Origin: Cymodocea nodosa
Lineage: Eukaryota; Streptophyta; Magnoliopsida; Alismatales; Cymodoceaceae
Assembly (NCBI GenBank): GCA_036874045.1
Contig: JAZBRI010000009.1
Span: 2,728,001 to 2,792,000, forward strand
DNA length: 64,000 nt
Direction: 5' to 3'
Position 1 is the stretch's first letter. Each line of letters starts with the position of its first letter. A model generated the notes under the pieces. The model saw only the letters and a list, made by a program, of their open reading frames with translations, searched no databases and was not told where the DNA came from. Shown in pieces: positions 1-64,000 of this stretch. The position numbers were made by a program, and so were the translations under genes.

Positions 1-299
1 ATGTTATTTACTAATTACTAGCACTAAGTAAAAATAAGAGAACTCGTTGAGGAACTGGAAAGAGAAGTAGTTGATTTAACTTCATTCGTCAATAACTTTT
101 ACACATTCAGAGCAAAACGTTAGACTAGTATGTAATTAACTTTTTGAAATTTACTATATATTGAGAGTTTATGAGAACATAAATTCGTTCTCCTAACACT
201 AAACGATTAGTCAAAACAACTACACATGATTATTTAATATAGAAGCATACTTGAAAAAGTTCTAAATTGAATTTAATAAATTTTTTTTGAAATTAAATT

Positions 300-615
300 T
301 ATCTTGGAGAAATAACAATTTTTAAGAAGGAGAAAATATAAATGATAGAAATTCCAGTTATGAAACATTAATTGAATAAAGATCTAGAATAAAGAAATTA
401 GAAAAAATAATTCAACAATTAAATAATCTTCTAGATCATGTGTTTGGAAATGTTGCCATTCAGAATCAAAACATGAATGAAAATATACTTCTTAGATAAA
501 AGGAATCAATAAAAATTAGACCTACAAGAAAATTGCCAAGTCAATCAGTAACGAACCCTTTGAATAGAATTGCTAATGAAATTGATACCTCCTATAGGAG
601 GAAAGCTGAATGAGG
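300..615 (+). pseudogene. gag-like C-terminal fragment of gypsy G
   Basis: The translation starts with a Ser-Trp-Arg-Asn-Asn type motif (SWRNN, here SWRNNNF), which is typical of the C-terminal part of Athila-type gag. It is followed by a charged helical stretch (IEKLEKIIQQLNN-like) and a proline/arginine-rich tail. It parallels 45110-45420 in element C. Several codons are stops, mostly of the TAA/TAG kind expected from CAA/CAG decay. The block lies 3' of where pol should be, which is unusual for a gag fragment and is the same in element C. Confidence 0.6.
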
Positions 616-893
616 TAGTATAATTATTAGAAAATATGTATATTATAGTAAATACAAAAAATATATATACAAAAGAAAAAAGAGAAAACATAAAAAAAAA
701 ATATAAAGAAGCTTTATTTATAGTTATTAGTTCTATAGAGTTATTATTTAACTCAACGAACTTAGTTTGTTGAGTTACGACCTAACACCACAGAGGTATC
801 CATAAGTAGCTATTAAATTTTATCTCTTTTGAATTTTGTTTTATGTTGTTGAATACAAAATTACAATAGATGAAATTAATGGAATTATGACTA

Positions 894-2003
894 GATGCAC
901 TGAAAGAAGTATTAAGTAATTTATTAGCTAAAGATTTATGTAGATTGTATTGTGTCTCAAGACAAATTAGAGAATGTGTTATAGAAAGATATTTTCATAG
1001 ACTACAAGCTACAAAGATGACCAACATTAGATATGGATTTTTATGGAAGTTATTTAGTCGTAATACAAACAATTATGAATACCTAAATATAGAAGAAATT
1101 ATTAAAATTCCACCCAATACATTAGAAGGAATAGATTATATCATGAGAATAGATGAATGATTGATCGTATATAGAACTAAACCAAGATATGTTATTCTGT
1201 TACTTAATATTTTTATTAGAAATCCTATCACTAGAGAAGAATGGAATATAGAAAGATCTAATATGTTTGAAGTATTAATTGAAAATTATGAGACAACCTT
1301 AACATTTTCTGATAGTAATTCAATGATTCTTGGAAAATTATTTTATTAGAGACTAATTGGAAATTGGGATGAAGGATTATGTTTAAGTGTTTATAATTTT
1401 ATGAATAAATTTTGGAACAAAAATGTTATGATATATCTAAGAGATAGAGCACTAGTTAATAATATTCATGTGATACTTTATGGGTATATATATTTAATCA
1501 TGGATATATCAATTACATTTAAATCTAATTTATATATAATGAGCATAGACAGTTATGATGAATTTATAGAAATATTAACTATACCTCAAGTTATAACTGA
1601 ACCACTATCTGCAGAATATGATAAAATTCAACTAGGAATATGGTATAGTAAATCTAATAATCCTACTTTATGTCTAGTAAGATGGTGAGATGACTTGATA
1701 AAATTTCAAAGATAGATAGTGAAAGACCTGAATGAATGGAAGTGGGAAGATGAGTATATTGAAATATATGTGGAAATAGAAACACCTACATCATCATGGT
1801 CGAGAAAAGGATCTCTATCTGCATTTCAATTCATTAATGGTAATACTCTCATATTTAGTGTCGATAATATACTATAAGTTTATAAATTAAAAAGACAAGC
1901 ATACTACATTAAAGTAGAATTAACAAGGAGAATAATGCCTAAAAGTTTTGCTTAGACTGACATGTTCATTCCATTTGTCACTACTTTTCAGTCATATTCT
2001 TAA
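894..2003 (+). pseudogene. F-box/F-box-associated-like ORF carried by gypsy G
   Basis: Frame 3 can be read from 894 to the TAA at 2001-2003. The first 40 codons match the F-box pattern: hydrophobic L-x2-L, then VLSNLLAKDLCRLYCVS. This helical motif binds SKP1 in SCF ubiquitin ligases. Further on, about codons 100-120, is an RNPIT-type motif followed by a Trp, and around codons 190-235 a 'gly-tyr-x-tyr-leu … ser-tyr-asp-glu' stretch. Both resemble the plant F-box-associated domain (the NPxTxxW motif). The ORF is broken by in-frame stops near 1158, 1347, 1686, 1713, 1875 and 1953. I found no frameshift over 1.1 kb, and several stops look like C-to-T or G-to-A changes of Gln or Trp codons. The homologue at 45602-46732 in element C has the same frame and length. 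The F-box call rests on motif reading, not on a search. Confidence 0.65.
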
Positions 2004-3843
2004 ACTATAATTTTGTATTTTTAGTATTGTGTATTCTGTTTTTATTTATAAAGACAAAAAGAGAAAGGAAAAATTTTAGTTTATGTTTTATTTATCTTAC
2101 AAGAAAAATAAAAATATCAATCCAGTTTGTTAATATTTGTTTTGAGAAACCAATTAGCTTGCTTGTGAGCCATCAAAGGCATAGGAGTCTAGGTTTCACA
2201 CGATGCACATATCTAACAATATATGTTTTATTGTTATTTTGTTATATACTTTACTTTTAATTATGAATGAAAATTTTTCAGAATCAAAAGTTGGAAGATA
2301 TTAATAGAGATACAAACAAACAAGTTATGTTGATTAAGTACTTATCCTGAATTTATATCCATATGTAGTTCATGAAGTTATTCATTAACTCAATGAACTA
2401 AGTTTTATATTAAGGACAATGCAAAATGTAAGTATGGGGGAGAGGTAATTAGATTAAAATCAAAGTAATCTTGTCAATTGTAGGAATTAGGATTGTTTTG
2501 CAAATTTCTATAGAATCTGATAAATTTTTTGTGAATTTTACTGCAACCTTTTGAAAGTTCACTATAACTATCCGAAAATTATTTAAAACCTTCCAATAGC
2601 TAAAATTGTAAAAAAAAATTTAACAACTGTAATTGTTCGAAAATTATATTTAGGATCTTACATAAGATACCATAATACTTTAATGTTAATACAATTCTAA
2701 GATATCTTATGTTTTTATTAAATTTTATGAGTTTAATAGTTTTACAATTTTAAAGGGAAATAGAATGCTTAATTGAAACTCAAAAATTCGTCTAAAATCT
2801 TGAAAATTTAAATTATTGATTTTTAAATTGAATAAAATGCATATGATCAAGGATACATTTAACTTATTGATTAAACTTGTAGAATAATTTGTATAAATCA
2901 TATTAAACTACAGTAAAAAGTATAAGCTTATTAATATAGATTTATATTTTTTAGTAGATCATAGAAGCAAGATTATATGAAATTTGTACTTTATTGAATC
3001 TATATTAATAAAATACATATATATTGTGTTGAAAAGAAAAAATGAAAATAAAGTGAAAAGCTTTGTGAGTTTATTGATTTGTTTGATCATGAGTCTTTTG
3101 TAGATGAGTAATAGGTATGTAAGGATTGTTGACATGAGAAAAGACTCTTTAAATCTAGTAACCTAAGGTCTTGATTAGATCTATGATTGTTGATTGAAAG
3201 CTCAACACATAGGTGCACTAGAAAGCTCTTGTATGATTCAAACTTTTCAAATTAACTTTTAAAGTAAAAATATGCATATACTGTTCTGAAAAGATGAAAG
3301 TGTTTTATTAAAAGTATAGATATCTTTGAATCGAGTATGATTTTGTCTTTATGACTACTGATGTTAGAATCTAGATTACACTTTTAAAGTTGTTTATTTG
3401 AGATACACTTCATTATTCTTTTTGTTTTAATCATATTAAGTTGAGTTGTGTTTTGATTCATATGTAGTTGAAATTGATTCTAAAAATCATATTAGAAAAT
3501 TTGAAATAACAAATGTTTGAAAAAAAGATTGATAGTATATTACCACCTATTTTATGCAAATATATTTTGTATGTAATTTAAGTATATTTTGTATGTCATT
3601 TAAGTATTTTTGAAATATATTTGTAGGAGAGAGGAAGAACAATATTAAATTAGATTACTGATTTATAGAGAATATCTTAACATTAATTTAATTTTAATAT
3701 TTTGAGAATATAAGATGAATAGATATTTTCAAAACAAATATAGATTTATGAAGAAAAGAAATAATTCTAACACTTTAGAAAGATCAATTAACTATATCAT
3801 ATTAATTTGCTAATGTACCATCAAAAAGTAGGTATGAGTGAAG
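2004..3843 (+). other. 3' non-coding region of gypsy G, with polypurine tracts
   Basis: No ORF of substance is present. A purine run, agtatgggggagagg, lies at 2431-2445 after an 'aaggacaatgcaaaatg' stretch, which is the usual surrounding of an Athila-type polypurine tract. A second, weaker one, taggtatgagtgaag, ends at 3843 directly against the 3' LTR. Between them, about 2655-3640 aligns with 47355-48350 of gypsy C, and also with non-coding DNA of copia A (53970-54935) and copia D (62545-63510). Confidence 0.7.
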
Positions 3844-6651
3844 TGTTTAGAATGAAAAATGTTAAGGCAAGTATTACAGGTGTGGAGTATGCTACAAGAA
3901 GTTCAGGTTCAATCAGAAGCTTGTTAACAGTAAGTATCCAACAGTTTTATATTTTCGGTAGATTGCAGACCTAAGTATCTGGAAATAAAGGTTCAGTCGG
4001 AGGCTTTGAGTTAACTATCTGAAAGTCAGAATATTTTAGAGAGTTACTAGCTGTAACTATCTAAAATGACTTAAGGGACACTTAAGTTGACGTTCGGACA
4101 GTTATGAAGCTAAGTATCCGAAAGTCAAACACTTAAGTGGATCTTCGGATAGTTAAAAAGCCAAGTATCCGGAAAGCAATGACTTAAGTGGATCTTCGGA
4201 TAGTTAGGCAGTAACTATCTGAAGTTCATAAGTTTTCAGAAGGTTATTGGCAAGACCTTCTGAAATGCCTAAAAAAACACTTAAGTGAGTTTTCAGATAG
4301 TTAAGATGTAACTATCTGAAAGACATGCAATTTTCAAAGAGTTATCAGAAGAACCTTCTGAAAGGACAGAGAGAGAGAAGTGACTTTTCAGATAGTTAAG
4401 TCAGTAACTGTACGAAATACCGAATTTCTTCGGACAGTTAGCTTGGTACAGTATCGCCGTTTAGAAAGAATATTCTATTTGGATAGTTAAGACTATAACT
4501 ATCCAAAATGTTGCAGATTTTGAAAAGATAAGAAGATAAGGCTTTGAAATTAAGAGTCTCTTCTCTGAAGCATTATTTCTCTACTGTAATGGCTTGTATG
4601 TAATTAAAGGTTTATAAACCCTAAGTTGGGTAGTATATAAACTTTTATGATGTTTTAAAACATTGTGGTTGATTGTATCAAAGCTCATAAAGGAATCCTC
4701 AACTCTCTATGGACGTAGGCTGTTGCTGAACCACGTAAAATCCTGTTTCTTCTCTGTATTGTTTCTTCTCTTATTCTTTACTCCTAGCTTTGGTGAGTTT
4801 AGAGCTGAGTGTTTCAGTATTGTGCCATAGAAGGTTAACTGAACAATTCGTTCTATTTATTACAAAAAAGTGCATAATATTAATGATTAATGAATGGTTA
4901 ATTGCATAATATTTAGCTTATCATATGAGAATTAAGTCATTATGGTATAAATATACGATTACATACCTTAATTATAGAATGTGCATAATTTCATGAAATT
5001 AGTATTAATTAAATATTATTTTTGAAAGATTGAAAGCATAGTATGTGTGATTTTATAAAAGTTTATGGACTCTCGTAATGTTATGCAAGTAAGTTTACAG
5101 ACCTACGTAAAGTTACTAAAGTAAGTTTACGAAACCTCATAAAGTTAGAAATTATTTTACAAGTCAATTTTTGAATGATTAAGAATTACTTCTTTTGCAT
5201 ATTAAATGTTAAATGTTATAAAAATATTTGTTTTATTAAACTACAAAGCTGAATGAGTTTGTTGAGTTACAGTTAAGTTAATAAAGTAATTCTGTTGAAT
5301 TACACTAATTCTATGGACTAGTTATTTTTTAATATTTAAATGTGTGTAGAAACAAGAAATTTGAAGAAAAACCACAATTGCACATATCACATAGGATTTA
5401 AATCATAGAATGAATAAGAAATCACCGTCATTGAATTGAAGGAAGAAGATCTAATTGATCATTTAAGTGAAAAAAATTACTATTGAAAGAAATATAAAAG
5501 GAAAAAAGAAAGAACGAAGAACATAGGTGGAGAACTACGCTAATTGCAGCAAGCGTCGATCGCTCTTTGAAGTTCTACCAAAACCACACCACCAATCACC
5601 AACTATTGATGGTTTATAAGGATACTTTCCAAATGTCAAGTCGATTCCAAGCCAAATACGATGGCTAACAACCATTGTAAGGAGCGATCGCGTTGTAGGA
5701 AGGAAAGTCATTTTTACTAAGCATTGAATCATCTCTTAAGAGATAGTAAAACTTCTAACCTTAGTTTCGAGTTGATGCTATGATACTGAAAAGGAGATCA
5801 ACTTACAAAGTCTTGGTTTGTGATTCTATAGGAAGAGAGATGTGTGATAGTAAGTGATTAAGTTTTCAATGGTGTAATCACATCACATGTAGTGACGAGA
5901 GTTTTTACTATCAATAGAAAATTTTATATTTTACCTTTCATTCATCTTTAAGAACATATAAAAATAAAAACAACCAAAAACTCATTATATGTTTTTATAT
6001 TTATCAAATCAGTATTGTATCGTTTGTTTTGTATTGTTAGTAATGCTAGTATTATCAATATTATTGAATATTTTAGGTTTATTTCATTCTAGAAAATAGA
6101 AAATTATCTTACTAATTACTGAAACTAGTTCGTATACAATTCTGAAATCTTGATTAATATGATTACTGTTTGAAATATCTGAATGTTAGTATTTATTAAT
6201 GATAAATACCATATAAACTAACATTAAAAGCTTAAGTGATGTTATTTACATTTTGTAGAACCACCCAATAGATAGTTGAATTCTTTTGTAAATAACAAAT
6301 ATAATTGGAAGTTACTAGTAAGGCTTATGGAGTTAACTTAAGTCCACGAAACTTAAGCCCACAAAGATAATCCATTAAATTAATTGTAACTCAACGAACT
6401 AAGTCCGTCGAGTTAGCAGTAAATCAACGAAATGTGTAATTCAACACATAAAAACCTCTAGCTATAAAAATCAAAATAGTACAAAATTTTACTGTCATTG
6501 TAAGATCGACTTGTACTTGCATACTTATGTAACAGACATTGTGCACTTACAGTTAAAAACAAATTAGATTTAATATCTAATTTGTAAAAATTATTTATTT
6601 TCTAAAAAAAAATTATAAACATATATTTAAGTAAACGAAATTCACCAAACA
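3844..6651 (+). repeat. 3' LTR of gypsy G, split by a solo LTR
   Basis: It begins TGTTTAGAATG and ends CACCAAACA, matching the LTR termini of gypsy C. Without the 3860-4864 insertion it is about 1.8 kb. A TATA-like box (ATATAAAAG) lies near 5490-5500, at the same place as in the other gypsy LTRs of this window (F, C, E). The U3 part carries repeats of the CGTTGAGTTA kind, and the CTCAACGAACTAAGTCCGT inverted repeat is visible around 6390-6430. Confidence 0.8.
3860..4864 (+). mobile_element. Solo LTR (copia-type) inserted in the LTR of gypsy G
   Basis: The 1,005-bp block starts TGTTAAGG and ends TTTATTACA. It is flanked by the direct repeat AAAAA (3855-3859 and 4865-4869), and removing block plus one repeat restores the continuous gypsy LTR sequence gaatgaaaaagtgcataat. 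No internal region or primer site is present, so this is a solo LTR. TATATAA at 4634-4640 and a downstream 'atggacgtaggc … gaaccacgtaaa' stretch look like the R region of plant copia LTRs and set the plus orientation. Its U3 holds at least five copies of the CTTAAG plus TTCGGATAGTTA/AAGTATCCGAAAG-type palindromic module (4060-4500). Confidence 0.8.
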
Positions 6652-7470
6652 ATGCTCTTTGAGGTGTTGACTTTGTTATTTTTCTTTATAAATTTTATAA
6701 AATTCCTTGCTAGCAGTAGTACCTCATCATCATCTAAGCTTTGAAGCTCCTTAGTTGAAGGAAAAGTCATTTCCTTTTTCTTTTAAACTTTGTTTTCAAC
6801 AGTTCCTTCTTATTTCTTTTAGTCTTTTATTTGAACCTCATGAACTAGTAGATTGCCCAATAGTTCTTCCATAGAATAAGTATTGAGGTCTTTTGAATCT
6901 TAAATAAAAGTAGATTTTTATTTCCACTCTACTATTAGACTTCTCAAAATCTTTTGTACATGTTCATGTATAGAAAATTCATTTTTCAAGCCTTTCAAAT
7001 TATTTATAATTTTAGTGAATCTAGAAAGTATCTCGGTAATAGATTCACTTTCATTCATTTTAAGCAACTCAAGCTTTCTTAATAGAATACTTATTTTGGT
7101 GTCCTTCACTTGGTTAATACCTTTGTATATAACTTGAAGGATTTTCCAAGCCTCATAAGTAAACTTGTACGTAGAAATTTTATTATACTGTTTAATAGAG
7201 AGTACACAATGTATAGTATTCAACCCTCAAACATCTAGTTGGATGAGTTTCTCATCCTCTTCAGTGTAGTCTATTTCATTATTAGTAAGAAAGGATGTTC
7301 TAAGAATAACTATTTTCCAAAGTTTTACATCTGAACTCCTAAGGAAACACTCCATTCTATTCTTCTAATAATTATAATTGAATCCATCAAATAGAGGAGG
7401 TCTATAGATGTTTTGTCTCTCAACAAATTAAGTCATAAATTCAGATGTTTAAATCTTTACAAAAATTAAC
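6652..7470 (-). pseudogene. gag of copia element H (UBN2-type), interrupted
   Basis: Read on the minus strand, the best part (6918-7223) shows the plant copia gag (UBN2/Retrotran_gag_2) signature: EAWKILQ, then KDTKISILLRKLELLKMNE, then a conserved ILSRF…LKGL stretch. The N-terminal start region (PPLFDGF…YWK kind) is at 7370-7440. It is closely similar to the gag of copia B at 50677-51600. Several stops are visible. The reading ends at 6652, where gypsy G is inserted, in the same Lys-Asn-Asn-Lys-rich linker that precedes the zinc knuckle in copia B. Confidence 0.75.
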
Positions 7471-7487
7471 CTTGCTCTAATACTAAT
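7468..7487 (-). promoter_or_regulatory. Primer-binding site of copia H (tRNA-iMet type, decayed)
   Basis: On the minus strand the bases just inside the LTR read ATTAGTATTAGAGCAAGG. The plant copia primer site is TGGTATCAGAGC, complementary to the initiator tRNA-Met 3' end. Two transitions separate them. The position, directly next to the LTR end at 7488, supports the call. Confidence 0.75.
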
Positions 7488-9002
7488 TGTTAAGATCATA
7501 TAGACTTATTAGAGAGGGATAAATGGTGAGTATGTTATTTTTACAATTAATTTAACTTAATTGTGAGATTGTGAATAAATATGCTATGTTAATTTTAATG
7601 ATTCTTAGACAATTAATATAGAGAAACTAAAGTACAAAATAAGCACACAAAAGAATTTTTAGGTGGTTCACTACTACAATTAATCCACCCCCAATATACT
7701 ATTTGGACTTCACTAAGTGATTAACCATTTACATACTTGCTTTTAGGTCAAAGCAAGAACCAACTATTAGAACTTTATAGTCGTAACTCTAACCAACACC
7801 TCTCAGAAGTTTTCAAGTTAAAACTTCAACAAACCAATGAGTTTTTTATTCAATTAGAGATTTGAGTGTAGAGAGCTTTTTCTACTTGAGTCAGCTTGAT
7901 GAATCTTCAACTTGAGCTTGATGTATTTGTACGGATTTAAAACTTTCTACTATACAACTCACTGTATGTGTGTGTATATGATAATTGTTATCTTTATTCT
8001 TCACCTATTAATTATACTTATACCAAAAGATATAACGATCAGATTTCTTTCAATGGTATTCAACCTGTTGTACTTGCTATTTACTTAGTCCCAAAAATAA
8101 CAAGTTACCATTTAATAATGTATCTTTCTAAAACCTTTCAAAATTATCTATTTTTTGGAATGTTTCATTTGAAATCTTTTAAAAACTTTTGTGAAACTAT
8201 ACGAAGGTTCGAACAATTATTCCTTTTGACTTGTCATGTGAATCTTTAAGTTTTACACATGGGGTCTTCTAAATACAGACTGTTCAATTTAAAACCTTTC
8301 AAAATTATCTAACTTTTAGACTATTTCATTTGAAACCTTTCAAAAATATCTTGAAACTATCCAAAGGCTTTGATACTCTCTTCTTTCATTTTTGTCACAT
8401 GAGTTTTTAAGTTAATCACATGGAGTCTTTTAAATATAAACTGTTCAGCTTGAAACCTTCCAACATTATTTGACTTTCAAACTATTTCATTTAAAACCTT
8501 TCAAAGATATCTTGAAACTATCCGAATGTATGATACTCCCTTCTTTTATTCTTACCACGTAAGTTTTTAAGTTAATGACGTAAAGTCATTTTAAGTTTAG
8601 AGAGTTTAGTTTGAAACCTTTCAAAATTACCTATTTTTCAGACTATTTCATTTGAAATCTTCCGAAAACATCCTAGAGCTATTCAACTGTCTTTGCAACT
8701 ATTCTGAAATTCAAATTTCGATCAATTTCAACTTAAAACCTTTCGAAGAACTGTGAAACCTTCTGATTAACTATGAAACCTTTTGATTTGCAAGGAGTTC
8801 TTCTAGTCAATTCTAAAACTATTTAGAATAGTATGAAACCTTTTGATTAGCTTTGAAACTATCCAATTAACTAAGAATCTTTTCAATTAACTCTGTCTTC
8901 TATTTTACAACTAACTAAACTATCTTTTTTAACTAACCTGTGAAATACAATTTGATTTTTCTCATAAATTTTTACATTATCAAAATATAATAATTCCTAA
9001 CA
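7488..9002 (-). repeat. 5' LTR of copia H, inserted in an IST1-like intron
   Basis: On the minus strand the block starts TGTTAGGAATT at 9002 and ends TCTTAACA at 7488, giving TG…CA ends and 1,515 bp. It is related to the copia B LTRs, with the same start (TGTTAG, then TTTTGATAATG) and the same 'ggtggttcac … aaggtcaaagcaagaacca' R/U5 region at 7660-7760. The element enters the host gene only eight bases after the GT of the exon 5 donor site, so the splice site itself is intact. The U3 contains many decayed 'gaaacctttcaaa…gaaactatcc' units (8150-8880). Confidence 0.85.
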
Positions 9003-9010
9003 TCACTTAC

Positions 9011-10526
9011 CCTCAAGTTGTTGCAAGTCTTTTTTGCTTGTTCTTCAAACGACCTTGATTCCCACTCGATGCCATTTTCTGCAGCAATTGCAATTAAGAC
9101 TTTCGCCTTTGTGTCAATATCAGGTGCTACGGCTGACAGCTTCCTAATAATCTAGAATGAATAAAAAATACTAAAGACAATTAAAAATACATTATTTTTG
9201 CAAACTTATCTTAAATGCAAAACAGCATGGCAGGTTTTCAGATGAAATTCCGTAATAAAAGCTAAATAACTGCATTAAAAAAATAAGAGAGGGTGATAAC
9301 AGAAATTAAATTTTACCATAGGATTAACACCACAGTCAGGTCGAACTTCAAGGGCTGATGTAACAAACTTTTTTCCATACTTGGCCGAAAAGTGTTTGCG
9401 AAGATCCATAAGTTCTGGGACATCTCCACATCTTTCAGATGCAAATACTACACTAGATATTGCTTCCTTCAAGTCATTGGCACATGATCTGTAGAAATGT
9501 CCAAATATTGACAAAATTAGGAAAAAGGACACTAATGAAAATGTTACAACATGAAAATTTTACAATGAAAACTAGAGTTTGGGCTTCTTCAATATCATGT
9601 GAAACAGATGAACATGAACTTTTGCATAAAGAGCACGAAAGGTAGATAAGATGAGCCATTTTCATGCGTATGTATTATACATACTTTTCGGACACAATCA
9701 TATCTAAGCGTGCAATAATGAGTTCACAATATAGCCCAAGGAGCTCATACGCTGACATGGTCTTTTCCTCGCTGATAACATGTTCAACCTGAAAAAAGCT
9801 ACCCAGTGCAAGTAAGCAGCCAATAAGAAATTAACCAATATTAATTTAAGCTACATTTATGGACAAATTCCTTAAAACTAAATATGGAATTCAGTAAATA
9901 ATCAAATCGAGGGTGAAGATATGCATCGAACTTCAGAAGTGATTGAAATGAATATTTTATCCTATAATTATAATCATTAAATAACTTAATATTATTTCTA
10001 CATTCAATAAATGGACCTTGAGAGAAATTGACCTGAATAGAAATTTAGCAAATCACAAAGGAAAAAAAAAAGTTCCGTGAAGAAGGTAAAGGAAGTTTCA
10101 GAAATTGCCGATAATCTAATTACCCGTATTCCGGCAATCCAATCCCGATCATCAGCGAGAAGCTTGGCAATCTCTCCCTTCAGCCTCACGATCGATTCGC
10201 CCTTCTTTTTTCTCAGAAGCTTTATCCGACAAACCGCAAGCTTCAACGACGTCTTGCTGAAAAGGGGGGAGAAAATAACATCCAAACCTCAGGGGCGAAA
10301 GCGAAACATGAGAGGTCCGATCGTTCACCACATTTGGGACCAAAGGCCCGCAGGATGAAATCATCGAGGGCAAAATCGCGCCAAATGGATCCCTGGAGTG
10401 AACGATGGACAAAAGAATAAAGTAGAGAAAATGTGGAAGAGAAAAGCGTAGGGGCGACCACTTATCAGGTCTGAAGCTCCAGCGTAGCAGCTTCGTGGCG
10501 GTTTTCGGTTTCACATCGAACCCCAT
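9011..10526 (-). CDS. IST1-like protein, exons 1-5 (regulator of Vps4 in the MVB pathway), 3' end missing
   Basis: Five exons join in frame on the minus strand: 10526-10462, 10256-10124, 9788-9685, 9488-9317 and 9151-9011, all with GT donors and AG acceptors. They give 205 codons without a stop. The protein matches the Ist1 domain along its length: SLKLAVCRIKLLRKKKG (basic helix 1), IAKLLADDRD…AGIR, VEHVISEEKTMSAYELL, then YCELIIARLDMI, DLKEAISSVVFASERC, VPELMDLRKHFSAKYGK and RPDCGVNPM. IST1 proteins bind ESCRT-III and regulate the AAA-ATPase Vps4 during multivesicular body formation at endosomes. The ATG at 10526 is chosen because it opens the frame into exon 2. The first 21 residues are atypical, so the start is less sure. 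Exon 5 is followed by a good donor (GTAAGTGA). The next exon would lie beyond nested elements H and G, outside the window, so the gene has either a very long intron or a broken end. Confidence 0.9.
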
Positions 10527-10678
10527 GGACGGATGCCGGTGCGGTCCTCCTCCTCCTCCTCCTCTGGTTTACCACTCCCTCCGGGGTCTGGAACGTTGAA
10601 GAAGGGCGGGAACGGAAGCACGCCTTCGTTCCTCTTCTGGTGCCCCACCACGACGCCGGCGAGGACGAAGACTGGCAT
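10511..10678 (-). promoter_or_regulatory. Upstream ORF overlapping the IST1-like start codon
   Basis: An ATG at 10678-10676 opens a 55-codon minus-strand frame ending in TGA at 10513-10511, after the main ATG (10526-10524) and in another frame. It encodes a run of six Glu and a Pro/Gly-rich stretch, from the GAG repeat at 10545-10562. The surrounding 10527-10740 is the only GC-rich part of the window, as expected of a 5' leader or first exon. An overlapping upstream ORF of this kind would lower main-frame translation if the transcript starts upstream of it. No transcript data are available, so this is inference from position alone. Confidence 0.4.
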
Positions 10679-11570
10679 TACTTGTGGAAGAAGAAGAAGA
10701 AGAAGAAGACCAGGGGAGAAAGCGACGCGCGGGCTTACAAGAATTTCCCGGGAAATATCTTTTTCTATTAGAATTTTTTATGTGTATGTTATAAAAAAAA
10801 TCGATAATTAATTTGCACAGTGCTTTAAATTTTTTATTTATTTGCTTGAGATAAAAAATCACCCTTTTGCTTAGATATTTATGCCATAATTTGTGGTACA
10901 TTAATCGTAAGAATATAACCGTAACAATCATAAATTTTTAGTGGCATGCATGCAAATAATTTAAGTTAAAAAAAGATTAAGGGTAATGAACGCGAAGATG
11001 AGTTAGTGGTAACATTTTAATTAAAAATAGAGTACGAGTTACATAAGATAAGATAAAATAAAATAAAATAAAATAACTTCAAATGATTCGACTATATCTT
11101 TAAGAAACTAAATAATAGAGTAATTAGGAGAAAAGAATTAATTACCACGGTAAAAATTTGAAAAGTAGAAAAATACCTACAACTATGTTAAGAATTACAA
11201 GAAAATATTTAAATTAAAAATTTGACTATAGATAAAAAAAAGGAAAGAAAATGATTCATGCGATTGAATCACATGGTGAGATTATAATTTAGATTATTGT
11301 TATTGTATGCATACAAATATAAAAGTTTAAATAATATACAAGTAATTATTAAATGGGAGAGAAAATAAACAAGAGAAAATCTTGGCGCAAAATATCTGGC
11401 CGAATTTTAAGCAAAAAAGACCAAAATTCGATAATCTAAATGTCGTTGGATATGACTTTGTCCAAGACATATAAAATTGGAAACCATAACAAAGGAACTT
11501 TGTATCATACATAGAATATCTGGGAACACTCTTTTATTGCTAGGTGTGAAAATCTCTAAAAATCTATACT
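10679..11570. other. Intergenic: likely IST1-like promoter region, with microsatellites
   Basis: No gene is seen. A GAA run (10688-10709) lies next to the 5' leader, and a (TAAAA)n-type run at 11049-11080. The rest is AT-rich with no recognised coding signal. By position it should hold the promoter of the IST1-like gene, but I can point to no convincing TATA box. Confidence 0.5.
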
Positions 11571-12245
11571 CTATGGTCTCCAAATTATCTGTAGTGGTAG
11601 ATTTTTGAATGCAGAGATCGGTTTCGGTGTCAAGAGAAGAAAGAAGGCAAGAATGGACCCAAATAACAGATTTGTTGCATACTGCAGTGGGTCTGCTTTG
11701 CCTAATTCCTCCATGTCCCTTGAAGTAGTAGAAGACATGGCAGAAGGAGAAGGGAGTGCTTCAATGACTACATCTGCCAGATCTATCATGAAAGAGGGGG
11801 TGCAACTCAGATCTGGTACTCTACCCCAGTTCTCTATGCCTGATTCTAGAGCAAATTCCTTGTATTCCATGCCAATCTCCTCCAGGGTTTTAATGTGCTT
11901 GCTCACAAAGCTGCATTGAAGGTTTAGTTTAACATGATGATCAATCATTGAATTTTGTAAAAGAAAAATTACAAATCATGTAATTTTATCTTAAAAGAAT
12001 ACCTTACAAGTTCAACAATAAGTTCGTTAGTATACTACGGCTTCAACCACTGGACCCGTCCAACTCGACTCTAAGAAGAAAAAGTATAAGCATTGTAATT
12101 TGAAATTGTTATTATACATGAAAAAGAAAGACCAAAATAATGATCCAGTAAATAAGCTGAAAGGGGCATACTTGGTATGCCAGAGTGTGAGCATTGCCAA
12201 CTCCTCTAATTTTCTTACTCTTCCATGATCAAGTTGATGCAATCT
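11571..12245 (-). pseudogene. Possible exons of an unrecognised host gene (minus strand)
   Basis: Three stretches look exonic on the minus strand. The first is 12245-12170 (HQLDHGRVRKLEELAMLTLW, then a GTATG donor). The second is about 12072-12004, entered after CTTAG and ending before GTATTC. The third is about 11919-11585, entered after AATGCAG and rich in acidic helical sequence ([20 protein letters not shown], then a Ser-rich segment and a hydrophobic stretch). A stop codon sits in the middle exon in the frame that fits the third one, so this is probably a broken gene, or my exon borders are wrong. I do not recognise the family. The plus-strand ORF at 11605-11919 is the mirror of the third exon. 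Confidence 0.3.
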
Positions 12246-13189
12246 TCCATCTGGTCCCTTTAAGCACCCCCAGCTTGGTCAACCAACATGAGTTGGTGCT
12301 AAAACTAGATGGTATTCTTAAGAAGACGAATATTTGAACCACTTGTGGATATGGCGAACTGGGGATAAAGGTGTAAAACAACCAGTCTTGTAATCTTGTC
12401 CTTCTTAATCTGCTATGTTTAAGTGCAAACACGACCAACAACGCATGAATTAATAAGAAAAACATAACTTCGAAAAGAAAGCATAAAAAGCTCAAATGCA
12501 AGGAAAAGTCGTATAATGCAGCCATATCATGGATACAAGGACATAGGTAGCAAAAGTATAAAATCATGAATGGTAAATTGAGCACATGAAATTGCTGGGA
12601 ATAAAAAACTGGGGGTGAATTGAGTACTCAGTGATTGGGTATTTAGGTTAGTTCAAATGCAAAGTGGCATTAAGCAAGTATTTACTTACTAGTAGTTGAT
12701 TTAGGATTTCCTTATATTATTATCTTGTTGTTGTGTCTTGTAATCTATTGGAATCACTGCATCTCAAATTACAACTTATCCCCAACTTTTTCATTGACCA
12801 TTCGTTAATTATAGATTTATCTACTATTTCCCACTCTTGCATTCTTTGTTCCACTTGATGAGAATGGACCCCATCAATCTAGTATTAGAGGCAAGCGATC
12901 GAAGGGCCAAACAATGAGATACTAATAGCAAACAAATGACAGAACCATCCTTGGATAAGATGATTTGGAGGATAGATGTAAGGCTCAATTCACGTAGAGG
13001 GAAAAACTCCAATAGGAGTGTGCGTCCAATTAGTAGTGTTTGTTTAGTTAGACTTCTCCGTATTTGATGGTTTAAGTGATCTAGAGGAGTGGTGTCAGAT
13101 GACGACACACCTACACACGTACCACCAAACTGAGATAACCATATGAGTGTCTGTAGCAACCATTAATCTTAAGGGAGTGCTAGACTAGT
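12246..13189. other. Non-coding stretch, nothing recognised
   Basis: This is unique-looking, moderately AT-rich DNA with short spurious ORFs on both strands. It contains neither LTR ends nor retroelement domains that I can read. It could be the decayed 5' part of the gypsy remnant that follows. Confidence 0.4.
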
Positions 13190-13949
13190 GGTACTTGGGA
13201 TTTGCCAGTGAAAGAGCGCAGTTGGGTTGAGAGGAATTTTCGAAAGCCCTCATTGTCTTATTTGGGGGTGATCCCCTACGAGACTATGAAGGAAACTTAT
13301 ATAAGTTATAGCAAACAAGCTCTTTAGCCAATTACCTTAATAAGTTTGAAACACCTATCAATTAGGGTGCCAAGAAGCTAACAGAGAGTGAAATGCTTCA
13401 TGAGGGGTCTCATAAAAGAGCTTTGCACGAAGGTGAAATTTCTTCACCCTACCACCATGGCAATGACAATCTCTCTTGATAAAATGCAAGAATCAAGGGA
13501 ACTGGCAAGATAGAAGAAGTGGGGTTGGAAAGAAGGGAGCTATAGAGCTAGTTCAAGCAGTAATCTGTTAACGATCAATTCACCTTAAAAGGGAGGCATG
13601 ACTAAAAGGCAGATTGATGCGGAAGGGGGGAAGAGATTAGAGTTTAGACAAAAGGAAAACAACCCACCATTGAAGAAGATGTGAATCAACAAATTGTCAC
13701 CCAAAGAAGAGCAACAGAAATGTGAATTAAGCCTTTCCTATTGGTGTGATGAAAAATTACATTGAGGCCATGTTTGAAAAATTCCATTGAGGCCATGTTT
13801 GCAAGAATAAGCAAGTGGGCTTTATTTAGGGGACTATCTCCGATAGTGATTCAAGTGTTGAGGAGGAAGATTTGTATTTTGTAGAAAACAGAAAAACTAG
13901 AATGAATCAAAGAGATCTAACAGATTGCAAAGGAGAAATTGAAGAACAG
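13190..13949 (+). pseudogene. Gypsy gag remnant J
   Basis: About 13245-13345 reads FSKALIVLFGGDPLRDYEG, then a QTSSLANYLNKFE stretch, which is the core of plant Ty3/gypsy Retrotrans_gag (ALxxRFG…YQxxFE). After a frameshift, about 13390-13510 continues as KCFMRGLIKEL and TMAMTISLDKMQE. Near 13730-13810 a decayed zinc knuckle, YWCDEKLH followed by GHVC, corresponds to the CYNCDEKYxxGHxC form of these gags. Stops and frameshifts are frequent. A 27-bp piece (attgaggccatgtttg…) is duplicated in tandem at 13761-13802. The remnant is interrupted by the copia I LTR. Confidence 0.6.
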
Positions 13950-14092
13950 TGATGTAAATAAACCCTATTTTTCTCAATTCATCGAGAGAAGGAAACCTCA
14001 CAAATTCATCAATATATATACATAGTCAATCAAGTAAATGGGTAAACAAGCAAAATAACCTATTACCAAGAAAAGAAAAAATATAGACAACA
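13950..14092 (-). repeat. Short 3' LTR of copia I
   Basis: On the minus strand the purine tract AAGGGAGAG is followed by TGTTGTCTATATTTTTTC at 14092, and the block runs to TTTACATCA at 13950. That is 143 bp with TG…CA ends. Such short LTRs are usual in the Ale-like copia lineages. The tail of a copia RNase H lies directly upstream (14093-14624). The far LTR is not in view, so the left boundary rests on the TG…CA rule only. Confidence 0.5.
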
Positions 14093-14624
14093 CTCTCCCT
14101 TACACTGGGGAGGAAAAATTTTTAAGACCCAATTTACCGAGAAGTCTAGTAAAAGTGGGAGAACTAAGTGGCTTAGTCATGATGTCAACAAACTAATTTG
14201 ATGACCTAGTAAAATTAAACTAGATGTCACCTTTCAAGTATTTTTCTCTCAAAATGACAATCAAGTTCTATATGCTTTATGTGCTCATGGAAAACGAGAT
14301 TTTTAGTGATTTGTAGAATAGTGGAATTATCATAGAAAAGGTTTGTGGGTGTAAGCTGATGCATATACAACTCATCAAAGACTACTCAAAGCCAAGTTAT
14401 TTCCTTAACAGTCATTGACATGGCCCTATACTCTACCTCAATTGATGAAGATGACATAGTATTCTGTTTTTGTGACTTCCAAGAAACTAAAGGGTCGCTA
14501 AAGAAAATACAATATCCTTTAACTAATTGTTTGGTTAAAGGACAACATGCACAGTTGGCATCTATAAAAGCTATTAATCTTGGAACTATTATAGCCCTAA
14601 AAAAGAGACTTTTACTTAGAGTGT
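14093..14624 (-). pseudogene. RNase H end of copia I pol
   Basis: The minus-strand translation gives the copia RNase H C-terminus: an Asp-Ala-Asn…Cys-Pro-Leu-Thr stretch, then GYCIFFSDPLVSWKSQKQN, SSIEVEYRAMSMTVKE with the catalytic-type Glu, and, after the reported ORF, FHEHIKHIELDCHF. The C-terminal tail decays into stops. The coding sequence is cut at 14624 by the 5' LTR of gypsy F, so F inserted into this element. Confidence 0.75.
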
Positions 14625-16254
14625 TGTTTAGAATGGAATTATGCATAATATTAGTAGTTAATGAATAGTTAATTGTATAGTATTTAGCTTATCATATGAA
14701 AATTAAATCATTATGTTACAATTATACAATTATAAGCCTTAATTAAAGAATATGCATAATTTCAAGGAATTAGTGGTTAATTAAGTGTTAGTTATAAATG
14801 AATTAGAAATTACTTTTTTTACACATCAAGTGTTAAATATTATATAAATATTTGTTTTACTAAACTACAAAATTGAACGAGTTTGTTGAGTTAAGCTTAA
14901 CTCAATGAGGTCGGTTCATTGAGTTATAGTTAAGTCAATAGAGTAAGTCCGTTGAGTTACACTAACTCCACAAATTAGTTATTTTCTAATATTTGATTGT
15001 GAGCAGTTGTAGGAAATTCGAAGAAAACCACTTGTATAAATCACGCTATGATCTAAAATGTGGAATGAAGAAGTAATCACCATCATTGATGCAAAGGAAG
15101 GAAATCTAACTAGTGATTTTGGTGGAAGCAATTAATACTAAAGGAAATATAAAAGGAAAAGAAAAAGAATGAAGAAGATGGGAGAGAACTACACTAATTG
15201 CAAAAAGCATCAGAAGTTTCTTGAGCTCTCACTAACTCCACCATCCATCGAAGGTTTGTGAGAATACTTTTCAGATGTCGAGTTGATTCCAAGTTAAACA
15301 CAATGATTGACAACCATTGTGAGGAGTGATTGTATCACAATAAGGAAAGATATTTTCATTAAGTACTGAATCATCTCTTAGGAGACAGTAAAGCTTCTAG
15401 CCTTGATTTTAGGTTGATGTTGCTATGTTGAAGAGAAGATCAACTTACAAAAAGCTAGGTTTGTAATCCAGTAGGGAGAGGAGTGCTTGACAATAAGTAG
15501 TTAAACTTTCAGTGGTGTAATCGTGTTGCATGTAGTGATGAAAGTTTTCTTATTATCAATAGAGAATTTTACCTTTCATCACTCGCTCATTTAAAGAAAC
15601 AAAATAAAACAAAACAAAACTCATTATCTATGTTTTTATGCTGATCAAATCTATGCTGTATCATTTGTGTTTGTATTATTAGTAGTATTGAATGTTTTGT
15701 GTTTATTTCATTTCAGTTATAGAAAATCATGTTACTAAATATTTAAACGAATTAACATAAATCTCTGAAATCTTGATTTAAAAATCTACTACTTAGATGT
15801 ATTGAATGCTAGAGTCGATTAATGATGAATGTAATATAAATTAGCATTCAGAAGCTTAATTGATATTATTTGTAATATATAGAAATGTCTAATGGATGGT
15901 CGTATTCTTTTGCAAACTATAATTTAAATTATAAGTTACTTGAGAGCTTGTTGAGTTAACCATAACTCCACGAGGTAAGTTCGTTGAGTTAAGCATAACT
16001 TCACGAATTAAGTCTATTGAGTTAGTTGTAAATCAACAGAGTGAACATTTTATGAATATACATTATACTTTGGCTATGAAAACTTATAAAGCAAAGTGAT
16101 TTTGATAGTTCCTTGTGGGTTCAACCTATACTTGCACACTTTTACAATAGACATTGTGCACTTGTAAATTTAGCAAACTAAGTTACTAAAATTTAGAGAT
16201 AGTTCATAAAAATTACTTGTTACTTACAAAAAATACACTTAAGCAAATAAGACA
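14625..16254 (+). repeat. 5' LTR of gypsy F
   Basis: It begins TGTTTAGAATGG and ends at AAATAAGACA, 1,630 bp. A TATA-like ATATAAAAG is at about 15147. 'gttgagtta' inverted repeats occur at 14880-14970 and 15940-16025. The ending CA is placed by alignment of the primer-site region with element C. Confidence 0.75.
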
Positions 16255-16263
16255 AGGCTTTTC

Positions 16264-16281
16264 AGGCATCATTACTGGGGA
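16264..16281 (+). promoter_or_regulatory. Primer-binding site of gypsy F (tRNA-Asp type, decayed)
   Basis: AGGCATCATTACTGGGGA aligns with the Athila-type primer site TGGCGCCGTTGCCGGGGA, complementary to the 3' end of plant tRNA-Asp. Differences are mostly transitions. It lies ten bases inside the LTR, followed by the family's aattg. Confidence 0.65.
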
Positions 16282-16357
16282 ATTGACAATTTGAAAATCA
16301 TAGTATTAATTTGTTTTCATAGCAGTGAGAGTGCTATGTGATTTTATCATTGAGAAT

Positions 16358-18200
16358 ATGACATATGCATATGCTCAAAGATTTTTGAAACTTATAATTA
16401 GCATATGTGATTTCTACTATTTAGAAGGACATGACATTACTGATTGTTTAAAGTTGAGATGATTGTATATGACTAGATCAAATGAACAATAGATGAATTA
16501 TATCTAACATAAGACTAAATATGAAACACCTATAGTTTACCAAAATAACAATCACTTCAAGACAAGTAATATGTCTAGAAAAAAAGAAATCTGGGATTGG
16601 TATGATAGACTTGAACAAAGTTTAAAAAAAATCTAGACAAACTAAAAGAATATATGTATTATCATCAAAAAGTTAACCAAATAAATTATTAGGAAAATTA
16701 TTCAAAACCTAAAATAGATATTATTTATGAAACTGAGAAAATAATAATGAAAATTGATCAAAAATTGAATACAATGAGATTAGATGATTTGGAAAGAAAG
16801 ATAAATGCATTTGATGAATGGACAATGAAATTACAAGTTATGCTTGATCAACAAGTTAATATAAATGAATAGTTAGAATTCAAAAATGTTCATCATGTAC
16901 AAAATATGAAGATACATGAAATAGGAATTGAGAAAATTAATCCACTTGCAAAAATACAAGAAAACCATGACATTTTTGAGAATATAGAACATGTATATAT
17001 AACATTGAGATCTGAGACTTATGTGCTATCTAGAATTCAAAAAGAAAATGAGGTACATGTACGTGAGAACAATCTTCAAAAAGAAAATGAACCTATAATA
17101 TCTGAAGATATAGAAATGAATGAAGAAAAATTTGAATCTAAAAGTAAAATTGCAAATGAGCAAGAAAAAGATAAGATAAAATCTAAAGGAAATTTGGGAC
17201 AAGAAAATGAATCCTTTAACTCACAAGCATTAGCTCATTATCCTGAAAGATTAAAACAAGCATCTCTCGAAAAATAAAAGAAAATTCGAGAAATATTTGA
17301 AAAAGTACAAGTTAACATTCCTTTGTTAGACTTATTACAAAAATGCCACATTGTGCTAAATTTCTTAAGGATTGGTGTACTAAGAAGAGAGAGAGGAAAA
17401 TGTTGAAAAAAGTCTTTTTAGTAGAGTAGAGTAGTTCTTTGTTTCTATCTTAGATTCCTAAAAAGCTATCTTATCTAGGAACACCTGTTATATCATGCAC
17501 AATAGGTAATACAATTTTAGATAAAACCTTAATAGACTTAAGTGTAGGTATAAATGTTATGTCAAGTGATATATTTGTATCCTTAAGATTAGAAGGCTTA
17601 AATCCCACTAGTATTGTAATTCAATTAGCAAATCGAAGTAAAAGATACCTTAGAGGAAAAATAGATGATATCTTGATTAAAGTCAAGAACTTCATTTATC
17701 CTATGGATATTATTGTTTTGGATTCCCAAAAACTATGAATTAGAAAAATGGTACATCTTTAATTTTAGGAAGGTCATTTCTAGCAACTTCAAGGGTAATT
17801 ATAAACTATAAAAGTGGAATAATGAAAATAGCCTATGGTAATGAGGATACTCAACTAAATATTTTCAAATTAGAAGGAAATGAAGGTTTAGACATATTTT
17901 TGCACACTATAAACTTTCTAGAAGATGAAGGAGATGTGTTAAAAGATGTGATTCAAGAAGAATTAAATAGATAATTAAATACTGAAAACCTTCAGGAAAG
18001 TGAAAATACATATAAAGACTTAAGCATAGAAATTAGAAGAGATCAAGAGGAGTTTGATATCAAAAATGAAAAAGTTAAATTAGGAGCTTTAGTTACTAAT
18101 GGTTAGCATCTAGAATTAAAACCATTACCTCTTGAGTTGACTTATAGATTTCTTAAGAAAGAAAGGATGCGTCCTACAATTATATCATTAAATTTAACAG
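16358..18200 (+). pseudogene. Zinc-knuckle/protease ORF of gypsy F
   Basis: It starts at ATG 16358 (MTYAYAQRF, matching MAYAYAQRF of element C). The knuckle is damaged: where C has CEFCNSEGHNISDC, F has CDFYYLEGHDITDC, losing the second Cys. A Lys/Glu-rich coiled-coil region follows (16700-17277). The aspartic protease is at about 17480-17830, where the catalytic DLGAGIN of C reads DLSVGIN, followed by a flap-like region and a LGR(S/P)FLATS-type motif. Many stops are present throughout. Confidence 0.7.
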
Positions 18201-20063
18201 AAGATCAAATTTCTTAATTAGAAAATAAAATAAAGAAATATAGAGAAGTAATAGGTTGGACTATGGTTGATATAAAGGGGTTAAGTCCAACTATATGGCG
18301 ACATCATATATATTAGGAAGAAAATGTTAAACTAGTAAGAATTTCTGAATGTAGATTAAATCCAAACCTTAAAGACGTAGTTAGGAAAGAAATTGTGAAA
18401 TAGTTAGATAATGACATTATATATCTGATTTCTAATAGTTCATAGGTTAGTCCAATCCATGTTGTTCCAAAAAAATCAAGGTTAACTGTTATTAGGAATG
18501 AAAGTCAAGAATTCATCCCAATAAGAATCTAATCAGGCTAGAGAGTGTGTATTGATTATAAGAAGTTGAATGCTATAACTAAGAAAGATCATTTTCCTTT
18601 ACCATTTTTAGATTAGATCTTAAAAAAATTAACAAATCAGGAATATTTTTGTTTCCTAGATGGGTATTTAGGATATAACCAAGTTCTTGTAGCATTAGAG
18701 GATCAAGAGAAAACAACTTTCACATACCCTAATGGAACTTATGCTTTTAAAAGAATGTCATTTGGATTATGTAATGTGCTAGCTACTTTCCAAAGATGTA
18801 TGTAGTGTACTTTTACTAGAATGACTAAAGATTTTCTGAAAATATTCATAGGTAACTTTACAGTATATGGTACTTCATTTGAAGTATGTTTGAAGAATAT
18901 AGAACTAGTGTTAAGCTGTTGTGTAGAGAAAAATTTAGTTTTGAATTGGGAAAAATGTTATTTTATGGGGAAACAAAGAATAGTCTTAAGGCATGTTGTT
19001 TTAATGAAAGGACTAGAAATAGATAAAGTCAAAGTAGAAGTTATTTCAAATTTACCAAAACCTAAATCAGTAAAAGATATTAGATCATTTTTAGGATATG
19101 CAGGATTTTACAGGAGATTTTAGCAAAATAGCTAGACCGTTAACTAATTTGTTAAAGGATGTCCCATTTAACTTTGATAGAAAATGTAAGGAAGCTTTTT
19201 TTAAGCTTAACAATAACTTAATTACAACTCCTATAATACAAGCACCTAATTGGAATCACCCATTTGTGTTAATGTGTGATGCATCTAACTTTGTTGTAGG
19301 AGCTGTGCTAGGATAGAAAATAGAAAAATCTCATAAAGTAATTTATTTTGCAAGTAAAACATTAAATGAAGCTCAAGTATATGGTACTTCATTTGAAGTA
19401 TGTTTGAAGAATATAGAACTAGTGTTGAGCCGTTGTGTAGAGAAAAATTTAGTTTTGAATTGGGAAAAATGTTATTTTATGGAGAAACAAGGAATAGTCT
19501 TAAGGCACGTTGTTTCAATGAAATGACTAGAAATAGATAAAGCCAAAATAGAAGTTATTTCAAATTTACCAAAACCTAAATCAGTAAAAGATATTAGATC
19601 ATTTTTAGGATATGCAAGATTTTATAGGAGATTTATCAAAGATTTTAGCAAAATAGTTAGACCGTTAACTAATTTGTTAAAGGATGTCCCATTTAACTTT
19701 GATAGAAAATGTAAGGAAGCTTTCTTTAAGCTTAAAACTTGCTTAATTACAACTCTTATAATACAAGCACCTAATTGGAATCACCCATTTGAGTTAATGT
19801 GTGATGCATCTAACTTTGTTGTAGGAGCTGTGCTAGGGCAGAAAATAGAAAAATTTCATAGAGTAATTCATTTTGCAAGTAAAACATTAAATGAAGCTCA
19901 AGTAAATTACACAACTACTAAAAAAGAGTTATTAGTTGTTATGTTTACCTTAGAAAAATTTAGATCATATTTAATTGGAGCTAAAGTAATAATATACATA
20001 GATCATTCTACTTTAAAGCATCTAATAACAAAAAAAGAAACTAAGCCTAGACTGATCTGGTAG
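18201..20063 (+). pseudogene. Reverse transcriptase-RNase H of gypsy F, with internal tandem duplication
   Basis: RT motifs are readable in order: a VSPIHVVPKKS-type start near 18450, VCIDYKKLNAITKKDHFPLP at 18547-18606, TFTYPNGTYAFKRMSFGLCN, then the place of the catalytic YxDD box near 18850. That box reads IFIGNFTVYG here, so both aspartates are lost. The RNase H begins [20 protein letters not shown] and continues to about 20063. A segment of about 514-525 bp is present twice in tandem (18862-19375 and 19376-19900). The first copy lacks 11 bp, which shifts its frame. Confidence 0.8.
18862..19900 (+). repeat. Tandem duplication of about 0.5 kb inside the RT/RNase H of gypsy F
   Basis: Both units start agtatatggtacttcatttg, at 18862 and 19376. 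Both end at gctcaagta, at 19371-19379 and 19896-19904. The joint carries a 4-base overlap, agta, which suggests microhomology-mediated duplication. The copies differ by scattered substitutions and one 11-bp deletion, so the event is not recent. Confidence 0.85.
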
Positions 20064-20072
20064 AGATTATTA

Positions 20073-21530
20073 TTGCAAGAATTTGACTTAGAAATTAAAT
20101 ATAAAAAAGGATGTGAGAACATAGTAGCTGATTACTTATCAATGTTACAAATAGAAAAATCTAAAGTTGAGATTAAGGATCACTTTTCTAATGAACAATT
20201 AATGACAATAGAAACAATGCCTTGGTATGTAGACATAGTTAATTATTTAGTTACAGGATTAACATCTAAAAATTGGAATAGGCAAGATAGGAAATTATTC
20301 TTTTTTAGAGTAAAATATTACTATTGGGAAGACCTGTACTTATTTAAGAAATATCCTAACTTAGTCGTAAGGAGGTGTGTTCCTGAAACTAAATATGAAA
20401 GTATATTATCTTTCTATCATGACCAAACATGTGGAGGACATTTTGGTTCAGGAAAAACTATTGCTAAAGTCTTACAATGTGGATTTTATTGGCCACCATT
20501 ATTTAAAGATGCTCACATATATTGTGTGAGTTGTCTAAGATGTCAACAAAGAGGAAGAATATCAAGGAGAAACATGTTGCCTTTAAATCCTATTGTTGAA
20601 GTTGAAGTTTATGATGTGTGGGGAATTAATTTTATGAGTTTATTTCCTATGTCTAATCAATTTAATTATATATTGCTAGAAGTGAATTATGTGTCTAAAT
20701 GGATAGAAGCAATTCCTATAAAAAGCAATGATAACAAAGTAGTAATACATTTTATAAAAACTAATATAATTACTAGATTTGGAGTACTTAAGGCTATTAT
20801 TAGTGATAAAGGAACTCATTTTTGTAATAGAAGTTTTGAAGCTTTAATGAAGAAATATAGAGTAAATCATAAGATTGCAACTTCATATCACCTCCAAACA
20901 AGTAGACAAGTTGAAAGTGCAAATAAACATATTAAAGTAATTTTAGAAAAAGTAGTTAAACCTACTAGAAAAGATTGGGCAACTAGGTTAATAGATGCAC
21001 TTTGGGCTTACAGAATTGCTTATAAAACTAATCTAGGAATGTTACCTTTTAGGATAATATTTGGAAAGAGTTGTCATTTACCTACTAAATTAGAATATAA
21101 AGCTTATTGGGCATTAAAGATTTTAAATACTGACTTAAATCAAGCTATTGAGCATAGAAAGTTATAATTAATCAAATTAGAAGAATTTAGAAATGAAGCT
21201 TATTCAAGAACATTAGTGGAAAAAGAAAAAATGAAGTTATGGCATAATAGAAAAATTATCCTAAAAACCTTTGAAATAAGACAAGAGGTATATCTTTACA
21301 TGTCTAGACTTCATAACCATATAAGGAAATTAATATCTAGATGTTCAGGACCATACATAGTTTGAAACATTTATTCCCATGGAGTAATTGAAATTCAAAA
21401 TTCTAAAAATCAGAATTTATTTAAAGTAAATGTACAAAGACTCTAACCCATTCTTAAATTTCCAAAAAGTGCATTTGTAATTATAGAAGAAGTAAGAATG
21501 GAAGATTACGTAAGTCCCATTACTTAAGAG
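20073..21530 (+). pseudogene. Integrase of gypsy F
   Basis: An intact stretch of 364 codons covers the HHCC zinc domain (HDQTCGGHFGSGKT…CVSCLRCQQ) and the core. The second catalytic Asp is in ISDKGTHF and the Glu in SRQVESAN. The first catalytic position, in the DVWGIDFM context of the family, reads DVWGINFM, an Asp-to-Asn change. After the stop at about 21165 the C-terminal domain goes on with stops (SRCSGPYIV, KVNVQRL). No chromodomain is seen. The protein would insert cDNA copies of the element into host DNA. This copy is probably inactive. Confidence 0.85.
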
Positions 21531-22179
21531 AAATGCATCATAAAAAATTATATATATATATAATAATTTTACTAATTGTCGATTCAATTGAAGTTAGCAT
21601 CAATTTGGCTGATAGTTAAATATATATATTGATTATCAATTCAATCGAAGGGTGATATCGGTTTGACTGCAATGAAAAGAAAAGAAAAAAAATTCAATTA
21701 TAATATTAAGCAATGTTAGTTTGATTGAAAGTTAGTCTCGATTCAATTGGAGTCTAAAATTTTAATTTTTATATATAATTATGCAATGCCGGTTTGACCA
21801 TAACATAGTATCAGTTTAACTAAAATATTAAAAATCTTTATTTTTATATAGATAAAATCTCGATCTAACCAAAAAATCTACTAATTTGATCGAAAGAAAA
21901 AAACCAAGGAAAAAAAAAATATATATATTAATCACTGGTTCGATTGAAATAGTACATCAGTTTAATCGAAATATTAATTTTTATTTATATGAATTTGCAC
22001 TTTAACTAGAAAACTATCAATTCAACCGAAGCAAAAAGAATTGGTTCTACCAAACTTAAGAAATTATAAAAGTAAGTGTTGATTAGATTAGAGATTCTTT
22101 GGTTTTGACTAAAGTAGAGAGTATATTTATATTATATTTTAATAGATAAAGTTTTTTTGAAAGTCCATGGAGTTACACT
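21531..22179 (+). repeat. Non-coding tail of gypsy F with 'CGGTT/AACCG' repeats
   Basis: No ORF. Short imperfect units such as 'gtcgattcaattgaagtt', 'ggtttgaccataacatagta' and 'cagtttaatcgaaat' recur about every 40-60 bp. The same kind of repeats lies directly downstream of integrase in element C (40760-40970), so position and motif are family traits. No good polypurine tract is seen before 22180. Confidence 0.5.
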
Positions 22180-22465
22180 TGTTTAGAATGAAAAAATGTA
22201 TAATATTAATGGTTAATGAATGGTTAATTGCATAATATTTAGCTTATCATATAAGAATTAAGCCATCATGTCATAATTATACGATTACATGCCTTAATTA
22301 TAGAATATGCATAATTTTAAGGAATTAATATTAATTAAATATCATTTTTGAAAGATTAAAAATGTGGTTTACTTGTGGTTTTATAGTATTAAACATGATA
22401 TATTTTATTTGCACATTTTTATATCATGTACAAGTACATAGTAACAACTTGTTGAGTTACAGGTA
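22180..22465 (+). repeat. Start of a 3' gypsy LTR (F), truncated
   Basis: TGTTTAGAATG and the following 170 bp (ttaattgcataatatttagcttatcat …) match the starts of the gypsy LTRs at 3844, 14625, 34851 and 55828. Resemblance fades after about 22400. From 22464 the sequence follows the copia D LTR. The exact junction is uncertain because the 22395-22465 stretch resembles both. Confidence 0.6.
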
Positions 22466-23930
22466 AAGTTAACGTATGTTTTTATTGAAAAGCATGATAT
22501 GTTTTAAAGTTATATTTTCTATATCATGAACAGTGTATGTTTAAATAACTCGTTAATCTAGAGTGTTATTTGTATAGAGGTCACGTGAGAACTCGTTAAG
22601 TTAGAGGCTTAAAGGTTAAAATAGGTCATGTGAGAACTCGTTAAGTTAGTATTGTACACGTGGTGAAATTAAAGGTTACGAATGTTATATTGTATCATGT
22701 GAGTTGCACATGTTTAACTCGTTAAGTTAACATAACTACACGCGTTGAGTTGCTATATTGAACACTAAGGCAACGTGTTAGGTTAACGTTATAAACTTAA
22801 GTTGTTATTTTTGCACATGGTAAAATTCTTATTATAAAAATATTTGTTTATCACTGGTTTGTTGAGTTATCGTAACACAACGGAGTTAGTTCGTTGAGTT
22901 ATCGTAACACCATGAAATTAGTTCGTTGAGTTAGCGTAACACCACAGACTTAGTTCGTTGAGTTGGCTACAGTACTTGTCACGTGTGTTGGCACATGAGG
23001 AACTCGTTAAGTTAGAAACGTTAAGTTATATATCTACTTGTTTTACTTGTTTAGTTAACATTAAAGTGACGACTTATTATTACACTTGATGAAAAATTTT
23101 GGATGAGAAAGTTTATTTCGCGGGAAATTTTTCAGAGATCTAGGATTGATGATTAAAGAAAATTTGAAATGTAAACGTAGGTCAGAATGTGTGTATTTCA
23201 ATGAAGGAAAAAGAATAGACGTGAAGAAGTGGAAAACTGGTAATGATTAAACGTGGAGGATATGCATGAAATGAAGATACAGTATAAAAGGCATAGAATT
23301 CTCGTTGATCAATTATGCCTACACATCGAACGAAAAATCTTTTAAAGGATCAAAAACACCTTTCGGGGAAAAGCTCTCAAGTGAAAGAAAATCTAGTGAA
23401 GTAGAGAAAGTAAAATTTATGTCATTGAAGATCTGAAGTATCAGGTGAAAGAAAATCTAGTGAAGTAGAGAAAGTAAGATTTATGTCACTGAAGATTTGA
23501 AGTATCAGATGGAAGAAAATTCAATGAAGCAGAAAAAGGTAAGATTTATGTCACTAAAGATCTAAAGTATCAGGAGAAAGCAAATTTGGTGAAGTAGAGA
23601 AAGACAAGATATTCGTCATTGAAGAATTGCTGAAGAAGAAAAAAAAGAAGAAGAAGAAAGATCTCAAACAGGGAGAAACATTTTAAATTCCGCACATTAG
23701 TTTTCTCTATTTATAGTTATGAAATTGTATAGATGAAACATGATATCAATATATAATTGCATCTACAATTTCTGAGGAGAATTGAATTGTACTTTGTAAT
23801 TGAAACTTTGAATAAAAATGATTTTATGAAAATAATGTCTCGACTTGTTTAATTTTGAAGTTTCAATTATAATCGAAAAAGTTGAAAAACACAATTCACC
23901 CCCCCTCTTGTGTAGCCATACGATCCTACA
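22466..23930 (+). repeat. 5' LTR of copia A (left end unclear)
   Basis: From 22464 on it parallels the reverse complement of the copia D LTR, and ends CATACGATCCTACA directly before the primer site. TATAAAAG at 23283-23290 is shared with D. Repeats of 'aactcgttaagtta' and 'cgttgagtta' fill 22550-23040. About 190 bp that start the D LTR (TGTTGAGTATTTTTG…) have no counterpart here, so the LTR is truncated, diverged or recombined at its 5' end. Compared with D it lacks a block of about 199 bp after 22850. Confidence 0.75.
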
Positions 23931-23932
23931 AG

Positions 23933-23944
23933 TGGTATCAGAGC
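23933..23944 (+). promoter_or_regulatory. Primer-binding site of copia A (tRNA-iMet)
   Basis: TGGTATCAGAGC is the exact plant copia primer site complementary to the 3' end of initiator tRNA-Met. It lies two bases inside the LTR end at 23930. Confidence 0.95.
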
Positions 23945-24129
23945 TTCATTAATAATCTTTGATATAAAATCAATACCAACTTATTTAATATCATTGCTTA
24001 TTCTGTTTTCCTTGTTTTTAAACAGAAATTAATATTTGAGCATACGTTTAACATTCTTGATTTTAGGCTCAAGTTGTTTTAAAGTTTTAAACTGTTTAAA
24101 ATCAAATAGGTTGAAAAATCTAAGGTAAT

Positions 24130-26248
24130 ATGACTATTGAAAATGGTAATTTTTCTTTGTATGAAGGCCAAAATCTAAATCATCCTCCTTTATTTGATGG
24201 AATACATTTTGAATATTGGAAATATAGGATGACCGCTTTTCTTCAAAGTATAGATCATAAGTTGTGGTTCATGATCTCTAAACTATATACTCCGTTAACT
24301 ATTCCTTATAATACTTGGACAATTACTAAAAAAGAAAATGAAACTCTGAATGCTAAGGGCTTAAATATCTTATTTTGTGCATTGAGTTATGAATAATTCA
24401 ATAAAGTGTTAGCATATAAATATGCTTATGAGGTGTGACATGCATTAGAAGTTTCACATGAAGGTACTTCTCAAGTTAAAGAGACAAAGATAAATATGCT
24501 AATTCATAAATATGAACTCTTTAAGATGCATGAAGACGAAAGTATTTCTGAGATCTTTTCCAAATTCCTTGATATCATAAACTCTTTAAAATGCTTAGGA
24601 AAGAATTTTGAACAGAAGGCTTTGGTGAGAAAAATTCTCAGATCCCTAAGTTCTAAATGGTCTCAGAAAGTGACATTAATTGAGGAATCACAAGATTTAA
24701 ATGTTTATACTATAAATGAACTTATTGGAAACTTAACTACTTATGAAGTTCAATTAAATGATTCATTGAGTCACAACAAATTAAAAATGAAGAAAGAAAT
24801 AGCCTTCAAAATTAATTCAGATTCTGAAATATTAACTGATTTTGACGAGGATTTGATTTTGCTGACTAGGAAATTCAAGAAAGCATAGAAAGCTAGGAAA
24901 CAGCAAAGGAATAGAAATGATAAACCCTCAATGTCAAAGTCACTGAATGAAAAGAATTCTTCATCCAGAAAGTATGTATGTTACAACTACAAGAAACCTG
25001 GACATCTTTCTCTAGACTGTCCTATAAGGAAAAATGAAAAGCAAAGTAGGACAAATCAAAAGAAGACGGCTCAGAAAACTCAGAAAAAGTTTTACAAGAA
25101 AAAGGCTTTGAATGTCACTTGGGATGACACGTTAGAAGAGTCTGAATCTGAGGATTTATCATCAAAATCTTCACATTTAGAAGAAGAACAAGAGTTAGAA
25201 GACATTGCTCATGTGTACTTCATGGTAGATGAGTATGAGGTAATATCTAATCTTGAAAGTCATTTAGATGTTAACTTTAATGAATTATTATGTGCTTATC
25301 ATGCATTATTACAAAAACTTAAAGTTTGTAAACTGGAAAATAAGAATATCAGAAACTCTTTGTCCATTTTGGAAGAAGAAAATTGTTTCCTGTCTACTAT
25401 TTTAGAAAAGTTTAAATGTGATAATGAAAATCATGCTAGAGATTTGCATAAATTTAGATTTAATGAATGTGTCTTGCATGAACAAATACAGAATACAAAT
25501 GTTGAAAAATTAAAGATAGAATCTGAAAATGAAAAATTGAGAAACAATATAAATGATCTTGAGTTAGAGATTGACAAATTAAAAATGAGAGCTAGATTTA
25601 AATTCCACCATTGAGAAATGGAATTTAAGTCAAACTAAGTTAGACAAACTAACTAGTACCCCTGCGGTGTCATATAAATTTGGCTTAGGATTTGATTATC
25701 TTGAATATCCTGAATCTCAAGCCAACAAAGGATTTATTAGTTGTAGTTCAAGTAAATCTAAGACTAAAATTCCTTTTATCATGAAACATGTAGAAGTAGG
25801 TACTTCAAGGGATGAATCATGCAACAATAATATAAACCAATGTGATTTATCTAAATGTACTTCTAACATGACTATTAATGTTTCTAAAAATCTTGTTTCT
25901 TGTTTTGGAAATTCAGTTTCTAATGTTTCTAAAATTTCAGATAATCATAGTAAACTGAAAATTCAGAAACCTGAGCATGAAATTCGAAACACTAGTATTA
26001 GACCAATTACTGGTTTTGCATGTTCTTTATCTGAAAATTCTTATGTAGAAAAAGATTTTGTATGTACTGAAAATTCAAATACAAGTACAAAATCTTGGTA
26101 TGAATTTACTGAAATGTTTGAACATGACCAAAATAAATTAACATCTGATAAAAATCGGTTTGGACTTGGTTATACTACATCTGAAAACAAAAAGAATGAT
26201 TATAAGAGCAATAATGCTATAAGTATGATGCTAATGATAAATCATTAG
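24130..26248 (+). pseudogene. gag of copia A (UBN2 type)
   Basis: ATG at 24130 opens MTIENGNFSLYEGQNLNHPP, then FEYWKYRM, the N-terminal signature of plant copia gag. The UBN2 core continues after a stop (KETKINMLIHKYELFKMHED, 24480-24540). The zinc knuckle at 24973-25014 reads CYNYKKPGHLSLDC, with the second Cys replaced by Tyr. A long acidic and coiled-coil tail follows (25100-25610). Breaks: stops at 24394, about 24436 and 24886. This protein would form the virus-like particle. Confidence 0.8.
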
Positions 26249-28899
26249 TACTTATAACTAATAAGAATGTAAATGATAATGTTAAACTGTTTTTAAACAA
26301 AAAGAAGATTTTGGAAACAAAAGCAAGGATAAAATCATAGGTATGGGTAATGTTCAAATAACTCCTACTTGTGTTATTTTGAATGTACTATATGTAGAAA
26401 ACATAGGATTTAATTTGCTGAGTGTTATAAAACTAACTGATAATGGATATTATGTATTATTTGAAGATGATGTATGCAAAATTATTGATAAAAGTACAAA
26501 TGAACTTAAGTTTATTGCTAAAAGAAAAGGTTCTGTATGTATTTTATCTTTACCTTCTAGTGTATTTGATTTAAATTCATATTTGCTAGCTAAAATTAGT
26601 GATGCATATCTATGGCATAGAAGGATCAGGCATATAAATATGAAATTATTGCATAAATTATCTAGAAAACATTTAGTGAGAGGTTTACCAAAGATTAAAT
26701 ACTCAAAGGACTTTATGTGTGATGCATGTGAGTTAGGTAAACTTCATAAAAACTCTTTTAAATCCAAAACTGATATATCAAGCAAGAGAGTCTTAGAATA
26801 TATACATATGGATCTATTTGGACCAACAAAAATCATGAGTCTTGGTGGTAAACGGTATGTATTTATTTTAGTTGATGACTTTTCTAGATATACTTGGGTA
26901 TATCTTCTAGCATCTAAGACAAAAGTTTTTGAAAAGTTTAAAATGTTTTGCAATCTTGTTGAAAATGAACAAAGTGTCTCTGTTCAAAAACTTAAGAGTG
27001 ATCATGGTACTTAATTTGAAAATGATCAAATAGATAATTACTGTATAGATCATGGCATTGATCATAGATTTTCTTTTCCAAAAGTACCGTCTCAAAATGG
27101 TGTTGTTGAGAGAAAGAATAGATCACTTTAGGAAATGGCCATAACTATGTTAAATGAACATAATTTACTTCAAAATCGTTGGGTTGAAGCAGTAAATACA
27201 ATTTGTTATATTATTAACAGAAGTCACCTAAAACCTCTCGTTAATAAAACTCCTTTTGAAATTTTGTTTGATAGGGTTTCAAAAATTTCCTATATGAAAC
27301 CATTTGGTTGCAAGTGTTTTATCCTTAACACTAAGGATAAAAGGGATAAATTTCAAGCCAAAGCGGATGAAGAAATTTTTGTAAGTTACTCTACTAGAAG
27401 TAAAGCCTATAAAGTATATAACAATACTTCTAGAACTATTGAAGAAACCCTCCATGTAAGCTTCAATAAAAATTCTTTTAGAGAATCTCAATCTAAAGCT
27501 GATAATGATGATATGATTAGTTTCCCAAAAGAATTAGAGATCAATAGAGAGATTGAAGATTTATCTGAGAAAATAAAAAATATGAACTTAAATGATCAAA
27601 CTAATGATCAAAGTGATGTGCCTTCCGATGTTGATGAGAATATTGAGGAGAATCATAGAAATTGGCGTTATTCTTCATCACATCCCATCACTCAAGTCAT
27701 TGGCAATATTAATGAGGTAGTTGAAACTAGAACTTCAGTAAATTTAAATAGTTAGTGTTTGTTTGATTCTATGGTGAAACCAAAGAATATAGAAGAAGCA
27801 TTATCTGATGAAAATTGGATAGTAGCAATGCAAGAAGAACTAAATCAATTCATTAGAAATGATGTTTAGGAATTAGTTTCTCCACTAGAAAATCAATCCG
27901 TAATAGGTACAAAGTGGATCTTTAGAAACAAAACTAATGAGATTGGTCAAGTTATAAAGAACAAAGCTAGATTAGTTACACAAGAGTATACATAGGAAGA
28001 ATGACTAGATTATGATGAAACATTTGCTCTTGTGGCTAGGTTAGAAAGTATTAGAATATTATTGGTCTATGCTTGCTATATGGATTTTAAATTGTATCAA
28101 ATGGATGTTAAGAGTGCATTTTTAAATGGTTTAATTAATGAAGAAGTTTATGTAAAACAACCACTTGGATTTGAAGATTTGAATAATCTTGACTGTGTAT
28201 AAACTAAAGAAAGCCTTATATGGTTTGAAGCAAGCACCTAGATCGTGGTATGAAAGATTATCTACTTTTTTAATAAAACAAGGTTATATCATGGGAAAAG
28301 TAGATCATACTCTATTTATCAAGAGAGATGGTAAAGATCAGATTGTTGTTCAAATATAAGTGGATGATATAATCTTTGGAGCAACTTCTGATAAATTGAT
28401 AAAAATATTTTCTAAAGAGATGACTAGTCAGTTTGAAATGAGTATGATAGGAGAACTTTCATATTTTCTAGGACTTCAAATTAAGCAAATGGATAAAGGT
28501 ATATTTTTAAAACAGGAAAAATATGCAGATGAAATGCTTAAGAAATTTAATTTTAATAATACAAAGATTCGAGGAACTCCTATGAGTACTTCTTTAAAGT
28601 TAGATATTGATGACATGGGAAAATCAATAGATCAAAGAAAATACAGAAGTATGATTAGTTCTTTACTTTATTTGACAACTAGTAAACCTAATATTATGTT
28701 TGTTGTATGTGCTTGTGCTAGATTTCAATTTAATCCTAAAGAATCACACTCAATTGCTGTTAAAAGAATATTTAGATATATACAAGGAACTAAAAATTTC
28801 AGACTGTATTATTCTAAGGATAGTTCAATAGATTTTATAGGATATACTGATGCTGATTAGGCATGATCTAAATCTGATAGAAAAAGTACCAGTGGCACA
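26249..28899 (+). pseudogene. pol of copia A: integrase and reverse transcriptase
   Basis: The gag-pre-integrase motif reads LWHRRIRHINMKLL (the usual WHRRLGH with changes), followed by HHCC cysteines CDACELGKLH. Integrase catalytic positions are readable: Asp in HMDLFGP, Asp in KSDHGT, Glu in NGVVERKNR. The RT has KWIFRNKTNE, LYQMDVKSAFLNG and, after a frameshift near 28200, YGLKQAPRSWYERL. The catalytic box is QI-stop-VDDIIFGAT, with the Tyr codon turned into TAA (28356). I found no protease DSG motif between 26248 and 26343; it seems deleted. The coding sequence is cut at 28899 by copia B. Confidence 0.85.
28895..28899 (+). repeat. Target-site duplication of copia B (left copy)
   Basis: GCACA here is repeated exactly at 53454-53458, on the other side of copia B. 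Confidence 0.9.
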
Positions 28900-30719
28900 T
28901 GTTAGGATCGGTAGGCTCACCAAAGGGGGGGCAAATGGTGAAAGTGTGTAGTTTTTAAAATTCTTTCGATGTTGAATCAAATGATTCAACAGAAATGTAA
29001 TGAGGTGAAATTAAATGAATGCAAATCAGAGAGAAAAGAAACACACAGCAAATTTTTAGGTGGTTCACCAACTTGGCTAGTCCACCCACAAGATTCACTT
29101 GGGCTTCACTAAGTGTATCAACACTTACACACTTGCTTTAAGGTCAAAGCAAGAACCAACTACATAGAAGTTTTCAGGTATAAACTTTAGTAAACCAACC
29201 TCTAGAGTTTTCAGGTCGAAACTCAAACCTACACTGAATGTAGCTTTCAGGTTGAAGCCACGAACCAACAGCTTGAATCTTTCAATCAGAGTTTTGGCGC
29301 ATAGAGCTATTTCTGTAGTAGGTCTTTAGAATATTCTTCACTGTTTGCAGACTTGAGTGTAACTGGAATTGGAGTGTAGCTCACTATATGTGGTTATCCG
29401 TTATCTCTGTATTTTCCTTTTTTAAACTCCTCATATTTGTACCAAAGATACAACGATCATATTTCTCTGTCAACGGATGTATTCTACTGTACTTGATTAG
29501 ACACCAGTCAAATACTATAAGTTACTGTTCAGAAAGTTATTTCAAGATGTCTTACCGATTTTCCTAACCTTTCGAATAGTTAGTTGTGTAACTCTCTGAA
29601 GAAAATCTGTAACTCACCGAAAGATCACTTAAACCTTTCTGTTAGGTAGGATTCCAGAATATTTACTGCGAGCTGTCATTCAATCGGATACTTATAACTG
29701 TAACTCATCGAACAGTTATATAACTATCGAATAGTTGGCTACAGTAACCCTCTGTTAACATTCCGATTGCTTCAATTCAGCACGTGCATAAAAGGCTGAC
29801 TTAAGTTTCGGATGGTTATCCTTGTAACTCATCGAAACGCTTCAGGATTTCGGATAGTTATTTTTCTAACTCTCCGAAATCTTATTTGAGCTTCTCTCTG
29901 AAATTCTACATGTGGGAAATTCAATGACTTAAGTTTTGGATGGTTAAACTGTAACTCACCGAAACTCTCTTGAAATTTTGGATAGTTATCTTTCTAACTC
30001 TCCGAAAACTTAAATGATCTTCTTTTTGGAATTCTACACGTGGCAATTTCAATAACTTAAGTTTCGGATAGTTAAACTGTAACTTACCGAAACTCTCTTT
30101 GAAATTTCGGATAGTTATCTAACTCTTCAATTTTTCCTTTTAAGCTTTCAACTGTTGGCTTCTCTATTTTGCACGTGCGTAATAAGATGACTTAAGTTCC
30201 GAAAAGTTATACCTGTAACTTACCAAAAAACTTGAATAGTTATTTAACTCTCCGAAAAGAAAACTTGGATAGTTATCTAACTCTCCGACAAGTCCTTTGA
30301 GCTTCCGTTTTGTATTTCTGCACGTGATTTATTGAATGACTTAAGTTTCAGATAGTTAGCCTTTCTAATTTTCCGATTTTCCTTTTTCTTTCGAATAGTT
30401 AACTCATGAACTCTTCGATCATTCAACCAACTTAATTGTCCGATTATTTAACTCTTTGAAGGCTTTGAAAAATTTGGATAATTATCCTTCTAACTGTCCA
30501 ATAGTTTTGCTGTTGTTTTATTCTTCGGATACTTGGACCTGTAATTGTCTGATTTTCCTATAGCTTTAATGCAGTATCTTCTAGAACTTCCTCCATCTGT
30601 TCGTCTGTTTGGAATTTGTTCTATCTGCCTTCTGATCTAATGCTGCTTTGACTTAACTGTGAAATACAATATGTTTCCTCACATAGGTTTTGCATTATCA
30701 AAATACTCGAGTTCTAACA
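28900..30719 (-). repeat. 3' LTR of copia B
   Basis: It is 1,820 bp, TG…CA (minus-strand start TGTTAGAACTCGAG, end CGATCCTAACA), and pairs with the 1,821-bp LTR at 51633-53453. At least eight units of the form ACTTAAGTTTCGGATAGTTA … TAACTCACCGAAA fill 29560-30560, with CACGTG or its variants at several unit borders. The 'ggtggttcaccaacttgg … aaggtcaaagcaagaacc' block (29050-29160) is shared with copia H. Confidence 0.95.
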
Positions 30720-30735
30720 ATCTCCCTCTTTTTGA
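30720..30735 (-). promoter_or_regulatory. Polypurine tract of copia B
   Basis: On the minus strand AAAAAGAGGGAGAT lies directly against the 3' LTR start at 30719. This is the plus-strand primer of reverse transcription in LTR elements. Copia D has the same tract (AAAAAGGGGGAGAT) at 59281-59294. Confidence 0.85.
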
Positions 30736-31116
30736 TAATGACAAAAAAAACCTTTACATTTATTTACATGTATTTTACTCCCTAGTGTATTTCTATACAT
30801 TCAGTCACATAGAGAACCAAATAAATAGGAATTAATCAAGACTATACTAACATGGAGGGATTCCTCCCCCTGACTTTGTGCTGTCTTCTCCCCCTATCTA
30901 TGTGCTAAGTATTTTTTCACCTATTTTAATAATTCACTTTCAGTTCTTGCTGGAAATACTGTAAGGGACATATACTTTACTAATTTCCAAAATCTTCTCC
31001 CCCTTTTTGTCATTATATAAAAAGGTGAGGATAGTAAAACTGATATTGAATATATCCTACACGAGTAAGTTAGCAGAAAACAAGCTCCCATATGGTGAGC
31101 TTGATGAAAAAAATAT

Positions 31117-32895
31117 TTAAAGATCTAGTAAAGAATATATGCTTAGATTTTTTCTAATATGATTAAAAGTTGATTCATTTAAAGGTTTGGTGAAAATATC
31201 TGCAAGTTGATTTTCTATTGGCACAAACTTAAGTGAGATGTTCCCTTTTTCCATATGATCTCTTAGAAAATGATGTTTGATCTCGATATACTTGGCTCTG
31301 GAATGAAGTACTGTATTCTTAGATAGACTGATTGCACTACTGTAATCACAAAATATGATTGAGTTCTGAATTTTCAGTCTGTAATCTGCTAGAGTTTGCT
31401 ACATCCAAAGAATTTGGGCACAACACAGTCTTGCTGTAATATACTCGGCTTCAATAATAGATAAAGCAATACAATTTTGTTTCCTACTAAACCAGGAGAT
31501 TAAAGAATTTCCAAGTAGTTGACAAGTACCACTAGTGCTTTTTCTGTCAGATCTGCTACTTGCATAATCTGCATCACTATAGTCTGTTAAAATCAAATTA
31601 CTATCAGTTGAGTAGAATAGTCTGAAATCTTTTGTTCCTTGTAGATATCTGAAAATCCTTTTGACTGATTTCAAGTGCGATTCCTTTGGTGATGCTTGAA
31701 ATCTAGCACTCAAGCATACACTAAACATAATATCTAGTCTGCTAGCTGAAAGGTATAACAGAGATCCAATCATACCTCTATATTGCTTTTGATCCATTGC
31801 AACACTTGAATCATCCATTTCTAGTTTAATACTTGAACTCATTGGAGTATTTGTAGGTTTGATGTTTTCATAACCAAATTTCTTCAACATCTCTTTGCAG
31901 TACTTTTCTTGGTTGACAAAAATGCCATTATGCACTTGATGAATTTGTAATCCTAAGAAAAACTTCAACTCTCCCATCATGCTCATTTCGAATTTATTTT
32001 TCATTAAATTCTGAAATTCATGACAGAGATCTTCTGAAGTGGCTCCAAAGACTATATCATCAACATAAATCTGTACAATCAAAATATGTACATCAAAAGT
32101 TTTGATAAACAAAGTGCTATCCACTTTGCCTATCGAGAAATTGTTTCTAGTTAAAAACTTTTTCAATTTCTCATACCAAGCTCTAAGTGCCTGTTTCAGA
32201 CCATAAAGAGTCTTTCTTAGTTTGAAGACATGATTCGGCTTGAATTCATCTTCAAATCCAGGAGGTTGTTTGACAAACACTTCTTCCTGAATTTCTCCAT
32301 TTAAGAAGGTGCTTTTCACATCCATCTGAAACAATCTTATCTTCATACTACTTGCAAAAGAAAGCAACATTTTGATAGCTTTAATTCTGGCTATGGGAGC
32401 AAAAGTTTCTTCATAGTCAATACCTTCTTGTTGATTGTAGCCTTGAGCAACTAATCGAGCTTTATTTTTGAGAATATTACCTTCTTCATCTAATTTATTT
32501 TTGAAAATCCATTTAGTTCCAATGATGGATTTTCCTGTAGGTTTTTCTACTAGTTCCCAAACATTATTTTTCTGGAATTGATTTAATTCTTCCTACATAG
32601 CCATTGTCTAGTAGGTATCCTTACATGCTTCATCTACTGATTTTGGCTCTATTTTTGACACAAATGCACAAAAATTGCAAATATCTTGTGCTTTGCTTCT
32701 AGTTTATACCCCTTTAGGTATATTTCCAATAATTTGTTCCTCGGGATGATCAGATCTAAACTTCCAACTATTATAATTCTAATATCTATTGTTGAGATTC
32801 TGGTCTAACACTTGTGAATTGAGTTTCTACTTGCAGTTATCATCTTCAAAGTATTCATTTTCACTATCATTTTTAATCTTCAACTTTTTGAAATT
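31117..32895 (-). pseudogene. Reverse transcriptase-RNase H of copia B
   Basis: The intact stretch 32370-31399 (323 codons) carries LFQMDVKSTFLNGEI, YGLKQALRAWYEKL and the catalytic QIYVDDIVFGAT, all preserved, then RNase H with YSDADYASSRSDRKSTSGT and EAEYI. The N-terminal RT part (32890-32371) is readable with stops. The RNase H tail continues from 31399 to TAA at 31117 (HSRAKYIEIKHHFLRDH, QLADIFTKPL). The protein makes the cDNA copy of the element RNA and removes the RNA strand. Only a few stops break it, so B is younger than A or F. Confidence 0.9.
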
Positions 32896-34194
32896 CTAGA
32901 TCAGATCTTCATCAAATTGAACATTTATACTTTCCTCCACTCTTCCATCTTTAGCAAAATATACCCTGTAAGCTTTGCTTTTAGAGAAGTAACCAACAAG
33001 TATGGCAGGTTCAGACTTTGCATCAAGCTTGTCTTTAGCATTTCCTGTATTTAAGACAAAGCATTTGCATCCAAATGTCTTAAAATAGCCAACATTTGGA
33101 GTTTTATCGAACCAAATTTCAAAGGGTGTCTTATTCAACAAGAATCTAATGTGTGTTCTGTTGGAAATGTGACAAGTTGTTCCTACAGCTTTTGCCTAGA
33201 GAAATTTAGGTAGATTCATGACATTTAACATAGTTCTAGCCATTTCTTGTAATGTCCTATTTTTCCTTTCCACAACTCCATTTTGAGTAGGAGTTCTAGG
33301 ACAGGAGAATTCATGCAGAATTCCAAATGAATTGCAAAGGTTTTCAAATTCATAGTTTTCAAATTCTCCTCCATGATCACTTCTAATTTTCTTCACTGTT
33401 AGTTCCTTCTAATTCTGAACTCTTATGTAGAAATTCTTGAACTCATTGCAAGTTTCATTTTTATGTGTCAAAAATATTACCCAAGTTAATCTAAAGAAAT
33501 CATCAACAATAACAAAGGTATATTTTCGACCCCCAAGACTTGAAACTTGAGAGGGACCAAATAAATCCAAATGTAACAGTTCCAATGGCCTTTTGGTGGT
33601 AAAAGCATTTTTGCTGTGAAGGCCAGTTCTCTTCTGCTTCCCTAGCATACACTCACTACATACTCTATCTTTCTTAAAAGTGAGTTTAGGCAGACCCCTG
33701 ACAAGATCACTCGTGGATAACTTCCTAATATTCTTCGTACTAATATGGCCAAGTCTTCTATGCCACACCCAATCATCTTCACTAGTTGCTACCAAACAGG
33801 AATTGCTTGTAGAATTTTCACATGGAAAGTTTAATGTATAAATTGAGCAATTTCTAAAACCAGTAAATTTTGTTTCATTCGTGGCTGGATCAATAATGAA
33901 ACAATTTTCAGCATTAAAAGAAACAGTATAACCTTTATCACATAATTGTCCTACACTTAACAAATTTTGTTTTAATCCATTTACATGCAAGACATTCTCA
34001 ATTATACCATTTTTAGATGTAATATTTCTTATTGCAGTTATTTTACACTTTTCATTATTTCCAAACTTAATAGATCCTGAACTTAAGTTTTTAACAGAGT
34101 TAAGAAAACTTTTCTTACCTGTCATGTGCTTTGAACATCCATTGTCCACGATCCATTTAGTTGAACGTGCTTGAAACTCCTTGTCACCCTGCAA
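32896..34194 (-). pseudogene. Protease-integrase of copia B
   Basis: Protease: WIVDNGCSKHMTG at the start, with DNG where the catalytic DSG is expected. Then WVWHRRLGHIS (gag-pre-integrase), the HHCC cysteines CSECMLGKQKR, integrase LLHLDLFGPS (Asp 1), IRSDHGGEFEN (Asp 2) and NGVVERKNRTLQEMA (Glu). The C-terminal part (33141-32896) has FGCKCFVLNT and the SKAYRVYF-type end. Stops separate the three readable pieces near 33406, 33195 and 32895. Confidence 0.9.
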
Positions 34195-34285
34195 ATCATA
34201 TTGAAATTAAAGCTTTTGGTACCCAAATCTTCTTGGGTCCAGTAGAGTTAGTTCTTAAAACATTAAATCTATTGCCTCTTGGCAG

Positions 34286-34850
34286 TCACATATGACCTGA
34301 TCTTTGTTTGATGGCAAACACAATGGTGCCATCTCTATAAGATCGAATCACTCCACCACAATAAGGTATTTCCTGTGATGTAGCATACCCTAGGCCATAT
34401 TTATTCCCATTTGATTGTTGAGATCCTATTATTTTATTTAATCCTTTTTGACCTTGTGTAAATTTACATATGGTATCTTTCAAATTTGATATAGTAGTTA
34501 ATAGATTTTTATTTTCATCTTTTAATTCACCGTTAACACAACTATACTTATCTAAATTTGATTTTAGATTTCTATTTTCAACTATAGTTGATTTTAATTT
34601 AGCAAATGAATTTTCTAAGCAATGATTTAATCTTTTAATTTCTTTTTTGAAATCTCTACACTTCACATATAAATTATCTACAGTAGATAGAAGATTGTTT
34701 ATGTCTAAATCATCATGCTCATTTTCTGAACTAGAGGAAGTAGAGCATACCTCTTGTGCTGTAAAACAAACATTGGTTGTAGCTTCATCTTCAGAATCTG
34801 ATGAACAGCTTGAAGAGCTACTGTCATCCCACGTAGCTTTGAGAGTCATT
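34286..34850 (-). pseudogene. gag C-terminal tail of copia B, after the insertion point
   Basis: The reading starts at the very edge of gypsy C. It has LKATWDDSSSSS, then a Ser/Glu/Asp-rich stretch and a coiled coil with regular Leu/Ile spacing (about residues 50-140), as in the same part of copia A (VTWDDTLEESESE). Removal of gypsy C and one copy of the 5-bp duplication joins this frame directly to the gag part at 50677 in the same register. This shows that the insertion split one gag ORF. Confidence 0.85.
34846..34850 (+). repeat. Target-site duplication of gypsy C (left copy)
   Basis: GTCAT here corresponds to GCCAT at 50677-50681. The single difference is a transition. The gag frame of copia B is continuous when C and one copy are removed, which confirms the 5-bp duplication. 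Confidence 0.8.
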
Positions 34851-37028
34851 GTTTGGAATGAAAAAGTGCATATTATTAACGGTTAAATGATGGTTAATTG
34901 CATAATATTTAGCTTATCATATGAGAAGTAAGCCATTATGTTATAATTGCACTATTATATGCTTTAATTGAAGAATCTGCTTAATTTAGGGGAATTAATG
35001 TTAATTTAGTACATTTTTGAACTGTCGGTAAGTTGCAAGCTGTGAAATTCTTAAGTATCCGAATTTTTTGATATTTCGGATAGTTATGTTTAACATACCA
35101 GACATATTTTGGACAGTTATGTTTAACAGACCGAACATATATTGGATAGTTATGTTTAAATTGCCGAATAGTTATATTTTAAAAGAATATTTTATTATTT
35201 CCTGAAGTACACGTGTCGAAACCATAATGCATGACTTAAGTGAACTTTCAGTGAGTTATCTATAACTATCCAAAATTGCAGTTGGGCATCAGATAGTTAG
35301 CCTTGTAATTCTCTGAAATCTCTTTTTATTTATAAAATAGCTAAGGACACGTGTCATGTTCTGGGAAAGTGCCTTAAGTGGATTTTCGGTGAGTTATCTC
35401 TAACTATCCGAAATGCATCTAAGCATCGGATAATTAGCTTTGTAACTCTCTGAAATGTTATTTTATGATTAAACTACTGTTGACACGTGTTGAGATCTGG
35501 TAGATTTACTTAAGTAAACTTTCGGTGAGTTATCTATAACTATCTGAAATGCATATGAGCATCGGATAGTTAAGTTTATAAGTATCCGAAATGCACCTAA
35601 GCATCAGATAGTTAAATTTATGCACATGCTTTATAGTTAAATCAACGAAGAAAGTCTGTTGAGTTATCTGTAACTCTACGGACTATATATTTTCTAATAT
35701 GCCACTATACAATTGCAGGAACAGATAGTTGGAAGAGAAAAATCACGTTTGCACATATCGTGCAGGAAAGAAATCATCGCCGTTGATACGAATGAAGGAA
35801 ATCTAACCGACCATTCAAGTAGAAGCAGTTACTACTGAAGAAATATAAAAGAAAAGAAGAAAAAAGAAGAAGGGTGTGATCGATGGGCGGACAGTGTGTG
35901 TAGAGGAGGATCAGCATCGCAATTCTCTGAAGTTCCACACCAACCATCATCATCACCACCATAATCACCAACCATCGGAGGTCTGTGAGGATACTTGCCT
36001 GATGTCGGGTCAATTCCGAGCCAAACACAGTGCCTGACAACCACTATGAGGAGTGGTCGCGTTGCGGGAAGGGAAACCATTTTCACCAAGCGCCGACTCA
36101 TATTTCAGGAGATCGTAAAGCTTTTAGCCTTGGCTTCGGGTTGATGCCTGTATGCTGTAGAGGAGATCATCTTGCAATTTTGGACTCGCGATTCTATAGG
36201 GAGAGGAGACAGAATTGTAAGTGGTTTAATTTTCAGTGGTGTAATCACGTTGCAAGTAGTGTCGGAAGTATTTACTATCAATTGAGATTACTTTACATTT
36301 CACCTTTCGCCAATTTCCATGTTCATATTAAAACAAAAAGACCAAAAACAATTTATCTAGGTTTGTATGTTGTATTTGAGTGTTGTATTGTTTGTATTGT
36401 ATCGTGATTAATGTTATCTTCGTCAATGTTGTGATTGTTTTATGTTGTTTTAGTTTTATAGTTTATTGAAATTGGTTTGTTCAAAAGACTTAAAGATTTT
36501 AATGGTTACTATTTGAATTATCTAAATGTTAGTATTGCCTAATGATAAATCTAATGTTAACTAACATTAAAGAGCTTAATTGATGTTATTTACAATCTAT
36601 GGAATCGCCCAATGGTTGACCGAATTCCTTTGTAAATAGCAGTATTAAAAAGAAAAGACAGGCTCGTGGAGTTAACTTAAGTCCACGAGGTTAGTCCGTT
36701 GAGTTAGTCATAACTCAACGAACTTTGTCCGTTGAGTTAACTATAATTCAATGGAGAGCTTGGTGAATATATAAATTTGATTATTAACAAACGAACAATT
36801 CTTAAGTTCTTCAGCAATTCCCTATGAGATCGACCTGTACTTGCACATTGATACAATAGACACTGTGCACTTGCAGTTAAAGTACAAATTGGAATTAATA
36901 TCTAAATTGTATTAAAGGTTTTTTGTTTACTTCTAAAAGAAAGAATAGGTATAAAGATAAATTAACTAAGTAAAAATAGAAGTAACAAATCCAAGTTTTT
37001 CTGGTGTAGTGCTGGAAAAACACAAACA
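34851..37028 (+). repeat. 5' LTR of gypsy C
   Basis: 2,178 bp, TGTTTGGAATG … ACACAAACA. TATA-like TATAAAAG at 35844-35851, with the likely R region after it. U3 (35030-35640) holds modules made of CACGTGT, CTTAAGT, TTTCGGTGAGTTA and TAACTATCCGAAA, with a GCATC(T/G)GAGCATCGGATAGTTA follow-up. 36660-36760 carries 'gttgagttagtcataactcaacgaac'-type inverted repeats. The 125-codon ORF at 36030-36407 lies across R/U5 and looks fortuitous. Confidence 0.95.
35844..35851 (+). promoter_or_regulatory. TATA-like box of the gypsy C LTR
   Basis: TATAAAAG stands in the same context (gaagaaatataaaag) in all five gypsy LTRs of the window: near 5490, 15147, 35844, 49490 and 56769. This conservation in otherwise diverged DNA supports a core promoter role. 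Confidence 0.6.
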
Positions 37029-37035
37029 AGTTTTA

Positions 37036-37053
37036 TGGCGTCGTTGTTGGGGA
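37036..37053 (+). promoter_or_regulatory. Primer-binding site of gypsy C (tRNA-Asp type)
   Basis: TGGCGTCGTTGTTGGGGA differs by three C-to-T changes from the Athila-type site TGGCGCCGTTGCCGGGGA, complementary to plant tRNA-Asp. It starts seven bases inside the LTR. Confidence 0.85.
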
Positions 37054-37118
37054 ATTGAATTGAATTGAATTAATTTAAGCAACTGTTAGAGCTGTTTCAT
37101 TTTAATAGCCAGAGTTGT

Positions 37119-39317
37119 GTGTTTTCTTCTGTAATTGAGAATATGGCATATGCTTATGCTCAAAGATTTTCGAAACCTGTAATTAGCATATGTGAATTCT
37201 GCAATTCTGAAGGACACAACATTTCTGACTGTTTGAAATTGAGACGTTTACAGATGGTTAGATCCCATGAACAACAAATGAATTATCTTCAGTATAATAG
37301 ATCTGAGTATGAGAATCTTATAGTTTACCCAACTAATGGTCAGTATAGAATGTGTAATATGTTGAGAGACACTGAAGTTTGGGATAGGTATGATAGACTG
37401 GAGCATAGTATAGAGCAAAACCTGGATAAATTGGAATACTTTATGTGTCAGCAACAAGAAGTCAACCAATTAAATTATAAGGAAGCATATTCAGAACCTA
37501 AAAAGGATATAATTTACGAAACTGAAAAAATCATAATGAAAATTGATCAAAAATTGAATGCAATGAAATTGGATGATCTAGAAAGAAAATTAAAAACATT
37601 AGACGAATATACAATGAAAATACAAGTTATGCAACAGGACAATGAAAATTATAATGTTATAAACCTACATAATTTGCAAAATATACAGCAAACAGAAAAT
37701 ACTAATGCAAGAGAATTTAAAGAATGCACTTTAAAACTAAAAACAATTGAAGATCTTAATCACGAAAATGATATACAAAAACATCATGAGAGTAATGAAA
37801 ATTTGGAAGATGTATGTGCAACATTAAGATCTGGAGCTGATATACCACCAAGAACTCAAAATGAAAATGATATGAAGGTAGATAAGAGTAAAAATCAAAA
37901 TGATAATGAAAATGTAATAGTTGAAAATCTAGAAATCACTGAAGAATCTGAATCTACGAATGAAACTAAAAATGATCAAACAAATCAACTGAAAGAAAAA
38001 GAGTCTTTGAAATCAAAATCTTTAGCACTCTATCCTAAAAGATTACAACAAATAATACCTGAAAAACAAGAGAAAATCAGAGAAATTTTTGAAAAAGTAC
38101 AAGTTAACATTCCTTTGTTAGATCTATTACAGAAAATGCCACATTGTGCTAAATTTCTAAAGGATTGGTGTACTAAGAAAAAAGAGCGAAAAGTTCTTAG
38201 AAATGTCTTTTTAGCTGAGCAAAGTAGTTCCCTATTTTTGCCACAAATTCCTAAAAAGTTATCTGATCCTGGAATCCCTGTTATATCATGTACCATAGGA
38301 AATACTATTCTAAAAAGAACCTTAATAGACTTAGGTGCAGGTATAAATGTTATGCCAAGTGATATATTTGCATCCTTAGGATTAGAAGGCTTAACTCCTA
38401 CTAGTACGGTTATTCAATTAGCTGATAGAAGTATAAGATACCGTAGAGGAAAAATAGAGGATGTCTTAATTAAAATCAAGAATTTTATATATCCTATTGA
38501 TATTGTAATTCTGGATTCCCAACAAATTAAGCATAAAAATAGTGATACATCTTTAATTTTGGGAAGGCCATTTTTAGCAACATCAGGGGTTGTTATAAAT
38601 TGTAAAACTGGAGTAATGAAGTTAGCATATGGTAATGAGGATACTCAATTAAATATTTTCAAACCAGAAAGGTTTGAAGAGTTAGAAATGTCCTTACATA
38701 CCATAGACTATTTAGAGGATGAAGGAGATATGTTAGATGATGTGATTCAAGAAGAATTAAATAGGCAAATCAACTCTGAAATTTTAGAAGAAAGTGAAAG
38801 CATAAATATAGAAGGAGATATGGAAGAAATTCATTTAAAAGATGATGATGTTCAATTAGGAGCTCTAGCTTCTGATGGGCAAAATTTAGAATTAAAACCT
38901 TTACCTCCTGAATTAACTTATATATTTCTGGAAGATAAACGAACCTGTCCAATCATTATTGCTTCAAATTTAAAAGAGGATCAAAGAGCTAAATTAAAAG
39001 ATGTAGTAAAAAGTTATAAAGAAGCAATAGGATGGACTATGATTGATATAAAAGGGTTAAGTTCAACTTTATGCTGTCACGACATATATTTAGAAGAGAA
39101 TGCTAAACTTGTTAGAATTCCTGAGAGGAGATTAAATCCAAACCTTAAAGAAGTAGTCAGGAAGGAAATAGTTAAATGGTTAGATAATGACATAATTTAT
39201 CCGATTTCTGATAGCTCGTGGGTTAGTCCAATCTATGTAGTTCCCAAGAAATCAGGATTAATAGTTATTAGGAATGAAAGTCAAGACTTGATCATTTATA
39301 AAGATTACAAATAGAAA
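37119..39317 (+). pseudogene. Zinc knuckle-protease-RT start of gypsy C
   Basis: A 731-codon open frame. The MAYAYAQRF start is at 37143. A complete CCHC knuckle, CEFCNSEGHNISDC, lies within the first 40 residues. A coiled-coil, Lys/Glu-rich region follows (residues 90-300). The aspartic protease has TLIDLGAGINVMP (about residue 405), a flap-like region and ILGRPFLATSGVV. The RT start is VSPIYVVPKKS near residue 700. The frame stops at 39315 because the RT palm, catalytic box and RNase H are deleted, and the sequence jumps to the pre-integrase linker. No capsid-type gag domain precedes the knuckle, which is unusual. This copy could not make its own cDNA. Confidence 0.85.
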
Positions 39318-39325
39318 AATCAAAT
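39300..39325 (+). other. Deletion junction removing RT and RNase H in gypsy C
   Basis: Compared with gypsy F, the sequence passes from the 'gattataaag' of the RT fingers (F: about 18555) straight to 'ttacaaatagaaaaatc' of the RNase H-integrase linker (F: about 20145). F's stretch is about 1.6 kb, of which about 0.5 kb is F's own duplication, so roughly 1.1 kb is missing. Short A/T-rich identity at the joint suggests end joining or template jumping. Confidence 0.8.
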
Positions 39326-40690
39326 ATTGAAATTAAGGGTAATTTTCCTGATGAACAATTAATGACCATCAACACAATACCTTGGTATGCAGACATAGTT
39401 AATTATTTAGTTACTGGTCTAACACTTAAGGATTGGAATAGACAGGATAAGAAATTGTTTTTCTAAAGAGTAAAATATTACTATTGGGAAAACCCATACT
39501 TATTTAAGAAATGTCTTAATCTGGTTTTAAGGAGGTGTGTTCCAGAAACTGAATATCTGAGCATATTGTCTTTCTGTCATGACCAAGCTATTGGAGGGCA
39601 TTTTGGTTCAGGGTAAACTGCTGTAAAAATTCTGCAATGTGGGTTTTATTGGCCAACACTATTCAAAGATGTTCATAAATATTGCTTAAGTTGTTTAAGA
39701 TGTCAACAAATAAGAAGAATATCAAAGAGGAATATGATGCCTCTTAATCCTATTGTTGAGTTTGAAATCTTTGATGTGTGGGAAATAGATTTTATGAGTC
39801 CATTTCCTATGTCTAATCAATTTAATTACATATTGTTGGGGGTGGATTGTGTATCTAAATGGATAGAAGCTATTCGTACAAAAACTAATGACAACAATGT
39901 GGTAATGCAATTTATAAGAACAAATATATTTGCCAGATTTGGAATACCTAAAGCTATTATCAGTGATAGAGGAACTCATTTCTGTAATAGAAGTTTTGAA
40001 GCCTTAATGAAGAAATATGGACTAAACCACAAAATTGCAACATCATATCATTCGCAAACAAGTGGACAAGTAGAAAGTGCAAACAAACAAATTAAATTAA
40101 TCTTAGAAAAAGTAGTAAATCCTATTAGAACAGATTGGGCTAATAGATTGATAGATGCACTTTAGGCTTATAGAACTGCTTATAAAACGAGCTTAGGTAT
40201 GTCACCTTTTAGGCTAGCAGATGGAAAAAGTTGTCATTTAACTTCTGAAATAGAACATAAAGCTTGTTGTGCATTAAAAACTCTGAACACTAATTTAAAT
40301 CAAGCTGCTGAAAATAGAAAAATGCAATTAATTGAATTATAAGAATTTAGAAATGAAGCTTATTCGAAGACTGTAAGAGAAAAAGAAAAAATTAAATTTT
40401 GGCATGATAGAAAAATTATTCCTAAAAGCTTTGAAATAGGATAAGAAGTATATCTTTATATGGCTAGACTACATAACCATTCGGGAAAATTAAAATCTAG
40501 ATGGGCAGGACCTTACATAGTTCGAAATATTTATCCTTATGGAGCTATTGAAATTGAAAATCCTAAAATCAGAATATATTTAAAGTAAATGGACAAAGAC
40601 TGAAACCTATTCTAAAAACACCAAAAAGCTCCTTTGGAATTATAGAAGAAGTCAGAGTAGAGGACTACTCGAGCTTTACTTAGTAAGAAA
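39320..40690 (+). pseudogene. Integrase of gypsy C
   Basis: Same layout as in F: HDQAIGGHFGSG…CLSCLRCQQ (zinc domain), EIDFMSPFP (Asp 1 kept), IISDRGTHFCNRS (Asp 2) and SGQVESANKQ (Glu). All three acidic catalytic residues are present, unlike in F. The intact stretch is 39734-40165. Stops lie before and after, including a TGG-to-TAG change at about 40164. The C-terminal part has SRWAGPYIVRNIYPYGAIEI near 40500 and no chromodomain. Confidence 0.85.
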
Positions 40691-40735
40691 TCAATTTTAG
40701 GTTTATAAAGAAAAAAAAAAACATTAAAAAAAATA

Positions 40736-40766
<31 letters not shown>

Positions 40767-41329
40767 AAAAATCGTTGCGGTTCAATCGATTGGATCCATC
40801 GGTATGACCGGAACATAAAAAATATGTATATTAATATTCAGAAAAAATGTTGGTTTTACCGAAACATAGTATCGGTTCAATCGGAAAAAAAGAAAAAAGA
40901 AAAAAAAAAAATATATTAGGTCTAACCGAAACATAGTATCGATTAAACCGGTAAAAAAAAAAAACCAGAAAAACTATTATCTATAGTATATTTATTGTTA
41001 TATCTGTTTGTACAAGGAGTCCGTTGAGTTATGCTTAACTCAACGAGCTTACTCCGTTGAGTTATGCTTAACTCAATGAGCTTACTCCGTTGAGTCTTGA
41101 GTTAATTAACGAGCTTATTCCGTTGAGTTAACTGTAACTCAAGGGAGTACTGTAGCTAAGACCGTGGATAAAATAGTAATAATTGGTTCGGGAAATGACC
41201 CGATTACTCGCCTAAACTTAGGGCTTATTTAAACTAAAACCTAGGGTTTTGGGGGCATTATTCGGCAAATCATTTAGAATCTAGAACAGTAGAAATTAGA
41301 GTGATTCTATGTTGTTGTGTAACTCCACG
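40691..41329 (+). repeat. Non-coding spacer of gypsy C with (TA)n, CGGTT repeats and GTTGAGTTA hairpins
   Basis: (TA)n at 40737-40758. 'atcggttcaatcgg' and 'ggtctaaccgaaacatagtatcg' units at 40775-40965, as downstream of integrase in F. Three near-identical tandem units of ccgttgagttatgcttaact at 41020-41110, each able to fold. A TATTTAAAC box (41227-41234) stands about 95 bp before the ORF3 start codon and could be an internal promoter. Confidence 0.55.
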
Positions 41330-43552
41330 ATGAGGAAGATGATGCCTAAATTCTGGGAAGAGGCAGTGGACACTGCATAGTTTCTGAAGGAATCTGAAGA
41401 ATGGCACATGCGGCAAAAGATCCAGAATACAACAAGAGAGAAAGAGCTATAAAAGGTAGAATCAGAACTCTTTAACTTGAGGAATGTTTTGGTTGAGTTA
41501 GAAATATAGATACCATAGATAATGGAGACACGGAGTAGAGTGGCAACTGGAATTGCAGTAAGTAAAGAAAGAAAGATCCGACCAAACAATGAAGTAGCCC
41601 TAGAATTAATCCAACGTAAGTCCTGACTCTGGTTCAAAAGACGAATCTATAGACGAGCTAGATGGGCGATCTGGGAGCAAGAAAGGAAAGAAAATGAAGA
41701 AGAGGCAACTGAAGAACAGGAGGAACCAACTACTGAAAGACCTATTCCTGAGGAACAGTAGTTAGTACCTCTAGTTCAGCCAACAGAGCCATTGCCACGA
41801 GTTGCATTTGCTTGGTCGAGAACTAAAGAAGAAGAGAAAGAATTTACTAGCTTGGTTAAGACAGCAAGAGACCAAGGTGATACTCAAGAGATAGCTATGG
41901 CTAAGGCACATATTTTATATGATGTCATTAAGAAAAAAAGGGTCGAAGAAAGGATAAGAGCCCAATACAAAATAAAAGTTGAACAGTATCAGACAGCAAC
42001 TAAATTAAGTGCTGCAGGAGAGGTTAGTCCTTCGAGACTAGTAGTTATAAAAAGAGTTAAACAGGAAGAGCTAGTACCTGTGGCTCGAAGGCCTGTAGAG
42101 CCTACTTTTGTAGATTTAATTTTAGAAGATGAAGAAGAAGAACAGGTACAACTAATCAGAAAAAAGAAAGGAAAAGAAAAAGTGCTTGAATATGAAGAAA
42201 TTAAATCTGAAGTACCAATTTTTACAGGGCCCGTGGAGAAAATTTTTATTAACCTATTATCTGATTCTAAGGAGGAGTAGGAGGAGCTGCAGCAACAGGA
42301 GCAAAGAAAAGAAGAAAATCAGGTTGAAATTAGTCTACAGTCTGTACAAGAAAGAATAGAAATTAGGGCAGAAACTGAATTGCCCGTGACTCCATCCCAA
42401 TCTGTTACAGAATCAGAAAGAATAGTAACAGAACAGATTGGTAGTCAGGAGGAAAAAGAAAGAGCAGAAAATGAAGAGGCTGAAAGAAGCCATTTGGACA
42501 AAAATAATTTCAGAGATTCCACTAAAGAGCAAGAAACTCTTCAGCAGTTTATGGAGAGAATTCAAGATAGAGTGGAGAGTTCTACCGGCTCACCACCACA
42601 AATAGAAACAGAAATTCCGAAATTTGTAGAAAATGTTCAAATGCAACCTATAGAAGAGGAAGAGCTAGAGCAAACCCCTTTGGAGCAACAAAGTCACCTT
42701 CCTGACCCGACTGAAACAACAATTTTGAATGAAGTACATTTTTGTAGTCAGGAAGCTTATACGAAATACCAAGAAATAAGGGGTTACAACATTATTTACA
42801 GTAGACCAGTAAATTGGGATGGAATGTTAGAAATCAAAGATTTATTTGAATTCCGAGGTCTATTGCAATTCATTTCTCAAGAAAGAGGGTATGTAGTATA
42901 TGAGAATTTAGTGCCCTGTTTTTATGCAAATTTAAGAGAAGGAGAAGGAGGATTAATTTCAAATGTGGAGGAAGCTGATGTACAGATAACACCAGAGCTT
43001 CTCCACAACATTTTTGGTTTAAAGAATGAAGGAATAAAATTTTTGGAAAATACAACTGCAGTTGAGTGGACTGAACAGGAAATTAAGGATTGTTTAGTTA
43101 TCAATCCTGGTGTGCCATTATTAAATAGATTGAAGCATTTAAATGGTAAAGCACACATGGTAGCTAACATTCTGATTAAGAATGTCTATCAACGACAAGG
43201 CCATGACATAGAATTAAGGCAATTTGTTAAATGGGCCACATATACAGTTGTAAATAAGATCCAAATAAATTGGTGTGCAGTTTTTATCTCCAAGCTGAAA
43301 AGAGTGAAGAAGAAATTATTTTATGGAGATTTGATTCCACTGCTAATGGTGGACTGTATTGATTTCATGAAATGGGCATAAAAAAGGATCAGATCTAGAA
43401 CCATTTCAGTGAAAGAATACAGAAATTTTGTAGCTACAGAACTAGCTATACCTTATGGAGGAATTACGGGAGCAGTAGAAAAGATTAATTAATTAGAACT
43501 TCAATTAGAAAAACTCCAGAAGGAAGTAGATGAACTTAGGCATAGAGATTAA
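41330..43552 (+). pseudogene. ORF3 of gypsy C ('putative plant transposon protein'-type)
   Basis: A single frame from ATG 41330 (MRKMMPKFWEEAV) to TAA at 43550, about 740 codons, broken by stops at about 41378, 41450, 41759, 42278, 43379 and 43490 but with no frameshift that I can see. The N-terminal half is acidic, Glu/Gln-rich and probably disordered. The C-terminal half (42740-43380) has a folded look: IKDLFEFRGLLQF, NIFGLKNEGIKFL, HMVANILIKNVYQRQGHD, KIQINWCAVFISKL and KKLFYGD. These motifs recur in order in the copia D protein (60158-61504 region). A short coiled coil ends it. The position after pol is that of env-like genes in Athila elements. I see no signal peptide or membrane segment. 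Confidence 0.7.
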
Positions 43553-44572
43553 ATTGTATTGTTCGTCTACTTGTATAAAATTGTATGAAATTGTATGATG
43601 TACTTGTAATGTAATTGATTCATATTAATGAATGTAAATTTTTCAGATGCAATTTTCATACGTGATTTGGATGTGAAAATGAAATGAATGTATTGACTGT
43701 TATATATATTTTGTGAAATATTATGAAAGAATGTTTAACAGATTTACAATTTGCTGAATGACAGGATAAATGCTTAAAAATTTCTGCATGTTGCAAGGTA
43801 AAATGTAAATTCTGCATAACATAAAATGACCTGCAAGTTAAATCTTTATATAATATTCAGATTTAAACGAATTTTAATCAAAATGATGCATTAATGACAT
43901 AGATTTAACTTTATTTCAGTTAGTAGAATGAAAAAGAAAAAAAAGCAGAGAGGAACTTATGAGAGTAAAACTTAGAAGTTGCCAAGTGTTAACTCAACAA
44001 AGTTAGTCCGTGGAGTTAGCAACAGTAACCGATTGTGTTCCGTTGAGTTATATGTAACTCAATGAGGTTATTTCATGGATTAAGCAGAACAATTATTCTT
44101 TTAACCACAAACGAAACTTCGTAGGTTTAGTGGTTACCAAAATTTGAAATTAGTAGTGGAACATGTACCCATAAAAATAGGAACCATGATGCACGTTGCA
44201 AGACACGTTCTTGCAACGAGATTTATTCACTTTATGAATGTGCAGTATATATATAAAAAAGAATGTTATTTACGAGTTACCAGCACTTTTAAAAGAAAGG
44301 AGAATGCGTTGGAGTACTTGGAAGGAGAAGCAGCTGATTCAACTTCATTCGACAACAAATATTTATTGAATGGAAAGCTTCAGACTGGTATGTAATTAAT
44401 CTTCTGCTATTTATTTATGAGCACATGGATCCGTTGTCCTAGCACTAAACGATTAGTAAGAATACCTACCCAGGAATTTTCATCGTAGAGGAGTACTAAA
44501 AAATTTTCTGAACTAAACTTTAACAAAATTCTTTGGGGTGTAGTTAACCTTTCTTTAAAAGAGAACGTAGAA
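43553..44572 (+). other. Spacer of gypsy C between ORF3 and the gag-like block
   Basis: AT-rich. It has 'gttgagtta' inverted repeats at 43990-44075 and a perfect 10-bp inverted repeat (CGTTGCAAGA, 5-base loop, TCTTGCAACG) at 44194-44218. A weak 83-codon ORF (44144-44395) lies across that hairpin. It ends near a GTATGTAAT donor-like site at 44391. The last part is shared with the left edge of element G (1-290). Confidence 0.45.
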
Positions 44573-45420
44573 ATGGCTACTCCAGTAGAAAAACCATTAG
44601 GAGAGATTCTGTATCCTGAATTAGTTGATGAACCTTCATGTATTCGATTACCAAACTTTGAGGGAGATAGGTTTGAATTGAAATCTAATTATATTAGTCA
44701 ATTGCCACATTTTCATTAGTCAATTGCCACATTTATAATTTATGAAGGCATAGATGTTCCAACAAAATCTTTATTAGAATCTACTTGTCAAAATGGATTT
44801 TTAAAGTTATGTAGTGAAGAAGCATGGGCATATTTAGAAAACTTTGCAAAAAGAACTACAGTGGGAAAACTTGGTTGAAGCTATTGCAGATAAAAAAATA
44901 TTGCCAAGTGGAATGCATGAAATAGATTCAAATACTATGCTTGAGGTGAAATTAAATGAATTAACAAAGAAAATAGAAGAGTTATCATTAAATCAAAAGC
45001 TAGCAGAAAAGAATGCAAACATAAATGACTTAGATATTATTTATGCTAGAAACCAGAGAGATAACTTGGGAAATTCTTATCATCCTAATTGGAGAAATCA
45101 CTTGAATTGATCTTGGAGAAACAACAATTTCCAGGGAGGAGAAAATATAAATGAGAAGAACATAAGTTATGAAGTATTAATTGAACAAGGATCTAGAATA
45201 GAGAAATTAGAAAAGATAATCCAACAATTAAACAATCGTCTAGATTTTGTATTTGGAAATGCTGCAATTCAAAATCAGAATAGAAATTTACCACTTAGAT
45301 AGAAGGAACCAATGGAAGTTAGACCTACTAGAGGATTGCCAATACAAGCAATACCTAACCCTATCAATAGATCTGTTAATGAAATTGATACCTCTTCTAG
45401 GAGGGTAGCTGAATGAAGCA
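44573..45420 (+). pseudogene. Relocated gag-like block of gypsy C, central capsid part missing
   Basis: ATG 44573 opens MATPVEKPLGEILYPELVDE, then CIRLPNFEGDRFELKSNYI, which resembles the N-terminus of Athila-type gag (…IVRP…ANNFEIKP…I). The capsid core (the retrotrans_gag region with FLE…C…WL) is absent. A 17-bp piece, agtcaattgccacattt, is doubled at the junction (44696-44736). Then the C-terminal gag part follows: YEGIDVPTKSLLEST, EEAWAYLENFAKRT, NELTKKIEELSL, YHPNWRNH and SWRNN. The frame is broken by stops and at least one frameshift near 44845. In normal Athila elements gag is the first gene; here it lies after ORF3. Confidence 0.65.
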
Positions 45421-45601
45421 ATATAACTGAAGCAATTATCTGTATGTATATATGTTTTTATTTTTAGTTAATAGTATCGTAGAGTTAATTTTTAACTCAA
45501 CGAACTTAGTTCGTTGAGTTATGCCTTAACTCCACGAGGGTGTGAAGTAGTTATGTTAATTTTTGTCTCTGCTGAATTTTTGTTTGTGTTATACAGAATC
45601 G
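45421..45601 (+). promoter_or_regulatory. Leader of the F-box-like ORF: hairpin and possible 3' splice site
   Basis: A strong inverted repeat, AACTCAACGAAC followed by GTTCGTTGAGTT, covers 45495-45522. The same hairpin stands at 752-776 before the F-box ORF of element G. A polypyrimidine-rich run ending in ATACAG at 45591-45596 looks like a plant 3' splice site just before the F-box frame. In G it reads ATACAAAA, so it is not conserved there. Confidence 0.35.
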
Positions 45602-46732
45602 ACAAATGGAATTGATGCAATTACCTTGGATGCACTAAGGGAAATACTGAGTAATTTATCAGCTAAAGATCTATGCAGGTTGTGTTGTGTATCAAAGGAA
45701 ATTAAAAAGTGTATTGAAGAAAAATATTTTCAAGGACTATAAGCTGCAAAAATGACTAAGATTAGAGATGGATTTATATGGAGGTCATTTAATCGTAGTT
45801 CAAATACCCATGAATATCTGGCTATGGAAGAAACTACTAGAATTCCACCCAATACATTAGAAGGCATAGATCATATTATGGGGATAGATGAAGGATTAAT
45901 CATATACAGGACGAGACCAAGGTATGCAAGTTTATTATTACCTGATATTTTGATAAGAAATCCTATAACAGGAGATGAATGGAATATAGGAAGACCTAAT
46001 AGATTTGAAGTACCAACTATAAATTGTGGGTTGGCTTTAATATTTTCTAATAAAAATTGTACCATTCCTAAAAAATTATATTATTGGAGACCTACAGTAA
46101 ATTGGGATGAAGATTTATGCTTAAGTGTGTATAATTTTCTAAATAGATCTTGGATTGAAAATACTGTGATATATTTAGGACTGAAATCATTAATTAACAA
46201 CATGCATGTCATACTTGATGGATATGTATATCTAGTCACAGATATATCAATAGCATTTGGATCTGATTTATACATAGTGAGCACAGATAGTTATGATGAA
46301 TATATAGAAATCTTACCTATACCGAGAGAAATAGCTAAACCACCATCTACAGAATTTGATAAAATTCAAATAGGAATGTGGTGTAATGAATATGATGATC
46401 CTACTTTATGTATGATAAGATGGTGGGATTAATTGATGAAATTTCAAATATGAATTATGAAAGACATAAATGAATGGAAGTGGGAAGAGGAATATATTGA
46501 AATAGATGTAGAAATAGAAACTACTACATTACCTTGGAACCGGAAAGGATCCCTTTCTGCATTTCATATCATTAATGGTAATACACTTGTATTTGAAATT
46601 TATAATATATTACACGTTTACAAATTAACAAGGAACAAGAACTGCATTAAAATAGTATTAATAGCAAGAAGAACTATGCCTAAAAAGTTTGCTTGGACTG
46701 ACACGTTTATTTCATTTATTTCTACTTTTTAA
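45602..46732 (+). pseudogene. F-box/F-box-associated-like ORF carried by gypsy C
   Basis: Frame 2 reads from 45602 to TAA at 46730-46732, about 376 codons. The F-box is at residues 9-45: LDALREILSNLSAKDLCRL, then CCVSKEIKKCI. The longest clean part is 45752-46432. The middle has an IRNPITGDEWNIGRP stretch, like the NPxTxxW core of the F-box-associated domain, then VILDGYVYLVTD and VSTDSYDEYIEILP. F-box proteins are substrate receptors of SCF ubiquitin ligases; the variable part chooses the target. Only three stops interrupt it (45737, 46430, 46451), with no frameshift. At each of these places element G has either a sense codon or a different stop. No ATG precedes the F-box in frame, so a spliced leader or a lost start is possible. 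Confidence 0.7.
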
Positions 46733-48493
46733 TCATGTTCTTAAGCTGTGATTTTGTGTGTTTAATGTTGTGTGTATTCTGCATTTATTTTTAGAAAAAA
46801 AAAGGGAATTTTTTTTTTAGTTTTCATTTTTATTTTATAAAAGAAAAAAAAATAAAATATCAATCCAGTTTGTTAGTATCTGTTTTGAGAAACCAACTGG
46901 CTTGCTTGTGAGCCACCAAAGGTATAGGAGCTTGGGTTCCATACAAGACACTAAATTATCAATATCTATTAAATATTATTTTGTTATATATACTGGGTTT
47001 ATCTATGAATGAAAAGTTTTTCAGAATCAAAAATCGGAATATGCAGAAGGAGATACAAATGAAACAAGGTATGTAACTAATTACTCATCCTGAATTTTAA
47101 TCAACAAACCTGTAGCCATGCCTGCTTCAATTACTATACTTATTGTCAAATCTTTTACATTGAGGGCAATGCAAAATGTAGGTATGGGGGGGAGGTAATT
47201 GAAGTAACAGCCATATAAGTTTGTTAATTAAATGAATTAAAATGGTACTACAAAGTTTTGAGGAAATTGAAAATTTTTATGAACTTGCTGTAACTATCCA
47301 ATAATTGAGACTATAAAATTTTTCTAAACTGCTTGAATGTTATATTTAGAAGGCTATATAAGATGCTATAGAATTTACTATTTATGCAAATCTAGATATA
47401 GTATCTTATGTTTTTTCTGAATTTCATGAGTTTAACAATTTCACAATTTTAAAATGAAATCAGAATGCTTAATGAAAAATCAGTGAATTATCTAAAGTCC
47501 TGAAAGAGTTGAGATGTGAATTCTAGATTAAATGAAACACATATGATTAAAGATACATTTAATTTGACTGATTGAACTTGTGGAATGATTTATGTATAGA
47601 TCTTATTAAACTACAGAAAAAGTATGAGCTTATTGTTATGGATTCATATTTTCAGTAAATGATAGAAGCAGGACTATATGAGATTGGTGTTTTACTGCAT
47701 CTGTATTAATGAAATAGGTACATATACAGTATGTGATTAATGTTTTGTTTTGTGTGTATTGTGATTAAAAAAAAAAAAAAGGAAAAATTTTGAGAGTTTA
47801 TTGACTTGTTTGATCATGAGCCTTTTGTACTTGAGCAGATAGGTATGTAAGGATTGTTGACTTGAACAAGGACTCTTGAAATCTGGCAACCTAAGATCCT
47901 GATCAGATCTGGGATTGTTGATTGAAAGCTCGTTATATGAGTACATTAGAAAACTCTTGTATGATTCAAGCTTGTCAAATTAACTTTTAAAGTACAAAAA
48001 AAGAAAAAAAAAACATATACTGTTCTAAAAAGATACAAGTGTTTTGTGAAATACAGATATCTTATGAATCGAGCATATTTTTTGTTATCTAGAATTGCTG
48101 AAATATGAATCTGGAATTGACTTTTGAAGTTGTTTAATGGAGATACAATTCTTTATTCTACTTGTCTTAATCAGATTGAATTGGATTATACTTTGATTCG
48201 TATGTTGTTGAAATTTCTTCTAGAAATCTTATTGAAAAATTCAAGATGACAGATGATGAAAAGAAGAACAAACAATAATATAATTAACATTTATGTGATG
48301 ATGATATACTTTGTATGTAATTTGCATATATTCTAAGTATATTTGCAGGTTGATTACTAAAACATACATAATATATTTTTATGCTAAACAGAAGAAAAAC
48401 AAAGGGGAAGAATTAATTCTAGCACTTTTAGAAAGATCAATTAATTAGATCTTAGTTTGCTAAGGGACTAGCAAAATTTAGGTATGGGGGAAG
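46733..48493 (+). other. 3' non-coding region of gypsy C with two polypurine tracts
   Basis: The first tract, ggtatgggggggagg, is at 47183-47197, in the 'attgagggcaatgcaaaatg' context typical of the 3' end of such elements. The second, ggtatgggggaag (48481-48493), touches the 3' LTR and is the functional candidate. Between them, 47355-48350 is the segment also found in copia A and D. No ORF. A poly-A-rich run at 47766-47780. Confidence 0.75.
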
Positions 48494-50676
48494 TGTTTGG
48501 AATGAAAAAGTGCATATTATTAACGGTTAAATGATGGTTAATTGCATAATATTTAGCTTATCATATGAGAAGTAAGCCATTATGTTATAATTGCACTATT
48601 ATATGCTTTAATTGAAGAATCTGCTTAATTTGGGAGAATTAATGTTAATTTAGTACATTTCTGAACTATCGGTAAGTTGTAGGCTGTGAAATTCTTAAGT
48701 ATCCAAATTTTCTGATATTTCAGACAATTATGTTTAACATAACAGACATATTTCAGACAGTTATGTTTAATAGACCGAACATGTATCAGATAGTTATGTT
48801 TAAATTATCGAACAGTTATGTTTTAAAAGAATATTTTATTATTTCCTGAAGTACATGTGTCGAAACCATAATGCATGACTTAAGTGAACTTTTGGTGAGT
48901 TATCTATAACTATCCGAAATTGCAGCTGGGCATCGGATAGTTAGCCCTGTAATTTTTCGAAATCTCTTTTTATTTATAAAATAGCTGAGGACATGTGTCA
49001 TGTTATGGGAAAGTGACTTAAGTGGATTTTCGGTGAGTTATCTCTAACTATCCGAAATGCATCTGAGCATCGGATAGTTAGCTCTGTAACTCTTCGAAAT
49101 GTTATTTTATGATTAAACTGCTATTGACACGTGTTGAGATCTGGTAGATTTACTTAAGTGAACTTTCGATGAGTTATCTGTAACTATCCGAAATGCATCT
49201 GAGCATCGGATATTTAAGTTTATAAGTATCCGAAATGCACTTGAGCATCGGATAGTTAAATTTATGCACGTGTTTTATAATTAAATCAACGAAGAAAGTC
49301 CGTTGAGTTATCTGTAACTCCACAGACTATATATTTTCTTATATGCTACTATAGCGATTGTAGGAACAAACAGTTGGAAGAGAAAAACCACGTTTGCACG
49401 TATCGCGTAGGGAAAGAAATCATCGTCGTTGATACGAATGAAGGAAATCCAACCGACCATTCAAGCAGAAGTAGTTACTACTGAAGAAATATAAAAGAAA
49501 AGAAGAAAAAAGAAGAAGGGTATGATCGATGGGCAGACAATGTGTGCAGAGGAGGATCAACGTCGCAATTCTCTGAAGTTCCACACCAACCATCATCATC
49601 ACCACCATAATCACCAACCATCGAAGGTCTGTGAGGATACTTGCTTGATGTCGGGTCGATTCCGAGCCAAACACAGTGCTTGACAACCACTATGAGGAGT
49701 GATCGCGTCGCGGGAAGGGAAACCATTTTCACCAAGCGCCGACTCATATTTCAGGAGATCGTAAAGCTTTTAGCCTTGGCTTCGGGTTGATGCCTGTATG
49801 CTGCAGAGGAGATCATCTTGCAATTCTGGACTCGCGATTCTATAGGGAGAGGAGACAAAATTGTAAGTGGTTTAATTTTCGATGGTGTAATCGCGTTGCA
49901 AGTAGTGTCGGAAGTATTTACTATCAAGTGAGATTACTTTACATTTCACCTTTCGCCCATTTCCATGTTCATATTAAAACAAAAAGACCAAAAACAATTT
50001 ATCTATGTTTGTATGTTGTATTTGAGTGTTGTATTGTTTGTGTTGTATTGTGATTAATATTATCTTTGTCAGTGTTGTGAGATTGTTTTATATTGTTTTA
50101 GTTTTACAGTTTATTGAAATTGGTTCGTTCAAAAGACTTAAAGATTTTAATGGTTACTATTTGAATTATCTGAATGTTAGTATTGCATAATGATAAATCC
50201 AATGTTAACTAACATTAAAGAGCTTAATTGATGTTATTTACAATCTGTGGAATCGCCCAATGGTTGGCCGAATTCCTTTGTAAATAGCAGTATTAAAAAG
50301 AAAAGACAAGCTCGTGGAGTTAACTTAAGTCCACGAGGTTAGTCCATTGAGTTAGTCATAACTCAACGAACTTTTTCCGTTGAGTTAACTGTAATTCAAT
50401 GGAGAGCTTAGTGAATATATAAATTTGATTATTAACAAACGAATAGTTCTCAAGTTCTTCAGCAATTCCCTGTGGGATCGACCTATACTTGCACACTGAT
50501 ACAATAGACACTGTGCACTTGCAGTTAAAGTACAAATTGGAATTAATATCTAAATTGTATTAAAGGTTGTTTGTTTACTTCTAAAAGAAAGAATAAGCAT
50601 AAAGATAAATTAACTAAGTAAAAATAGAAGTAACAAATCGAAGTTTTTCTGGTGTAGTGCTGGGAAAACACAAACA
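48494..50676 (+). repeat. 3' LTR of gypsy C
   Basis: 2,183 bp, TGTTTGGAATG … ACACAAACA, with the same module order and TATA-like box (about 49490) as the 5' LTR. It is followed by GCCAT and the rest of the copia B gag. Confidence 0.95.
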
Positions 50677-51600
50677 GCCATCTTCTTTTTGTCCTTCAAT
50701 CTCTTCTTCTTATCTCCTTGATCCTCTTCTGTCTGAAATGGATAGAAGGTCTGTATGTGCCCTTGCTTTTTACATTTGAAACATGTAGGGACAGTTCTTT
50801 TAGAAGAGCTGGGCTTATTATTTTTCTTCATAAACTTTCTGAAGTTCCTTGCCAACAACATGATGATCTCATCATCATCTGAGCTTGGAGCTTCTTTTGT
50901 AGATGGAAATGTTATTTCCTTTTTCTTTTCAGTTTTCTTTTCAGCAACTCCTTCTTACTCTTTCCAGTCCTTCATCTGAACTTCGTGGGCTAGAAGATTG
51001 CCCAACAATTCTTCAACTGTGTAGTTGTTGAGATCCTTGGAATCTTGAATTGATGTGGACTTCTATTTCCACTCAATAGTTAAGCTCCTCAAGATCTTCT
51101 GTACCTGTTCACGTGAAGAGAATTCCTTTCCCAAGCCTTTCAAACTGTTAATGATTTCAGTAAATCTTGAAAACATTTCAGTTATGTTTTCATTGTCATT
51201 CATTTTAAACAGTTCAAGTTTTCTCAACAGGATACTAATTTTTGTATCTTTAACTTGGCTTGTACCTTCGTGAGTAACTTGAAGGATTTTCCAAGCCTCA
51301 TGAGCAGACTTACATGCAGATACTTTATTATATTGATCAGTAGTTAGTGGACAATAAATGGCATTCAGCCCTTTAGGATCCAACTAGATGAGTTTCTCAT
51401 CCTCCTCAGACTAGTTCATAACATCACTGGTTGGAAGTGTAGTTCTAAGAACAACAATCTTCTAGAGTTTAACATCAGAACTCGTAAGGAAGCACTCCAT
51501 TCTATTCTTCCAATAGTTATAATTTGAATCATCGAATAGAGGAGGTCTGTGAATGTTTTGTCCCTCAACAAATTGAGCCATAAATCTAGATGGTTAAATC
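50677..51600 (-). pseudogene. gag N-terminal and zinc-knuckle part of copia B
   Basis: Minus strand from about 51590: MAQFVEGQNIHRPPLFDDS, then YWKNRMECFL and the UBN2 core (51383-51063: DTKISILLRKLELFKMND, EQVQKILRSL). Then come a Glu/Lys-rich linker and the knuckle CFKCKKQGHIQTFY, whose last Cys has become Tyr. A basic tail ends at the insertion of gypsy C. Stops occur near 51420, 51385 and 51063. Confidence 0.9.
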
Positions 51601-51618
51601 TTATGAAGGATTAACCAA

Positions 51619-51630
51619 GCTCTGATACCA
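51619..51630 (-). promoter_or_regulatory. Primer-binding site of copia B (tRNA-iMet)
   Basis: The plus strand reads GCTCTGATACCA, so the minus strand has the exact TGGTATCAGAGC. It lies two bases from the LTR end at 51633. Confidence 0.95.
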
Positions 51631-51632
51631 AT

Positions 51633-53453
51633 TGTTAGGATCGATAGGCTCACTAGAGGGAGGGTGAATGGTGAAAGTGTGTAGTTTTTAAAATTCTTTC
51701 GATGTTGAATCAAATGATTCAATAGAAATGTAATGAGATGAAATTAAATGAATGCAAATCAGAGAGAAAAGAAACACACAACAAATTTTTAGGTGGTTCA
51801 CCAACTTGGCTAGTCTACCCCCAAGATTCACTTGGGTTTCACTAAGTGTATCAACACTTACACACTTGCTTTAAGGTCAAAGCAAGAACCAACTACACAG
51901 AAGTTTTCAGGTATAAACTTCAGTAAACCAACCTCTAGAGTTTTCAAGTCGAAACTCAAACCTACACTGAATGTAGCCTTCAGGTTGAAGCCACGAACTA
52001 ATAACTTGAATCTTTCAATCATAGTTTTGGTGCATAGAGCTATTTCTGCAGTAGGTCTTTAGAATATTCTTCATTGTTTGCAGACTTGAGTGTAATTGGA
52101 ATTGGACTGTAGCTCACTGTATGTGGTATATCCGTTATCTCTGTATTTTCTTTTCTTAAACTCCTCATATTTATACCAAAGATACAACGATCATATTTCT
52201 CTATCAACGGATGTATTCTGCTGTACTTGATTAGACACCAATCAAATACTGTAAGTTACCGTTCAGAAAGTTATTTCAAGATGTCTTACCGATTTTCCTA
52301 ACTTTTTAGATAGTTAGCTGTGTAACTCTCTAAAGAAAATTTGTAACTCACCGAAAGATCACTTAAACCTTTCTGCCAGGTAGGATTCCAGAATATTTAC
52401 TACGAGCTGTCATTCAATCGGATACTTATAACTGTAACTCACCAAACAGTTATATAACTGTCAGATAGTTGGCTACAGTAACTCTTTGTTAACATTCTGA
52501 TTGCTTCAATTCGGCACGTGCATAAAAGGCTGACTTAAGTTTTGGATGGTTATCCCTGTAACTCATCGAAACGCTTCAGGATTACGGATAGTTATTTTTC
52601 TAACTCTTTGAAATCTTATTTGAGCTTCTCTCTAGAATTCTGCACGTGGGAAATTCAATGACTTAAGTTTTGGATGGTTAAATTGTAACTCACCGAAACT
52701 CTCTTGAAATTTCGGATAGTTATCTTTCTAACTCTTCGAAAACTTAAATGATCTTCTTTCTGGAATTCTGCACGTGGCAATTTCAATAGCTTAAGTTTCG
52801 AATAGTTAAACTGTAACTTACCGAAACTCTCTTTGAAATTTCGGATAGTTATCTAACTCTCTGATTTTCTCTTTTAAGCTTTCAACTGCTGGCTTCTCTA
52901 TTTTGCACATGCGTAATAAGATGACTTAAGTTCTAGAAAGTTATACCTGTAACTTACCGAAAAACACGAATAATTATCTAACTCTCCGAAAAGAAAACTC
53001 GGATAGTTATCTAACTCTCCGACAAGTCATTTGAGCTTCCGTTCTGTATTTCTGCACGTGATTTATTGAATGACTTAAGTTTCAGATAGTTAGCCTTTCT
53101 AACTTTTCAATTTTTCTTTTTCTTTTGAATAGTTAACTCCTTAACTCTCCGATCATTCAACCAACTTAACTGTTCGTTTATTTAACTCTTCGAAGGCTTT
53201 GAAAAATTCGGATAGTTATCCTTCTAACTGTTTGATAGTCTTACTGCTGTTTTATTCTTCAAATACTTGGACCTATAACTGTCCGATTTTCCTGTAGCTT
53301 TAAGGTAGTATCTTCTAGAACTTCCTCCATCTGTTCGTTTATTTGGAATTTGTTCTATCTGCCTTCTGATCTAATGCTGCTTTGACTTAACTATGAAATA
53401 CAATATGTTTCCTCACATAGGTTTTGCATTATCAAAATACTCGGGTTCTAACA
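51633..53453 (-). repeat. 5' LTR of copia B
   Basis: 1,821 bp with TG…CA ends, and the same module array as the 3' LTR. Differences from the 3' LTR are scattered single bases, largely C/T and G/A transitions. The plus-strand neighbour at 53454 is the second GCACA, followed by the rest of the copia A RNase H. Confidence 0.95.
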
Positions 53454-53848
53454 GCACATGTCAATTATTGGAAAATAACTTGGTGTCATGGTTTAGTAAA
53501 AAGCAAAACTGTGTAGTACTTTCAACTACAAAAGTTGAATATGTTGCTGCTACACTGTGTTGTACTCAGATTCTGTGGATAAGGAGAACTTTAGAAGATT
53601 TTGGATTATCTTATGATACAACTGAGATTTATTGTGACAGTAGTTCTACAATAAATCTTTCCAAAAATCATGTATTACATTCTAGAGCAAAGCATATAGA
53701 GGTTAGACATCATTTTCTAAGAGATAACGTAATTAAAGAAAAAATTAAATTAGGATTTGTGTCTAGTAAAAATCAATTAGCTGATATATTTACAAAACCT
53801 AGACGGAAATACATTCTACAACATAAGATTAAATTTAGGTATTTGTAG
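53454..53848 (+). pseudogene. RNase H of copia A (3' half after copia B)
   Basis: The frame resumes after the second GCACA with CQLLENNLVSWFSKKQNCVV, then TTKVEYVAATLCCTQILWI, EIYCDSSSTINLSKN, HSRAKHIEVRHHFLRD and QLADIFTKP. A frameshift near 53800 spoils the last residues; copia D ends in Arg-Leu-Cys-Asp-Val-stop at the matching place. It is nearly the same as the copia D RNase H (63618-64000), so A and D belong to one family. Confidence 0.9.
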
Positions 53849-55419
53849 GCTTTGTGATGTGTAAAATGCTTAAACTCCACACAAAAAGATAAATATTGTT
53901 GATGATGTTGTTTACCTCATAGATATTATATACTTATTATAAATATTTGAGTAATATCTAAACTGCTGCATAAGATACTATGTATTCATTGTAATATTAT
54001 AGTAGTATCTTATTGATTTTAAGTATTTTGTCAAGTTTGATGGTTTTCAAAATTTTAAGTGGAAGTGAAAATGAAAAACATTAAATACCTCTGAAATCCT
54101 GAAATTTTGATTAAATGTTTTCTTTGGATCAATGAAAGTGCATATGATCATGCATGAATTTGACTTGATTGATTAAACTTGTAGAATAATTTATATGTAA
54201 ATCATCTTAAACTATTAATCAACAATATGAGCTTATTGATAGTGATTCATATTTTTAGTAAAATCATAGACGTAAAAATTGTATGAGATTTGTGTTTTAT
54301 TACATCTGTATTAATGAGATACATATATACTGTGTTTAAAATGAAAAGTGCTTACAAAGTAAAATTTTTTGAGAGTTTATTGATCAATTTGATCACGAGC
54401 CTTTTGTACTTGAGTAGATAGGTATGTAAGGATTGTTGTTCTGAAAAAGGACTCTTTAAATCTAGCAACCTAAGGTCCTGATCAGACTTGGGATTGTTGA
54501 CTGAAAGCTCATTACACAGGTACATTAGAAAGCTCTTGTATGATTCAAGCTTTTTAAGCTAACTTTTGAAAAAAATTATCAATATTTACTATTTTGAAAA
54601 GATAAAAGTTGTTTCATTAAATATAGATATCTTTGAATCGAATATAGTTTCTACCAATATGATTACTAATTTATTAAATCAACTTTAGTACTTTTAAAAA
54701 TGTTTATTTGACTTACAGTCTTTTATTCTCCTTGAGTTAATCATATTAAGTTTAAAGTTATGTTTTGATTCATATACAGTTGGAGTTGATTCTTGAAATC
54801 ATTTTTTGATGAATTTAGAATAATAGAAATCTTTTGAAAAGAAATTTTAAAGGGTAGCTATAATTAACATCTATTTTATACAAATATATTTTGTATGTTA
54901 TTGAATATATTTGAAGTATATTTGTAGGGGGAGGAATTACAATGTCCAAAATAGATTAATATAATTTAGAATATATATTTTAATTAATCTGAGTTTAGTC
55001 CTCTTAAGATCTTAATGAAATAATTTAAAAGACAAACAACTATTTTAGATTCATAAAAAGAGAATATTAGAATAGTTTACAATGTTCTCAAGATGATGTT
55101 ATATATGTTAGTTTTTAGCTTGTGTGTTGTTCGAAAGGTTTCAGTAGAAAGCATCCGAAACTTGTTTGTTTGGTAAAGTATACTAATTAGACGTTATGTT
55201 ATGTAAAGTAACGTGTAAAACTACCTCTAGACAACGTTTTACTCGTTAGGTTAGTTAACTCAACGAGTTATGCTTAAATATTTTGGGCATCTTGATTGAA
55301 TAAACTATATTCAATATTCATTTAAAATCTAAACCCAACTTCTATACACGTTGAGTTAGTCGCCAAAAACCCTATTTAAACATGTATTACATGAGAACTT
55401 AGGTTATTTCATAACCTTT
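53849..55419 (+). other. Non-coding segment of copia A between pol and the env-like ORF
   Basis: AT-rich without ORFs. About 53970-54935 is homologous to gypsy C 47355-48350 and gypsy G 2655-3640, and to the minus strand of copia D at 62545-63510. The best block is 54370-54550 (gagccttttgtacttgag, taggtatgtaaggattgttg). A purine run, tgtagggggagg, is at 54924-54935. The end of the stretch has 'aactcgttag'/'cgttgagtta' repeats (55240-55350) and CCCTATTTAAAC (55370-55381), a TATA-like box shared with copia D. Confidence 0.75.
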
Positions 55420-55827
55420 GTGTCTGAAAACCTTTCCTGCTTATTCCTGTTACAACCTACGACGACGTTCCCCAAGTTTAACAAAGGTCATGGCAGAGGC
55501 AAAGGAAGAGGCAGAGGAAGTGTAAAAGGCAAAGAAATTGAGGTAGATGATGTTCCTCGTACTTGGTTTAAAAAGATTTTGCATGTTGACGAAAGGTTAG
55601 CTCAAATATATCATGACTACTTCTTTTCTAAAGAAATACTTGATGAAGTTAGACAAGAACTTCAACATACTACTGAGAATATATATTATATGGGTATTAA
55701 AAGTAAATATGACAAAGAATATCGCATGAAATGTATGGAAATAGCATTTTTGGAACAATATGCTAAATATTTGAAAAAAGGAGTAGGCTCATCAAATAGA
55801 ATTCCTCAAACCCCTATCAGTGGTACA
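55420..55827 (+). pseudogene. Env-like/ORF3 start of copia A, cut by gypsy LTR E
   Basis: It matches the N-terminus of the copia D protein: a basic Gly/Arg/Lys-rich run (GKGRGRGSVKGKEIE), then VPRTWFKKILHVDERLAQIY, FFSKEILDEVRQEL, YRMKCMEIAFLEQYAKYLKK and GVGSSNRIPQTP. The start ATG of D (62029) is ACG-TTC here, so the initiation codon is lost. The frame runs directly into LTR E at 55828. Function unknown. The basic start suggests nucleic acid contact or a nuclear/nucleolar signal, by inference only. Confidence 0.75.
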
Positions 55828-57497
55828 TGTTCAGAATGAAAAAGTGCATAATATTAATGGTTAAATGATAGTTAATTGCATAATATTTAGTTTATCATAT
55901 GAGAATTAAGCCATTATGTTATAATTGCACTATTATATACTTTAATGAAAGAATCTGCATAATTTCAGGGAATTAATGTTAATTTCGTATAATTTTGAAC
56001 TGTCGGTAAATTATAGGTTGTGAAATTCTTAAGTATCCAAATTTTCTGTTATTTCAGAGAGTTATATTGAATGTACCAGACAGTTATGTTTTAAAGAATA
56101 TTTTATTTCCTGATTTACACGTGTTGACACTTGAATACATTAACTTAAGTGGATTTTCGGTAAGTTATCTATTAACTATCCGAAATGCATCTAGGCATCG
56201 TATAGTTAGATTTGTAAATGTCTGAAATATCTCTTTATTATAAAACTGCTTAAGGACACATGTCATGATTTGGAAAATTGACTTAAGTTATCTTTCGAAA
56301 GGTTATCTATAACTATCCGAAATGCATCTAGGCATCGAATAGTTAAGTTAGTAAGTATCCGAAATATTTGAATCGTTAAGTTAGATTTATGCACGTGTTG
56401 AATTTAAATGCTTTAGTATATCACGTGAGATGCACATGTTTAACTCGTTAAGTTAGCATAACTGTACGCGTTGAGTTACATGAATACACACTAAGGTAAC
56501 ACGTTATGTTAGCAGCTTATTTCTTTATTGCACGTGTTTTATAGTTAAATCAACGAAGTAAGTCTGTTGAGTTATCTGTAACTCCATGGACCATATATTT
56601 TCTAATATGTCACTGTAGCAGTTGCAGAAACAGGACATTCGAAGAAAGACCACGATTACACGTATCACGTAGGAATTCACTCGTGGAAGGAAGAAGAAAT
56701 CACCATCGTTGATATGAGGGAAGGAAATCTAACCGATCAATTAAGCGGGAGCAGTTACTACTGCAAGAAATATAAAAGATGTAGAAAAAGTATGTGTAAG
56801 GTGTGTTGGAGAACCGTGCTAACTACATGTAGCATCAGAAGTTCTTTGAAGCTCCACACCAACACCACCATCACCATCACCAACGATCGGAGGTCTGTGA
56901 GGAAACTTGCCTGATGTCGGGTTGATTCCGAGCCAAACACAATGCCTGACAACTATTATGAGGAGTGATTACGTCGTGGGAAGGGAAGCCATTTTCACTA
57001 AGCACCGGTTCATATCTCAGGAGATCGTAAAGCTTCTAGCCTTGGTTTCGGGTTGATGCCAGTATGCTGAGGAGGAGATCATCTTGCAATTCTAGACTTG
57101 TGATTCTATAGGGAGAGGAGATAGGATTGTAAGTGATTAAATTTTCAGTGGTGTAATCACGTCGCATGTAGTGACAGAAGTTTTTACTATCGATAGAGAT
57201 TTTTACATTTCACCTTACATTCATCTTCAAGAACACATTAAAAACAAAAACACCAAAAACAACTACTTATTTATGTTTATAGTTTATATGTAAGTGTTGT
57301 ATTGTTTGTTTTGTATTGTGATTAATGTTAGTGTTATTCGTATTGTGAATGTTTTATGTTTGATTGATTCAAAAAATAGGTAATAGTTTTACAGTTTACT
57401 GAAATTGATTTGTTCTAGATACTTAAAGATTTCAATGGTTACTGTTTGAAATATCTAAATGTTAGCGTTGCTTAATGATAAATCTAATCTTAGCTAG
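55828..57497 (+). repeat. Gypsy LTR E (Athila-like family), cut by copia D
   Basis: It begins TGTTCAGAATGAAAAAGTGC and follows the C LTR through U3, the TATA-like box (about 56769) and R/U5 to 57497, where copia D starts. About 140 bp at 56391-56530 are extra compared with C and match the LTR of copia A (22690-22830). Whether E was a solo LTR or a full element cannot be told, since its right end lies beyond copia D. Confidence 0.8.
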
Positions 57498-59280
57498 TGT
57501 AGGATTGTATGGTTATACAAGAGGGGGGTGAATTATGCATTTTTAATATTTACTGAAATATAATTGAAACTTTAAAACTCAAAAATAAGTCGAGACAGTG
57601 TTTTCATAAAATCATTTTTATTCAAGGTTTCAATTACAATATACAATTCAATTCTCCTCAGAAATTGTAGATGCAATTATAACTCGATACCATGTATCAT
57701 CTAAACAATTTCATAACTACAAACAGAGAAAACTAATTTGCGGAATTTAAAACATTTCTCACTGTTTGAGATATTTCTTCTTCTTATTTTTCTTCTTCAA
57801 CAATTCTTCAGTGACGAATATCTTGTCTTTCTCTACTTCACCGAATTTGCTTTCTTCTGATACTTCAACTCTTCAGCGACATAAATCTGACCTTTTCTAC
57901 TTCACTGAATTTTCTTCCACTTGAGAGATTTTCCCCGAGAAGGTGTTTTTGATCCCTGAAAAAGATTTTTCTTTTGGTGTGCAGGGATGGCTTGATCCTT
58001 GAAAAGATTTTTCTTTTTGTGTGCAAGGATGGTTTGATCAATGAGAACTCTATGCCTTTTATACTGTATCTTCATTTCATGCATATCCTCCATGTTTAAT
58101 CACTACTAGTTTTCCACTTCTTCACGTCTTTTCTTTTTCCTTCATCGAAACACACACGTTCCAACCCACGTTTATATTTCAAATTTCCTTTAATCATCAG
58201 TTTTGGATTTCTAAAAAATTTCCTGCAAAATAAACTTTCTCGTCTAAAAGTTTTTCATCAGTGCAATAAGAAGTCGTTACTTTAATGTTAACTAAACGAG
58301 TAACACAAGTATATATATATAACTTAATGTTTCTAACTTAACGAGTTCACCATGTGCCATTTCACGTGATAAGTACTGTAGCTAACTCAACGAACTAAGT
58401 CCGTGGTGTTATGCTATCTCAACGAACCATCTCCGTTGTGTTATGATAACTCAACGAACCAGCTTAACCTTTCTTTCGGAAGGTTAAACGATAACTCACC
58501 AAAATCAGTTTAAGTTTCGGATAGTTACGGATGTAAGTCACCGAAATACTCTTTATATTATAAAACTAGTGAGACACGTGTCAAGACTTGAAAACATGAC
58601 TTAAGTTACCTTTCGGATAGTTACGACTGTAAGTCTCCGAAAAACTTTAACTCACCGATTTAGTAATAAACAAATGTTTTTATAATAAGAATTTTACCAC
58701 ATGCAAAAATAACAACTTAAGTTTATAACGCTAACCTAACGCATTGCCTTAGTGTTCAATATAGCAACTCAACGCGTTTAGTTATGTTAACTTAACGAGT
58801 TAAACATGTGCACCTCACGTGATACAATACAACATTCGTAACTTATAATTTCACCACGTGTATAACACTAACTTAATGAGTTCGTCTCTTCTATTACTCA
58901 CTAACTTAACAAGTTATCACGTGACCTATTTTAACCTTTAAGCCTTTAACTTAACGAGTGCTCACGTGACCTCTATACAAAGAAAACTCTAACTTAATGA
59001 GTTGTCTAAACGTGCATTGTTCATGATATAGAAGATATAACTTTAAAACATATCATGCTTTTCAATAAAACCATACGTTAACTTAACGTTTAGCTAAATG
59101 AGAAATTAATGCAATGAAACGACTAGTTATTAACTTCAGATACATTACAGACAAGTATTTATATCAGTAAGCTTTTTCTGTATTAATTGATGATTTTAAT
59201 TTCTTTTCACAAGCAATAGTAATTGAGCAAATATGATTATTTTCATTCAACACACATCATCAAAACAAAAATACTCAACA
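57498..59280 (-). repeat. 3' LTR of copia D
   Basis: 1,783 bp, TGTTGAGTATTTTTG … ATACAATCCTACA on the minus strand. TATAAAAG (plus CTTTTATA at 58056-58063) is the TATA-like box. 58370-59000 is dense in 'aactcaacga', 'taacttaacgag' and CACGTG. 58463-58661 holds three CTTAAG/CCGAAA modules that are absent from the copia A LTR. Confidence 0.9.
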
Positions 59281-59294
59281 ATCTCCCCCTTTTT
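59281..59294 (-). promoter_or_regulatory. Polypurine tract of copia D
   Basis: AAAAAGGGGGAGAT on the minus strand, directly before the LTR start. The same tract occurs in copia B. Confidence 0.9.
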
Positions 59295-59775
59295 GATGAT
59301 GACAAAACCATATTAAATCAATTATGAAATATGTATAACTCAACAAAGCACCTTCGTTGGGTTAACTTTTAATTCAACAAACTTGTTTGTTGACTTAAGT
59401 TCACTTAAGCTTATTTCTATTGTTTGTGTAACTTTTACCTCTCAGAACTAAAACTCTCAGATATCAATAATTATATAAGTATCAGTTTTCTAATTATCAT
59501 CTGTCAGATTACAATAACCATTCAATAGCATCTTCTTTTATAATATATATATGCAATTAAGATCATAATCATCTTTTTATAATATTTCTCTCCCTTTTTG
59601 TCATTAATCAAAAAGATAATTACAGAGAATATATATACATATATAAGAGAATTACAACAACAATTTCTGTAAACAAGAATAATAATTGAACACAATTACA
59701 GAAAAATGTATTGTTCAATGAATTAAACAAGTAATACAAACATTACATTTTGTATTCAAAAATAAATAAAAACAG
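59295..59775 (-). other. Spacer between ORF3 and polypurine tract of copia D
   Basis: AT-rich, no ORF. A second polypyrimidine run (ctctccctttttgtcatt, 59588-59605) mirrors the main tract and could be a duplicated polypurine tract on the minus strand. Confidence 0.5.
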
Positions 59776-62029
59776 TTATTGACCCCTCCTAAGTATATCA
59801 CTTATAGCATTACATATTTTATCTCCTAGATGCCTAATATCATTTCTGATGTCGTTAAGCACTACATCTAAGTCAGGAGGTAGCTGGGTTTGCTGTTCTG
59901 CTTGAACTAAATAACTTTGTTGTTGTTGTTGTATATGGTCTGTATCAGGTTGTTGTTGTTGTCGTTGAGGTTTATGCATGGCCTGTAATTTTTGCAAATC
60001 TTTGACACTAAATGCTCTCATGCCTTTAGTTTTAGAGGGCCAGTCAGATAAAGTCAATTGGCTTGCAAGGATTCTACATACAGCATCACCATAAAATAAC
60101 TTTGAACTCATATGCTGTAGTTGAGACATAAATACATCAAACCAATTTATTTGAATTCTATTCAGTAGGCCATAAGTTGCATATAAACAGCTTCTGCTGA
60201 CTTCCAAATTGTGTCCAACTCTTTGAAATAAATTTGCATGCAATAAACATTGCTTCTGCATTCAAATTTTCCATTAATCTCATTTCAGAATATACATCTG
60301 GAATTTTTGATAAAGATTGAATGTTCCATTCCAGTTGTCTTATCATGTCAAATCTGTTGGTAACAACAACACCTTCATTCTTTAATCCTAAAACTTGAAA
60401 AATTAACTTAGGAGACAATATAAACTCCTGTTCATTTATTTGAGTTTTCAGAAAATTTCCATTCTTGGCCAGATTGCTATAAAAAGCTGCAATAAGCTCT
60501 ATGTATTGCTTCCATTTCGTTCCTACTGGCAAGAATTTAATGAGGCCTTGAAACTCAAATAGATCTCTTATGTCCATCAAATTTCTGAACTTTATTGGAT
60601 GAGCATGCAGAATCTGACATGTAATCAGATTATTGTATTTCTGCAATGCTTCTTCAGATCTAAAAAGAATTGCATTACCTTGAATTTGTAATATTGTACA
60701 CAAAGAAGGTGATACCTGAAGCCGTGATTCAGAGTTTAATTCATCTTCAGGAACCTCTTCTTCAAAATGAATGTCATGTTGTTCCTCTTTCAAAATATTA
60801 TCTTGAAGCTGCTCAGGTAAGCTTGATTCTTTAGCTTTAACAGTGTTAGGAACATTGTCAATATGCTCAACATTCATTTGTATAATCTCTATAGAATGTT
60901 CAGAGTTCAATTTTTCCACAAATTCTACAGTTGGTGTATCTGTCTGTAATTGTTCAATTTGTTCAACAGATAATTCCATTGATTCATGCTGTGAATTCTC
61001 AGACTCTACTTCTATAGATTTCGTAGAAGGCTGGTTAACTTTTAGCTCTTCTAGAGTCTTAACATTTTCAATATCTGCTACTCTAGACAATTCAGCCTGT
61101 GAACTAGTTAATGCTTCAACATTGTCAATTATATCTGCAATAACTTGTTCAATGTTAGGTGCCTGATGCTTTGATTTGTCAATATCTGTATCATCAAGAC
61201 TTGTACTAATAGAAAAACTTGAGCTCATATTTGACTTGTATTTCTTCTCAAGCTTTCTAGCAAGGGAAAATAAAGTCTCATTATCTTCATCAGTTTCAGT
61301 GTGTTCAAAACTGATGAATTTATCAGATGCACAATAAGGTACAATGTCTAGACATACATTGTCCTTTGGAAATAACTTTTCATCTGATTTTCCTTTTTCA
61401 ATAGACTTTGTTTCCTTAGACATAATTTTTCTGACTTTCCTTCTTCTATAACATTTTTGTTTCTCCTTTTCAAGTATTGCTGTTTTCTTTTCAAATTGCT
61501 CCATAAAAGTTTTCTACTTTAATTCTTCTAAGACACTTTCTATTGCAACGGCCTTTCGAAGACTGTCAACTTTTGTTTTGTTTACAACAATATCTGATTT
61601 TACTTGTTTTGAATATAAAGGAGTAGGGATAGCTGATTCATGCTCTTCCTTAAATGCATGTAGTCTTGTACCGTTTATAGGAGTTTAAGGAGTTCTATTT
61701 GATGAACCTACACCTTTTTCCAAATATTTTGCATACTGTTCCAAAAATGCAATCTCAACACATTTCATTCTGTATTCTCTATCAAATTTACTTCGAATCC
61801 CCATGTATGTAATACTAGCAACAGTATTTTGGAGTTCTTGTCTAATTTCATTTAGTATACCTTTAGGAAAGAAGTAATCTTTATAAATTTCAGCTAACCT
61901 TCTATCCACTCGAAGTATTTTCTTAAACCAAGTACGTGGAACTTCATCATTCTCTATTTCTTTTCCTTTTGCATCTCTTCTGCTTTTGCCTTTTCCTCTG
62001 ACACGACCTTTGTAGAACTTGGAGACCAT
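59776..62029 (-). pseudogene. Env-like/ORF3 protein of copia D
   Basis: Minus-strand ATG at 62029 opens MVSKFYKGRVRGKGKSRRD, then VPRTWFKKILRVDRRLAEIY, FFPKGILNEIRQEL and a conserved MKCVEIAFLEQYAKYLEK. A stop follows at about 61684 and another just before 61504. The same frame continues with a long Ser/Glu-rich region and the folded part: IRDLFEFQGLIKFLP, FQVLGLKNEGVVV, NAEAMFIACKFISKSW. A frameshift near 60215 leads to RIQINWFDVFMSQL, SKLFYGDAVCRIL, a Gln run and a C-terminal helix. The folded part pairs motif by motif with ORF3 of gypsy C. About 750 codons in all. Role unknown; the position is that of env-like genes in SIRE-type copia elements, but no membrane segment is visible. Confidence 0.7.
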
Positions 62030-63617
62030 CGTCGCAGGTTGTAACAGCAACAAGCGGGAAAGATTTTCTTGACAAAGTTTACAAATAACCTAAGTGCCCA
62101 TGTAATAAGTGTTTAAATAGGGTTTTTAGGCGTATAACTCAACGTGAAGCGAAGTCAGGTTTAGAAATTAAATAAATATTGAATAAAGCTTATTCAATCA
62201 AGGTACCTGAAATATTCAAGTATAACTCGTTGAGTTAACTAACCTAACGAGTAAAACGCTATCTAGAGGCAGTTTTACACGTTACCTTATCTAACATAAC
62301 GTCTAGTTAGTATACTTAAACAATTTTTGAATGCTTCCAACTGAAACGTTCCGAAAACAACACACATGCTAAACTTAACATTATCTTGAGAATATTGTAA
62401 ACTATTTGAACATTTTGTCTTCTGAAAATAAAATAATTTATTTGTCATTTTAAATTAGTTCATCAAGATTTTAAGAGGACATTAATTCAGATTAACTAAG
62501 ATTTGTATTCTAAATTATATTAATCTGTTTTCGACATTGTTAATGCTTCCCCTACAAATATACTTCAAATATATTCAATCAACATACAAAATATACTTGT
62601 AGTGACAATAGATGTTAAGTATAACTATACTTTTAAATTTTCTTTTTAGAAACTTCTGTTATCCTGAGATCATCAAAAATGATTTCCAGAATTAATTCCT
62701 ACTATATATGAATCAAAACATAACTTTGAACTCAATGTGATTAATTCAAGGAGAATAAAAGAATGTATCTCAAATAAACGTTTTCAAAAGTACTAATGTT
62801 GATTCAATAAATCAGTAGTCATGTTGGTAGAAACTATATGCGATTCAAAGATATCTGTAATTAATGAAACAACTTTTTCTTTTCAAAACAGTAAATATTG
62901 ATAATTTTCTTTAAAAGTTAGTTTGAAAAGCTTGAATCATACAAGAGCTTTCTAATGTACCCGTGTAATGAGCTTTCAGTCAACAATCTCAGATCTAATC
63001 AGGACCTTAGGTTGCCAGATTTAAATAATCCTTTTTCAAGACAACAATCCTTATATACCTATCTGCTCAAGTACAAAAGGCTCGTGATCAAACTAATCAA
63101 TAAACTCTCAAAGATTTTCACTTTGTAAGCACTTTTCATTTTAAGCATAGTATATATGTATTCCATTAATACAGATGCAATAAAAACACAAATCTCATAC
63201 AATTTTTACTTCTATGATTGTACTGAGAATATGAATCAGTTTCAATAAGCTTATATTTTTGATTAATAGTTTAATATGAGTGACATATAACTTATTCTAC
63301 AAGTTTAATCAATTAAGTCAAATTTATGCATGATCATATGCATTTTCCTTGATTCAAAGAAAACATTTAATCAAAATTTCAGAATGTCAGAAGTATTTAA
63401 TGTTTTTCATTTACATTTCCACTTAAAATCGTAAAAACCATTAAAATTGATAAACTACTTAAAATCAATAAGATACTACTATGATTTTACAATAAATATA
63501 TAGTATCTTAAGTAGTAGTTTAGATATTACTTTAGATATTTATAATAAGTATATAATATATATGAGGTGAACAACATCATCAATAATATTTATCTTTTTA
63601 TGTGGAGTTTAAGCATT
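62030..63617 (-). other. Non-coding segment of copia D between pol and ORF3
   Basis: This is the minus-strand counterpart of copia A 53849-55419. It has the conserved block at 62930-63110, AGGGTTT/TATTTAAAC (62111-62122) upstream of ORF3, and a run TGTAGGGG at 62550-62557. No ORF. It is also homologous to the gypsy 3' regions (see findings). Confidence 0.75.
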
Positions 63618-64000
63618 TTACACATCACATAGCCTACAAATACCTAAATTTAATCTAATGTTGTAAAATGTATTTTCGTCTAGAGGTTTTGTAAATATAT
63701 CAGGTAATTGATTTTTACTAGACACAAATTCTAATTTAATTTTTCCTTTAATTACATTCTCTTAGAAAATGATGTCTAACCTCTATATGCTTTGCTCTTG
63801 AATGTAATATAGGATTTTTGGAAAGATTTATTGCAGAACTACTGTCACAATAAATCTCAGTTGTATCATAAGATAATCCAAAATCTTCTAAAGTTTGCCT
63901 TATCCACAGAATCTGAGTGCAACACAGTGCAGCAGCAACATATTCAGCTTCTGTAGTAGAAAGTGCTACACAGTTTTCCTTTTTACTAAACCATGACACC
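63618..64000 (-). pseudogene. RNase H of copia D (continues off the window)
   Basis: Minus strand: MSWFSKKENCVALSTTEAEY, then CCTQILWIRQTLEDFGLSYD, YCDSSSAINLSKN and HSRAKHIEVRHHFLRE. After a frameshift near 63760 the C-terminus is QLPDIFTKPLDENTFYNIR, then Leu-Cys-Asp-Val and TAA at 63618-63620. It removes the RNA strand during cDNA synthesis. Confidence 0.9.

Follow-up and report, generated by a model that had tools for sequence, protein, structure and literature searches.

Plant LTR retrotransposons commonly carry extra genes, but only a few of these can be assigned an activity, and what most of them do is obscure. A stretch of 64,000 nucleotides of the Cymodocea nodosa genome, which is the window referred to throughout, raises the question of whether an element of this kind can possess an F-box gene of its own, or whether the F-box is a piece of host sequence in transit. 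The first-pass annotation of the window had claimed that a gypsy element, here element C, carries a gene of the F-box/F-box-associated type between a gag-like block and its 3′ LTR. Table 1 lists the features located in element C, together with those of element A, which carries a second copy of the same unit.

Table 1. Positions in the window of the features of element C and of the second copy of the unit in element A.
Feature	Position	Strand	Remarks
Element C	34850-50676	+	Ty3/gypsy LTR element; 2.2-kb paired LTRs
Left target-site duplication, GTCAT	34845..34849		right copy is GCCAT
5′ LTR, TGTTTGG...CACAAACA	34850..37028	+	LTR pairing
Primer binding site, diverged	37036..37053	+	compared with relative L043, which has TGGCGCCGTTGCCGGGGA
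ORF1: zinc knuckle (37191-37232), protease, RT start	37074..39311	+	domain scan; capsid domain absent ahead of it
RNase H remainder and integrase (rve within 39617-40162)	39289..40670	+	domain scan
Palindromic CCGTTGAGTTA/TAACTCAACG repeats before ORF3	41021..41146	+	fold z -9.1
ORF3 (open pieces 41762-42277, 42281-43378)	41300..43500	+	weak PF20167 match below cut-off, 26.5 vs 45 bits
Palindromic repeats before gag/F-box unit	44008..44066	+	fold z -4.6
TATA-like site TATATATATAA	44246..44256	+	TATA(T/A)A in 20/21 aligned rows
Leader exon end, ATG...CTG (MESFRL), first codons of spliced F-box frame	44370..44387	+	seen in spliced copies
Intron GTATGT...TATACAG, containing gag capsid block	44388..45596	+	precisely absent from 16/16 spliced copies examined
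Capsid block of gag, within intron; internal deletion in element C	44574..45420	+	relatives' gag pieces match PF03732
Palindromic repeats before F-box exon	45493..45538	+	fold z -6.2
F-box exon; F-box domain 45626-45727; three internal stops	45597..46732	+	ORF list, PF00646 match
Polypurine stretch ahead of 3′ LTR	48483..48492	+	by eye
3′ LTR	48494..50676	+	LTR pairing
Right target-site duplication, GCCAT	50677..50681		one mismatch vs left GTCAT
Element A: gag remnant (1-623), F-box frame (891-2000), family LTR from ~4865	1..2000	+	DNA repeat of C

Element C and its gene order

Element C is one clean insertion. Its LTRs are 94% identical (K80 0.0595), corresponding to an age of ~2.3 or ~4.3 million years at the plant substitution rates in common use, 1.3e-8 or 7e-9 per site per year. 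The flanks are the two halves of a minus-strand copia element, with pol and integrase on the left and gag on the right, the latter identified through its similarity to a copia gag at 24439-24885. When the flanks are joined at the 5-bp duplication (one mismatch between its copies), the empty site is restored as an uninterrupted copia frame of 278 amino acids, and the F-box therefore lies inside one bounded element, as the first-pass annotation had it from the LTRs and the target duplication.

The element reads 5′ LTR, primer binding site, knuckle-protease-RT, RNase H-integrase, ORF3, gag, F-box, 3′ UTR and LTR. The paired LTRs, the target duplication, the primer binding site and the pol order PR-RT-RH-INT are those of Ty3/gypsy elements, and element C lacks most of the RT relative to element B. 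ORF1 has 1374 protein matches at E ≤ 0.001, and the named ones among the 120 listed are plants (Vitis, Malus, Humulus, Zingiber and others). The protease match of element C falls below the cut-off (21.9 vs. 24.3 bits) and its integrase lies above it, as do both RNase H and integrase in element B and in relative L044. In the scanned pieces no further RNase H family, which would include an additional archaeal-type one, was found, and pol matches plant gypsy proteins. The primer binding site of L043, TGGCGCCGTTGCCGGGGA, we take to be of the tRNA-Asp type, as in Athila elements. The F-box carrier is probably an Athila-like Ty3/gypsy family. Element B also contains a tandem duplication of ~520 nt (93%) in its RT/RNase H region, at window positions 18862-19907.

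In elements of the Athila type, gag is upstream of pol in one frame. Here the capsid domain lies downstream of ORF3 and the knuckle stays with the protease. The gag-like block of the first-pass annotation is indeed gag next to the F-box, but it is the capsid part only, displaced downstream of pol. The profile PF03732 is matched by gag pieces of L042 (29.3 bits) and L043 (32.7 bits; cut-off 24.1), and a more C-terminal gag piece of L044 does not match it. Across the window and 15 loci, the C-x2-C-x4-H-x4-C knuckle was found three times (element C, L029 and L043), each time in the upstream ORF, and never in a downstream gag, two of these loci being spliced and lacking gag. No other LTR element is known to us in which the capsid part of gag follows pol and ORF3, and none with this order is reported in the titles and abstract openings among the literature matches listed. 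In the related sequences D and E (window 54131-55836, and 63340-59779 on the minus strand), a region resembling the UTR that follows the F-box stands directly before an ORF3-like gene, so subfamilies may vary in how their 3′ genes are arranged.

The F-box exon and the intron ahead of it

The F-box frame (45602-46732) is present, with three internal stops and one terminal stop. Its first 46 codons match the F-box profile PF00646 (E 1.4e-9, 37.9 bits, cut-off 20.5) and also the F-box-like profile PF12937 (E 6.8e-6, above the curated cut-off). The PF00646 search had been put forward in the first-pass annotation, with the lack of a significant hit as the outcome that would speak against the gene, and 7/7 aligned relatives match as well. 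The frame of element A (~891-2000) does so narrowly (E 2.8e-4, 21.1 vs. 20.5 bits), and the two elements are 74% identical over 713-3588 and 45457-48332. The F-box-associated half of the claim did not hold up equally: FBA_1 (PF07734) is matched weakly by two of the seven relatives, with scores of 18.0 and 13.8 bits where the cut-off is 21.1, the native 229-aa and 92-aa pieces of element C match no Pfam family, and the NPIT..EW motif is a resemblance only. An F-box-associated domain in the C-terminal part is therefore only suggested.

Searches of a protein database, from which the source species is possibly absent, returned nothing at E 0.01 for the native 229-aa piece and nothing at E 10 for a profile of the seven relatives. 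A search of the PDB likewise gave nothing at E 10, five pattern matches in viral contigs yielded no confirmed case, and scans of the window with Rfam at gathering thresholds and for tRNAs found nothing. The structure model, built from an alignment of four open pieces from the window, was unusable (pLDDT 32.5). The F-box motif scores well above the cut-off, which makes SKP1 binding a natural prediction.

In element C there is no in-frame ATG ahead of the F-box, and the first codons are out of step with those of relatives. An ATG at 44370, a donor at 44388 and an acceptor ending at 45596 create an ATG-to-F-box frame across the junction, and L018 and L041 lack exactly window positions 44388-45596. 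With a 166-nt query over the joined exons of L018, 40/40 scored matches (L018 included) cross the junction, and the GT-AG junction is at the identical position in all 16 spliced copies, comprising L018, L041 and 14 that were fetched. The leader ends in M-(E/K)-(S/N)-F-x-L, in frame with the F-box exon once joined, in 19 of 21 aligned rows; these were selected through a fuzzy motif where the exon ends, and two of them, L001 and element C, are one and the same copy. Since L018 and L041 retain the upstream ORF3, at least these two look like spliced full-length RNAs. The spliced RNA would also be the F-box message, and with gag serving as the intron, a given precursor can produce gag or F-box but not both. 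Retroviruses splice their accessory genes, and the precursor of element C resembles that arrangement.

The three repeat stretches ahead of the downstream ORFs of element C fold far below shuffled sequences. They are possibly transcription-factor sites, or RNA hairpins that mark each transcription unit. The near-palindrome CCGTTGAGTTA...TAACTCAACG, with one mismatch allowed, also occurs in family LTRs (36696-36739, 49300 and 50344-50387) and at 55256 and 62135. Further donor-like GGTATGTAA sites are found in the 3′ UTR after the F-box (window ~47068 and ~47842) and in relatives L039, L040 and L042-L044, where they perhaps serve another spliced message.

The best explanation of the whole, and one that we consider likely, is that an Athila-like family has an accessory F-box gene that is spliced, maintained and directed at the host SCF machinery. 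A TATA-driven promoter upstream of gag, to which the TATA site and the repeats point, would make the messages. Splicing of the element RNA would fuse the short leader with the F-box exon, and the product would be reverse transcribed and inserted into the genome; taken at face value, the tree described below has this happen more than once. The protein is predicted to bind host SKP1 through its F-box, and its C-terminal part may bring a host or element protein to the SCF ubiquitin ligase, benefiting the element. As to the target, the leading guess is counter-defence, for example against a silencing factor, and the main alternative is the element's own proteins. An anti-silencing role is plausible by analogy, as the host F-box proteins FBW2 and SGIP1 are described as acting on AGO1 and SGS3 (PMC11371168). 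If instead the protein acts on the element's own products, it could limit gag or integrase, with splicing setting the gag:F-box ratio; the position of gag in the intron, such that one precursor cannot yield both products, fits such control, which we nevertheless hold to be rather unlikely.

Spread of the family and selection on the frame

A first look at the same genome (374.6 Mb, 28 contigs) gave 4151 candidates with F-box DNA, 4219 with PF00646, 4955 with the splice junction and 3653 with the 3′ UTR, all unverified and not to be read as copy numbers. For F-box DNA, the 40 scored matches, with element C among them, are spread over 17 contigs at 93-100% identity. The PF00646 search produced 150 scored matches, all above the cut-off, and when 30 loci from the top of these were fetched, 29 carried the element F-box by tblastn; the exception, L013, is an F-box/kelch gene of host type that does not resemble it. 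In a sample of the 20 best 3′-UTR copies, chosen regardless of the F-box and representing the subfamily of element C, the full F-box is present in 15, one of which is element C itself and two others of which give mutually the same figures. The other five are deletion derivatives: three kinds of internal deletion have taken away part of gag along with the whole F-box or the greater part of it. These kinds occur in L065 and L074, in L075 and L077, and in L066, so that two are found at two places each; the derivatives may multiply, or their paired places may be segmental duplicates. The F-box gene is a family-wide feature, not a transduced fragment in one or a few copies. The claim that a gypsy LTR element carries a genuine F-box gene stands.

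The search for intact copies that the first-pass annotation had proposed finds some: most sampled copies are broken, and six of 52 have no interruption anywhere in the frame, the sampling of these 52 having favoured open frames and high F-box scores. None of the 20 copies of the 3′-UTR sample is open throughout, the 1.5-kb flanks having cut some starts. In L029 (~944-951), an F-box copy is joined at ~window 46283 to a family LTR end, primer binding site and pol start, a junction formed by rearrangement or template switch. L009 and L039 were considered as small gag/F-box elements and rejected, as their LTR junctions look like nested insertions.

Selection was assessed by setting observed N/S counts against those expected if each change landed by chance on any site with a matching trinucleotide context. 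Plain Nei-Gojobori ratios are not used as evidence, as values of 0.74-0.91 came from noncoding pseudo-frames too; in the context-matched test, such pseudo-frames give ~0.8-1.1. Over 52 copies, a sample in part selected for its F-box scores and long open frames, normalised N/S is 0.685 (0.659-0.720) in frame vs. 0.946 and 1.164 in the shifted frames, and nonsense changes stand at 0.34 vs. 0.98 and 1.29. The RNase H-integrase control, which is small (5 copies, 10 pairs), gives 0.578. With five deep copies left out, private changes are neutral (1.01-1.05), those shared by 2-4 copies give 0.75-0.85, and those common to at least five copies give 0.53-0.66, with 0.80-1.24 for the same class in shifted frames.

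A second sample of 35 recent copies was not chosen by F-box score or open frame. It was drawn by DNA similarity to the F-box region of element C (7), by the junction (14) and by the 3′ UTR (14), and five copies without the full F-box and one duplicate were dropped. Here shared missense is 0.73 (0.53-1.02), or 0.82 when the F-box domain is left out, and the first value is no lower than that of one shifted frame (0.72-0.80). Shared nonsense is strongly depleted, with two changes seen (0.19-0.25), and private changes give 0.84-0.87 with intervals reaching 1. Between elements A and C, normalised N/S is 0.71 (0.60-0.85), or 0.75 (0.63-0.91) without the F-box domain, with intervals that are somewhat narrow since each change is counted in both directions; nonsense is 0.23-0.27, and the shifted frames give 0.92 and 1.23. 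Element C was picked beforehand for its frame, and A was found only as a DNA repeat of C. The differences between A and at least 90% of the 35 other copies give 0.70 (0.53-0.95). Purifying selection acted on the frame during the older history of the family; the nonsense depletion suggests the like for more recent times, where the missense test is not decisive. A dN/dS near 1, which the first-pass annotation had named as telling against the gene, is thus not seen across lineages, and the missense of recent copies, taken alone, does not differ significantly from neutrality.

These data also bear on plain gene transduction, in which a host F-box fragment was picked up and multiplied as neutral cargo. 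Plant LTR elements often contain host genes that they have captured (PMC3726574), and a neutral cargo would sit well with the broken state of most sampled copies and with a missense depletion that is not significant among recent ones. The F-box is, however, common to lineages ~26% apart, at the same place behind the same gag block, and the nonsense depletion (0.23) and N/S (0.71) of the A-C pair, beside shifted frames near or above 1, argue against a neutral cargo; we judge transduction improbable.

The accessory gene of the preferred reading would leave spliced copies by way of RNA. The tree has 57 rows, of which 54 differ from one another; 16 rows are spliced, 32 retain the intron and 9 are unclear. 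On it the label "spliced" needs seven changes, all forced by well-supported branches. Spliced copies are scattered among intron-bearing close relatives, and a single origin is found in 0/200 bootstrap trees. It seems that spliced RNA has been copied back repeatedly, or that the spliced state has also spread by recombination; the label changes may partly reflect recombination between RNAs and not repeated splicing. That the spliced copies are one non-autonomous deletion lineage, and not products of splicing, is very improbable: other deletion derivatives of the gag/F-box region do recur in the genome, but the exact GT-AG ends in all 16 spliced copies examined, the close kinship with intron-bearing copies, the bootstrap result and the frame formed across the junction all argue against it. 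Equally hard to credit is a separate gag and F-box element nested inside an unrelated gypsy element, for which the highly unusual place of gag after pol and the nested insertions that interrupt some copies could be cited, since element C and L043 (with internal deletions) have the same order within one LTR pair and L041, L042 and L044 have parts consistent with it.

Known systems and what the gene may mean

The family of element C resembles Athila, Calypso, BAGY-2 and Diaspora in pol type and in an extra ORF after pol (PMC7264820), and in a primer binding site that we take to be of the tRNA-Asp kind. Splicing is reported for BAGY-2, where it gives an env-like message (PMC7264820, PMC1142308). 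Unlike these elements, element C has the capsid part of gag after pol and ORF3, an F-box gene and a gag-containing intron. In Grande, Retand and RIRE2, too, an extra gene is found across the family, after pol and ahead of the 3′ LTR, and the extra genes of these elements are not described as F-box genes. One gene of Grande reportedly uses its own promoter.

Among 13,863 elements surveyed, the most prominent domains were the plant mobile domain, Transposase_28 and Athila ORF-1 (PMC6317226). Orchid Ty3/gypsy elements carry an m6A demethylase domain and parallel element C in that a regulatory domain of host type has become a fixed extra gene of a large gypsy lineage, the domain there being an RNA demethylase and not a ubiquitin-ligase receptor (PMC9289625). 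Polerovirus P0, an F-box protein likewise encoded by a genetic parasite, in this case an RNA virus, assembles an SCF ligase whose target is ARGONAUTE1 (PMC11371168). P0 is likened here to the element protein by role. Nematodes also combine F-box and transposon parts, but there host genes took up transposase parts, whereas here the element owns the F-box gene (PMC12062965).

The first-pass annotation knew of no LTR element family defined by an F-box gene, and none appears in the titles and abstract openings of the open-access literature, among the matches listed. The word F-box is absent from the main text of PMC7264820, PMC6317226, PMC11963269, PMC9289625 and PMC3726574. What the present analysis adds to that annotation is the splicing, the displaced and split gag, and the genome-wide abundance.

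Lentiviral accessory proteins, which come from spliced genes, use cullin-RING ligases. Both they and the element F-box would couple a spliced retroelement gene to a host ubiquitin ligase; the lentiviral ones are adaptor proteins of other folds, and the likeness is one of analogy only. We offer tentatively the possibility of a lentivirus-like economy, in which a split gag has a capsid part that doubles as an intron, a spliced accessory gene turns the host SCF on factors that restrain the element, and splicing switches between making particles and disarming the host. If true, it may be through the success of such an element that most of the top-scoring F-box matches of the genome arose.

With an F-box gene that is conserved and spliced, the idea that transposable elements exploit the ubiquitin system of their hosts, as some viruses do, can be put to a direct test. 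Were gag indeed shifted to a place after pol and treated as an intron, the canonical gag-pol order of LTR elements would no longer hold here, and counts of F-box genes in such genomes would be inflated by element genes. An abundant element with an F-box gene of its own suggests that the element may steer the protein-disposal machinery of its host.
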